From Temnopleurus reevesii (lineage: Eukaryota > Echinodermata > Echinoidea > Temnopleuroida > Temnopleuridae), in contig BQKZ01000250.1 of NCBI GenBank assembly GCA_036244855.1, positions 79,020 through 143,019 of the forward strand: 64,000 nucleotides of DNA. Reading direction: 5' to 3'. The stretch's first letter is position 1; each line of letters opens with the position of its first letter. Under the pieces are notes generated by a model. It worked only from the letters and a program-made list of their open reading frames with translations, did no database searches and was not told where the DNA came from. Both the position numbers and the translations under genes were made by a program. This document shows, in pieces, positions 1-64,000 of the stretch.

Positions 1-412
1 ATCACTCTTATCAAACCAAATCAAATATTTTTGGCTAGCCACACTTGTTTGATCATCATATGGTTGCTTGATTTGTGAAGCATTAGCATATTTGTCATAT
101 TATTCACAATTGGATATATTTAAATATTCTGATCACTCTTATCAAACCAAATCAAATATTTTTGGCTAGCCACACTTGTTTGATCATCATATGGTTGCTT
201 GATTTGTGAAGCATTAGCATATTTGTCATATTATTCACAATTGGATAAGTTTACATATTCTGATCAAACCAAGTAAATATTTTCGAGTAGACAGACTTCT
301 CTTCCCAATCTCATTTACTCTTTTAAAAACAACTTGCAGCATCTAACTTGACGTTCAGATGTTCCCTATTTGTTTGACCATCATATGCTCCCTTTAAACG
401 TTTAGCATTTGC
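1..412. repeat. 131-bp tandem repeat, two near-identical units plus a degenerate third
   Basis: Unit 1 (1-131) and unit 2 (132-262) differ at only a few positions. A third diverged unit begins near 261 (TGATCAAACCAAGTAAATAT), is interrupted by about 60 unrelated bases and resumes at TTTGACCATCATATG near 370. The array runs off the left edge of the window, so its full copy number is unknown. Confidence 0.9.
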
Positions 413-1863
413 ATCCCCTTTAAAAGTCATCCATCTTGCATCCTTCATTGTCAAGTACCAGTCTCTTAAAAGGCCAAGGAACTAATTAGAATCCCAGAGA
501 CACCAAACTCCAGAGCCTCATCAATTCATCGTTAAACTGCTTCACAGCGTCTGAAGAGATTCAATCAGAGAATTTATTGGCCCTCCGAGCAAAGAAATGC
601 AAGTCAAATGACTCTTCTTCTTCTTCCTCAAATCATAATTCCCACTCGCAGTACGACAGCATCATTTTTTTTCCGGAACCGTCAGACACAGAGGAATGTT
701 CGTGTACCTTGCCCTCAAGATGTCGATAAAAAGGCGAGCGTTTTAGAGTGCCTTAGTGCAACCATTCACTCCAATGTTGGTTTTTGTCAATTTTAATGGA
801 AGTTGCAAATGCCTGATCTGTGAGCTTTGTAAATGAATATGGCAGTTCTGGTAGATATTGATAATATCAGGTTCTCAAATATTCTTGATGGGGATAGGAA
901 AGTTATAATACGCTTCCTGTATAATTAAGAAGTTTTTCCCAATATAGACATATACTGAAACAATTTTTTTGGTTAATTTTGATGGAAATTGTAAATTCAT
1001 GATACCTATTATATGCTTTGTGCAATAATTTCATTTTTTTTTGTCACAGATTTGACAACTTTCAAAATAGGCAATTCTACACAAAGCTTAACATGTACAA
1101 TTCAAATCACTACTTTCCTTATTTAGAACCCCCTGGAGGTGGCAGGTCTATGAATACACAAATGGAATACATTGCCATAAAACTTTTTGCATTTGTATGT
1201 ACAAAATCTATAATTTTCCATGCGATAAATTCTTAAATGATGTGGAAAACAATATCGGCATCCACTACCATGACTACAGAAACAACCATTGGCATTTTTA
1301 TCGATTTTATTTTGTAGCACTAATGCACACTTCTTTACTTAAATGTGTGTAGGTGCAGATATTTTTTTTCAGATTTGGATTTCATTGTGGATTTCACTGT
1401 ATTGTATCAAGTTTATTATATGTACCCACAAGTTTTGGATGAAATAGTAGACACAAAAGCTAGTTTAAAGTATGGTGTTTGTTGTATGGTTTCATTGGGT
1501 GACTTTGTGGTTAAGAGCTGTCAGAATGATGGAAAAGATTTCATTTTTTATATTTGCTTAATAATAGAAAATCAGGCTACAAACAAGGTCAGGAAACCAT
1601 TTGTTTTGGTATCATGAAAGAAAATTTGGAGGGAGTAGTGAAAATAGTGTAATTTATTGCAACCCGGTATAATAGTTGATTGAGTGAATCCATCTTGATA
1701 GTTGTTATAGAATCTGTTGTCTAATCAGAAAAAATGAGCAAACAAATGAAGGTTATATTTTTATGATTTCCTACTGGTCCAATTGTAATAATATATAGAC
1801 TTATATACACAAATTACAAAAAAATAACATTGTAGAGGTATCATGGTTTCCTGGTTCTGATTC
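413..1863. other. No recognisable gene
   Basis: AT-rich sequence with short open frames only; none shows conserved motifs or credible splice-site pairs. Confidence 0.5.
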
Positions 1864-2015
1864 TTGACTTCAACCACAGGGTCGCGGTTTTTCCCATCCA
1901 TGGCGTTGATTCAATTCAGCAATGTGCTACACTGCACTCTACCCAGGTGAAGTGAATTTGTATCAGGAAGGCTTCTCAGCACTGTGTTGTTGGCTGCCTG
2001 TTAATGCTTTGAGCC
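1864..2015 (+). repeat. Degenerate tRNA-derived SINE copy
   Basis: Contains the same body as the copies at 13665 and 61221: a decayed B-box-like CGCGGTTTTTCCCATCC, then AATGTGCTACACTGCACTCT, ACCCAGGTGAAGTGAAT, and a GCTTTGAGCC segment near the 3' end. It is strongly diverged and lacks a clear tail. Confidence 0.6.
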
Positions 2016-2812
2016 TGATGGGAAAAAGTGTGGTATGAGAATTAGCTATTATGGAATGATTATAATATTTTGGAAATGTGATTAAGTAATTTGATTAAAA
2101 CAGCTTAGAAGTCTTTGCTGTGAATTTAGTAGTTACATGTGTACAAAACCATGGAATATAACACCACACTGAACGATTTTAACTCTTTTCTCATTATTCT
2201 AAAGATAAAACTTGTTTTTTGAAAAGTCCTGCACCCCTGCCTTGCAGTTTTCGGTTGCATATAAACTGAATTTCATGATTCTTTGGATATTTGTTGTTAT
2301 TCAATCTGATTAGCCTAGTTTTCATTGTATTTTTTAAATGAAGGTATGCTACCTATCTGGGTTAGGCCTGTTTGGTCTTGCGGATGTTGTTTTGCCATTT
2401 TGGCTTTATGTGTAAGAAGGTTTTTATTTCGGGCATTTGAAAAATGAATCTGGTGGGATTTTGTGCTCGATCCAAGCGTATTTGTGGCAGCATTCATACA
2501 AGCTGGAACACCAAACCCAATACTGTTCAGAGCTCTTCAGTCTAATCTATCAACAAAACAATTTTTTTAATGCTCTCGAATGCCATTTTGGGAAAATAGC
2601 GCCAATTTTTTAAATTCATATTTGAAAAAAAAAAATTTTGAGCAAAATTCAGACAATTTATGATGAAAATAAGACTCATAAGGGAGTAAAAAGCCAAAGA
2701 TAACCTGAAAATGACTATTAAGGTTATATAACACATGTTGACTTATAATTTTTCTGTAAAAAAAAACAGAAAAAAAGTAAGTTAGGCCATTTTCAGAGAG
2801 TCAGTCGGTGGA

Positions 2813-2814
<2 letters not shown>

Positions 2815-2853
<39 letters not shown>
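2815..2853. repeat. Poly-G run of 39 bases
   Basis: Uninterrupted G from 2815 to 2853. Length is likely to be imprecise in any assembly. Confidence 0.9.
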
Positions 2854-2856
<3 letters not shown>

Positions 2857-4848
2857 TAGGAGACTGGTCTGGCAACCCAAATGCTGTAGCGTTGAATCCA
2901 GATTCTTTTATTTCACTTTTCCCTGAGTAAGAATGCTAGAGGATTCATCCTTTCTCCTGGGCATGATATCAAATTCAGAATTCATGTAGTGTTGAATCTA
3001 GAATAAGGAGGATGATAAGGAGCATACATGTATTCTTGTTATGACGTACAGTGTAATGCTGTAGTAGCAATGTGTTTTTTCTACTGATGGATACAATTTG
3101 AAAGGGATAAAATCATTTTAAAATCCCCCCTGGTTACAGAGAAATGATCTTTTGTGTTGAGAGCCATAAAGACTTGACTCTGACATGCAGAGATGCCAAC
3201 AATTCTGTTGTATATATGCACTATGAGCAGAAGGGACAAAGGACTGGGACAAAATAAACAATTTCATTCAATCATTCACAATAGCTTCATGATCAAAAAA
3301 GAAAGTCTCGGTGTGACTCTTGTTCCACATTTTTCCACAAAGTGAGGATGGAAATTTCTTTAGTCTTCATTTACATGTAGCTATTTTTAATGCTTGAATG
3401 GAGGTTGCTTATTTTGTCCAAGGCTTTTGTTTCTTTTGCTGACATTGATGCTGTGTATCCTTCATATGAATTCAAGGCTTGTTACAAGTGAATGGCTGGA
3501 AGTATGTTATTGTTGTCATGTTGTGCTCACTTTTGTTCAGCTGTTGTGCTATTCACTTTCTAATTTTGAGCCCATGCACACTCCGGAATGATTGGTATCT
3601 CTCTGTGAATCTCCTGCCCTCTTTCCCATTCCGAGTCTGCTTTGACATGGTTTAGTTTTATTGTTTGTTTGGGTTTTGACTGTCTAGACTTTAAATGATT
3701 TGCATGTATTATTTATTCCTTTTCAGTTGCCAAGCGGTCTGGCATTTTCCCTATTCTTCTCTTCATATTCAAGTATCAACTCCATCACCTATTCTAGATT
3801 CCTTTCTTTTCATTCTGGCATCCTTATCCATTCCTTCTCTATTCAGGTGTGGTCATTCATTGCATCCTCCACCTGACTCTTTAGTTCAGCTCATTAGTTC
3901 AACCATCTTCACATTCCTTCATGGTCATTCTCCTCCTCCCTTTTGTCATCTCATCTCTCTCCCTTATTGGTTACTTTATTGAATTGGGTTAGTTCATTTT
4001 AGTTGGGTGTGTCTCCTTTCTCTTTTGTTATTTACTTGATTTGAATATTTTAATATGTAATGTGAATGTTCTAACCGAGTGGCTGAGTCAGCCCTCTGAA
4101 TAAATCCTCAGTATACCACCAGACTTCATCTTGTTCAGTTTGCCTCTGTTTGTCCCCTCTTGAGTTAACTTCGTTCTTCAGTAATCTTCAGTTCTCCGAC
4201 TTAGTTATTTTTCATCGTCAGTTTACTTCTCCAATACTTGGTTTCTTTTACTGCCTTACAGTAAGTACTTGTGTACCTATATAGGCCTATTGTATTGAAT
4301 TATGAATATGATGATTCGCAGATTTCACACAATATGCTGAAACCTCTAGAAATACATTTCGTTTTAATGATACATATTCAGACTATTCATTATTACATCA
4401 AATGATATCTTCTAAATCCTTTTGCGGTCTGAGCGAGGATTAGGCCAGTCTTCCTTTCAGACTGATCGGCTTTTTTTGTACAGCAAAAACGTGAATAAAG
4501 CAGTTTTGATTCCCTAATATTAGTGTAGGGCCTACATAATAGATGTATCATGAAGCCTTGAAAGAATGTGTGGTTTATATGCTTCATTTAAAGGCTAAGA
4601 GGAGCATTTATCACGAACATGTATAAATGATTCCTACAAGTACTATTTACACCAGCTTCATATAAGTACACATGTACCTCTTATTATAGAATGTTTCAAA
4701 GTCTGTAGATCTGCTTGGGTCAATGATGCATCTGTTTTTAACCTTGAACTGGGCAGTACTGATTTTTTTTATACTAAACAAACGTTTCTGTTGATCTGTT
4801 CTGCAGTTAGATCTCTTCTTGATTTTACAACTTTCTGTGTGTCTCACC
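2854..4848. other. No recognisable gene
   Basis: AT-rich, with a T- and TC-rich part at about 3690-4010. No conserved coding motif seen on either strand. Confidence 0.5.
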
Positions 4849-5310
4849 TCATCAAATTTGCGCTTATCAAAAGTTTGTCAGAATGTGTTTTTGATGATCT
4901 TGTCCAGGGGTCATTCTCAAGGCTAACTTGTTCTCATGCTGGCAAGAAATTGAAATAATCATTCTAATAATGTCTTGTTGTGAAGTTCTTGCATGTCCTT
5001 GGGTTCATTCAGGCTAGAGAGATATGAGAGGTTATTATGAGTCTTTCCTCATTCAATTTGTGCTTAATTTTCCAGAATATATTTTTGATGATCTTGACAT
5101 TGGGTCATTCAAAAGGCTAACTTTTTCTCATGCTGGCAAGAAATTGAAATAATCATTCTAATAATGTCTTGTTGTGAAGTTCTTGCATGGCCTTGGGTTT
5201 ATTCAGACTATTAATATGAGAGGAAATTTGTAAACTGTTTTAGTCTTCCCTCATCCAATTTGCGCTTTCAGAATATGTTTTTTGATAATCTTGTCCCGGA
5301 GTCATTGTGG
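4849..5310. repeat. About 195-bp tandem repeat, two units plus a partial third
   Basis: Units begin at the motif CAAATTTGCGCTT (4852), CAATTTGTGCTT (5052) and CAATTTGCGCTT (5254). The central block with GCTGGCAAGAAATTGAAATA is nearly identical in the first two units (about 4938 and 5133). Confidence 0.85.
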
Positions 5311-6699
5311 GGGCAATAATAATTGCTAAAGTGCCCTTAGGTCAGAGGTCCATTCAGACTAGCCATGTGAGTGATATACACATACTTCTCCTCAAAAATA
5401 ATTTGAAACTTAAAGAACTGTAGCACTGAATAGAAGATAATCTAAACATTTTTATATCCTTACACATTGAATGCTATATCAGAGTAAAAATTTATGGCGT
5501 GGTTAAACAGAGGGTGATTGTGCCAGTTAGGTCACTTAGCATTGAACGGATTTGCCAAAACTCGGAATCCATTATCGAGGGAGTTGGGTAACTTTGCCAT
5601 GTCAGAGTGAGAATTTAGCTCATTATTATTGTCTACCAGAGCAGCCCTGATGAAATAATTGCTCATTAGCAACAATTAGAACCTTGTGGAAGATTAATAG
5701 CAGTAGGCCTATTCCATTTATAGATTCATCTGACTCTCATGGAGGTCATACCAACCCCAGACAATTTCTATCTGTAGACCTATATGCCTCCCGTTTCCAA
5801 TTGAGTGAGTGCTAGGTTGGAAGAAGTGCTTTGGTGCACTGAACCTAGAGTTCATGTACTGGCCATGTATATTTACAACATACATGTATGTCTTGAAAAC
5901 AAATCTTGTCAGTTTGTTCATGCAGAATCCTCCAAGATTCCTGGACCGAGACACTTACTCTATCACTCAAGATCTTTAGTCAAGTGCCAACGTGATGTAA
6001 CGAATCAAATCAATTGATCTCTTGTTTGACCAATCGTCTCGTCTTGGCTTGGTGCACAAAAAGATGAAGTCTGGGGATTCAATTTTCGTCTTCAAGTCTC
6101 GCCAGCGTGGAATGTGTACAGTGGTCCATTATACCGTAGGCGCCCCCCCCCCCAAAAAAAAAAAAATGTTCAGATGCCTACAACCGACCGACTGCCTGAA
6201 AATGGCCCAACTCTTTTTTGATACTCGTAACTAAAATTGAAAAATTACAGCAAAATTATAGATAAACATGTGAAATACAACCTGAAAAGTCGTTTCCAGA
6301 CGATCTTTGGCCCTTCACTCCCTTCCAAGCCTTATATTATTAATGAATTTGTGTTGAAGAAGTGTAAAAGATGGTTGATGCTTGTTTTCAAAGATGGCAT
6401 TCGAGGGCATCCAAGCATTTTTTTGCCTAATGGTATTGGACTACATTGCAGAGTTCTCAAAATCATCTTGCCATCTGCACGTGCTCAGCCAGGCAGCTCA
6501 TCATTGTCATTACCTTTGCAGAGAATTGTTAGCGGCTTGTTTACATGATGGATAACCATGGATCTACAATATTGTACATTGGCTTTGGAACAGGGGAGGG
6601 GCACAATTAACCCTTCAAAACTCTCGGGTATAATCATAGTCCACTGATACATTATGTTTACAGGCTTCATCAGTGAACAAGCATCTAAATAAATATTCA
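5311..6699. other. No recognisable gene; C11A13 homopolymer junction at 6143-6166
   Basis: No conserved coding signal. A run of C immediately followed by a run of A occurs at 6143-6166; similar C-to-A junctions occur near 54614 and 63838. Confidence 0.5.
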
Positions 6700-6887
6700 A
6701 ACTGATTTGATCATCATCATAACCTTCATCATCATCCTCATCTTCATCATCATCCACGTCATCACTAACATCATCATCATCATCATTGCCATCATCATCT
6801 TTGTCATCATCATTATCACCATCATCATCTTTAATAGTTCTAATCATCATCATCATCATGATGGTCATCATTGTCATCATCATCACC

Positions 6888-6934
<47 letters not shown>

Positions 6935-6956
6935 TGTCATCATGATCATCATCTTA
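6700..6956. repeat. TCA/ATC trinucleotide microsatellite with variants
   Basis: Mostly TCA units with TTG, ACC and TTT interruptions; the purest part is about 6885-6935. All frames are open for long stretches because the repeat lacks stops. Confidence 0.95.
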
Positions 6957-7531
6957 CAACAACATCACAACAATCTGTCTCTGAACAGTTTTGTGCGTTC
7001 AGTAAAGTGGGCCTACATTTTGTTGTATTCTGCAGACATTTATTTGTCATCGTGCCCAAATTCATGGGTTATCTTTAAGACGATTGGGATGCAGTTTCTC
7101 ACATTCTCCTGTCATATTATATGTAACCGAGCTTTATTGAGTTCTAACCAAGCGATCAGCGGCAGGACCTTGTCATATGTCACAGAACACTATCCTCTCT
7201 CTCATTTCGTAGTAAATCTTGTCTCCGGTTGAATTCCAATTTCAACGGCTAACCTTGAAGTATTTCAATTTCAAGTTTGCTAACTGTCAGGACAATGGAC
7301 ATGACGGCCTAACTTTAATTTTGTATGTTATGTGCTTTCTGTTGGTTCGTCCAATGGGTATGACAAGCATAAGAAATGTTGGGATAGAAAGGGAGAAAGG
7401 GGGGGGGGGAGATAGACAAGTTTACAATAATGCAACTTATATCCCTTACACTAAGATCGTTGCATTGACAGTGTACAGGCAAGAAAAATGAATAGATTTG
7501 CTAATGAAGCCGTTTGCCATTGAATAGTACG

Positions 7532-7568
7532 AATAGTAATTTTTTCCCTAGGGAAAAAAGTTACTATT
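7532..7568. repeat. Short near-perfect palindrome centred on CCCTAGGG
   Basis: AATAGTAATTTTTTCCCTAG is mirrored by GGGAAAAAAGTTACTATT, with one mismatch or indel. It sits 30 bases left of a larger palindrome. Confidence 0.9.
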
Positions 7569-7597
7569 TTTGCGCGCATGTGTAGTCGGCTAATATA

Positions 7598-7751
7598 CAA
7601 TGACTTGATTCTCGGTACTGGTTAAAACTATTCGCACTCGTGAGCATCAGATAGTTTCATTCTCCCTCGGGCTGTTGGCCCTCGGGAGTATGGTACTATC
7701 TGATATGCTCATTCGTGCGAATAGTTTTAACCAGAACCTCGAGAGTCATTG
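7598..7751. repeat. 154-bp hairpin/palindromic element
   Basis: Arms of about 70 bases start CAATGACT and end AGTCATTG. The left arm holds TGGTTAAAACTATTCGCAC and the right arm its complement GTGCGAATAGTTTTAACCAG; the centre is CCCTCGGGCTGTTGGCCCTC. Probably a foldback or MITE copy. Confidence 0.85.
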
Positions 7752-9111
7752 CATATTTCTATAATATAAATGGATAGTCTATATTCTAAATGTTTTTTTA
7801 TAATTTCATCATTACAGTGCTTTTTCCCTAATATGAATGTGGTCATGTGATAGCCAATCCCAAAGAACATATTCATTTGCCCAACTGATTCACACAATGA
7901 GAGCTTGACTCACAAAGACCCCCCCCCATAGGTTCGCTTTCCCAAAAACAAACTTGCGGGGTTGAGAAGATATCTCATCGAGAAACGAGAAATAGTGTTG
8001 CATACAATCTGTATGTTGGTTCAACCATGTACCTACATGTAGGAGGTCCATGGTTCAACAGGACAGTCCTGGCAAAAGATTGATACATGGTGGGATCTCA
8101 GCAAGATATAGACAGGGAAAGAGATATCTGGGTGTGTTCATTTCTTGGGAGGGAAATAACCCTTAAAAGTTGTTTTTCACCTTCTACTTCACATGACCTT
8201 GACCCCTATTTGTTGTTGGAACTTTCCTTCAAGAACAAGAAAATATGAAAATTTTGCAAACACATTTATCAAACTTTGAAAATAGAGTGTTATATTTGTT
8301 GGGCAATTCTACTGTCAACCCTCGCCCTACCCTCGCCCACGACGCTCCTAAAGGTGTGATTATTAGTCCGGCGTGGGAGTCGTTCTGTCTACTCTGTAAC
8401 AATCAAAATCTGTTATATTTAGCCAGCTCACGCAAAATATGACTATTCTACAAACTTTTTATTGGGCTATGCTAAATCCCAGGCCAGGAAACGCAAATAA
8501 AGAGATCAAATAAAAAGGAAGCAACTCCCACTCTTTGTACATGCAAAAAGAGATTCATCTTTTATATTTGTTTACATTGTATTCATGATTGCCTGGTGTA
8601 TAAATATGACATTGGGTTTTATAATGTGGAGGTATAAAATAGAATAGACAGTGCTAGTCAGAGTATTATGTTATCATTGTAAAAACTCAGGAAACTGAGG
8701 TCACAGTGGGGTAACTAGATCAGATTGTTCTGAGCTTTTGTTGTGATAGCAGGTAGGAAAGTAGTCTGACTTGCACGGAAGGCCATGCACATTTCTGTTT
8801 GATGATGATGATGATGATGCTTTGTGTATAATGGCGTTTTCATCAGTCCACCGATGATTTACGCCAGGCTTCATTTTTTCTTCTTTTCAGTTTTTAAACG
8901 GAGCTTGAAATATTTTGATTTTGTGGTTTGACTTTACCTTCACTGGCATGGTGCAGCAGTTGGCTTGTTTGTTTGTTTAATCTGTAATAAATACCGGTTA
9001 ATATATTTTGTTATTTTTTTTTTCATTAGTAGAATGAGTTGGAGGTGCGTTTATAAGTTAGTATAGAGTAGTGGTTATGAGCATTGTGCCTTCTGAGCAA
9101 TTACAAGTTTT
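7752..9111. other. No recognisable gene
   Basis: AT-rich; only short open frames and short simple repeats such as (GAT)6 near 8800. Confidence 0.5.
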
Positions 9112-9160
9112 TGTTTTTTATTATTATTATTGTTATTATTATTGTTGTTATGGGGGAAAA
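9112..9160 (-). repeat. TAA-rich stretch, possible 3' tail of the retrotransposon
   Basis: On the minus strand this reads as TAACAACAATAATAATAACA followed by more AATAAT units and an A run. It lies about 200 bases downstream of the retrotransposon stop codon. I-clade elements often end in TAA repeats, so it may be the 3' terminus, but it could be an independent microsatellite. Confidence 0.4.
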
Positions 9161-9365
9161 CTTTGGAAGTTTTAAATTCTACTTTGGATTAAAAGATCAT
9201 GGTGGAGCGTGGATTTGTTGTTGAGACAGATATGTATTTCTAAATATTTTATTTCCCTCTACTTTGCACTTATTTGTTTGTTTTACTTAAAACAAGATGG
9301 TATACAAATCCATTAGCGTTGGGCTACATAACTAAACTTAAAGTTCGTTCTTTATTATAATCGAT

Positions 9366-10680
9366 CTATAATTCATTATATTTACCACTTCCTTTGATGA
9401 ATGTAATAAGTTTTCCAAAGTGTTCTGTATTACCTAACAGATTTTGAATAGTAGGGTTGTTATTTTTAATTGAGTTATATAACTTTCTTCTTTGCACGCT
9501 GTATTTTGGGCAAACTAATAGAAAATGTTCAATCGTTTCGTTCATTTTGCAATTCGGGCAGAGTCCGTTTTCATGTTTGTTCAACATGAATTTATAATAA
9601 TTTAAATTACATTTTCCCAAACGAAACTGGTGAATAATTCTCTCATCTTTCCTGCAATAACCTTTCACATTGCATTTTTTGTTTACAGTTTTTTGAATTT
9701 CATATAAATGTCTTCCATTTTCCCCTTTATCCCACAGACTTTGCCAGACTGCGTTATAATGTAGAATGGCATTTTGAATAAACTCTGTTTTGTTTTGGCT
9801 GATTTTTATTTCGATATATTTTTTTTGGGAAGCTTGTTTTGCCAGGGCGTCCGCCCGTTCATTCCCTGCAAGGCCACAATGGGCCGGTACCCATTCAAAT
9901 TTAACCGTTATTCCGAATTCACGTATTATGCGTAATTTTTCAAGTATTTCTGATATTAGACTGCATTCCTTCATGTTTTGGATGGATACAAGAGCAGAGT
10001 TTGAATCGGAGAGGATGACTGCAGATATTGGATGGTATTCCTCTATCCATTCTAGCGCCATGAGAATGGCCACTTGCTCTGCTCGGGCAATTGATATGTC
10101 ACTCGTTTTAAAGCCTTTGCGGATATTCAGTTTGGGTATATAGTATGCTACGCCCGTATTTCCGTTAATTTGCTTTGACGCATCTGTATAAATTTGCAGA
10201 CAAAAATGCCATTTTTTCTGAATGACTTCGTTTGCGTATGTATAAGTTTCTATAGTCGATGTATGCTTCTTGCTAGTATGGTGCGATATCTCAAGTGAAA
10301 CCGTTGGTATTTCATAATGCCAAAAGGGTTTGACTGATTGACAATCCGAAAGTTTTTCGACTTCATTGATGGTAATATTCCTTTTAATTCTTTTGATAAA
10401 AGGACCTTCGCTCAATTTTACAGTGGAGGCTTCATATTGCCAGCATGGTTTTAAAACTTCTCTTGTTAGGTGATTAGCATTGGACGTTTGCAAATAGAAA
10501 CAATACTTTTCATTGATCATATTCCTTCTTAATTGCAATGGCCTCTCTCCACATTCTACCTGGAGTGCTTGGAGTGATGTCTGTTGTTTCCCACCAACAA
10601 TTATTTTAATGTAGTCGACTATAGTCTTTAGAATTGTAAAACACAGAATCGAAGAATATTGTAGCCATTATCCATTGATT
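9366..10680 (-). pseudogene. 5'-truncated non-LTR retrotransposon: RNase H and C-terminal zinc knuckle
   Basis: The frame is open from about 10600 down to TAG at 9366. It carries the end of a reverse-transcriptase polyprotein: a linker motif ALQVECGERPLQLRR (about 10520-10575), then an RNase H domain, then a Cys/His motif. Numbered from a TTG at 10538 the RNase H residues are Asp119 in YTDAS, Glu154 in ARAEQ, Asp178 in LSDSNSA, His220 in WVPAHCG and Asp230 in NERAD, so the acidic set is complete. Cys327, Cys330, His338 and Cys343 form C-x2-C-x7-H-x4-C, as in I/R1-like elements. No RT palm or endonuclease domain is present. Just upstream (10605-10680) homology seems to continue in another frame (FDSVFYNS) before a stop, so the copy is frame-shifted as well as truncated. 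This is a dead copy; the clade is inferred, not proven. Confidence 0.85.
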
Positions 10681-10689
10681 TTTTAATAT

Positions 10690-11644
10690 TGATTTAAAAT
10701 GTCCTATTGTGTAGAGAATTGTCATTCGGCGTAGTTACCTTTATTACAAGTGATACATTTGAAAAATATTGAAAACACTAACAAGGTTGCTCCAATGCTG
10801 GTTCAAGAACAACAGCCCATAGGCCTATAAAGTCCTTAGCATTGACTCGATAAGGTCTTAGTGCTTTCATAGCCTCAAGACTCTCAATTCAGTTCACAGC
10901 CATTATCTATGGATGCTGAATAACTCAATTTATAACTTGTTTACATGGGTCATTGAAAATTATGACTTGAGTTAAAGTTGTATGGAGGGTCAAGTCTACC
11001 AAATGCTTTGGCACAAGTGCTAAAAGGGTCGGGAGAGGAGGGGAGGCTAAACCTCAACGGGCCAAATATTGGTGTGATGCACAAAGATGAAAGGAAGTAT
11101 CTTTTGCCAAACTTGGATTTTCTCCTGTCTACCTTGCCTTTTCAAATTAGGATGGAAGAAGATGCAACTTCATCATCTCAATTTTTAGATATGAAATTAG
11201 AGTCATATTTTCTTTACCCTATTATGGTACACCTGTTTAGGTATTCCCTGTTTGGGTGTCAAAACAATTGTTGGCCTCACCCATGGTTATATGGGATTAG
11301 GCTTTAACTTTTTAGTATTTTTTTATTTCATTAGTTCTTTAGTCCTGTATCAGTGTATAACGAGAATGTTCTTTTTCAACAAGTCGTTAAATGTTCCTCT
11401 TGTTTGATGTGTAGAAAAATATCATGCTTCATTGACCAAGCAAGCTGAATCTATTCTATGGCATTTAAGATCCTTAACTAATCCTTCCTGTATACAACTT
11501 TTACTTTCAGTGTTTGTATTTAAAGAAATCAAACATAATAAAATTGATAATAGATTCTTTTATTGAGCACTAAATCTCAGTGGATTTGGCTCCTTATATT
11601 TCATATGTATTATTATTATCATTATTTATTATTATTTTATTCAG
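10690..11644. other. No recognisable gene
   Basis: Includes an open frame of 109 codons (10978-11307) without recognised motifs, and an ATT-rich patch at 11605-11645. Confidence 0.45.
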
Positions 11645-12040
11645 TTTTGTAATCTTAGAATAACATCAAGAAAGGGTGACTATAATGGTAACTTTGATTT
11701 TATTAATTGTCATGGTGACCAGATCATTAAAGACCTGAAGTGGGCATCAGTAGAACAAAGACAAGATAATTTTTTAGCAATATTGATGTATAAATGTATT
11801 CACGGATCGGTCCCATCTCGATTATGTTACAATATTGAAATGGTTTGTGATAGGCACGATGTAAAAACACGTAATCATGATTCACTGAATGTTGTTCCAC
11901 CTAAACCTTATCTTGAATGTTTAAAAAAATAATTTATGTATTTGGAATCAGTTACCGGATGAATGGTATCAATTTATTTGCTTTCTACATTTTCTAAAAT
12001 GGAAGCCCAGGTACCAAAAATATTTATTACAGTCTTGAGT
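11645..12040 (+). pseudogene. Remnant of the C-terminus of a second non-LTR retrotransposon
   Basis: Two adjoining reading frames read like the end of a CR1/L2/Jockey-type reverse transcriptase. The first (about 11656-11931) has DQIIKDLKWASVEQR and LMYKCIHGSVPSRLC, ending at TAA after an A run. The second (about 11936-12036) has IWNQLPDEW and a run of aromatic and basic residues before a stop. The order LKW..V..R, then MYK.IHG..P..L, then W..LPDE is the usual C-terminal signature of these elements in marine invertebrates. The break at the A run looks like a one-base frameshift. Only about 130 codons remain and no RT catalytic motif is left. Confidence 0.65.
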
Positions 12041-13664
12041 TATCGTAAATCATATTTGATTTTGGATGGGAATAATCTGACATATAATTGGTTCATAATT
12101 GTGTGAAATCTTATCCCCATTTACTGGTACAAGTATATTTCCTGGAGAGCTAATACCGGAAATCTTGTGTGGAACCAAAAGACAAACGATGCCCTGAACA
12201 TTTTTTGTTATTCCTGAGGAATCGTTCAATAGGTTTTATTTATTTGCTCAATTGAGCATTCAGTTTGAGTTTGTTCGATTCCGTAGTGGATATTTTCTCT
12301 CATTACCCCAACAGGGGGATTATCTGTAAGTTTTTGAAGCGAAAAAGTCTGGACAGGGGAAGACACAGAAGAATAATTTTGGATTTCCCTGCATGCATCA
12401 TCAATAAAGCGTGCAGTCCAATTTGAGGCCAGACTACCAGATAGAAAGGAGATTAAAATGTTCAATGCGATTTAATCCTACTAGAGGAAATGATATGGAT
12501 TAAGTTACAGTTAACAACAGAATTATTTGTACCTCCTGGGAAATAACAGATTTTTAAGATTTTGTTTAAAATGAAAAAGGTTAAAATCTGAAGTAATCAT
12601 TTACATAGGTTTTCACTAAAATACATGGTATCAAATGAGTACCGGTAACTTATTTACTTGAAGAATTAAAATTCTGCCCAGTCCGGTAATATTCAGAATT
12701 TACAATTAAAAAATGTCAATGATTTTTTTTGTCATGAAATAACTTAAATCAGAAGTACCTGTTTGATGTCCCCACTTTGTACTTACTGTTTCATTATTGA
12801 AATAAGTTCCTGATCTGCTAATATTTTTATATGAATTGCAGATGAAATAATAATTCACTTTGCTAGAGCCTGCACTCATGGCGTAGAGCTTATGAAGTGT
12901 TTGTCACAGCGCAAATACTGAAGTGTGCTGATGTTGAATGATTTTGCTCTAATTCTGTTACTGATGTAGTGTTTTAAGTGGGTCAACAAGACTTTACTGC
13001 TTGACCGTATTTAGAGGTAATCGGTTTGATTAGGCTCCCTGGAAAAATAGAAATTTTGAAAAATTATGGCTGAAGTGCAGGGAGACTTGAATATGATGGA
13101 TGTGAGAAAATAAAATGGTTATCACAGAGACTGTAAGTGGCTGGGAACAATTGCATTTTGATCTGTAAGCTTATGCCTAATGTCTACTTCAATACACAAA
13201 ATCATATCCTCATATGCCAATGAAAGGAAATGGCTAATATCGCCCAGAATTGAAGAAAAATTTAGCCAATTCAGACACTGCTTTTTCTGAATATTTGGAG
13301 ATAGAAGTGATTTAATTCATCAGCAACTGCCTGATCGCTTACAGTTCTCCTACAACACACTTAATGGCGAATAAATTAAACCCCCAAGAGGAGCTTGATT
13401 TGGTGATTTTAGAGCGTGATCATTTCACTGGCCCAAAACCACATGATTTCTGAGCGCTGATCGGATTCCACTCTTTTTGGAATAGTAAAGGATTATTGTA
13501 TCCTTTCATATTTTCAGATATTGAGGATCACTCATAATTAAACATACTTTCAAATAATTTGGTAATATAAGGTTATATGTGTTCAGCAAATTAAGATCAT
13601 GGAAATGTTGGATAACATGACCAGAATATTTAGCATAAAGTGCATGGAACACTGTGGTATAGTG
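12041..13664. other. No recognisable gene
   Basis: Contains one short stop-to-stop frame on the minus strand (12226-12474) of plausible amino-acid composition but no recognised family. Otherwise featureless AT-rich DNA. Confidence 0.45.
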
Positions 13665-13858
13665 GCTCTTGTCTTTCAATCAGAATGTCTTGGTCCAAAC
13701 CCCATCAATATTTCCTTCAGCAAGAAATTTATCCACACTGTGCTGCACCCAACCCAGGTGAGATGGGCACCTTAACATTGATGTCTCATGCAATTGTTTA
13801 TACTGGGCTAAAGCTAGGGTTATAATACAAAAATTGTCCTCAGCACTCTGTTAATTTT
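13665..13858 (+). repeat. tRNA-derived SINE copy
   Basis: Shares with the 61221 copy the segment TTTCCTTCAGCAAGAAATTT, then ATCCACACTGTGCTGCACCC and CCAGGTGAGATGGG, and a 3' part with TACTGGGCTAAAGC and CAGCACTCTG. The B-box region has decayed to TGGTCCAAACCCC. Tail is T-rich. Confidence 0.75.
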
Positions 13859-14299
13859 TTTTTATAAACAATTCAAATCTGGCTCTACTGATATTTTGTC
13901 TTGCATACCTTCAATTCTTTTAACACTACTTACAGCAGCTTGGTTAAAAGTAATGCAGTTTGTAGCCCTGCATGGAGCAAACTTATACATAAAAGGCAGA
14001 TTCCCTTTTATGAATGCCTAAAAATAAAATATGAATGAGCGAGAGAAACGCAGTAAACAAAAACGCTTCATCAACTCCCTCAATTTATCACTTCATCGAT
14101 CCACAACTTTGATTCTGTTCTGACTGGCTAAAATTCTCACTTCCGCACAACGTCTGAGGCAGATCTTTAGTGTACGCGTGTGGTGCGTTGTCTGCAAACG
14201 ATTTCTCCCTGCGCCTAATTGCATCAAAGTGCAGGAGAGGAAAGCAGTGGAGTTTGACATTCACTCAAAGACAGTAGCCTTGATCCTCCATTAGAGTCC

Positions 14300-15300
14300 A
14301 GGAAATGCCTGTAGTTTGGTCTGGGTTAGAAAATTGTTGTACATCGTACACCATGTAGTTGGCATGATTTTTATTCCATTATCGGTTCAGGTTTAGATGA
14401 TTTTTAAAGATGACCATAGGAAGAAAGCCCTGCAGTTACTTCTTGGTTCGAAAATTGTTATGCATTGTACCCATGTAGTTGGCATGAATTTTATCCTATT
14501 ATGATTTTGTTCAAACAGGTTTTCTTGCGGTTTGTAAGATGTGCATAGGAACCCAGATCCTCCTACAGCTTCAGACTGGGTATTTTTTTCCCATTACATG
14601 TATTTCTGTGTTAAGACAAGTTTCAATTCATGTTAAAAGTATGAAAAGTATCAGTACGAAACATGTCCATAGTGTGTAGAAAACACCTGCTGTTCAGTTT
14701 TGGATAGAAAGTGAAACTTGTATTTATATAAAGCTTTAAAAAAATTTCAAGCAATTTCTATAACAAAAGATCATGCCAGAGATGTGTTCATATTTTTATG
14801 GTCCAAAGAGATTCGGCCCAGACAGAATTACCTGTTTATTGTACGTCATGTAGTTGAAACGATAGTTATCCCGCTGTGACTGTATTCAGCCCAGTATCAA
14901 TTCATGTTTATTTTGGGTCTAGGAATACGTCTGCAGCTTGGTATTGACTAGACATTATTTTTTTTAAGTTAACAGTGCCTCAATAGAACTCATATCAGCA
15001 AATAATTGACAAAGTCAAACCAGGCAGTTAACTCCCTGGTCAAACCATTTGCCTCTTGCAAGAGGAATTACTAGAGTACTTTTCGCCATCAGATGAGAGG
15101 TACATTTATTGAAGCTAAATGTACATCGTACCCCATGTAGTTGGCAGCATTTTCTTTCTTATTCTGAACGATTTCAGTTTGAAGTCGAGGAAACCCTTCA
15201 GGTCAGCCTGGGATAGAAATACATTGTATTCCATAATTTCACACTGGGTTAACACTGGGATGACACAGGATGTCAAATATTCTGTAAAAAGTATAATGCC
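14300..15300. repeat. Degenerate tandem array, about 120-bp period
   Basis: The motif CATGTAGTTGGCATGA or close variants recurs at about 14350, 14471 and 15134, with a weaker CATGTAGTTGAAACGA at 14847. Each is preceded by a TGTACATCGTAC-like string, and some copies by a CTGCAGTT..TTGG segment and followed by GATG..CATAGGAA. Copies are strongly diverged, so the array is old. Confidence 0.7.
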
Positions 15301-16694
15301 CTTTTTATTTTTTAACGTCATTTCATATTTGAACCAGACATGAACACGGCTTGAAAAACAACAACAGAATTTTGTTTTTGACAGAAAATTCCAGATTCTC
15401 ATATTGGCATGCATGCTGTATTACAGAAAAGGCAGTCCAACCTTCATCAAAATTCATAAGGATTTATTATGCAAAGCCTTATCAGAAGAGGATTGATGAA
15501 ATTACTTGTCACTTTCATGATATGCAATTTCTTTCCAAAATGATCTCCGTTTATTATCTCATTTTCTCTCCTTTGAATGGTCTGGTTATTTTTTTAATTC
15601 CCATAAATCATACTTCATCCATATCGATTTACAATTTGCATCGAATCAGAAGCCTGATACCTTTTCTGTCAGATGCGCATTTCAAGAAACCATTTCTGAT
15701 GTAAGTTTGTTAACCACCCATTGAGAGTTCTGCAGTTTATGATTGCAGTTTTGATAATTTTGTGTTTGAAGCTCCTTGATTTTCTCACAGCCAAATTATA
15801 ACTTGTTCATTGTTTCAGAAAAAAACTTTCACTCCAACTCCTTGAATATTTGAGGAGACTGCTTTTGAAATTTAATGGTATATTGTTGAGCACTCTCCGT
15901 GCATATGAATGATTTTAAGATGGTCTTAAAAGCAGATGAAGTGATATTGATGACTGTTTTACAGGTAAATTAAGATTATTGCGTGCACCATGTTGTAAAT
16001 TGAATCCTAAAATTAGCTTGATTTATTATTTAAGAAGGCCAATTGTGTTATGACTATGAAACACAATATCCAAATATTTAGGCAATAGAATACAAAATTA
16101 TCACATAAATTGCGGAGATTAATGGTATCAATACAACCGGATAGAGTAACGATTGCGTATAAAATCTGTAGTGGCATATATGTGTGTGCTATATTATCAG
16201 AATTTCATTAATTTAAAAAAAAGAATGGAATGGTGGGACAAGAAAGGTTCAGGCCAGCAAGATATTGCTAGTGCAGAATAATATCAAATTCATCAAACTG
16301 ATAGCTGCATGATTTATATCCTGGTCTAATTATGGTCCATGATTGCACTTGATTTTCTGTATGATTCTGTTAGTCATCCCATCATCTCGACGAAAGGAGA
16401 TTTCCTGTATTATTGTGGCAGACAGCACCCATGACACATTCATTTGAGTACTCGCTGCATTCTAATTCTGATTTTCCCTCTCAATTCCTTGAGGATATTA
16501 TTTTCATTCCAGCCTCAATTTCTGGGTCACGAGAGTACATGCATGAATCAAAATGAGGAGTGAATGCTTGTGGATGGATTGAATCGAATTGGGAGAGAGT
16601 TTTTTTTTTTGGTTTGGGGGGGGGGGGGCGGGGCAAGAGAAACAAAAACCCTGTTTACACTTATATACTTTTGTGCTAATACATGATGCCCAAT
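15301..16694. other. No recognisable gene; G run at 16614-16628
   Basis: AT-rich; open frames at 15351-15704 show no family motif. A T run followed by a G-rich run lies near 16602-16633. Confidence 0.45.
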
Positions 16695-16866
16695 AGTCCA
16701 GTTGAGGACTCTGTGTTCTAATAGCACCTGCCTAGATGCACTTTTCTTTGACCTGGATAGAGGGGTGTGTGAGACCCTGTGGTTGAGTGTTGTAGTCCCT
16801 GTGTATTCAGGGCAAGGATATGTACAGAGGCAGGTGCTATTAGAACACAGAGTCCTCAACTGGACT
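16695..16866. repeat. Inverted repeat with perfect 39-bp arms
   Basis: Left arm 16695-16733 (starts AGTCCAGTTGAGGACTCTGT) is exactly complementary to 16828-16866 (ends CAGAGTCCTCAACTGGACT). The spacer is 94 bases. Perfect arms imply a young foldback element or recent gene conversion between arms. Confidence 0.95.
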
Positions 16867-18349
16867 GGTTGCCCAAAAGCAATACCCAAAGGCTGCCCTA
16901 ATGTGGACCAGTTCTTGAGGTTGTCTCAGGGCTAGTTTGAGGTCATAATATTTTGGGCAATAAAGGGTGTGGGTCGACCATACTAATAGTACAGGCGCAC
17001 TCCTATTTATAGAGATTGTATCTTTAATTATTTTTATGCAGAGCACCTTGATAGGTAGAATTTTTATATCAATTGGATGGTCAATATTTTTTAATGTAAA
17101 TGCACCAAATTTGATCTGGCGGTGTAAATGGGTTGCAAGACAGAGGGGGAACAAGAGAGAAAGATCGAGGAGAGGCAATATAGGAGGAATTGAAAGGGAG
17201 AAAGAGAGAGAGGGGATCAGGAGAGTGTGAAAGGTAAGAGGAATGCTGGATATAGGGATAGACAGACAGAAAGAAATTAAAAAGAATATGAAAATTAAAG
17301 ATGAAGAATCAGAAGTATTTAACACTTTTTGGCTCAAAAAAGATAGTATATTTTGAAAGCAGAACTGGTTTCCATGGAGATGGATGCTGCAGACTTGATG
17401 CTTTCTGTTTATTATTTTTTTTTTGTGAAGGGAGTTATCATTTCGGAATGGCACCTCCTCTGTTTGTCTTTGATCTTGTTCATGCAACACTTGACATTTA
17501 TGCAGCTTCCCCCTTAATTTTATATCTTCCACCAACAGCAATAAAGAACTAAATACCCAAGAAAAGTTTCAGTAAATGCAAAGAAAAGGGTCCTTTGATT
17601 CTTTATTGTACACTTGATAAAATGAAGTGACATAATTTTTAAAAAAATTATATGAAAACAAGTATTCTGGCTGAAAATACCATTACAATGAACATCCTCA
17701 TCATCATCATTATCGCCATGACCACCTTCATCACCATCCAAAATGTCTCGTGAAGTTAGAGTGTCCTTGTGTATGACATTTTATGAAATGTCAGGTTTTC
17801 CTCTTTTTGTATGATGTTTTATAGTCATGTACCAAATTGAATAGCAAATGCAGATAACAAAGGAAAACTGTATCGATGCCAAAATATGTGCGAGGCATGG
17901 TTTAATGTTCAATTTTTCGTAGGATATTTATTCAGGAATAAATGTAATGCAATGTTCCGGAATGATTCACATGTTCAGGTAAAATTTTTGTGCCTTGAAT
18001 TATAATTAAGATCGTTTCATTTATAACAAAATTATAGAGGGGCATTATCGTTTAGCTTTCACTATTGAAGAGCATAATGTCCTTTTGGCTGTCATCCACC
18101 TTAACCATGTCAAGTTAGTCCTCAATGAAAAATGACATGTTGTAATGCATTGCGGATGACACAGCCTTCTCCCACTGCTGTAGGTAGGCTGGTTATCTGC
18201 CGTGCTTCATCCGACTCCTCCTGGGTTCAACTTCCGACACTGCCATTGTAAATTGGCAACATCTTGCGAGGAGGGCATGGGGCAGATGTCGAGGCAATGT
18301 GTTGTTAATTTAGGCTTCAGCACTAAATAGCGGACATCCTACCCGGCTT
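16867..18349. other. No recognisable gene
   Basis: Contains a purine-rich GA patch (17140-17240) and a short TCA/ATC repeat (17696-17740). No conserved coding motif. Confidence 0.45.
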
Positions 18350-19262
18350 AGAATGATGAAGGATTCGTCTTTTGGTAAAAAGTTTTCGAGTAATTTTTTT
18401 TTTAGATTTTGCGATATTCAGGATCACTATTAGGAGCTCAAGGTTAAATAAGATATCCAAACTTGGATTAGGAGTGTTGAGCTCTGCAAACATTGATCAG
18501 TGTTCAGTCAGCTCTAGGGAGTCTCAGAAAAAGAGAAGTTCTGACAAAGTGAGAAAATGTCTTGTGAGTATAAATTGTAGGTGATCTTAGTGGTGACAAA
18601 AAAAAAGAGCTCTCTGTTGTGCCCCAAATTTATCATCCTTGTATCAAAAAGGTTATTGACTTTTGATAATGAAATAGAACGATGACAGATTTGTCTTTCG
18701 CTAAAAAGTTTTCGGGTAATTTTTTTTTTTCAGATTTACGATATTCAGGATGAATATCAGAGGGCTCAAGGTTAAATAAGATATCCAAACTTGGATTAGG
18801 AGTGTTGAGCTCAGTAAATATTGATCAGTGTTCGTTGGCTCTTGGGCGTCTCAGAAAATGAGAAGTTCCGACAAAGTGAGAAAGTGCTTTGTTAGTAATT
18901 GTAATTGATGGTGAAAATAAAATACCTCTCTGTTGAGAATGAAATGCGTCAAACTTGTATCAATAAGGTTATTGACTTTTGACAACGCAATAGAATGATG
19001 ACGGATTCGTCTTTCGTTAAAAAGTTTTCGGGTAATTTTTTTAGATTTACGATATTCAGGATCACTTTTACGGGCTCAAGGTTGAATAAGATATAAAAAA
19101 TTGTATAAATAAACATTGATCTGTGTTTCAGAAAACGAGAAGTTCCGACTAAGTGAGAAAGTGTTTTGTGAGAAATTGTAAGTAATCTTAGTGGTGGCAA
19201 AAATAAAAGACCTCTCTATTGAGCGCAAAATGCTTCAACCTTGGATCAAGAATGTTATTGCT
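18350..19262. repeat. About 320-bp tandem array, three units
   Basis: Units start at about 18350, 18677 and 18992 with GATGA.GGATTCGTCTTT or variants and AAAAGTTTTCGGGTAATTTT. Each holds CGATATTCAGGAT, GGCTCAAGGTT and GAGAAGTTCCGAC. The third unit has an internal deletion of about 50 bases. Confidence 0.9.
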
Positions 19263-21620
19263 CATGAAGACGGTTTCATTTTCAGTTGCTAATTTTGTTT
19301 ACCTGTGGGCAGATATGAATTTAAAAAATGGAATATTAATGAACTTTATTGGTTGGTCTCTATCAGAATAAATAATTCGCTTACTAGCCTGCTAAGAAAA
19401 TATGTAGTTTCGATATCTTTTAAAATAAATCCTAAATCAGCAAGCAGGGACAAGGATATTTTCTCACGAAGCATCTCATCTAATATTATGTGTCAACACT
19501 TGGGAGACATTAAATTTCCATTAATAGAATTTCGAGTGTATTGAAATGGTATTGAAATAATTTTTTAATACCTCCTTTCAATCATTATTTACTGAAGTTG
19601 CAATTAACCATGAGACAAATGACTGCGCTTTGAAAGCCAATAGCACATTTTTTTTGCTTTTACACCGCAAGCCTCAGCCGTGCCTCACCCCAAATTGTGC
19701 TTAAATTGCTTACGAACATGAAATAATAGATGATGAAGAAGTTGTTAATCAGTGAATTTTAGAATCGCTATAGGAAAATGAAAAGAAGATATACCACAGC
19801 ATAAGAAAAAGTTTGTGTAAAGGGTAATGAATCGCTCAAAATTACATTGCACTGTCTAATATGCATTTGCGGCTGCTGCCTAGCCCTGAGATTTCTTTTA
19901 CACTACATCAAGTCAACGTACTGGGCTACACTGTAGGACTGTCTCTGAGCTTCTCCGAAAAGCAGCCGCAGCCTTGCCATTTTATCCTTCACAATCAGCA
20001 AACACTCATGGGTAGGCTATACCCATATCCACAAGTTCTGAAAGATGTAAAAGATTAGTTTTTACAAAATATCAATTTATACTCCCTTTTTGTTCCCGAC
20101 AAATTTCACATGGTTTTAAAACTATGTGTATTTGGTTGCACTTTTATCTGAATTGATTAAATCTCTTCACCTGTATCAGAGTGGAGTTCAGTTCAAAATT
20201 TTCAATCAAATTAGTAATTTGAGTGCAATAAAGTGATATTGCTTTCAGAAGCTAGAATAGTGTTCATTTTGTGTTCCGCCAGAGGAGTTCATAGCATTCT
20301 GACTAAAAAAGGTATGATACACCCTTTCTTTAACCTTCAATTTAATTTTCCTCACATTGATAAATTTTATAGACAATGTGATTACTTTTGTCTCTGGGAG
20401 AATATTACATGAAGCTTGTTTCAGCAACACATTAGTCAGTGCTGACTTATCCAATGAAATTCTTTATTTTGATTAGATTATAAGCACTATCTCTGACTTT
20501 TGCTAACTGAATACTTGTCGCTGTGACAAGCTTCAAGAAGCACCCTCCTGGACTTCATCTTTTTTAGTAGTTTATTCCTAATATTGATTAAAATATTTCT
20601 GTAGAGTAAATTGGCGTAGTGTTTCGCATTCCCAATCCAAGCTCAATTTTGTCTAGATTCCCCTTTCTTTGACAGAGGCTTATTTGAAACTGTTCACTAG
20701 GAGGAAGTCAATAGCTTCTCAAATTTCTGCCCACTTTCTTCCGATGATTCCTATGGAGATTGTTTCTTCCTTTTCTTGTTTCCTCTCTTTTATTTTTTGT
20801 ACTGTCTGCTTGCATTTTCTTCTGCAGCTTTGCTATGCATGGACAGAGGAATCCGGCTGGGGTGGAGGAGGGGGGAGGTGGCCTGTGCCCCCACTTTTTC
20901 AGTAAATGTGTGCAAACTTATGGCAGTGTGAAAATTGTAATAGACCCTATGCAGTCCCTCCATTGCATATTAATTATACAGGCAACTCTGCAAGTTGACT
21001 CTCTTGGGACCCCCCCCCCCCCAAGAAGATATTTGCTTATTAAATTTGATATATTTTGTAGGATTTGTTCCTAACATTTATCTCAGCTTTATTCCTGATA
21101 TGAGATTCACTCCTCACTTTCACTTGTTTATCTTTTTTTGGAAAGAGGAGAGGATGCCCTGTATAAACTTCATTTTAGCTCTCGATGCACACAAGAATGT
21201 CATAATTTGATATATTTTTGGCAAAGCGGAGAAACTGACCCCCATCAAACCTACTGTAATTGAATAAAAACAAATAAAATTTCAAGATATATCAAGTTCA
21301 AATCCATTTCCTGGGTGGTATTGCACAATACAGTCATACAGATATGGAAGTAAATTTTATCGATATTTTATGATTGTCAAAACATCTCAGTATTGTGTGT
21401 TTTTTTCAACCCCCAATTCTGAGGCCCAAGATACACGTATTAGAGACTGCATGCATATTGAAATTGCACTTAAAATTAATTCTTGAGCAGGTTAGAAATA
21501 ACATGTACTCATTTATTTCATGCCCCATGAAAATGCTATAAGATATCAGTCATGAAATATTTAGATGCAATATTAGGCTATTTTCTGCATGTTCAAACAT
21601 TAAAAATGTATGTTATAATC
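19263..21620. other. No recognisable gene
   Basis: AT-rich; short open frames only. A C run at 21011-21022. Confidence 0.45.
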
Positions 21621-22037
21621 GTATAGCAGAGCTGCCAACCAAAATCCGTATTTTCCTTCCCTTTCGTTTTCTTATGGAGTACTTTATTATATGGCCATCA
21701 GTAATTAAGTGATACATTGTTATGTCCACAATACCACCTCTTTGTACCCTTGAATCAATGGTATCAGCTGGAAAGCATCTGGAAGCTATTTATAAGATCT
21801 AGAGGTATGACATTTTGTAACAGCAAAACATTCATTTGATTCACACCCTAAATCAATAAAAAGTTTATGCCGGTGGATGATAAAGCGTTTTCGCGGAGAA
21901 ACAGGTGTGTTGGATTATATTCTTCTTCTCTTGTAAATTGATCTTGAATATCTATTCATTTGAACACTCCCCCTTGCTATGTGTAATAGAGTTGAAATGT
22001 GGAAAGGAATCCGTACTGGTTGGCAGCTCTGGTATAG
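21621..22037. mobile_element. 405-bp CAG...CTG inverted-repeat element with 6-bp GTATAG target duplication
   Basis: Element 21627-22031 begins CAGAGCTGCCAACC and ends GGTTGGCAGCTCTG, with similarity between the ends extending about 30 bases with mismatches. It is flanked on both sides by GTATAG (21621-21626 and 22032-22037). CAG-type termini fit hAT-like elements, but hAT usually makes 8-bp duplications (some groups 5 or 6), so the superfamily is provisional. No transposase is encoded. Confidence 0.85.
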
Positions 22038-23011
22038 CCAGATTAACAGTATTGCTAGACAACTAAAAATGAGTCTAAACATCAAATGTATAGTGGGAAA
22101 CTGCACACATATATAACTTCTACTCAGCTGAATGGGAAAATCCATATGGATAGTTATACAATTTTAATTTAAATATGATTTTTTTTAAATAGAGTTTCAG
22201 TGTAAACTGGCTTGTGTCTGAACATGAACAGAAGAGCAAAGTGTCCTTGACAATCTATTTTGACATTATCCCATGTATGATTTTGAAGAACCCATTTGGT
22301 ATCAACAGTGAGTTTATTCAATCAGAAAATATCAAATTGCCTTCACATATTCTTGTCAGCAAACTTTTCAAATGTGACAAGAAATTATCTGACATAGTAA
22401 GGTTAAGAATGCTTCCAGGTACATGCCGATTACAGATAAAGATCTTACTAGCCCACTTCACGTACTAAAATATGAATTAGCAGATCAATATCAATTATGT
22501 GTAAATATTGTGATTTAATTCCATTTCAGTAAAAAGTATGAAAATCTGTGGGTCTCTAATAGGAGACATGGCTTTTTTCTTTTTCAATTGTCAAGCAGAT
22601 GTATTGTTTTTTATAGTTTCTAAGTTCAGCGCTGATGGATAGAAATATGTTATCAAAGTGCAAATCTATAGTTCATAAAGATATTATCGAAACCAATTTT
22701 ATGAACTTCAAAACATGTGTAAGTAGTTCCCTGTACATGTCAATATCATACATGAAAGCTTATGTCAATTGAAATGAGGATTAAGAATGTTATAATGAGA
22801 AATGGGTTATTTTTATAAAGTTACCTTAGTATACACCATTATTGTCTTTATAAGGCCAAATTCATGATAATTTGTGAAAATTTTGAAAACTTTTGAAGCT
22901 AATTTCTCACAAAAACAACAAAAAAGACCATTCATGTGAGATTTTAATCTTGATCAAATCTTGTTTCCTTACAATCACTCATTTTGCAATTGCATGGTCT
23001 TAGCTATGGTC
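22038..23011. other. No recognisable gene
   Basis: AT-rich DNA upstream of the first recognised GALNT exon; a membrane-anchor exon was looked for and not seen. Confidence 0.45.
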
Positions 23012-23164
23012 TTAGCCATCCTCTTCCTCCTAAGACGTCTTGACTTCTTGTGCAAGTCTGGTAACCTAGACGTATCAAAGTCTAAGTATAATTCCTTGGT
23101 TTGTGTCTATGTTGTAAGAGTGGCACAAAAAGTCAAGACGTCTTAGCAAGAAGAGGATAGCTAA
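23012..23164. mobile_element. 153-bp MITE-like element with ~40-bp inverted repeats
   Basis: The left end TTAGCCATCCTCTTCC followed by TAAGACGTCTTGACTTCTTG is mirrored by GTCAAGACGTCTTAGC and AGAAGAGGATAGCTAA at the right end. It ends only 84 bases before the first GALNT exon. An extra CTTAGCTATGGT lies just left of the left end, so the exact boundary is uncertain. Confidence 0.85.
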
Positions 23165-23248
23165 CACCTTTTCGTGCAATTAGCCCCTGTGTATCTTGAA
23201 AAAACGTGCAAAGAATCTAATGGATTTTCTTGTGGCTTCTCGTTACAG

Positions 23249-23409
23249 TTTCACTACTACCCTGTCGTGGTACCTTTTGACATCAAAGACTACGTCGGAG
23301 CCAAGCGGGAGGAAGCGCGCGATGACCCCTACGCCAGACACGCTTTCAACCAAGTGAAGAGTGATCAGATTCCTTTGGACAGGGCTATTCCAGATACAAG
23401 GCATCTCAG
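23249..23409 (+). CDS. GALNT2: GALNT2-like exon a: end of stem / start of catalytic domain
   Basis: Internal exon of a polypeptide N-acetylgalactosaminyltransferase, the Golgi type II membrane enzyme that moves GalNAc from UDP-GalNAc to Ser/Thr of proteins to start mucin-type O-glycans. The reading runs FHYYPVVVPFDIKDYVG, then DDPYARHAFNQ and DRAIPDTRHLR; the DPYAR, FNQ and IPDTRH blocks are typical of the GALNT2/14/16 subgroup just before the catalytic domain. A TTACAG acceptor ends at 23248 and a GTACGT donor starts at 23410. The exon starts on a codon boundary and ends after two bases (AG) of a codon, which are completed by A at 42340 to give Arg followed by the conserved Cys. The exon with the start codon and membrane anchor was not recognised upstream. 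Assignment to GALNT2 rather than GALNT14 or GALNT16 rests on short motif resemblance and needs a tree. Confidence 0.85.
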
Positions 23410-24225
23410 GTACGTCTTCCTCAATTCTTGAATTCCGAGAAGTCTTGAAACTGATCGGAGCTTTTGTTCTAATTGGGTAGTTACACCATCAGACTGATCC
23501 AACCTAGTTCCAAAACTGACTCTTGTTCGGGGAAAAAAGAATAATTTTAAAACTATCCTTTGCATCATTATCCTTTCTTATAAGTATGTAATTAAGAAAA
23601 GGGGAAATACTTGCAGTAGCACATTGTATCATCCAGACTTTGTTTTGACAAAGTAAAGAGTGACAATATTTCTTTTGTAGGGGCATTACCGAAGACAAAT
23701 TTATAAATAAGACAAAGAGAATGAGGAGGGCCAGGCTGGAAGCTATTTGCTAAAAGAAGCTTAAAAAGGAGCAGGGTATATATCACCAGAATATTTCACA
23801 AAAAGGAGCTGATCGATTGCCATGTTTCGTGCATGAAATATTTATGAACTGTAGACCATGAATTACGTGGTCAACTTTTCATGAATATACACTTCTCATA
23901 AAAAGTGAAATTTCTGCTTACTTATTACCCCATATCATTTAAGAAATCTAGGCGTAAGATCTTTGTCTAATTTGAAGTGAGAAAGAGTCTCTTCATTTAG
24001 CTAAGACAGACAAGACGGGATGAATCATTTCCAATGCCAGAAATATCTTTGTCAAATATTTGTTGTGACTCTGTTAGACTGGGCAGTGTTTCGTATGATT
24101 CGCATAAGATCTTGGATGCCGTTGGTCAACTTGAGCAGGATACTGGCAATTATCCTAGTCGGCCTTTCTCTAGTTGTATCATGGGATTTAGGGCAGGAAT
24201 CTCACTGGCGATGACACACGTCTAA

Positions 24226-25016
24226 GACTCCTTTCACATCAACTTTTCAAAATTAGATCCCACTGAATTGGTTTCCAAATCAGGTTCTTATGGCCAGTTT
24301 TAAGACCTTTCACACCTACAGACTCAGGAAGTGGACATCAATTCTAGTTCATGGAAAGTAATTTTGTTGCCATGGTAACCTGTACAATTGGTCATCTTCA
24401 TCCTGCTACACCGATTGTGCTCTATTGTTGGTCACATGCATATCTTTTACGAGCAATTCCAGATAAAACCACAAAAGTCCAGTCCATGTAGTGGCCATAG
24501 TTCATTAACTATCGCTAAACTCAATTTCGGTTACCTAAATCTACTTTGTGTGGTGGATTTCAAAACTAGTTTAGAATAAGAGCCCTTTGATGTCTATGGA
24601 GTTAAACTCGTTTAGTAGATACCAGTTTAACATGAAGTAGTCTAATGGTAGATGTGAACATTGGTCATTGCCATGAAAGTGGAGTAAGTGGCCTAAATGA
24701 GCTGTAAAATCTGCTTCACAATGTAGTTTTTCATGACGACATACAATGCCGGTCACGTAGTGAATTAGCCTAAAGTGGCTTTCTCCCGGAAGTAGTTTAA
24801 GCCTAGTGTATGGGTAATTCTGCTGTCCGCGCACTCGCCTGTGTGATTCTGATTTGCTCTTAGAGGAGTGGAGATGGAAATCATTGAATCTGTTGTCATA
24901 GCAACAGAGTCACTTTGCTCGAACTAGCCTCGGAAGTCCACTCCAAAAGCGTGCAGGTGTGAACCATTCTTAATTGGCCATCGGAATCTGCTTTCTGCTA
25001 GGTGTGAATGGGGTCC
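24226..25016. mobile_element. About 790-bp element with long imperfect inverted repeats
   Basis: The outer ends pair as GACTCCTTTCACATC against the complement of GGTGTGAATGGGGTC. The inner parts pair too: GAAGTGGACATCAATTCTAG and TTGTTGCCATGGTAAC near 24330-24380 against TTGTCATAGCAACAGA and CTAGCCTCGGAAGTCCACTC near 24893-24942. Arms are about 150 bases with mismatches. No clear target duplication was found. Confidence 0.7.
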
Positions 25017-28000
25017 AAGGGTATTACTAATTAATGCTAAACAGCTTTATGGATATACCTGCTAACAATGCTGATTTGCTTGAGTGTTGAGCTTGCCTGT
25101 TATAGCAGCAACATGTAGGCATACAGGTGCATAAAGTAGGAACAATTTCCCCTTTTTACATGTAGCATCATGGTTCAGATTATTGAAAAGGTGACTTTAA
25201 GTATAAATACTAATGCTTAGGATTCAGGAATCATTTCTTATATATTTTGCAAGGCTCCAAATCATCCATGTCTCATGAGATTTTAATACTGAGGCCAAGA
25301 ACTAGATTAGTTGTGGTACATATACAGTATTCATCCAGTTCTTATTTGCCTCTGCATAATCTCACACTTTGTTTTAATTGTACCGCAACACCATTATAAT
25401 GCCAATGAGAATCTTCCAGCCACCCATTTTACACCTACATGTAGGTGAAGAGTGTCGTACAAATGTTGATGTTTGCACTTAGGAAGTGATGAGACAGTGA
25501 GAGCAAATGTCTCAGAAATGGGGCCCAGACAACTATTGAGGTCACACTGCTATGGGAAATGTACTTTATAATTAGACCTCTCCACTTTTTCAAAAGGCTG
25601 AGTTGTCTTGGATACCTACATGTGTCTAATGGCAGATGTCCTTTGAAGCAGACCGACTGAATCATGAGCTTGGTTAAAGATTTGTGATGAATTTTAAAGG
25701 TATTAAAAATGATTATGATGAAATAATGAATGTGAAAGGAACCGAAGAATTCACAGATGTGCTTTATTTGCATAAAGATAGCTTTGTACAAAATGGGAAG
25801 ATAATTCCATTTTGCATTTTGTGACAGTTTTAGAGTCAATGTCGCAAACTTAGAGACTTGCAGTCAAATCATGTATATTACAATGCACAGAGTCTTGGTA
25901 CGAGGTGTGAGGCGTTTTTACTCTGACCCCTGCGGGCGAATGAAATCCTATTGATTTTGTGTGAGCTAGTTTGCTGGTAAAAATAACAGACTTGCAGTGT
26001 TTTCTTTGTTTTGCCATTTATAAGCCATTTCTGGATCGATTTTATTAAAAGATTATGAACACACTCTAATCTGTGATTGAAAAGCAAGTAATATATAAAT
26101 ACTTTCACTGCAGAACATCAAGAAATTAAATATATGAAATGCCAGTTCTCTAAAGATTTATCCATATTTTAGGGAAATATCTCCAAGTGCATTCAACTGG
26201 TTAAAAAGTGATGTTTTGAAGTAAGTGCAGGACAAAGGATCAGCAGAATGAGTAAAAGAGACATTTTTTTTCTTGCAAGGGAACTAGTTTTCCTAAAGGA
26301 CATGTCTAAAAATAAGTTCTAGTGATTAGACAGCTCCTGTTTTATCAGGCATCTAGTGAGTGAATTAGCATTAGGTAACTAGATTTTCTGCAATATACCC
26401 CCGTCTCGACCATCCTTCCTCCTGCAGCGTCTTTTGAAAACATTTTAAAAAGGAAGGTGGGAGGGAAGGATAAGTAAGTGGGGCACCAATTGAATCTCAG
26501 AATTCATTGATTGCATTGCTCCATTGATAGATCAATGTAGATAGGGTTGAGCTACAGCAAAATTAGAATGTGTTTTCTCATTTTCACCCACACACTAATG
26601 ATCAATGCCCTTATTGACTTGCTTGGGAGCTTGAGAATTTTGAAGTGAAAATTCCCTGTAGAGTACTGATCTAAACTTTCTCTAGTTTTGATGAACTTTT
26701 CTTGATTCAGTTTCGAGTCGGTCAGTGTACTATTGTGTATTTTTGTAGTTTCTTGGTCTTGTTTTGCTACAAATGTTCTACTTTCTACTTTTTAGATATC
26801 TTCTATTTGAATGCGTAACACACTGCAATCAGACTGCATGTTTTCTGTTGTGAAAAAGCAAGCTTTATTCATTTGCCAGAAACAAGGGTAAAATCTGAGG
26901 AAAATTCATAAATCACCCCTAATACTGCTCCCCACTAAACATAATTTTATCTGGTTCTTAAATCCCATAATTGTCACAGTATTACTATTGGTGTTATGAA
27001 ACTGCCATGAAATTACTTAGTCATTTATCAATATTTAGATGTTTTAGAGAAGTTGGTGTATGCATTATAGATTCAACGAATTTGCACTTAACATTTTCAA
27101 AAATACAGTTTGATCTTAAAAGTTTGATAGCACTAAAAACTTGTCTCATTACATAACTGTAGTAACTGTAGACTTTTTTTGGCACACATTTCTAAAATCT
27201 TGCAACCCATTTTCGAAATCTCCAGGGTAATCCTCTGTGTAAACTTTGAAGATTTAATTCTTTTGAAGTCTGATAAAAACCCTTATGCAGCCGTCAGATT
27301 GGTATCAACAATATTTGTTTTTCATTATCACTATAGCATAACCCAGACATGTTATGTCAATCCTAATGTATTGTTAAGAAGGATTTGGTATAGCCTGTTG
27401 AAGGTACATTTGAATTGTAAATAAGTAATTTAGATTTTTTATGTTATTTTGGTTTAATTTATTCAATGTTTTAAAGAAATAGAAAATTGCTCTTTTAGAG
27501 AATTGCTACAAGATAATTACATTTTAGACTGTTGTATAGCCCAAGTTATTTTGAGCTGTAACATGAGTGATTCTGTTAAATATGAACGGGATAGAAAAAG
27601 GAATGAATTATTTGGTGACGGTCAATGATAAAAACAAACTTGCAATTGTGAAACTTAAATTTCAGCCAGTGAAGAGGTGAGCTAATTTGTGTCTGCATCT
27701 TGAGATTGTTTTGATCAAGGAAATTTTTCGGGTCAGATGTACTCAATGAGGAAAGTGCAAGCACTCCTATTACGATGTGTGCCAATTTTGGTTGATGTTT
27801 CATAGGATGCAATTAAGACCCCAAACGAACACCCCCTCCCCTTTTTCATCAGACTTTTCACACGACCTTTCATTTTAGAATGTTCAAGCTAACTTTACAA
27901 AGAAACATTGTCTTAGAATTGTAAGTTTTACCCTTTCAGATTTATTGAATATTTTGTTTATATTTCATTTTAACAAGGATTTTTAAAGAAATTTGGCCAT

Positions 28001-28519
28001 TGAATCAGGTCCCTGATCACTATGCTTTACGTAATCTGCAAAAACACATTTTCTTCAAAAACTGCTGACCCTTACTTGACACTAGTGTAATATAAAGCCT
28101 ATTATTAATCGTTGTCATGCACAAACTTGAAGTGCATTCACTTCACATGCTCTCAAGAATGACCTGTTTCCATGACGACCAACTTGCGTAAACAAAGCTG
28201 CTGTTTATCTGGCATTGGAATAGTTTGCTTTTTGTGCGATTCCATCATGTTGATCAAATAACGAATCTGCCATACAAATATCATTATATACTTTGATAAG
28301 GGAGAGGAGACTCTGCAGTTGACTCTGAGGTTTTCAAGCTTTGTTGAGGTTTTTATTCCAAGTCATGTTGATATGTTTGCCACATTTTACCCTGTTCATG
28401 CATTATTGTATTACAAAAGAATTACTGCGACTTTAAAGAAATGAAATCCTGTCTGGATGTTACTCAACTATCATTTTTTGTAAGGATTGAATTACATATG
28501 AAATACCTTTGCTACCTTC
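25017..28519. other. Intron sequence, nothing recognised
   Basis: AT-rich, short random open frames. A near-perfect palindrome CACCTACATGTAGGTG lies at about 25432-25448. Confidence 0.45.
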
Positions 28520-28925
28520 TATCCTCAACTAAACCACACCCCACCCCCATAGCATACTCTCCTCTGATATCACACCCTTCCCTATACTTCACCCTCCTTT
28601 TAACTACACCCCTCCCTTATTCCCGACCCCTCCCCTTAACCCACCCACAATTAATTCACACCCCTCTCATACTCCCCTCCCTTTCCCTATCCCCAAACCT
28701 CCCTTATTTTCCATCACTCCCCAATTCGCCAACCTCCCCTAGTCCCCATTCGTACCTCTCCCTTTCCCCTCCCCTACCTCCAATACCCCCTCCCCTGCAC
28801 ATTTTTCATTTGTCTGCTCCTGTTTTCCATCCCTCCCTGACAATGCCTTTCTGTAGATCCCACCGTATATCCCACTGCCTTCTACTTCTTGACTTGTCCT
28901 GTTCCCCGCCCTCCCTCTCAAATGC
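28520..28925. repeat. Pyrimidine-rich, C-rich low-complexity tract
   Basis: The plus strand is dominated by CCCTCCC, CACCCC and CCTT strings. It lacks stops in one frame, so a Pro/Ser-rich frame (28441-28932) appears; this is compositional. Confidence 0.85.
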
Positions 28926-29526
28926 TGAGTGATACTGTGCAGATTAATCAGTTAATTAGAACTCTTTGCTCCCTTCACTTGCAGATTAGAAAACATATGT
29001 TCCATATTAATCACGACAGATACATTTGTAATCAGGGCAGATGTGCATTTGGCAAGAACATCTGTGCTCTCACCATCATGCAAAGTGCAATATATTTTTT
29101 TCCGTCTCCTCTTATATAAATAAATCAATTAAGACTGAATATAAGTACATTATAGTAAACATTGATATTATGCCCAACATTTTCAGTGTAACATACTCCA
29201 ATATTTGGGAAAATTCAACAAATCTCTAGTCAAGTTTCCGTTATATTTGTATGTAGAGACTAAGCGTGTGAACTTCAATCCTTTTGTTTCACAAGAGGTT
29301 GCACGCCAAGTGGATGAATGTGCTGTGCTGCATACAAAAAAGGATGAAAAAAAGAAAAGAAAAAAGAAAGGATGAAAAGCTGAACAAGAGCTGCATGGAT
29401 TGAATGTTTCTATTTGTGGTCATGATTTAACACTATCATGACTATGGTATCTAGTTTTCCAACAAAAACAGGCAAAAAATATCTGGCTATTAAAAGACGA
29501 AATCCAGTTTATAAAGTGCCACCCAT

Positions 29527-29636
29527 AGTCTGCAAGAACAGACCCTTTGGTTTCGTTGTGCACAAACACAGAGAGTGATACAGGGTATACACTGTGTGTC
29601 TCGTGCTCTGCCCCAAAGGGTCTGTACAATGTTCTG
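29527..29636. repeat. Hairpin repeat, GTCTGCAAG/ACAGACCC family, copy 1
   Basis: AGTCTGCAAGAACAGACCCT with the following TTGG is mirrored by CCAAAGGGTCTGTACAATGT and TCTG. The centre contains ATACAGGGTAT. The copies at 34687 and 34927 share the AGTCTGC edge and the ACCCTGTATCA core. Confidence 0.7.
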
Positions 29637-30913
29637 ATCTGGGGTTCCCACGCTTTATAATTAGCATAATTAGCCACGCCTCAAATCGATTTCATTGGTT
29701 CCTATAACTGCCAATAATCTGGGAATAGACTGACCACAATCTCCAGAGAGATCTCCCAAGAGCCACCTGCTAAATAAAATCAACACTGGCCAGACCATCA
29801 CTAATCCCCTTTGGGGCTGATTGACCCAATGGTGAACTCCTCAATTTTATATGTGAGCTTGGTTCTCGGGTCTGTTTGTAAATATCACACTGAAGATGTG
29901 GTTTTCTCCCAATTGTCTTTTTATGTACAGTGGGACTTGCATCATGGAAATATGTTTTTCTTTTTCCCCTATTCTTCCTCATCTTTCTTCTGTTCTCTTC
30001 TCCCTTATTTATAAACATGTTGACCTACTTTTTGCTCCATTCTTATCTGTAATCATTCATATTTGGTTAAACTCCATGAAAATGTATAAATGTAAAATAT
30101 AATGCCCTCTCAAGATTGAAACTATAAAACTATGGAAATAAAAATCAGCCTACAATGTATTTCGTTATAGCATTTTACTGATTTAAATTTGTATCACAAT
30201 CTTACATCACAATTATTTGAAAATAGTATACTCTATTCATGTTATCATTGAAACATTGTCTCATCCTGGATATCCCCATTATTTTCCCCCTCAATCAATA
30301 TCACTCTTTGTTATCATGCAACTACTAACCTGATCAACCCGATACACACAAAAAAAATGAAACCCAAACATCCATTTTAACACATTTAAAAACTTGTTAC
30401 CCTTGCCCGGCCCTAATTGAAAGAAATATCACGTTTTTTAACAAACTTTGCAATTATTGAGCTAACATAATTACGTGCTTAAAATCAGCATAATCCTATA
30501 TTTCATACCTAACAGAAAAAATAGAAAAACTATTCAAAAGTCACATCAGCGCGCATGTTGCACCAAGAATTATGGAGGTTCTCAATTACAATGACTGAAA
30601 TTAGCAATTTGCTTTATTGAATGTGCACAATTCCAAAGGAAAATCTTTAACAATGGAGGACAATTAAGTCTTGCTTGACTTTGGCAAAGCTCTTTTAGTG
30701 AAAATATTGGGAAGTGCACTTCTCTCACTATATATTAATAGTGTAATAAAACTTACCTTTAGAGCATACACTTATGAGTGAAAACAGACTATAGATCAAT
30801 AGAAAGTTATGAATATTTGAAGAATATCTGAAGATTTGTAAACAGTTATATTTTTTAGCAAATGGGAAAACTTGGGTCATGATGACATAGGTTTGTCATA
30901 TTTTCTAGAATAA
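29637..30913. other. Intron sequence, nothing recognised
   Basis: AT-rich; no conserved frame or repeat pair seen. Confidence 0.4.
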
Positions 30914-31089
30914 GGGGGTGTTGCTCAAACGTTACAATTGATCGCAAGTGGCAGTTGATCGAAATAAGCCAATCAAAATAATTGTTTCATGCACGTCTTG
31001 TTAAATGCGCACACCGAGTGCTAATGAAAATGCGCATTGCAATTTTCAAAGTTGCAGTTAATTTGCAGTTGATTCTGAGCAACACCCCC
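30914..31089. mobile_element. 176-bp MITE, copy A
   Basis: Ends GGGGGTGTTGCTCAA and TGAGCAACACCCCC. Flanked by TAA on both sides (30911-30913 and 31090-31092). The interior holds repeated GTTGCAGTTGAT-like strings. Members at 36318 and 51341 have exactly the same length; another member at 39628 is truncated. Confidence 0.9.
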
Positions 31090-32015
31090 TAAGTGTATTT
31101 TCTCTACAATGTAGTTGCTTTTTGTTGTAAAGCTAATGGATTCACAAATAATTCCAGCTCTCAACAAATTCATCTAGTCGAATATATATTATTGATAATA
31201 ACTTCTGAAATATTGTTTGTAAAGAAGAAATATCTGAATTGTTCATAAGAAATGTTTATTTCTGTTGCATATATTATTGGGGAAAAAATCAGTGAAAGTT
31301 TTTACACATGTTTCTAATTTGATGCCATCAGGGGTGCACTACACATACTAAACGTCATTTTGTTTATAAAATTTAAGGTGCAAAATTCATTTTTTCTACA
31401 AAAAGAAACAGAGTTTGAATTCATATAATGAAGCAAAAAGATCCGTATATCTATCATGGAGATATCCTTTAATGAAAGTTTAGAGAAAATACTAATTTGT
31501 GGCAAAAGCAACATTTTGCAGTTGATGTCTTATGCGTCGAGGACGTTATTTATCTCAGTAATCAAACATTCATAAGTTTGCTACAAATTTCTAAAAAATG
31601 TTATTGGTCCATCTGATTTTTCTGCTCATGTTAACCAAATATTATTTTCAGGTAGAATTTTTTTTCATAGAAGTCAATTCATTTCTATAGGAATTAACAT
31701 CTTTTAAAACAAAATTAAGTGAAAATGTAATATATCTGCAGCAGGGTGTTTTGTTTAAAATACATGTATTTGTTATTTCTATGATTTCCTCTTCCTGCAT
31801 TTAACCAGCTTATGTTATGAATTGACATTATTTAAAACAGAGACTTAAAAATGATATTTCTTTCAACAGGAGCAGGACAAGTTAAGCAAAGTAACAAAGT
31901 TTGAAAAAATCAGACAATTAATAAGAAAATTATGAATGTCACTTGTGAAATCCTTAGACATATTGGCAATACCTTGGGGGCATAATTGACTGATTCAAAT
32001 GATTTCCTCAAAACT
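31090..32015. other. Intron sequence, nothing recognised
   Basis: AT-rich DNA between two mobile elements. Confidence 0.4.
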
Positions 32016-32533
32016 TTAAAGCCCAAGTACAGTTTTGGTAAAAGCGAATATTTTTATTGCCTTAATATGTCTCCAAATCTATATAAAATGAAACATGATA
32101 TCATGAACATGCTGTACAAAAGATTGTGCGAAAAATGAACAAGTTTTGGAAAAGTTATAACCTAAAATGTGCAAAATATTTCAGCGTCGTGTCCCCTGAC
32201 GCTAATTCAATATTTTCTTTCTTGATAAAGGACAACTTCTCATGCACAGAATTGGATGAAAATTTCATAATCTATTCTTTGTATATTCCTTTTTATCATG
32301 CTTTAATCAAATCTTGGAAACAACTTTGTATATGCCCGATAATAAGCAAAATATTGTTGTAACCCAGAGAGGGCGCTAAATATGATTTAACGGTCAAATT
32401 CAAATTTTCAAAAGAATCATCTCGTAGAAAAATATGCTATGGTATTAAATTATGTATACAAATTATATGTCAAAGTAAATATCCCCAACATTCTCATTTT
32501 TTAATCTTTCCCAAAACTGTACTTGGCCTTTAA
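32016..32533. mobile_element. TTAA-flanked 510-bp inverted-repeat element
   Basis: Element 32020-32529 lies between TTAA copies at 32016-32019 and 32530-32533. The ends are AGCCCAAGTACAGTTTTGGT and CCCAAAACTGTACTTGGCCT, complementary apart from a mismatch or two. TTAA duplications are made by piggyBac and Kolobok transposases; piggyBac ends usually begin CCC, so Kolobok-type is the better guess. No transposase frame. Confidence 0.8.
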
Positions 32534-34164
32534 CTGTACGAAATCTCCATGATAGATATTTAGATCCCCGAATTGTATGTTGACATTGATACAAACTTTG
32601 TCAACTTCTGAAGAAATGAGAACTCTAGCACATTAAAATATAAACAGATTGATGGTTAGTAATGCACCCGTGCCATTTGATTATTTATGTATTTGAAACA
32701 AAAAATCACTGATTTTTTTCCAGTCTGCTTACTTAATTTTTGTGATGTTGTTGAAAAGGAATATTGCAGAACTCCTTGAAAAGTGGAGGCATCCTGGTTA
32801 AAAGAATTGATGAAAAAGGAAAGTTATCAATTGTAAAACTTTCAATGATCTGCTATGGTGGATCTTTGAGTTGGAAACCCTGACCATACTTGGCATAATT
32901 GTGGGGCAGATAATTGTGTACAAGAAAAAATGGAATTTTGTCTTCTTCATCAGTTCATCAATTCTGGTCGAACATGATGAATTAGCAGATTTTACACCAA
33001 GTGAAATAGGACATTTTCTTTGTCAACTAGTTAGGTTAATATGTCAATTCAGAGGACCTTCAAGACACTTTTGACCAAATTATTAGGCTGATAGTTCTTT
33101 CATCTACCGAGAACACCAGTATTAAAAAAAATTGCTGATTTTCACACATTTTCATATGTTTGCTCACATACTTGAAAAAAAATTAAAGGCCGCAGCCCCA
33201 TTTCCTTGACAGTCGTACTGTCTCTTGAATATATATAATGTTAAAATATGAAAAACAACAAAAGTTTTATTTTGACAGATTAAACTGTACTAATAAAAAT
33301 ATGAGGATATCCAACACAAAAGAATTGCTTTCAATTGTATAAATCAAGTGATATTTTAAACAAAATTTTGGTCCATAAGTTGATGATTCAGGCTCAAGTT
33401 TGACATTACATGTATTAATACCAGTAAGTGTATGTGGTAATCAGGAACATGAGAAGAATTTGAATCTTAAATATATATCTTATCTTTCTTTATGATATGG
33501 ATCTCTTTTATTTATAGTGATTTGTAACAGATCTTCTTGTCTGTGGAAAATTTAGATAAAATTCCATTTTGAAAATATGAGTCATTTTTATAATGTTTTG
33601 AATATCCTGTATTTTATGCATATGATCACCTTTGGAAATTTGGTACATGTATCTAGTATATAGATTGAACCATGTATTATTTTGTGGCATAATAAACTGT
33701 GATGTAGTCCTTGTTGATAAAAATATTAAAGTTAATAAAGAACTTTGTTTATATTGTTGACAAATAACTTTGTAACATAAAAAATAAGAATGTTCAGTAT
33801 CAATCTGTTTACGTGCATATAGACTTGTGAAGTGAAAAGTGTGAAGCAAACAAATATGTCAGACTTTACCTGTACTCACTTTTTCCTTTTAACCCAACTT
33901 CATTTCATTGAAAACCATTTTCACATATTAGATATTTTAATTCTATATAGACTTAAATGATATTGAAAGGAAATAAGAAATGCAAAAAATGAGATTTTAA
34001 GTTACAGAAGAGATATATTGATAAGGAGTAAAGAGGAGAAAGTGAAGAGAGCAATAGGAGTAAAACGAATAACAAAGAGAAAAATAGATGAAGAAAGTAG
34101 GATAAAGCTAGAAAAAAATGACTAGTGTCGTGAAAGATCGGATGAGAGTATCACAACAGAGAAG
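32534..34164. other. Intron sequence, nothing recognised
   Basis: Very AT-rich; the open frame at 33508-33849 on the minus strand shows no recognised motif. Confidence 0.4.
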
Positions 34165-34335
34165 AAAAGATTGCATTATCATTATTCATACCCCTATCAT
34201 TATTGATGATGTTAATTATTTTAATATAATTATCATTATTATTCATAGTAATACAGTAATACTAATAATAATTATTGTCATTATCAGTATCCCAATTTTT
34301 GCTATCACTATATATCACTACTTCTACTATTAATG
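34165..34335. repeat. ATT/ATC-rich imperfect microsatellite
   Basis: Interrupted ATTATT, ATCATT and ATAATA units. An A run of about 15 follows at 34397-34411. Confidence 0.75.
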
Positions 34336-34686
34336 CATCTGATCTCTTCCTTTTATTTCTCATCCTAATAATCAAAATCTTTTCGATACCTTTGTAAAAA
34401 AAAAAAAAAAAGAAGTTTTTTCATCCCAATCTCCTTGCCTACATGTATGTAGGAATTGATTTAGCCAGTCAGATAGCCACACTGTGGGATTTTATTGGGT
34501 TATGCAATGCAGACATTCTTTCCTTAATTGGCCAGGCTCAATTTCGCCTGGAGTGGAAGGGGATTACCAGGATGACCTCTTCACAGTGGGAGGTCATTGA
34601 TATGGCCTGGGAGCATGGCTGTCAATCACGCCAAGGATGACGCCCCCTGCTTTTTCCAATAAGCGGTATTCTCGCTTGTTTCTTGA

Positions 34687-34811
34687 AGTCTGCACAAACC
34701 CTAGACTGAGGATAGAGCAATGCTGTATGTGTGTGATGTAGTCACACAGCGCATGCCCTGTATCATGCTCTGCACTCACATACTGAAAGTCTCGGGTTTG
34801 TGCTCGCAAAC
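34687..34811. repeat. Hairpin repeat, GTCTGCAAG/ACAGACCC family, copy 2
   Basis: AGTCTGCACAAACCCTAGAC pairs imperfectly with TCTCGGGTTTGTGCTCGCAA near the right end. The core contains GCATGCCCTGTATCATGCTC, similar to copies 1 and 3. Confidence 0.65.
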
Positions 34812-34926
34812 TAACCCATGACTGCAAACGGAAAAAAAGATATTCAGATTATCATAGGTTTAATGAATTCTAGCAAAGCTATAAGCTCCTTGATCAAGAA
34901 TGTAGAGCATCATCTGTTAGCGTTCA

Positions 34927-35034
34927 TAGTCTTTGCTTAGTCTGCAAGCACAGACCCTAAGCTTTCGGTGTGTGCATACCCTGTATCAGGTTCTGCGCAT
35001 GCACACACTGAAAGACTAGTCTTTGCTGTAGACT
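34927..35034. repeat. Hairpin repeat, GTCTGCAAG/ACAGACCC family, copy 3
   Basis: TAGTCTTTGCTTAGTCTGCA at the left is mirrored by GACTAGTCTTTGCTGTAGAC at the right. The interior has AAGCACAGACCCT, CTTTCGGTGTGTGCAT pairing with ATGCACACACTGAAAG, and CCCTGTATCAGG. Confidence 0.65.
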
Positions 35035-36317
35035 CCTATAAATGTTACTGTATAAACTGCCCATGCAGGCTGGGTATGTGTGTGTGCAGACTAATGGGGT
35101 CATTCACACTACAAAATCAAAGAGATTTGGACGGAACACCGATGTAACCAGCGCAGCATTTGCATGAGAGAGGTGATTCAAGATTCATATTCAGAGCCTT
35201 GAAAGATGAATGTCCAAACTGAAAAATTTAGGGAATGTAAACCAACAAAATGTATGAAAAATTGAGCACAAATCTATGGCGTAGTGCTACTTTGTAGACA
35301 ACCAAGAACGCCATCGATCGTGGGATAAAAAAAATGCACACATTTATCCTCGCAGTGGAAATGCCCATAATGCATAGTGGGATTAAATGCATCAATATTG
35401 AAACTACCTGTCCACTCGAAATTCTGGGTGATATTTCTACAAAAATCACACTATAATAATTCTTTGTACTGACACTGATTTTGTATATATTTTAAAAAGA
35501 TTTATTACGAATATAAATGATTAGGCTAGTATCTCATGATTAGGCTACCGCGGGATGGAAAGATAGAAACTGTAGAGGGAAATCGAGGCCCAAATCGAGG
35601 TCCGTCACATGTGTTAGCAAACGCGCTCAAAGGATGTCTAGCGACCCTTCCATCTGAAGTAATTAGAGCCTGTAGCAATTAGAGCGTACTTCATTTTGGT
35701 TATGGAGTTGTCTTTTTGCGGATCATGAGATAGTGATTGGACATATCCACGTGGTGTCATTAAGAGATGCCTTTTAGAGCTAAGTTTCCATGACGAGACC
35801 TATCTCCCTGAGACTCTGATGGAGGTATTCGTAGCTGTTTGAGAACCTTTTTACGGCTTATTCATTAATTACAGAAATAAAGATAAAAGCCAAGGGTTTT
35901 CACATTTTTCTAGGTTGAGAAAGGTATTGGCTGTCTCATTTGTGAAATAAAATATCTTTGATATTGGAACACAAGCATCCTCATCATTTTAATGTCATTC
36001 TGAGTATGAATTAGAATAAGATTGTGCCCTAAATTTTTTTAAAGAGAGGTTGTTGCTCAGAATTCAATTTGAAATATGAATTATCATGAGTAAAACAGGA
36101 AATATTAAAATGCAACACAAGCTTTTCCATCATTTTCATGTCATTGTGAAGTCAAAATGCAACTAATATTCTATTCAAATATCACTGAAGATGCATTGAT
36201 GATTAAAGGTTGAAAACTACATTTGCATACTTTACAATTATGCTTACAACTTGTTCTGTACCTCGGATATACCAAAATAATAACTTCAATGAAATTTTTT
36301 AGTCATTGGTAGTCTAT
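35035..36317. other. Intron sequence, nothing recognised
   Basis: A GGGTCATTCACAC string at about 35097 resembles the ends of the 24226-25016 element, but no partner end was found. Confidence 0.4.
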
Positions 36318-36493
36318 GGGGGTGTTGCTCAAAAGTTGCAATTGATCGCAAGTTGCAGTTGATCGGAACGCGCCAATCAAAAGCATTGTTTCATGCGCGT
36401 CTTTTTAAATGCGCATACCGTGCGCGAATGAAAATGCGCGTCACAATTTTCAAAGTTGCAGTTGATTTGCAGTTGATTTTGAGCAACACCCCC
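36318..36493. mobile_element. 176-bp MITE, copy B
   Basis: Starts GGGGGTGTTGCTCAAAAGTT and ends TTTTGAGCAACACCCCC. Flanked by TAT on both sides (36315-36317 and 36494-36496). It keeps GCGCGT and GCGCAT strings lost or mutated in copy A. Confidence 0.92.
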
Positions 36494-36543
36494 TATGACA
36501 TTTAATTCAAATAAATATCTATTCCATTGTTTGTCATCTTTCT

Positions 36544-36770
36544 CACCGTATCATGCCATCGGTATCGCGATACGGCTAGCGCATATTACCTCAATGCCAC
36601 TCACACACACAGCCCTGTTAGTGCATGTTTTGCGTGAACTTCAATACACTACAGCATAAACAGAGCATATGCGGAATACGCACCGAGAGAGAATCTCGCG
36701 TTCGAGTCAACGGACATTCAACGGCCGTTTTGAATTTTGAACGCACGGTCCATTGATTTGAGGCCTCTAG
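36544..36770. other. Short GC- and CpG-richer patch
   Basis: Contains GTATCGCGATACGGCTAGCG, ATTCAACGGCCGTTTTG and several other CG-containing strings in an otherwise CpG-poor, AT-rich intron. No open frame with a family motif was seen. It may be a regulatory island, an undegraded repeat or an old exon. Confidence 0.4.
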
Positions 36771-37329
36771 TAAAATAATTATTATTGGAATAACTATAAA
36801 TGCGCTTTGTGCTTAATTGATTGGTGATAAGTTCTAACATTACGTACTCTTCAACATAACAATCGACAATCTTGGAAAGTCAGATTTTAGGCTGAAAAAA
36901 AGTATTCTACCTTTAAGAGGATAAGACTGAATTTGCTATCAAAAAATTAAATCCATAGAAAAGGTTAATGGCATTGATATTTAGGAAGTAGTAATTGATC
37001 CAATGTGATTAGTGGTAAAGATGAAACTGTGCCAGAAGAATGTAATTTGAATATCTATTGAAGGAAACCGCATTTTAATTGGATGTTACCGTTAATGAGC
37101 TCTTCACTGATAGTAGAAAATGAGGCATGAAATTACAGAAGCTCATCATCCTCATATCATATTTCCGTTGTGGTGAATTCATATTCCCTTGACAGTTATT
37201 CCATCAGTAACACTGCATTTGAGTTGTGACTATTTTATTTCCTTTTTATTTGAACTATGTACTGTCTCTTATTACATGATCCAATAGTTTATCAATGTGC
37301 ATAAAGTACCATTCTCATATTCTTTTCAA

Positions 37330-38285
37330 TGTATTTTCTCTTTCAATTTCATTCCTTCTCCAACTCCTTCTCATTTTCACATTGCTCTAAAATGACGTCA
37401 CCTATTCCCTTTCTCTTGCCTTGTTTTTTTTGTCACATCCCCTCCTTTCCTGTTTTTCTCTTTTCTCTTCTTATGCCTGTCCCCTTTTATTACATTGTCA
37501 TGCATCTCCTCGTCCTATCTTTTATCCACCTTATATTATAACCCGCTTTTGTTCCCTGTACTCTCCTCTTACTCTGCTTCTTTCTCCTCCTCCTTTCCTC
37601 TACCTTTCCTCTGAACGACCTCTGACTTTTCTTGCCCTCTTCCTACTGCTATCCTCTTCCTCCTCCTGTTTTCTGTGGTCCTTCTCTTTACCTCCTCCCC
37701 CTCTTCCTCCACCCACCATCTTTCCCTACTGCCCCTTCTTTTGATTTACCTGCTTCTCATCCCTTCTTTGTTTTCCTCTACCTCCTCCTCCTTCTTTCCT
37801 CCTCCTCTCCAACTCCTTTATACCTCCTCCTTCTTCTCGCTCTTCTCCTCTTTGTCTTCCTTCTCATCCACCTCTTCCTGTATCTCCACCACCACTTCTT
37901 TCTCCTCTTCATTCTCCTCCTCTTCCTTTCTTCCTCTTCTTACTCCTCCCCCCTTCCTCTTCCTCCCCTTCCTCTTCCTCCTCCCCCTCTTCCTCTTCCT
38001 TCTCATCGGCCTCTTCCTCTACATCCACCTCTTCCTCCATCTCTTCCTGTCATCTTCCCCCTTCCCTCTGCTCCCTCCTTCTCCTCCTCCTCCTCTTCCA
38101 TCTCTTTATCTTCCTCTTCCACCTCTTCCTCTATGTTCAACACTTCCATCACCGCTTCCTGTTTCTCTCCCGTTTCCTTTCTCCTCCTCCTACTCTTCTT
38201 CCTCCTCCTCCTCATCTTCCTCCTCCTCCTCTTCCTCCTCCTCTCTTCTTCCCACTTCACCTCCTCATCTCTTCCTCGACTACTT
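37330..38285. repeat. Long CT-rich pyrimidine tract, about 950 bp
   Basis: The plus strand is almost all C and T, with recurrent CTCCTCCTC and CTTCCTCCTC units; purity is highest from about 37680 to 38270. Such polypyrimidine strands can form triplex DNA. The Ser/Leu/Pro-rich and Glu/Lys/Arg-rich open frames here are compositional. Confidence 0.95.
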
Positions 38286-39627
38286 GACTAACATTACTGA
38301 TTTCAAGAGAGGACTAACATTTCAAGGGATGGTGAAGCCAAATACATAATTCATTACCACTTCATCCATGGCTAACCTTGGATGGGTTGATTATATTATC
38401 TATTCCACGCTCATCATAACAGATATTTTTGTGATGAGTAATAACTGACAGTGTGCACAATAATCCTTTTCCAATCCAGAATATCTGTGATCAGATGCCT
38501 CTAAAACCTAGTGTAGTGAATGCAATTTCTACTTCTATATGGAATTGTATAGTGTTACAGCAGAATCGACGCCAGGTCATTCAAGCAAGGGGTGCACAAA
38601 TAATGAAAGGATCAATATGGGCACAAACCACCCATCCCCCAACATTATTAGGGGTGATCCCCTCCCTGCCCCGTGTCCCTCCCCCTCTCCCCGCCCCCAC
38701 ACTGATGGTGCTGCCACAGATTTCCAGCTTTTCAATGGTACTAATTGTTTTAAATGCACTCTGGTAGTAGAAGTGACATATACGTCATAGGATACGCAGA
38801 TCCATAGGACCCCCCCCCCCACCCCGAAATGTGATTTTCTCTTTCTACATTTTAGAGCAAATTTAGCCCTTCATCAAATGCTAGATTTGTGCCTAATGCT
38901 GCCCTTATTTATTCATATTACTGAGGCTGACATCGGTGTTGAAAGAAATTCAATCCTCAAGCTTCATTTGCTAACTAGTACATACCATGAACAAGCATCT
39001 GTGTTTAAGTGTTGAAATTCCCTGATGTAGTAATAATGCCATCCCACCGCCAGATTTGTCACTTGAATCGCACAGCCTCTTATTCACATGGATCATTGCA
39101 TTGCAATTTTAAAAGCTCACACGAAATTAGCAGCAATCAAAGAGGGATTTCATCTTGTTGATTGATCCGTGTATATTTACTGACATCTGACCAGATAATT
39201 GACGTAGGGCTCCTTTCATGTAAGATCCTTTGACATTTTCTTGGTACTATCATTTTTGTTCTTACTGCTCCTTTTCCATGCAGTACACTTAGCGTTCAAA
39301 CACAGACCCAATCCAGGCAGTTACATACAATCCTGACAAGTATTAGAGGTATCTGCGTGAAAGGAAGTCTAGTTTCTAGATTTGAATTATTTCTCGTTCA
39401 TGTATAGTACACACTGAGAAATTAGGGCGCAGTATTGCACCCTTAGGGGTAACTACAATAGCAGCACACTTCAAGGTGGGAGATAAGCATTCATAGGATA
39501 CATGCACTCTTAGGGTGCACTTGTATTCTTAGGGTGGAGATATGCACCCAGTAGTGTGTCGCTATTGTAACATAATGTCTTTAATAGTGTGTACAAGTTG
39601 AAATTCTGTGCTGCACTACAACACTAT
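38286..39627. other. Intron sequence, nothing recognised
   Basis: A short C run at 38811-38820 and scattered low-complexity strings. The AGGGTGCA and GCACCC strings near 39440-39545 are suggestive of a small degenerate inverted repeat but too weak to call. Confidence 0.4.
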
Positions 39628-39762
39628 GGGAGTCTTGTTCAAAATTTGCAATTGATCGCAAGTTGCAGTTGATCGGAACGCACCAATAAAAAAAAAAAAT
39701 CATTGTATCATACCCATCTTGTTAGAAGCACATATCATGCGTGAATGAAAATGCGTGTAATA
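39628..39762. mobile_element. 176-bp MITE family, copy C (truncated, diverged)
   Basis: Starts GGGAGTCTTGTTCAAAATTT after TAT, followed by GCAATTGATCGCAAGTTGCA as in the other copies. It has an inserted A run and loses homology after about 39762, so the right terminus is missing. Confidence 0.8.
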
Positions 39763-39934
39763 ATTAAGAATAAATTGTATAATTTTTTTAATCGGATGAT
39801 GCGGTTTTGTAGTTTATGTGATACAGTACTCTACTCGCCTACAAATTTTTGCGGAGATATCATGATCAACGGCCGAGAACAGAAGAGGGGAGGGGGGCTA
39901 GGAGGCTAAGAGAACTCCCAAAATACCCTGACCT

Positions 39935-40035
39935 GGTTTGGGTTAAATGCCATTTGTGCTGGTGTATGCCAGGCTAAAGTAAGGGTTATGATAATACACA
40001 AAGCGGCTTGAGCATTCTGCAGAGTTGATTTGATT
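39935..40035 (+). repeat. SINE 3' fragment
   Basis: AAATGCCATTTGTGCTGGTG, then CCAGGCTAAAG and GGCTTGAGCATTCTGCAGAG match the 3' half of the SINE at 61221-61530 with moderate divergence. Confidence 0.65.
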
Positions 40036-41520
40036 GCCCTATGAAATACTCGAGAGACTCAAACTAAAGACTTCTTCAAAACGGCTTGCAATTTCTCCCC
40101 AAGAGGCTCCAACTCACGAAGATTAAGAAAATGGATGCAAAAATAGGAGTCGGTGATAGCAGAAGATTTGATTGATTAGAAAAAGAAGTACATCATCCTT
40201 TTAATTGAGTGCTCCCCAATTGCCTCTCAATATTAGATGGTCCATAACATGGGCACGGATCCTTAAAACTTCATTAAGTTGTTTCACTCCATCGCATCAA
40301 CCATCCATCATTAATGGATAATGCCGACTGTATAGCTCCTCTCTGCGTGTTCAGACGATAGCCAATTTATACCGAAACGTGATAAAGAAAAAATGTGTAA
40401 AAGATATACTTAGTAACCATTCAGACATGCTTTGCAACTGAACTTGTATTGTTATATGTTTGTGTTGCTTATCCTTTGTCTGCTATATGTTTTATTGTTA
40501 TATACTTAATACTCATATGCAGTTTTTATATTGTTCCGCTTTAAGGTTTTCATACAGTTATAGTATAATTTTTAAACGTTTGAATGCACTGTTAATGACA
40601 ATACTCCACATCTATTATATACAATTATGATAACTTGTTCATTTCCTCAAGGACCTTGTAATGCAATTACAATTTAATACCTTATTTGAAGAAGTACTTC
40701 TATGCAATTAACCCTAAGTGGTGTAATGAGCATGCACCCATACATTATATACACGCACATAATGATTACTGATTCTTTTGACCGTGCGCGGTCGAGGATT
40801 CATCTAGTTTTATTATAGCTCATGAAGTAGTTAAATATATGAACTGCCATATCTCTCAAAACTGATCTTTAAGTTCAACAAATAGATATGAAATTGTTGT
40901 CCACATTAAAGTTCAAGGAATTTCATTATTGAAATAATGCACCTCTGATTGTATAATGGACATGACGCTTTGCGTGAAATTGTCCCATTGTCAAGGAGAA
41001 AGCTATATTCTATCAATCTATGAACTTGGATTGATTAGTGGATAGTACCAGCATATGTACGAGCAGGATGTTGATGGAATTTATGATGTCTGCGGGCTGC
41101 AAGATGTACAGTGTTTTCTTTATTATTATTAAAATTTTTTTTGAATTCCAGAGAATTACTTTTTTTTAATTGCATTGTTTGGAAAAAGTTGGGCTTTATT
41201 TTGTTTATTTTGTAGAATATCTTAGAACAGACTTTATTTGGAAAATAAAACTTAGAATGCAGTAAAAAGTGTTAAATCATCTGAATATTACTTTTCAAGT
41301 TTAATTTCACATATTTATTTATAAAATTCAATGAATTAAACATATCCTAACATGTTCTAAAGAAGAGCTGGGCGACTTTGGGGGCTCTATTTCTGAATAC
41401 CGTGTCACAGATTCCATGGGATGCCAAAAACAAGTCAAACACCCTTGGGTAGCCAAATCATGGATATGTGTATGCACATCTAGTTTTGAATGCTTCTCCT
41501 GATTACAAAAAAAAAATTGT

Positions 41521-41925
41521 GATTCTCCTTGGCTTTTTTGGGGGGAGGGGGAGGAGTTAGACAAAAGTAGAGAGGAAGAAAGAACTACAATATTCTTCAG
41601 CTGTTCTCATGCTTTACTTTATATTACTTTTTATCTTCACAAATCTTTTCGTCATCCAGGACCAAGATGGAAACCAATTTTACCTTGTTTATATTGATCT
41701 AGTTATACTGTTTAAACATCGTGATTCCCTTTGTGGCTTTTTTTTTTTGGGGGGGGGGGGGGGGAGGGGAGGAGTTAGACAAAAATAGAGAGGAAAAAAG
41801 AACTACAATATTGTTCAGCTGTTCTCATACTTTACTGTATATTACATCCTCCAGTCCCAAGATGGAAACCAATTTTTACCTTGTTTATATTGATCTTGTT
41901 ATACTGTTTAAACATGTTTGGATAA
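41521..41925. repeat. 200-bp internal tandem duplication (also at 43468-43872)
   Basis: Unit 1 (41521-41720) and unit 2 (41721-41925) share GGAGTTAGACAAAA, GAACTACAATATT, CAAGATGGAAACCAATTTT and GTTATACTGTTTAAACAT. They differ by substitutions, a longer T/G run in unit 2 and a deletion of about 25 bases in unit 2. This is a genuine older duplication, unlike the block duplication that contains it. Confidence 0.88.
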
Positions 41926-42339
41926 ATAGATAAATGAATAAATAAGATAGATGAATAAGTTAATTGAAAATGTATGGATGCATTTCCTTCTGATTCAGTA
42001 TTTCTATTTCCCCATTTCACCCATTTCATTACTTTTGATGATGAACTGAGTAATGTAACAGCCTTCAGGCCACTCATTAAGTGATGAGCCATCCATTTCC
42101 ACCCCACAAATGATGAACATGACCTTTTCTCTTTCTCAACAAAGCAGCAAATACATGTCACAAATTGACAACTGAAAGTTCAGCTTAATGAGTTTCCCCA
42201 GTCACTCCTCTTTATTACCCATCTGAATGCATTACAGATTGCCTGAAAAGTCCATTTGTAATAGATTTCATAACCATGGTGATATATACATCCTTTTCAC
42301 ACGTCCTCTCTTCCTTTCTTCATCCTTTTTTTTCTTCAG

Positions 42340-42441
42340 ATGTCATAAGAAAGCGTACGATGTTTCAAGGCTACCGGCTACGTCGATCATCATAACGTTT
42401 CACAATGAAGCTCGTTCCACATTATTAAGAACAGTTGTTAG
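42340..42441 (+). CDS. GALNT2: GALNT2-like exon b (first assembled copy)
   Basis: Second recognisable exon. It reads [15 protein letters not shown] and then [18 protein letters not shown]. The [14 protein letters not shown] block is the start of the GT-A fold in this family and forms part of the UDP-sugar pocket. The acceptor is a pyrimidine-rich tract ending TTCAG at 42339; the donor is GTAAGT at 42442. The exon is 102 bp: one base finishes the previous codon, 33 codons follow, and two bases (AG) carry over. Because its length is a multiple of three and it enters and leaves in the same phase, including it twice would not shift the frame. An identical copy lies at 44287-44388 inside a perfect duplication that looks like an assembly error, so only one of the two should be kept unless long reads show otherwise. 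Confidence 0.85.
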
Positions 42442-42721
42442 GTAAGTCTTCCATTGTCATTGTGTGAACGGCAAAAGGGCATAAATGCAATTAATTAATT
42501 AAGACAATCTTTTAAAGTTTACAAACGTGAGACATTCTATTTGCAATAACATATTTTGTAATGGTATCTCATCATCCAAATGAATTTTGGTGATTCAATT
42601 ATCAATAGTTTCAGAATGAAGGTCCAAACTGAAGCATTATGCACCTATCAATTGTAAGACGCACCCCTCGACCCCCGGGAATGGTGCGTCACTTGTCAGA
42701 TGTGAGTCGGATTTTCCTATA

Positions 42722-42722
42722 N
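42722..42722. other. Single ambiguous base (N), probable contig junction
   Basis: The only N in the window. It separates the two identical 1946-bp blocks, as expected if two overlapping contigs were placed end to end with a minimal gap. Confidence 0.85.
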
Positions 42723-44668
42723 TTTTGACCGTGCGCGGTCGAGGATTCATCTAGTTTTATTATAGCTCATGAAGTAGTTAAATATATGAACTGCCATATC
42801 TCTCAAAACTGATCTTTAAGTTCAACAAATAGATATGAAATTGTTGTCCACATTAAAGTTCAAGGAATTTCATTATTGAAATAATGCACCTCTGATTGTA
42901 TAATGGACATGACGCTTTGCGTGAAATTGTCCCATTGTCAAGGAGAAAGCTATATTCTATCAATCTATGAACTTGGATTGATTAGTGGATAGTACCAGCA
43001 TATGTACGAGCAGGATGTTGATGGAATTTATGATGTCTGCGGGCTGCAAGATGTACAGTGTTTTCTTTATTATTATTAAAATTTTTTTTGAATTCCAGAG
43101 AATTACTTTTTTTTAATTGCATTGTTTGGAAAAAGTTGGGCTTTATTTTGTTTATTTTGTAGAATATCTTAGAACAGACTTTATTTGGAAAATAAAACTT
43201 AGAATGCAGTAAAAAGTGTTAAATCATCTGAATATTACTTTTCAAGTTTAATTTCACATATTTATTTATAAAATTCAATGAATTAAACATATCCTAACAT
43301 GTTCTAAAGAAGAGCTGGGCGACTTTGGGGGCTCTATTTCTGAATACCGTGTCACAGATTCCATGGGATGCCAAAAACAAGTCAAACACCCTTGGGTAGC
43401 CAAATCATGGATATGTGTATGCACATCTAGTTTTGAATGCTTCTCCTGATTACAAAAAAAAAATTGTGATTCTCCTTGGCTTTTTTGGGGGGAGGGGGAG
43501 GAGTTAGACAAAAGTAGAGAGGAAGAAAGAACTACAATATTCTTCAGCTGTTCTCATGCTTTACTTTATATTACTTTTTATCTTCACAAATCTTTTCGTC
43601 ATCCAGGACCAAGATGGAAACCAATTTTACCTTGTTTATATTGATCTAGTTATACTGTTTAAACATCGTGATTCCCTTTGTGGCTTTTTTTTTTTGGGGG
43701 GGGGGGGGGGGAGGGGAGGAGTTAGACAAAAATAGAGAGGAAAAAAGAACTACAATATTGTTCAGCTGTTCTCATACTTTACTGTATATTACATCCTCCA
43801 GTCCCAAGATGGAAACCAATTTTTACCTTGTTTATATTGATCTTGTTATACTGTTTAAACATGTTTGGATAAATAGATAAATGAATAAATAAGATAGATG
43901 AATAAGTTAATTGAAAATGTATGGATGCATTTCCTTCTGATTCAGTATTTCTATTTCCCCATTTCACCCATTTCATTACTTTTGATGATGAACTGAGTAA
44001 TGTAACAGCCTTCAGGCCACTCATTAAGTGATGAGCCATCCATTTCCACCCCACAAATGATGAACATGACCTTTTCTCTTTCTCAACAAAGCAGCAAATA
44101 CATGTCACAAATTGACAACTGAAAGTTCAGCTTAATGAGTTTCCCCAGTCACTCCTCTTTATTACCCATCTGAATGCATTACAGATTGCCTGAAAAGTCC
44201 ATTTGTAATAGATTTCATAACCATGGTGATATATACATCCTTTTCACACGTCCTCTCTTCCTTTCTTCATCCTTTTTTTTCTTCAGATGTCATAAGAAAG
44301 CGTACGATGTTTCAAGGCTACCGGCTACGTCGATCATCATAACGTTTCACAATGAAGCTCGTTCCACATTATTAAGAACAGTTGTTAGGTAAGTCTTCCA
44401 TTGTCATTGTGTGAACGGCAAAAGGGCATAAATGCAATTAATTAATTAAGACAATCTTTTAAAGTTTACAAACGTGAGACATTCTATTTGCAATAACATA
44501 TTTTGTAATGGTATCTCATCATCCAAATGAATTTTGGTGATTCAATTATCAATAGTTTCAGAATGAAGGTCCAAACTGAAGCATTATGCACCTATCAATT
44601 GTAAGACGCACCCCTCGACCCCCGGGAATGGTGCGTCACTTGTCAGATGTGAGTCGGATTTTCCTATA
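42723..44668. repeat. Second copy of a perfect 1946-bp direct duplication
   Basis: Identical to 40776-42721. It is contiguous with the rest of the TIR element (44587-45231) and downstream exons. Most likely the start of the next contig overlapping the previous one. Confidence 0.93.
44287..44388 (+). CDS. GALNT2: GALNT2-like exon b (second assembled copy, probably artefactual duplicate)
   Basis: Identical at every base to 42340-42441, including acceptor, donor and flanking intron. The offset is 1947 bp, the same as for the whole repeated block. Joined to the exon at 45687 it gives the conserved run LLRTVV-SVLSRSPPQL. Of the two copies this one is contiguous, without an N, with the downstream exons, so it is the better one to keep. 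Splicing in both would insert 34 extra residues that repeat the FHNEARS block, which is not known in GALNT enzymes. Confidence 0.6.
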
Positions 44669-45231
44669 CCATGACGCACCTGTGTGTCTCGACTATGACA
44701 GACCTTTTCTTACAATGACTGTGCCTGGACGAAAAAATATGACGCACCAGTTCAAGATTTTGACTGACCATTGTGACGCACCCCGTCATGGTAAAGTGAC
44801 GAAAAATACCTTATTTCTTCCTTTTTTTGAGAACCCAGACAGAAGACAGCATGAGAAGGATTTGAGATCAATTATTATTATTTGGGGGTTTCCATTTCAT
44901 TTGATGTCATCAAACACGATTTTGGGCGCCCGGTGCGAAAGTATAGATTCCATGTCAATATTTTTTTTTTTATATTCAAGGAGTTTGCATGTTTAAAAAC
45001 CCGGTACGCGGTGGTACGCGTACGCGGACAGACCCGTTTGTAAACATGTCGAGGCATATTTATGACGCACCCATGTAAAATGACCGACTATGACGCACCC
45101 CATTGTCCATGCTGTGACTGACCAAATGCTTCCATGACCATACCCTGCGTCATTCATTTGTTGGTAAATTACCCAACCATGACGCACCTTTCCCGGGGGT
45201 CGAGGGGTGCGTCTTACAATTGATAGGTGCA
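44587..45231. mobile_element. 645-bp DNA element with 42-bp perfect TIRs, TTA target duplication, GACGCACC motifs
   Basis: The left terminus (44587-44628, starts TGCACCTATCAATTGTAAGA) is an exact reverse complement of the right terminus (45190-45231). TTA flanks both ends (44584-44586 and 45232-45234), which fits the 3-bp TWA target of PIF/Harbinger elements. The 8-base string GACGCACC, or its complement, occurs about nine times, including in both TIRs, usually as ATGACGCACC in the interior. A CpG-dense core lies at 45000-45030. The frames at 44586-44996 and 44993-45232 start with the same residues only because both read into a TIR; no transposase motif was seen. Confidence 0.9.
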
Positions 45232-45686
45232 TTAGCTCTGAAAATTTTCAAGATGTATTTACTACCTTCTGACAGGTTTGTACCATTAGGACTTGTGAAG
45301 GTCTGCGAGATGAAAATAATTTTTTGATCATTCCCATTAGTCATATACTCAGATATTACTTTACATCATTGCTTTGAATATGAAATTTGAGATTGATAAA
45401 GAGTGTACAAAATGAATGGTGTCAGAAGGACACACAAGAAAAGATTTCATTTGAGAAGGAAGACATTGGGAAAGGTCACATTTTCCCTAACATTTTTATA
45501 ATGGGACCTTATTTTCACACAAAATGGAACTGCATCATTTTGCCAATAGACCCTTTCAAATCATTATCTTCATCTTCTTCACCTACTTTTCATGTCTCAT
45601 TTAAAAGTGTGTCTCCACCTATATGTATTCAATTCTTAAAACTTCATTTTAATCTGATTTTGTTTTATCTTGTAATTTCGTAACAG

Positions 45687-45754
45687 CGTTCTCAGTAGAA
45701 GTCCCCCTCAGCTGATAGAGGAGGTGATTCTGGTTGATGACTGCAGTGATGATC
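45687..45754 (+). CDS. GALNT2: GALNT2-like exon c: GT-A VDD region
   Basis: Reads SVLSRSPPQLIEEVILVDDC and then SDD, ending one base into the next codon. The ILVDD.S.DP segment is conserved across GALNTs; the Asp pair lies in the nucleotide-sugar-binding half of the GT-A domain. The acceptor is TAACAG ending at 45686 and the donor is GTAAGC at 45755. The carried C joins CT of the next exon to make Pro, restoring the family's Asp-Pro after the VDD block, which confirms the junction. Cys follows the Asp pair where Tyr or Phe is usual in the vertebrate enzymes. The SPPxLI run resembles GALNT2 more than GALNT14/16. Confidence 0.88.
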
Positions 45755-45932
45755 GTAAGCACTTTACATTCAATACATACTTACTTTCTCAGACCTCTAA
45801 CCATTATAAATTTGAAGGGATGAATATGATTTTTTATCATCTCTTTTAAGACTTATTTTCTACATGAAATGTGTTTTAAAAGAATAATAGAACTTTTTTT
45901 CAATTGACCAATGATATATATTTTACAAAAAT

Positions 45933-45955
45933 GGGGGGGGGGGGGGGGGGGGGGG
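45933..45955. repeat. Poly-G run of 23 bases
   Basis: Uninterrupted G in the intron between GALNT exons c and d, interrupting no coding signal. Confidence 0.9.
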
Positions 45956-46107
45956 AGGCTTTTTATAACTTATCTCATCCATGTCCAAGAATCCCCAAAA
46001 CTCCCAGGCTTTGGGTCTGCCCTTGCAGCAATGAGAAGACAATCAATGACACTTGTGCCAGAAGGATACAAGTCCAAAAATTCCATAATGTGCCAAATAA
46101 CTCTGCT

Positions 46108-46195
46108 CCTGTGGATAATGATAATAATGAAAATAATAATATTCAATTTATACGGCGCAAAATCCACTTTAAAAAATGCTCAAGGTGCAAATGTG
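46108..46195 (-). repeat. SINE-like 3' fragment with ATT tail, minus strand
   Basis: On the minus strand it reads GCACCTTGAGCATT, GTGGATTTTGCGCCGTATAA and then ATTATTATTTTCATTATTAT. This matches the order CTTGAGCA, GTGGAT, GCAATATAAATTG, (ATT)n of the 61221 SINE. Confidence 0.6.
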
Positions 46196-46335
46196 CATGT
46201 GTGCAAACCATATATTACTGGTGTACATTGGGTTGAATGCATTTAGGTACTCCTTCCACAGAGGTCATCATTTTTTTGTTTAAAAGCGATATATGCCGGA
46301 ATAGGTCATGAATCTTTCTATCATTTAAACCCTCT

Positions 46336-46646
46336 GGCCCGTATTCCGATAGCGAGGTTTAAGTTAACCCTGGTCTAAATCTGTGGTTTAAGTATGGGTA
46401 GCCAAAGTGCCAAAATTTCGTTTACAATGAATAATTTGTATGTTAACTGCTCTCTTTTCCCATACTCTAATAATGCAGAAAACTATTGAAGTTTGTATTC
46501 CAAGACAGTTTTAAATAATATGAGTGCGAAATGTGCTGGTAAATTAAACATCGATTATTATAGATTCAAACCTCTTTTGGCTCTCCATACTTAAACCACA
46601 GATTTAGACCAGGGTTAACTTAAACCTCGCTATCGGAATACGGGCC
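46336..46646. mobile_element. 311-bp inverted-repeat element, GGCCCGTATTCCGATAG ends
   Basis: The left arm begins GGCCCGTATTCCGATAGCGA and continues through GTTAACCCTGGTCTAAATCT to about 46405. The right arm from about 46576 is its near-perfect complement, ending TATCGGAATACGGGCC. No matching flanking duplication was found. MITEs with GGCCCGTATTC-type ends are common in animal genomes; the superfamily is not assigned here. Confidence 0.88.
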
Positions 46647-47407
46647 AATATCTCTAAAGCCCTCTGTCCCTCTATCGCTAAATCCCTCCATCTATTATAC
46701 TCCTCATCCTCCCTTCAATATTTACACCGAGCAAGAAACCTTGGTAGATGTGATTTCAAGTCCATAAGGCTGAGATAAGTGTTCAATTTCTTACTGTAAT
46801 GAGGCGAGAAGGTGTATTCACTGAATATGACCTTTCGTTAATCTCCCTTTTGGAAACCATTGTAATTGAGTGCTATTTCTAAAAGAAGAAGATTTCAGTT
46901 GCCTATTTGATGCTCAACCATTTGGCAAACTTGAAAATACTTATCTTTGAATTATCCAGAAATGCAGAAAGGAGAGTGGAATAATAAAGAAGGTTTTTCA
47001 TCAGTGATGTGGCTAGTACTCTTGCATTCATACTTTCACCTTTCGGACATGCAGATGGACACAGCATATAGTGTTTTCTTGCACTCTACTTTATAATTTG
47101 CATTCATACTCTCTAAAATGAAGTGAAATGCAAGTAATTGATTTTGATTTTCGTGGAAGAAAAATCTGAAAACATTAAAATTCTTAGTCTACGAATGAGA
47201 TTAACATTTTTAACTCATATTAAATTGATTTTAGTGATCCATTAAAAGCAGTTTTTAATCTATGCTGTTGATTAAACATAAGAATTAATCCAAGTGCAGA
47301 TTTAAAAAAAATAAATCCAAATGGATTAAAGATCATTCATTTAGAAAAGAAATGATATGGACAATCTTATTCATTTGCAAATTTTGATTCCTTTTCTTTA
47401 TTTTCAG

Positions 47408-47473
47408 CTGCTGATGGTGAAATCTTAACCAGTATACCGAAGGTGAAGCTCATACGCAACAATGTCAGGGAAG
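47408..47473 (+). CDS. GALNT2: GALNT2-like exon d
   Basis: Short 66-bp exon reading ADGEILTSIPKVKLIRNNVR and then EG across the next junction. It corresponds to the segment between the VDD motif and the RSR.RGAD motif of GALNTs, where the pattern PKV..LRN..REGL is typical. The acceptor is a TTTTCAG at 47401-47407 and the donor is GTATGT at 47474. The first two bases complete a Pro codon begun in the previous exon and the final G is completed by GT of the next exon to give Gly. The intron before it is about 1.65 kb and holds a G-run and an inverted-repeat element. Confidence 0.88.
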
Positions 47474-49544
47474 GTATGTATATCTTGGGGTTTCTTAGGG
47501 TTTAGGGTAAATTCTTTTAATATATATTCAGAATCTTAGAATCCAGATTTTCTATGGCTGAATCTAAGCTTTTCCAAATACTAATAATACACTTAATAAA
47601 AAGGAGAAAGCACTGGCAAGTTATTTGGAAATGATAATTCTTGTAGAAAAGAAATTTTATCGCCTAGATGCCAACCTTCCTTAAAATGCATGAGGATAAA
47701 AATGAAATCAATCAGTTGAACCATACTCTTTCTCTCTTTGGTTTAATACCTATTTAGCAATTCTTTTCTATTCTCATATGCAATATACATCCCAGGAAGT
47801 AGGTATTTTATATATTGTCATGGATATATACAACATGAGAGAGATTAATGAGAAATAAAATTCATTCTTATTCATTTTAGCTTCTGTAAAATCATATTAT
47901 TTTTAAGCCAGACCATTCAAGATTCCATGCCAGACCACATAATCTATAATTACAAATACTTGTTTCTGAGATTTGAGGATCAAAAATATGCACAGATCAT
48001 CATTAAAAAATGATCATGCGTAGAGGATCGCCAAAGGGGATATTACAACCCACTGAGACTTTCATTGTATTTGAATAAGATTTACTATACCATTTCTGAT
48101 ATTTTGGTCTGCTAGATTGTGGGAGGTCCTGCAGCCATCGCGCATTCGACCTACTTTCTCCAGTTTCTGTTAGTAATCAATGTTGAGGAAGATGTATTTG
48201 TATATTTTCTTTTAGGGGGATGGAGGGTGAAGAAACTTTGCCATTTTTGAATACTTTAAAATGATTGCATGTCATGATACTAGCATATCTCACTTTTAAG
48301 TAATCAATTCTGCCTTCAAAGATCACTGGATTCTTGTTCTTCCCTCTGGCTACTCTATATCGCTAAATTCATCATGGTATATGCTATCATTTTGTCCTGA
48401 CATTTCTCAAACTACAAATATTAATTGATTTTCCGGTAGAATTTCATAATGCTACACAAGTCTCTTCCTGCTGTGAGGCCTACTTTTTATCACCCTTTTG
48501 CGTGGGTCGGTCAATAAGTCGCTATCATTGCCTTGTCTATTGATCCGAAAACAATTCTATTTCATCCTTTACATTTGAGGTGTTCGACTACAAATTTTTT
48601 CTTGTAAGAACTATATTATACACCACCTTTCGCATTTCTGTGTTATATTATACGCATATCAATGGCTTTAATGGGGCCTAAAGGTGTGCACATGAATATT
48701 TAATTCTTATCCTTTGAAATAGTCCCCTGCGTTGGCCGGCACATTCAAGAAGAATTTATGCTAAATCCTCTGTGAATCGCAACTTACGTGACGATGTAAA
48801 TATACCTCAGTGGGACAGCCCCAACTGTATTGTTTGAAGTGAGATGTGGGATGGATAGAAAGAGTATTAACAGCAAAAACAATTCAAATGGGATATATAT
48901 GGGAGAAATTGGAGAAAGGGGTTTCCAATGATGTTTTATCATAATTGTGTTTACTACCCTCATTATAAAAGAGATATAAAAAGAACAAAGCTGGGAGATT
49001 TAAACCAGCAGTTCAGTTTGTGTCCTACTTTGAAGGGAAGTCCAGATTTCATCAGCATGTTAATGATCTTGAGGAATTGTAATGCAGTTATATATCTAGA
49101 TATTTCTTGATTTTGAGAAAGGATTATATTTTATGAAATCTATATTCAAACCCTGTGATAATTTTACTAAACTTCTCATTAACGTGCAACACTGTAGGTG
49201 TATCTTAAAACTGAGTACCCGATGATTCATACATCATATCTATTCTCATTGGCACGAGATAAAATTTACAAAAGTAAGTTAAAATTGACATGATTGCAAA
49301 TACCAGTATTTTTTTTGCCAAAGCTACTCAGAAATTATGGGAAATACAGTTTAGATATGTTCAAACATCAGGGAAAATTGTTATAGCCATTCTCACAGTT
49401 GTCATAAGGTCATGAGCAACTTAGTATCGTGAAATGCTGACTATTGGGAGTGCTCTGCAATTTAAGTATCTAAATCTGTCTGTGTTCAAATGTCCTATTA
49501 TCATCTCACTTGTGATACTTTTCATACCCCCCCCCCCTCATCAG
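47474..49544 (+). other. Intron between GALNT exons d and e
   Basis: About 2.07 kb, AT-rich, with a C run just before the acceptor. No extra exon or repeat recognised. Confidence 0.6.
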
Positions 49545-49666
49545 GTCTAATACGATCTCGTATGAGAGGCGCTGACGAAGCCAAAGGCAGCGTCTTGACG
49601 TTTCTGGACAGTCACTGTGAAGCGAACACGGGGTGGTTACCACCGCTTCTTGAACGAGTAGCGCAG
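49545..49666 (+). CDS. GALNT2: GALNT2-like exon e: DxH metal-binding motif
   Basis: Reads [20 protein letters not shown], then [23 protein letters not shown] is the DxH motif of the GT-A fold whose Asp and His bind Mn2+ together with a later His; the LTFLDSHCE and W..PLLERVA context is almost invariant in GALNTs. The acceptor is C9TCATCAG ending at 49544 and the donor is GTTAGT at 49667. The exon ends on a codon boundary. The following exon should begin with the Thr-Arg-Val-Val block found after this point in the family; I read to the end of the window on the plus strand and did not find it, nor the WGGEN motif or the lectin repeats. The gene is therefore seen only in part. Confidence 0.9.
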
Positions 49667-49704
49667 GTTAGTAATTCATCTTTTTATACACTGTACTGAA
49701 TGGA

Positions 49705-49810
49705 CAGAAATAAAGTTTACAGTATCCCACTATGTCCCATTAAAGCCTATGTTATGTAAAACACATGCATTTTCATAGGACATGGTGGGACACTGTAAAC
49801 TTTATTTCTG
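49705..49810. repeat. 106-bp hairpin element just downstream of a splice donor
   Basis: The left arm CAGAAATAAAGTTTACAGTA and CCCACTATGTCC is mirrored by GGACATGGTGGGACACTGTA and AACTTTATTTCTG. The loop is about 40 bases. It starts 39 bases after the end of GALNT exon e. Confidence 0.9.
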
Positions 49811-51340
49811 ACCATGCTTTATTAAAGTCAGTCCGTCACGCCATGAACTTCCGCATTGCAGGAACTGGGTGGGGAGGTGGCGGATTGACGGTAGCGTTAT
49901 AAGAGAGTACATGTATTCTCATTTACAGGCACAGCAAATGCAGAAATGAAATTAAAACCCACTGAACCGAAGGAATTTGCGGGAAAGTGGGAGAAATTTA
50001 TGAATCAAAAATATTTTGTTAGTGGTGGAGATAATGAAATCTCGCGACAAATAAGCAACTTGCAAAGTGCATAAGCAAGGAAGTTTTGTTTTAACGCTGT
50101 TGTCAAAGTGCAGGTTTGCCACATGTCCATGCTCATAGTTTGGAGGTTCACAGTGTGACATACTTGAATTTATAAGAACTAATTTTTAATTTTTATTTCT
50201 TTCGACATTTGTGAAATCCAAATTATGGTCTGACTATATGAAGGAAAACTTGACCTACTTTATTAAAATCTCTACAGGGATAGTGAGAAACCGTCTTCTT
50301 ATGCAAATGTTATGGAAGCTTGTCAGTAGAGATTTTGCAATGATATAATCCATAATGCAAGGTGTTTAGGCTACATTGTGCATCCTAAATTTATGAGGTC
50401 ATGGAAAACTTTCTCCAAAGTTTAAAAACAAACTGCAGTCAGTCTTAGAAACTGTTATTGATTGAGATGGTTCTAGGCTAAGGATGAAAACAGAACGACC
50501 TTTTACTGCTTCTGCCAAAGAGAGCACAGTGAACTTGAATGTTTTTAAAGTCTAATTCTATTAGCAATGATTTTTCCCCATCATCAATACCTTGATATGA
50601 GAAGGAAAATAGAAAAATAGAGAACGCTTAAAGGGTCCAGTGACAGGAAGATGTATCTCCATTTGAGTGAAAATAAGATTTTCAGATCAAAATGTTCAGG
50701 AAAATGTAACATATGTAATGCACATGATGGTGTTAAATGTTTCTTATCACAAAGAAACCAAATTTCAGAATTTGTTTTCATATGCTAAGCAATGCGGACC
50801 AAATGAATACTGTAAAAGCCATTATTTTAGCATGCATAAATTTTAGCAAATTCAATGGATTTCAGACACATTTACATATTAATGGATTGTTATTTACATG
50901 TTTTTAATTCTTACTGTATACAAGTCTATCGGCATCACTACGAGTGGAAATTTCAGCGAAGTCAGGGATGCAAAATTAGCGATACTAAAAATCCAGCGAA
51001 AATATCGGCTTTTATAATACATTTCTCAAAATGGCCAAAGTGAAGTAACGTCTTTGTGTCGCTCAACCCTCAACCTGAGGTTCTATCTCTTGATTTGTTT
51101 TTGAAAGGATCCTATATTTCAACACTGAGAGGGTTGCCTGAAGAATATTGCATTGAGAAATCAATTAGGGAAATGAGAAATGAATATGATTTGTTTTGCC
51201 CAGACTTGGGGATATAGCGTCAACATGATTTTAGATGTCGGGGATCGGAATGCATTGCACACACTGAGAAAGTGCCTGCAACTTGGTTCATTTGAGGACA
51301 TATGTCTGCCTATACTATCTATTGAAATCTGATAGTCTTA
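49811..51340. other. Nothing recognised
   Basis: AT-rich; no conserved frame seen. Confidence 0.4.
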
Positions 51341-51516
51341 GGGGGTGTTGCTCAAAAGTTGCAATTGATCGCAAGTTACAGTTGATCGGAACGCGCCAAT
51401 CAAAATCATTGTTTCATGTGCGTCTTGTTAAATGCGCATACTGTACGCGAATGAAAATGCATGTTACAGTTTTCAAAGTTGCAGTTGATTTGCAGTTGAT
51501 TTTGAACAACACCCCA
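51341..51516. mobile_element. 176-bp MITE, copy D
   Basis: Starts GGGGGTGTTGCTCAAAAGTT and ends GAACAACACCCCA. The left flank is TTA and the right flank CTA, so the target duplication has decayed or the right boundary is shifted by one base. Interior closely similar to copy B. Confidence 0.9.
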
Positions 51517-54500
51517 CTAGTTGGCGTAGATAATATATTTGAATTGAATTTTTGCTAAATGATGTTTGATATGTTTACTGCCAACATTACAACTTTACTA
51601 TAGATGTGTGTTAACTTAGCTACCCTTCTACAACAACTCTTTTAGATCAGGATGTCATAGAAGACAAGTCTATATAAATATTTGTCAAATATTTATTTCA
51701 TGATTTTTTGGCATGTCATTTTGGATTGAATAGATCTTATTTCTGATCAAATGAGAGTCGACTGAGTTCCAGTCTTAAATTATTTAAAGATTGAGAGCTA
51801 ATTGAAGAGGCCTACAGTGTGTTGTGAATTGAATCATTCTTTTTCAAGTACTTTCTTGTTAGAAAATTATATGATCCTCCTACTGAGTCTATCTCAGATG
51901 GTCTTCTTTTTTTGGTCTAGGGTCCAGTATAGAACCTGGGATCTCTCCCTTTTCAGCCATTTCATGCTAGATGTGTTTTTATGAACCCAGAGCGACCTAT
52001 AAGTTTTTGCTTTGTGTGGAGGTATAGGAGCAGAGTGTGAATAGCGGATTAGTACCTTTCGTGAAAACCTGCAGTTTCGCTGATAAATTGGATGGTATTT
52101 ACTGGATGGAATGCAGGATTAAGGGTTTTTTAACAGATATTTGAGCTGGAAAACGAGAGCTTTTATTCGATGGTGTGATCGAAGCGTGTCATAATTTGAT
52201 GGATTACTCAATTTTGGGTCATAGAGGTGTGATAATTGTTCGGCATGTTATGTTTACAGAAAAGCTCTATGATAGTCTGGACTTTCTAAAGATATCATCT
52301 GCACATGATCAATCAAGTTTTTGACACATTTGGTGTAGGCCCCATTTTTTTCCTCAAAATGTGCAATCAATGTTCTCTCATGCTCTCAATCTTACAATGA
52401 TCAAATTTTGAAGATCCAAACATTTGTCTGTTTTTGTGGAAGGGTACATGTAGGTGCGGGAGGAGCGCAGTGTTTTTTGAGAATAGGGGTAGGGGGCATT
52501 CACACCACACACACATGTATGCATGCTTCTCATAAATATGGCCATGGGTTTCGAATCACAGGTGAAACATAGATTTTGAGCAAGAAATTTATTATCAACA
52601 TCATACCGCACCCAACTCAGGGGAGGTGAATTGGTGCTTAGCCAAAACTGTATATGTCTATTGTTTGTTTTGGTGCATTCAGCCAGGATGGGGGTCAGCT
52701 AAATCCTGTAATTATCAGAATTATCAAAATTTTGGAGGCAACAAAATTCTCTACAAGAAATATATAAAGGATTTTCAACTGATCAGCGGAGTCTTTTTTA
52801 TTTTCTTTCAATGTTCCAATACATCTAATTTTTGCTTTTTGTGTGCCTGGTCCGAGACCTATTACATTTTCTGCACCCCTCTTTTGCTCTCATGTTGCCT
52901 CCTAAATCTATCGAGGAAGCCTTTACTAATGTCCCTGTTGCTCATTTTGCTAAGCTACCTCGCCAATTTTCTGCTTAGAACGCTCCCTATCCAATAAATC
53001 CTAACTTCGGTAATCCATCAATTCATTAATTGCATCCTCAAAAAGTGAATACAATACTGTTGGGGAAGAAAAGCACATTTACACCATCGATATGGTCACA
53101 AAAGCTGTTACTTCTACCACAGTGACTTGTCTGAAAAGAAGGGGCTCCTTTCAGAAATGTGTTTTGGTGAAGTGAAGTCAACAGGCTTATTATAAGAATT
53201 GTTGTTGAAGTTCTCTGAGGCACTTCAAAGAATCTGTATAGGAGATATTAGCGATAGAGTTAGACACCGACTGAAGTTATTATTCTCTAATCATCTAATT
53301 CGTGTGAACTGTCATCGAGTGTGTTTGCATATAAGGGTAATCTGAAGATGACCTGGTAGTATCAAAAGGTGTTTAGAAGGTGTCTTGTACAAGCTAATAT
53401 TTTACAAATAAAATCATCTATATACTGACTTTGTATCAAATGGAGTACATATACTTTGTAATGAAGTAACAAACGTGGCAACTTTGCTACTTGAAAAAAA
53501 ACCAGTTATTATCATAAAAGAGGTACTAAACTGAAAGAGTCATTTTTATTGCGAATTTTTTTATAGCGATATCAGATAGCAAAAGATTTTGAATTGCTCC
53601 TAACATATAGCATTTAGCCAACATTATATGTTCAGACATGTAATGTCTAATGAAAATAATGCAGATTTGCTTGAAAGATGTACATGTAGATAAAGTATAC
53701 TTTAATTTTTTCTGAAAAGCTTTTATAGAAGATGATATATGGGACCATACATTGGTATAAACAAAATATCTGACAATAGACAACTTTCTTTGTCAAATGG
53801 ACAATGACAAACTTTTTATTCACCCAATACAAAATAATCCTGTTTCAAATCCTGTTTTCGGAAAATATGGTAAGCATACAGTGGTTGTTGCTATGTTGGT
53901 CATGCTACAATGTTTGACTGACCTAGCGATGTGAGTGTAACCAGGCTCTTACTATTGAAAGCTGAATACATAGTTCATCTCGGGGCAAAGGTGAATAAAT
54001 TTGAATATATTACACAATTGGTCTGTTGTGCATACCCACATTTGCTGATTATATTCTGAATCGATTTATTTTGAAATCATGCTTTAAAAAGATTCTGTAA
54101 ACAGTAAACATCTCAAAGTTCCATTCGATTGTAAAAGAAATGTGTGGTCTTCATGAGATATGCTTTTCTTTCATTTTCACACATCAATAATAAACATTCC
54201 CCTATTTTGGGGTCTAAAGTGGGTGGTCCCTTTTTTCATTTGCCGTTATTCCATTGATGATTGAATAGAAATTCTGATCAACACAGGTAATTAGCTACTC
54301 TTCTTTGGCATGAAATCAGAAGTTATGTTTGACAGGAGACACAATGTTGCAAGATCCTTGAGGTGGGATGTTTCTCATTGAGATGCAGAATTGATAGGTC
54401 ATGAAACCGCTCTGTCATGACTGACAAATGGACATTACAATGAGAAGAGAGGCAGAAGAGCATTATTGTGTAAGGTCAGAAGCCACTAGTCACCGCTAAC

Positions 54501-55474
54501 GTGTTATCTATTTTATTTCTATTGATATGAAAGCCTCTTGGAAATCCTAATTTGATGTTTGGATATTTTTCTTCATCAAATTAATGAATTAGAAAAACAA
54601 CAACTAAAAAATCCCCCCCCCCCAAAAAAAAACCAACCACATGCAGGTTTGTAAAGAGTAGGCCTCAATATTTCTTGATTATTAAAGAAATGTAGCATAG
54701 GATTTCTTTCACATTTCTATAGTTGACACAAAATAGAAGTATTGATTTGTAGCAATAGATTTATCTGCCTTTGCAGGCTACATTTTGTGGGAAAAGCATT
54801 TTATGTACTTCAATGTAGTCATTTCTGACTAACACTGGGAAGTTCTGTAAATAGTATGTATTTCTTTGATTACTTTAAGATTGGTTCGAGAACATTCTTA
54901 ATTTTTCCCTCATATCTGTTTATGAATTAGCTTGTCACATGGGAAGGGGCCTTTTCAGTAAAGAAAGTTGTGGTCATTTTTTTGGTCAGGAGTTTAGATT
55001 TTTAAACGTGCAAAGGGAACTGAAAGAGAAGGCCAACGTTCTGTGTAAACCTAAAAGTCTCTACAATAGAAGGGGATCACCTGTAGCCAGCAGGAAGGGC
55101 AAACCAAAATAAGTTGCAGCTTTTAGGCTTCTTGCTGTATAAAAGTAGATTATCCTTCATAAACGACAAGAAAGTGTAGATAAATACCCTTCCTTTAGTC
55201 TAATTAAAGCAATTAAGATAATCCTTCCTGGAGATAAAGTACATCAAAACATGCATTGAAAAAAAAGGTATGTAATGTCGCCCATGGGATATGCGCGAGG
55301 TCAGTTTAGCGCCATAAACACAGGACTTGAATAGACTTTACAGGGTTTTGCATTTTGTTGTGCTGGTCCTTTGGGTAATTTGTCGGATGTTGCGGATTAT
55401 TGATAGCAAAGATGTTTAGAAATTAGAAGCAGGTTTGTAACATCATGATGTCATCTCATTGAAATGTTATTAGG
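51517..55474. other. Nothing recognised
   Basis: About 4 kb of AT-rich sequence; a C-run/A-run junction lies near 54614-54631. No repeat pair or conserved frame was seen by reading. Confidence 0.4.
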
Positions 55475-56081
55475 TTAAAGGGGAACCCACCCCTGGAATA
55501 ATCATGTTATTTATCATTAAATAAAGAAAAATCAGATGAACAAACTGTGAGTATTTGAGCAAAATCAGATAATCCGTTCAAAAGTCGCGAGTTTTCAAAT
55601 TCTCAATTATATCAAGATCCCTGCCACTAATGGGGATCTGAGCAGTCTGCAACTTTGGCAGAATGTGTGATGTACTTGCGGACAACTTTCCATTACTTAC
55701 TTTAAAAAAATTGATCAATGTAAAATCTAGAATGATGGTTCATCATGATTCTTCTCGGAATTCATGCAGAATTAATGAAGGCATGCTATACTCACACGAG
55801 AACCCAACATTTTATTGATCTTTCTAAAAAAAAGGGAAGAAAATATGAAATTTTGTATACACAGAGAATGAGGAGTTGTCAGACGTGACGTCACAGATTC
55901 CATCAATTTTGCTGATCGCACAGATCCCCGTCAGCAGCTGGCATCGTTGTATCAATGAGAATTTAAGAATTCAAAGCTTTTGAACACATTGTCTGAGTTT
56001 GCTCATTTTTCACAGTTTGTTCATCTGAACTTTCTTCATTTAGTGAAAGCACTGTAATTCCAGGGGTTGGTTCCCCTTTAA
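55475..56081. mobile_element. TTAA-flanked 599-bp inverted-repeat element
   Basis: Element 55479-56077 lies between TTAA copies at 55475-55478 and 56078-56081. The ends are AGGGGAACCCACCCCTGGAAT-like on the left and ATTCCAGGGGTTGGTTCCCC on the right. Inner parts pair imperfectly over about 130 bases (GATGAACAAACTGTGA against TCACAGTTTGTTCATC). It also carries a second small inverted pair, GATCCCTGCC..GGGGATCTG. Kolobok- or piggyBac-type non-autonomous element. Confidence 0.85.
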
Positions 56082-57502
56082 GTCTAGTAGACATTGAGAT
56101 ACAATTTGTAGAATGAGGAAGATGTTGCGATTGTATTCATGACAAACCATGCTTTTCAGTGCTCTTCAGTGTCTATTTGCTTTTAACATCAATAATGTCA
56201 AGTTGTAGGATTCCATTTAAATGCAGGATCACATCCTATGCTCAATTAATTCCATCTTATTTGTGATGAAGATTCATGCTGTGGTACAGCACACGTTTGT
56301 TTAGTGTGCTTTTAAAGGATTTGAGATAATAACCATATATGGAGCAAGCGAAGGGAAAAAAATGATAATTCTGTCTATCATTTGACTGGTCTTATGATGC
56401 ATAACAAATAATATGTTTGATGATCTACCAACTGCCATTTTAGACCTGGAATCCGACATGACATTGTTGATTCATTTTCAGATGTATCCTATTTGAGCAA
56501 TTAGAATTATTGTGTGGGACAAATCTTATATGGGTTTTATTAACATTAACATTTTATTAGCAAATAACATTTTATCTTTTAAAGCTAATATTGAGTACTT
56601 GCAAAGAAGTTTGATTGGGAAAATAAGTGGTAAGAACAGTGGTAGATATAGTTTTAACCGTTCTTTTCAAATGTTATGTGCAATTCAGTGTACAGTGTAC
56701 ATTCATTTTTTGGTCAGTACCAAATTGAGATATTACGTTCAATACAGCCATTTCCAAATGTATTATGGGAATGCCTTTCTTATCTATTCGAATTGAAATT
56801 CTGTATCTGAGCTTCACATTTTTAGCAATTTGTTAAGGAATAATCATCTAATGTAGCTGAAAATGATACATTAAACATTAGTTAAAATCTTTATACAGAA
56901 CATGATTTTCAAAAGTCTATAGAAAAGCGTGTTTTATTTCAGGTTATGTGTTCATCATAATGTTACCTGATATTGGAAAGAGAAAATTTACAAGTTATTT
57001 TATTCATATTGTGTGTAATCAGAGCTATCCTAAAATATACCATGACTACTGTTTCCATATCAACCTTTGATTCATGTATTGCTGTGTAAGCTGAAATTTT
57101 TTGTGATGGTTTTATTTTCACGATGTTCGTGGACTTTGCCTTGTGAAAATTTCTATTCTGTATGATGCACATTCATTGCTGTACAAAAACTGTCCAAATT
57201 ATTCAAATAACAACACACCAATGTGTCGAAATGGTCCAACATCACGGAAATATCTGTACAGTAAAATATTGTCTTCAAATAAAGTGCTGGAAAAAAAGAT
57301 GAGAGGGATGTCTTAAGGGAGTTCTACCCACACAACACTGTATTTTATCAGGTAAAGCAGTGCTATTTCCAAAATGAACTTCATCAGATGCAAACTGGAG
57401 ACAAGATAAAAATGCAAAATGCATCAGTGATAAAGAAGAGCCCGTTCCTTTTCCCAAGCGAGTAATGTCAGACTACAGATTTAGGAGAACCATGCATGAG
57501 CC
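56082..57502. other. Nothing recognised
   Basis: AT-rich sequence without conserved frames. Confidence 0.4.
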
Positions 57503-57721
57503 CCATACTGTTAGTATTCTTTGTTCATTTACTGATAATAAGGCGTGGTGCATGTTTGAAATGTCAACTGACTAAAAAGCCTATGTTAATAATAGTAACT
57601 GAAAGGGGAGAATATTACCTAACAGGGACAATATTTTGGGAGAACTGTCAGCCCAGTATACTGTCGTATTCTGCGTTCGTTTTCTGATAAGGCATGGTAC
57701 ATGTTTGAAATATCAAATGAC
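57503..57721. repeat. Imperfect direct repeat, about 150-bp spacing
   Basis: The segment with TCTTTGTTCATTTACTGATA and AAGGCGTGGTGCATGTTTGA (57515-57560) is echoed by TCTGCGTTCGTTTTCTGATA and AAGGCATGGTACATGTTTGA (57670-57710). Confidence 0.6.
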
Positions 57722-58608
57722 AAATTGTTTAATTTTAAATGAGAGGGAAGAAAATGATTGAACAAAGATAATGTTGCTCATCACGCAAGTGTGATGGCAC
57801 TGCCGAGAGTACTACCATTTTATAAAAATTAAAGTGTATTTAAACAAAGATTTGTGAAATTATGGAATGAAAGCCTTTGATAATGAGGATCCATTCTTGC
57901 CATTGACGTTCAAAGATAGCCTTCTGCACCAGATCTCTAGTTTATCTTTAAAGTCATGAAATTTTAATGATGTTCATGTGTCAGACCGAGACACATTATT
58001 AAACATTGATTATTTGTGGCTCCCCACGGGTGAAATCGGACCAGACGCTCGCTTGCGTAATGATTTCCTTAGCGTCTTTGCAAGGATTTCGGAGGGGCAG
58101 ATGTTCACAATCAGTCTCTTTTCGATGGCTGTAGTGACTCAGTTGACATTAGTCATAACAATAGAATGAAGTTGTATGTATTCTAAATGTAATGGATTAC
58201 AATGTGTGATATTAACAATGGATTCTGTCATTCACTTGGTATGAATATTGTGTATTGCCAGCATGGTTGCTCACAAATGATTTGTATTGTAAGATGGGTC
58301 ATCATCAGAAATATGCTGCTGCTCGCACTGGCTGTATGGCGTATCTTAGGGCTGTCCGCACAAAGTTTGGTTTAGCTCATATTCCTGATTTTGGTAAACT
58401 ATCGCCACAAAAATTTCAGCCATTTTAATAAATGCAGTATTCTGATTTGGATGAAATAAACTAGCCTGATCAGAATTAGCTTGAGTTAATTATTATGCAG
58501 GCGCAATGAGTGAAACATTTTACCTGCAAAGTCTCGAGATGAATCAAATTGCATGTTTTTTAAAGCATTCACAATATGTTAATCACTAACATGATGAAAG
58601 GAATACCA

Positions 58609-59213
58609 TTAAAGGTCCACTATTATGAACATACACGTTGATCTGTATTGATGTATTATACCATTATCAATACCCTTTTCACTGAAAAAGAGTCCAAATG
58701 TGTTTCATATATTTTATAATATTTTTTCTTCATTTTTATGTTGGCTTAGTTGGGAATGCCCCTAAAAATTTCTTTCAAATGTCAATCATGTTGTGACATC
58801 ACAAGAGTCAAGTTTGTTCACCTTTCTAGATCATGTTTCAGAGCTGGTTCTGTAAATAACAAAAGGAAATATGTGGATCAATGCAGGTATTTCAATTCAG
58901 GTGATTGCGCATTTCAATTCTCTTTCATGAGAATACCTGCATTGATCTACATATTTCCTTTTGTTATTTACAGAACCAGCTCTGAAACATGATTTAGAAA
59001 GGTGAACAAACTTGACTCTTGTGATGTCACAACATGATTGACATTTGAAAGAATTTTTGGGGGCATTCCCAACTAAGCCAACATAAAAATGAAGAAAAAA
59101 TATTATAAAATATATGAAACACATTTGGACTCTCTTTCAGTGAAAAGGGTATTGATAATGGTCTAATACATCAATACAGATCAACTTGTATTTTCATAAT
59201 AGTACCCCTTTAA
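58609..59213. mobile_element. TTAA-flanked 597-bp near-perfect foldback element
   Basis: Element 58613-59209 lies between TTAA copies at 58609-58612 and 59210-59213. The left arm (to about 58893) and the right arm (from about 58932) are almost fully complementary over about 280 bases, with a centre of roughly 40 bases. Ends are AGGTCCACTATTATGAACAT and ATTTTCATAATAGTACCCCT. The arms are much longer than ordinary TIRs, so a transcript would form a long double-stranded hairpin. Open frames on both strands share residues because of the palindrome. Confidence 0.92.
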
Positions 59214-59344
59214 AAGGCTCCTCACATCTCACCTTCGGTATTCATCCCTTTATCTGCATCTCCTCCTGTATCCTCTCTCTTTCTCTCTTCTTCTACATAA
59301 TCACTACTTCCATTACTTTATCTTTCGGCTTTTACCTTATCTTT

Positions 59345-59825
59345 CCACTTTCACCATCTATCTATCCCTCTCCCACTCATTTTATTACTTTTTCCTAGTT
59401 TCCTCTCAGCATGCTCAATGATTGAAGTACATTTTTGACACCATACTCTTGTTGTTTGCTTGTGCTAAATAGAACAATAATAGGACAGATATCTACTCCA
59501 CTTTCAATCTTTTCCTCTTTCATTATCTATATATTACCCCTCTCCCACTCCCTTTCTCTCTTCCTATTTTCTTCATGACATGCTCAGTAATTTAAATAAA
59601 TTTTTGACACCATACTCTTGTTGTTTGCCTGTTCTAAATAGAACAGTAATAGGACAGATATCTACCCTACTTTCAATCTTTTCCCTTTCATTATCCATAC
59701 ATGTATTACCCCTCTCCCACTCCTCTTCTCTTGAACTTCACATTTTCTTCATAGCATGTTTAGTAATTGAAATAAATTGTTGACACCATACTCTTGTTTG
59801 CTTGCTTGTTCTAAATAGGACATAA
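59345..59825. repeat. About 170-bp tandem array, nearly three units
   Basis: TTGACACCATACTCTTGTT recurs at about 59435, 59604 and 59780. Between copies are TAAATAGAACA, GGACAGATATCTAC, ACTTTCAATCTTTTCC and CCCCTCTCCCACTCC segments in the same order. Confidence 0.88.
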
Positions 59826-61220
59826 TAGAACAGATGCCTACATCGCTTTCAAATGATCATCATCTCTCCTGACTTGCTTTCAACCCTCATCCTGAATCCG
59901 TCTTAAATTGTGAGGGGGAGCGATAAGTGATCATTCCTTCAAGCGACTTCACACAATTTCGAGTTGCCCTCAGGAAAGTAATCAAGCGTTTATTGAATAT
60001 ACCCCACTCCGATAGATGTTCCATCAACTTTAAATTGTTTTCTAAGGAGCGCTAAATTGCCACTGAATTAGAAATAGATTTGTCTCTAGCCTCAAACATA
60101 GGGTGAAATGATCATTGATGTAATGGAACGCAGCCAGTGGCCAATTTGACAAACTGATTTAACTCAATTGGCAACCTTTCTGAATAAGTGTCCTGTGAAT
60201 GTCGAAGGTGTATAACACTCCAACACCCTTCTTTGGACGTGGGTAGACCTAATAGGTTTTTATTTGTTTCAGGTGCTGATCAATTTTACCTTATAAAGAA
60301 AGTTTGATGGTGAACTTTGATGAAAAGTTTGCCAAGTTTGTTGATCAGAACATCTGGGAATGAGCAAGCTCGTCCTTGGTCATTTTTCATTGTATGTGTG
60401 AGGAGAAGTTAGTTTGGAGGAAGACAAGGTTCTTTCCAACATGTTTAGGAATGGAAATATGAAAAGGGTTGTCATCATTATCTCAAATTAAATGCATACT
60501 CTATAATTAAAAGATGTTCTTGACAAGTCAAAAGCTTGCCTGACGCTTGACAGACATGGCAACAAGTGATGAATGCAAACTGGATTCCAAGTATGATAGT
60601 TCAATTGTTGTAGATATAAGAAATACCACTTCCACACGTTCGTTTGCAAGAAACGTGCATAAATTTAAATCTATTAGAAAAGCAGTCTATGAGCTCACGA
60701 TCTCTGATCTGGGTTAAATAAGTATTTTTTTCATACCAAATGACAAATGTGTAGCTAATTTTTAAAAATCCAACCAATTCACACTATTCAGACCGAGCTG
60801 AGGATTTTGGCTCAGGCTTATTTTTGCATAGCCATGATGCATGACCATATGTTTTCTTCTGGTCAGGCTTATTCTATCTACTACTGCATGAGGTGTATTT
60901 TCATGCATATTAAGGAATAGTTGGTATCTCTGATATGATGTCTGACAGTGATCTATCCAATCCAGTTCAACTTTCCCATGTGTGCAATGGGATCATATAG
61001 ATCAGATGGGATCAATGTTGATCCAGTTAGATCTAGACTGATTCTGCATTGGTGGGGGTTGAAAAGGGGCGCATGCAGCTTGTGAGATGGTTAACTGCCG
61101 AGTTCTGTAGCTAGCATTTGTTTTGAACAGGCAACACCTTGTTCCAGAAGACAATGTCTTAATATAATCACTGCATGGGGTGTTACCCCCCCCCCTCTCC
61201 CCCACCCCCGTCATTTATGA
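59826..61220. other. Nothing recognised
   Basis: AT-rich sequence; a C run at 61190-61205 next to the SINE. Confidence 0.4.
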
Positions 61221-61530
61221 GCACTTGGATCTCCCCTCATTGGGCATTGGTCATTTCAACCAGAGGGCCACGGTTCAAGTCCCACCCATGACGTTAATTT
61301 CCTTCAGCAAGAAATTCATCCACATTGTGCTGCACTCAACCCAGGTGAGGTGAGTGGGTACCTGGTAGGAATATTTATTCCTTGAAATGCCATGTGTGCT
61401 GCTGGACGCCGGGCTAAAGCCATGATAATAATAATGCAAAGTGCCTTGAGCACTCCACAGAGTGGATAAGTGTGCAATATAAATTGCATCTATTATTATT
61501 ATTATTATTATTATTATTATCATAATAACT
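61221..61530 (+). repeat. tRNA-derived SINE, best-preserved copy, (ATT)n tail
   Basis: Contains a good RNA polymerase III B box, GGTTCAAGTCC at 61272-61282, then TTTCCTTCAGCAAGAAATTC, CATTGTGCTGCACTCAACCC, CCAGGTGAGGTGAGTGGGTA, GCTGGACGCCGGGCTAAAGC, CTTGAGCACTCCACAGAGTG and a tail of about ten ATT units (61490-61520). The A box is not clear, so the 5' end may be truncated. Related fragments occur at 1864, 13665, 39935 and, inverted, 46108. Confidence 0.82.
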
Positions 61531-62570
61531 CTAGTCTATGCAGTACGCTCTCCCATGTGTAAAGTTTGAATATATTAATGCAGATCAAGTGAGATCATGC
61601 TAGATTTGAAATGAACCCATTTGGCCTATTATGACTAAAGTCCTTGATTTGCACTTTGTAACAAGGCTGTGCTCAATGAAAAAAAAGCATTGATATTAAA
61701 ATTGCTTTAATATTCCAATTTAGAGATTAAGTGCCGTAATAATTTCTGTCTCTCTCTTTCACCATCTATCTATCTATCTATCTTTCAATTCATCCCTCTT
61801 GTATATTTCTGTGAGCCCTCTTTTATTTTTTGTAATAATTGATGAAATTTGGAATATCTTTCAGAAAACGTGTTATATCATACAATAAATCAATCAATGA
61901 ATCGTATGATTTATGATCTATTTCCCCAGTTGCAAGAGCAAAGTGAAATGTTGACTGCCTGTAATGATAAAAATGTAACAACAACAGCAACAACAACATT
62001 ATTAACTTAAAGATACATGTAGGCAATACATTTCCATACAGAAAGTTACAAAATATGATATTTCCAACATCATAATAAAATACATTCAATTTCATGCCTC
62101 TACAATTGTATTGTACATCATACAGTGAGTTTTGTATTTTCATTTTTAATCTAGGTCCAAACAAATGTTCTCCATCACATCAGCAAATTTTTTTTCAAGT
62201 CCCCCCCCCAAACGATACACCCCCTCCCAATAACCGAAACCCATAACAACTTCAAATAAACCTTATCCCCAGCTGGTCCAGGACTTCACAGGCTTACGAC
62301 CAGGTTGTTTTGATTTGAAGTGAATTCACATCAATATGATTTTATGAGGTCGGTCAGGATTTGAAGAAAGTAACTGGTGTTTCACTATCCTGGTTTTCCT
62401 TGGTCTTTAATAGGTTTGAGGCCCGATCAGCCCATTCGGGATTTATCTCGAGATTCAATAGCCTTTTTTTTTTTTTTTACTACCCTACGTCAGAAATATT
62501 GAGCTGGAGTTATTTGCTGCTCTTCACAATTTTTAGCATGTGATATATAAACCCTGTTTTCATTGGTGCT
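61531..62570. other. Nothing recognised apart from a (CTAT)n tract at 61766-61783
   Basis: AT-rich; a C run near 62202 and a T run near 62465. Confidence 0.4.
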
Positions 62571-62709
62571 ACACCAAGATAAGAAGGACCTTAAGAACGA
62601 TGGGTATCAGTTCTCGGTGCAATGATTGATAATCTTAGGCGTATTCAGCATAAGAATTGATACCAGTCGTTCTGAAAGTTGTTCTTAATGTTTTCGTATC
62701 TTGGTGAAA
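62571..62709. repeat. 139-bp imperfect hairpin element
   Basis: ACACCAAGATAAGAAGGACC, TTAAGAACGA and GGTATCAGTTCT are mirrored by GAATTGATACC, TCGTTCT, TTGTTCTTAATGTTTTCGTA and TCTTGGTG. Confidence 0.75.
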
Positions 62710-62817
62710 CGCCGCCCAGATGCACAGTAATTAGAATAGTCCTATCCTCGAGATAACCAAATCCTGCTTTATTATCTCATGTTACTTTGTTGTGAAAATC
62801 ATCCCAGTGCAAGAATA

Positions 62818-63055
62818 CCAGAGCTGGGTTTGCAATTTGCAAAGCAGTGAAATAATTCTTGAATTAGCTCACTGTTTGCTGAAAAAAGTTTATAGTTTAC
62901 ATAGATCAGAATTATTTCTATAAGGCAAAATTAGCTCAATGCCAGAAAGCCAGAGCTGGGTTTGCAATTTGCAAAGCAGTGAAGCAATTTTGAATTAGCT
63001 CACTATTTTCTGAAAAAAGTTTATAGGTTACCTAGATCAGAATTAGTTTGCTAAT
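62818..63055. repeat. 131-bp tandem duplication
   Basis: CCAGAGCTGGGTTTGCAATT and TGCAAAGCAGTGAA recur 131 bases apart (62819 and 62950), followed in both by TTGAATTAGCTCACT, TGAAAAAAGTTTATAG and TAGATCAGAATTA. Confidence 0.92.
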
Positions 63056-64000
63056 TCAAACACATCGGATAGTGCAAACAGGGCTCTACAGAAACCACAG
63101 CGTTTAATGATTGGAGCCCTACTGATTTAAGGGACAGGTGGCGAGGATCAGAATCCAAACTGAAATATAACTTGCTATGGTTGCAATTTCCGTCCTCCAT
63201 CATCTTCTGGTTATAATAAAAGGTATATTGGTCCCATGGCTCTCGTTTTCAACACATGTTTTTTATTTCCTTCTACATATGCTTCTCACTGTTTCAGTGT
63301 CTGTGATGTAAAGTTTTTATATTCAAACATTGGCAGTGAAAGAAATATGGATTTGTGGAGTTCAATTTGATGTCTGCAAGTTATGGAAGTTTCGTGGGGC
63401 CAGTCTGTCTGGGCAGTTGGCTTCGGCCTTGAGATGTTGGAGAGAACTTGGACCTTGTATACTGCCTTCTTTGATATTTTTTTCTGCAGGATTAAAGAGA
63501 GATTTTGACTTTTTGTGTTTTCCCATAGCTGAGTTCATTGTAAAGTTCATTAATATAAAATTGCAACAAATACAATATAATTTGGGAGGGTTATAGATAC
63601 CATTTAATGTGATTAAGTTTAGCAGTAATCAGGACAAACATATATACATGCACATCAAATTTTAATAGGATTTAATCTTGCCAAAAGCTACACAGTGTGG
63701 AGATTTTTATTGGGTTTTGAAACATGAATCATCTGGATTAGACAATGGTTTGATGGCTATTCAGACAGAAGTACTCTTGTCCTTGTTTGATGCAATATTA
63801 TGTATCCCCGATTGGACTGTCAAAGGGGCATCATTCACCCCCCCCCCCAAAAAAAAAAAAAAAAAAAAAAAAATCACTAATATTTTTACCACTAAATAGA
63901 ATATTCTTCCGGAAAATGTTTCATTGTAGAGAACATTGCATTTCAAGTGAACTGAATATGTGCAACTATTTTACAAATGGACAGAAGCACAGGGGGTAGG
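63056..64000. other. Nothing recognised; C10A23 homopolymer junction at 63839-63871
   Basis: A run of C directly followed by a long run of A. Otherwise AT-rich without conserved frames. Confidence 0.45.

What the first reader, a model, noticed from the sequence alone, without database searches (positions are those of the whole stretch)
40776..44668. Perfect 1946-bp tandem duplication joined by a single N: probable unmerged contig overlap
Blocks 40776-42721 and 42723-44668 look identical at every base, including a T11G16 run that would normally differ between real paralogous copies or alleles. The junction is the only N in the window. Identity ending exactly at the N on one side is what an end-to-end placement of overlapping contigs produces.
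Basis: seen in the sequence. Interest (0 to 1): 0.75.

Follow-up and report, generated by a model that had tools for sequence, protein, structure and literature searches.

The report
Unmerged contig overlap, not a duplication
A 1,946-base stretch appears twice in a row in this draft animal genome almost certainly because two overlapping assembly pieces were laid end to end around a one-letter gap, so a sugar-transferase gene falsely seems to have one exon twice.

Summary
In the window's own assembly (558 Mb, 10,433 contigs) the search reported the full unit only as these two copies. A lone N is a recurrent join mark: 5 lie in the 221,502 letters I read from two scaffolds, beside 4 long N runs. 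At 2 of 5 an exact direct copy (1,946 and 531 bases) begins at the first base after the N; no other exact direct repeat above 241 bases within 6 kb was found, and 0 of 4 long gaps show one. The left block stops 82 bases inside a dispersed inverted-repeat element; in 2 of 6 other fetched copies sequence also breaks off inside it. The unit carries a 102-nt exon of a GALNT2-like glycosyltransferase; one copy gives the normal protein, two would insert 34 residues. This fits a 'duplicated overlapping contigs' error with a false exon gain. Reads were not available, so a very young real tandem duplication stays possible (about 3%).

The parts
40776..42721 (+). First copy of the 1,946-base block; read as the 3' end of the left contig
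   Evidence: Identical to 42723-44668 at 1946 of 1946 positions, no outward extension; C250:119795-121740
42722..42722 (.). Lone N; join mark between two contigs
   Evidence: Only N in the window; 5 lone Ns in C250 (172,000 of 172,845 bases read) and C12:390001-490000 together
42723..44668 (+). Second copy; read as the 5' end of the right contig
   Evidence: C250:121742-123687
42340..42441 (+). GALNT2-like exon (102 nt, phase 2-2) in the first copy
   Evidence: AG/GT borders; matches PDB GalNAc-T2 chain 2ffu_A
44287..44388 (+). The same exon in the second copy (apparent extra exon)
23249..23409 (+). Upstream exon of the same gene
   Evidence: tblastn lead, AG/GT borders, collinear in the joined alignments
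45687..45754 (+). Next exon of the same gene
47408..47473 (+). Following exon of the same gene
49545..49666 (+). Following exon of the same gene; codes part of the Glycos_transf_2 domain
   Evidence: Pfam PF00535 E=1.7e-08 on 49541-49666
44587..45231 (.). Dispersed element with 52-nt terminal inverted repeats between TTA and TTA; the left block ends 82 nt into its first copy (42640-42721)
   Evidence: 34 partial genome matches to unit positions 1859-1946; 6 of 6 fetched copies continue past the block's last base as the right copy does

Best explanation
An assembly artefact. The left contig ends at 42721 and the right contig begins at 42723 with sequence that the left one already has from 40776 on; both contain the same 1,946 bases of one locus. 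The scaffolder ordered them but did not merge the overlap and wrote a single N in place of a negative gap. The genome has one copy; the scaffold is 1,947 letters too long here, and one GALNT2-like exon is counted twice. Shown: exact flush overlap, the lone N as a recurrent join mark, a second exact copy beginning right after another lone N, the left block's end in a dispersed repeat, and that one exon copy gives the normal protein. Inferred: that the N stands for a clipped negative gap, and that the two contigs come from the same haplotype.
For: Exact identity flush on both sides of the window's only N. Among 41 reported genome matches only these two are full length. 2 of 5 lone-N joins carry an exact copy starting at base 1 after the N (1,946 and 531 bases); 0 of 4 long gaps; the other four exact direct repeats of 100 bases or more within 6 kb are 241, 181, 171 and 170 bases, none at an N. 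Other repeats over 60 bases within the window are 71-98% identical. The left block ends 82 nt inside a dispersed element; in 2 of 6 other fetched copies (L005, L007) an N run also begins inside the element. One exon copy aligns to GalNAc-T2 and to three echinoderm relatives, including Diadema antillarum, without a 34-residue insert; with two copies the match to GalNAc-T2 splits in two. 120 of 120 listed homologues (of 1,764 hits) have one [FY]HNEA motif. The pattern matches the 'duplicated overlapping contigs' of Kelley and Salzberg, and Ko et al. [quoted passage not shown]
Against: No reads or second assembly were available. 3 of 5 lone-N joins carry no long exact copy; at the other positive join (C250:13292) the first copy ends 3,869 bases before the N, so that case is not a plain suffix-prefix overlap, and whether its 531 bases are a dispersed repeat could not be tested (search not answered). 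If the N were C, the array would read as a 1,947-base tandem unit with one shared base at its ends (40775 and 44669 are both C), which a real duplication could also give. The exon is 102 nt and in phase, so a real duplication would not break the frame. The false duplications of Kelley and Salzberg have a median identity of 98.1%, few above 99.5%, so a perfect one is not their typical case. The two scaffolds read were not a random sample.
Confidence: 0.96

Rival explanations
1. A real, very recent tandem duplication of 1,946-1,947 bases inside a GALNT2-like gene (intron-exon-intron), with one base at the junction uncalled.
For: A new duplication is also identical; the unit carries a whole exon in phase; the C at both 40775 and 44669 would allow a one-base shared junction. 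Exact direct repeats up to 241 bases without an N do exist in the sample.
Against: The only N of 64,000 letters would have to fall by chance on the exact junction; a second lone N in the same scaffold also has an exact copy starting right after it; none of the 120 listed homologues carries the motif of this exon twice.
Confidence: 0.03
2. A sub-case of the artefact, counted inside the 0.96 above: the two contigs are the two alleles of the locus (heterotype false duplication), identical over this stretch.
For: Haplotype differences are a described cause of such errors.
Against: 0 differences in 1,946 bases, including a T11G16 run; described cases have a median identity of 98.1%. The heterozygosity of this animal was not measured.
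Confidence: 0.1

Closest known systems
Duplicated overlapping contigs (DOC), Kelley and Salzberg 2010, PMC2864568
   Same: Nearby contigs whose ends overlap, placed one after the other; mostly under 2,000 bases; in most gene cases mRNAs use one copy of the doubled exon (passages and section 6 seen).
   Different: There attributed to haplotype differences, median identity 98.1%, few above 99.5%; here 100%. Their mate-pair test could not be run.
Homotype false duplication / false exon gain, Ko et al. 2022, PMC9516828
   Same: Duplicates separated by an assembly gap; an exon gained within one gene (passages seen).
   Different: Their calls rest on read depth, linked reads and k-mers, none available here.
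Unmerged overlaps in Bionano scaffolds, corrected by BiSCoT, PMC7649008
   Same: A scaffolder that does not merge an overlap and writes a fixed short gap, so the shared region is doubled (passages seen; called negative gaps and artefactual tandem duplications in PMC8389630, passages seen).
   Different: There the mark is 13 Ns; here it is one N. Which scaffolder made this assembly is not known.

Membership tests
Duplicated overlapping contigs (false duplication) | End of one contig matches the start of the next | tested here: met
   Exact 1,946-base match flush on both sides of the N; that the N is a contig border is inferred from recurring lone Ns
Duplicated overlapping contigs (false duplication) | The duplicates are separated by an assembly gap | tested here: met
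   Lone N
Duplicated overlapping contigs (false duplication) | Mate pairs or linked reads fit better when the contigs are merged | not testable with these tools
   No reads available
Duplicated overlapping contigs (false duplication) | Reduced read depth in each copy | not testable with these tools
   No reads available
Homotype false duplication | No haplotype differences between the copies | tested here: inconclusive
   0 of 1,946 positions differ, but the defining k-mer and depth tests need reads
False exon gain | A whole coding exon is doubled within one gene by a false duplication | tested here: met
   Exon 42340-42441 = 44287-44388; a single copy gives the collinear GalNAc-T; that the duplication is false is the inference above
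Polypeptide GalNAc-transferase (GALNT2-like) | Matches GalNAc-T2 through the start of the catalytic domain | tested here: met
   97 joined residues, E=3.4e-34 to PDB 4d11_C and 2ffu_A; later exons were not found in the window with a recalled C-terminal probe

The most novel reading that the evidence does not exclude
A genuine tandem duplication of a GALNT2-like exon so young that no base has changed, giving two identical, in-phase copies of one catalytic-domain exon in this animal or in the sequenced individual.
Probability: 0.03. Interest if true: 0.3.

Novelty: not a real feature. Interest (0 to 1): 0.1.

Why it matters
It matters as quality control: a scaffold 1,947 letters too long, a false exon in a GALNT gene model, and a sign that lone-N joins of this assembly should be screened. 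In the small sample read here, 2 of 5 carried an exact copy starting right after the N, so a genome-wide screen may find many more.

Tried and rejected
Rfam (0 families at gathering score) and tRNA search (0): nothing relevant. A frame-breaking argument against a real duplication was considered and dropped: the exon is 102 nt, phase 2-2, so two copies would stay in frame. Unequal recombination between flanking repeats: no identity extends beyond the blocks. The first BLAST across the other lone Ns used flanks cut at locus ends and missed the 531-base copy; one search repeated it with joined stretches. Papers: three searches for a single N as a scaffolder's mark for an overlap (44, 0 and 1 papers met the terms, 16 listed in all). 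I opened four of those (passages only: PMC5368935, PMC8389630, PMC3158087, PMC4177539); they speak of negative gaps and of overlaps left unmerged, none of the passages says that one N is written for them. That some scaffolders do so is recalled, not shown. A guess at the species was dropped after one literature search (listing only): the best relative is a Diadema antillarum protein at 80%, so a sea urchin or near kin is likely, no more.

Full report
Observation. One search compared the two blocks base by base: 40776-42721 and 42723-44668 agree at 1,946 of 1,946 positions; 42722 is the only N in 64,000 letters; neither outer end extends by a single base. The identity is flush with the N on both sides. 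[quoted passage not shown]

The copies in the genome. The window is C250:79020-143019 of an assembly of 558,132,977 bases in 10,433 contigs. The search with the block returned 41 matches: the two full-length tandem copies and 39 partial ones, of which 34 lie within unit positions 1859-1946 and 5 within 1075-1189. Only 40 of 1,403 first-look candidates were scored, so the repeat counts are lower bounds; no third full-length copy was reported.

Why the left contig may stop there. From unit position 1865 on, the block holds the start of an element with 52-nt terminal inverted repeats (one mismatch) lying between TTA and TTA; its full copy is 44587-45231, reaching beyond the right block. The left block ends 82 nt inside it. 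Six fetched copies from other contigs (L003-L008) all continue past the block's last base as the right copy does. In two of the six (L005, L007) an N run begins inside the element, about 150-165 nt from its start, and lasts to the end of the fetched stretch. A contig that runs a short way into a dispersed repeat and stops is ordinary.

The lone N as a join mark. I read 172,000 of the 172,845 bases of C250 (window included) and C12:390001-490000. They hold 5 lone Ns (C250:13292, 35823, 121741; C12:478546, 480352) and 4 long N runs (14,181; 6,555; 26,096; 3,661). Left and right flanks were compared by BLAST (flanks up to 15 kb at lone Ns, up to 12 kb at long gaps, shorter where the sample ended). 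At 121741 (the finding) there is the 1,946-base exact copy. At 13292 an exact 531-base copy also begins at the first base after the N; its first copy is 8892-9422, 3,869 bases before the N, and those 3,869 bases have no counterpart on the right, so this is not a plain end-to-end overlap. At C12:478546 the right side begins with a simple repeat that matches left sequence about 1 kb before the N at 82-91%. At C12:480352 a 50-base match at 82% begins at the second base after the N and ends 225 bases before the N on the left (below the cut-off). At 35823 nothing joins the two sides at the N. None of the 4 long gaps shows an exact copy. A scan for exact direct repeats of at least 100 bases within 6 kb, over 221,502 non-N letters, found six: 1,946 and 531 bases, both starting at the base after a lone N, and 241, 181, 171 and 170 bases, none of them at an N. 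The tie between long exact repeats and lone-N joins is hard to put down to chance, though the sample is small and not random: C250 is the window's own scaffold, and C12 was taken because one search showed it to be long.

What is inside. On the + strand the window carries five exons of a GALNT2-like polypeptide N-acetylgalactosaminyltransferase: 23249-23409, 42340-42441, 45687-45754, 47408-47473, 49545-49666. A recalled C-terminal probe found no convincing later exon in the window, so the gene probably runs on beyond it. The block contains the second of these exons, 102 nt, in phase. With one copy, 97 joined residues of the first three exons align to GalNAc-T2 (4d11, 2ffu; human by recall) with one single-residue gap (E=3.4e-34). 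With two copies the match to 2ffu splits into residues 2-49 and 86-131, leaving 36 query residues against one chain residue. The Diadema antillarum protein (80% over 99% of the query) and two sea-star proteins (Acanthaster planci, Asterias amurensis) align through this region with one copy. All 120 listed homologues, of 1,764 found, have one [FY]HNEA motif. This makes a second copy unnecessary for the protein; it does not by itself exclude one.

Explanation. The best reading is that two contigs overlapping by 1,946 bases were ordered by a scaffolder and not merged, the negative gap being written as one N. Only the sequence length and the exon count are then wrong. That negative gaps arise where contigs overlap in repetitive sequence is described for Meraculous (PMC3158087, passages), and ALLPATHS-LG reports overlapping contigs as negative gaps (PMC5368935, passages); that this assembler writes one N for them is inferred, since I found no paper that says so for a named tool. 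A brand-new real duplication would also be perfect, carry the exon in phase, and could even use the C shared by 40775 and 44669; what speaks against it is that the N sits exactly on the junction and that another lone N of the same scaffold also has an exact copy starting right after it.

Known counterparts. Kelley and Salzberg (PMC2864568; passages and section 6 seen) call this class duplicated overlapping contigs and designated 5,698 of 5,947 in chicken, 13,159 of 13,571 in chimpanzee, 1,094 of 1,366 in cow and 8 of 22 in dog as mis-assembled; their false duplications have a median identity of 98.1% and few exceed 99.5%, so a perfect one fits contigs from one haplotype better. Ko et al. (PMC9516828; passages seen) list gaps between the duplicates as a mark of false duplication and name the gene-level effect false exon gain. 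BiSCoT (PMC7649008; passages seen) describes the same with 13 Ns in Bionano scaffolds. Nothing here is new biology.

Noticed in passing
G000 C250:8892-9422 and 13293-13823 (L009, L010), outside the window: Exact 531-base copy whose second member starts at the base after another lone N (13292); the 3,869 bases between the first copy and the N have no match on the right. Perhaps a branched or misplaced contig end.
   Followed up: partly
window 44587-45231: 645-base element with 52-nt terminal inverted repeats between TTA and TTA, 34 partial matches in the genome; looks like a small non-autonomous DNA transposon (a Harbinger-like kind is a guess from the TTA, recalled).
   Followed up: partly
window 58609-59213: 605-base near-perfect palindrome: the stretch matches its own reverse complement at 93%.
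   Followed up: no
window 9369-10667, - strand: 433-codon open frame with an RNase H domain (PF00075, E=2.3e-13); perhaps part of a retroelement.
   Followed up: no
window 30911-31091, 36307-36495, 39624-39765, 51330-51519: Family of about 140-190 bases, four places in the window, 80-92% identical where aligned over 140 bases or more.
   Followed up: no
window 41540-41719 and 41759-41915: A diverged direct-repeat pair (82%) inside the unit, present again in the second copy: a natural duplication inside the artificial one.
   Followed up: no
window 2815-2853, 6143-6166, 54613-54632, 63838-63873: Long homopolymers: a run of 39 G, and three runs of 11 C that lead straight into runs of 13, 9 and 25 A.
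   Followed up: no
window 64000 / C250:143020: A 6,555-N gap starts at the base after the window's end.
   Followed up: no
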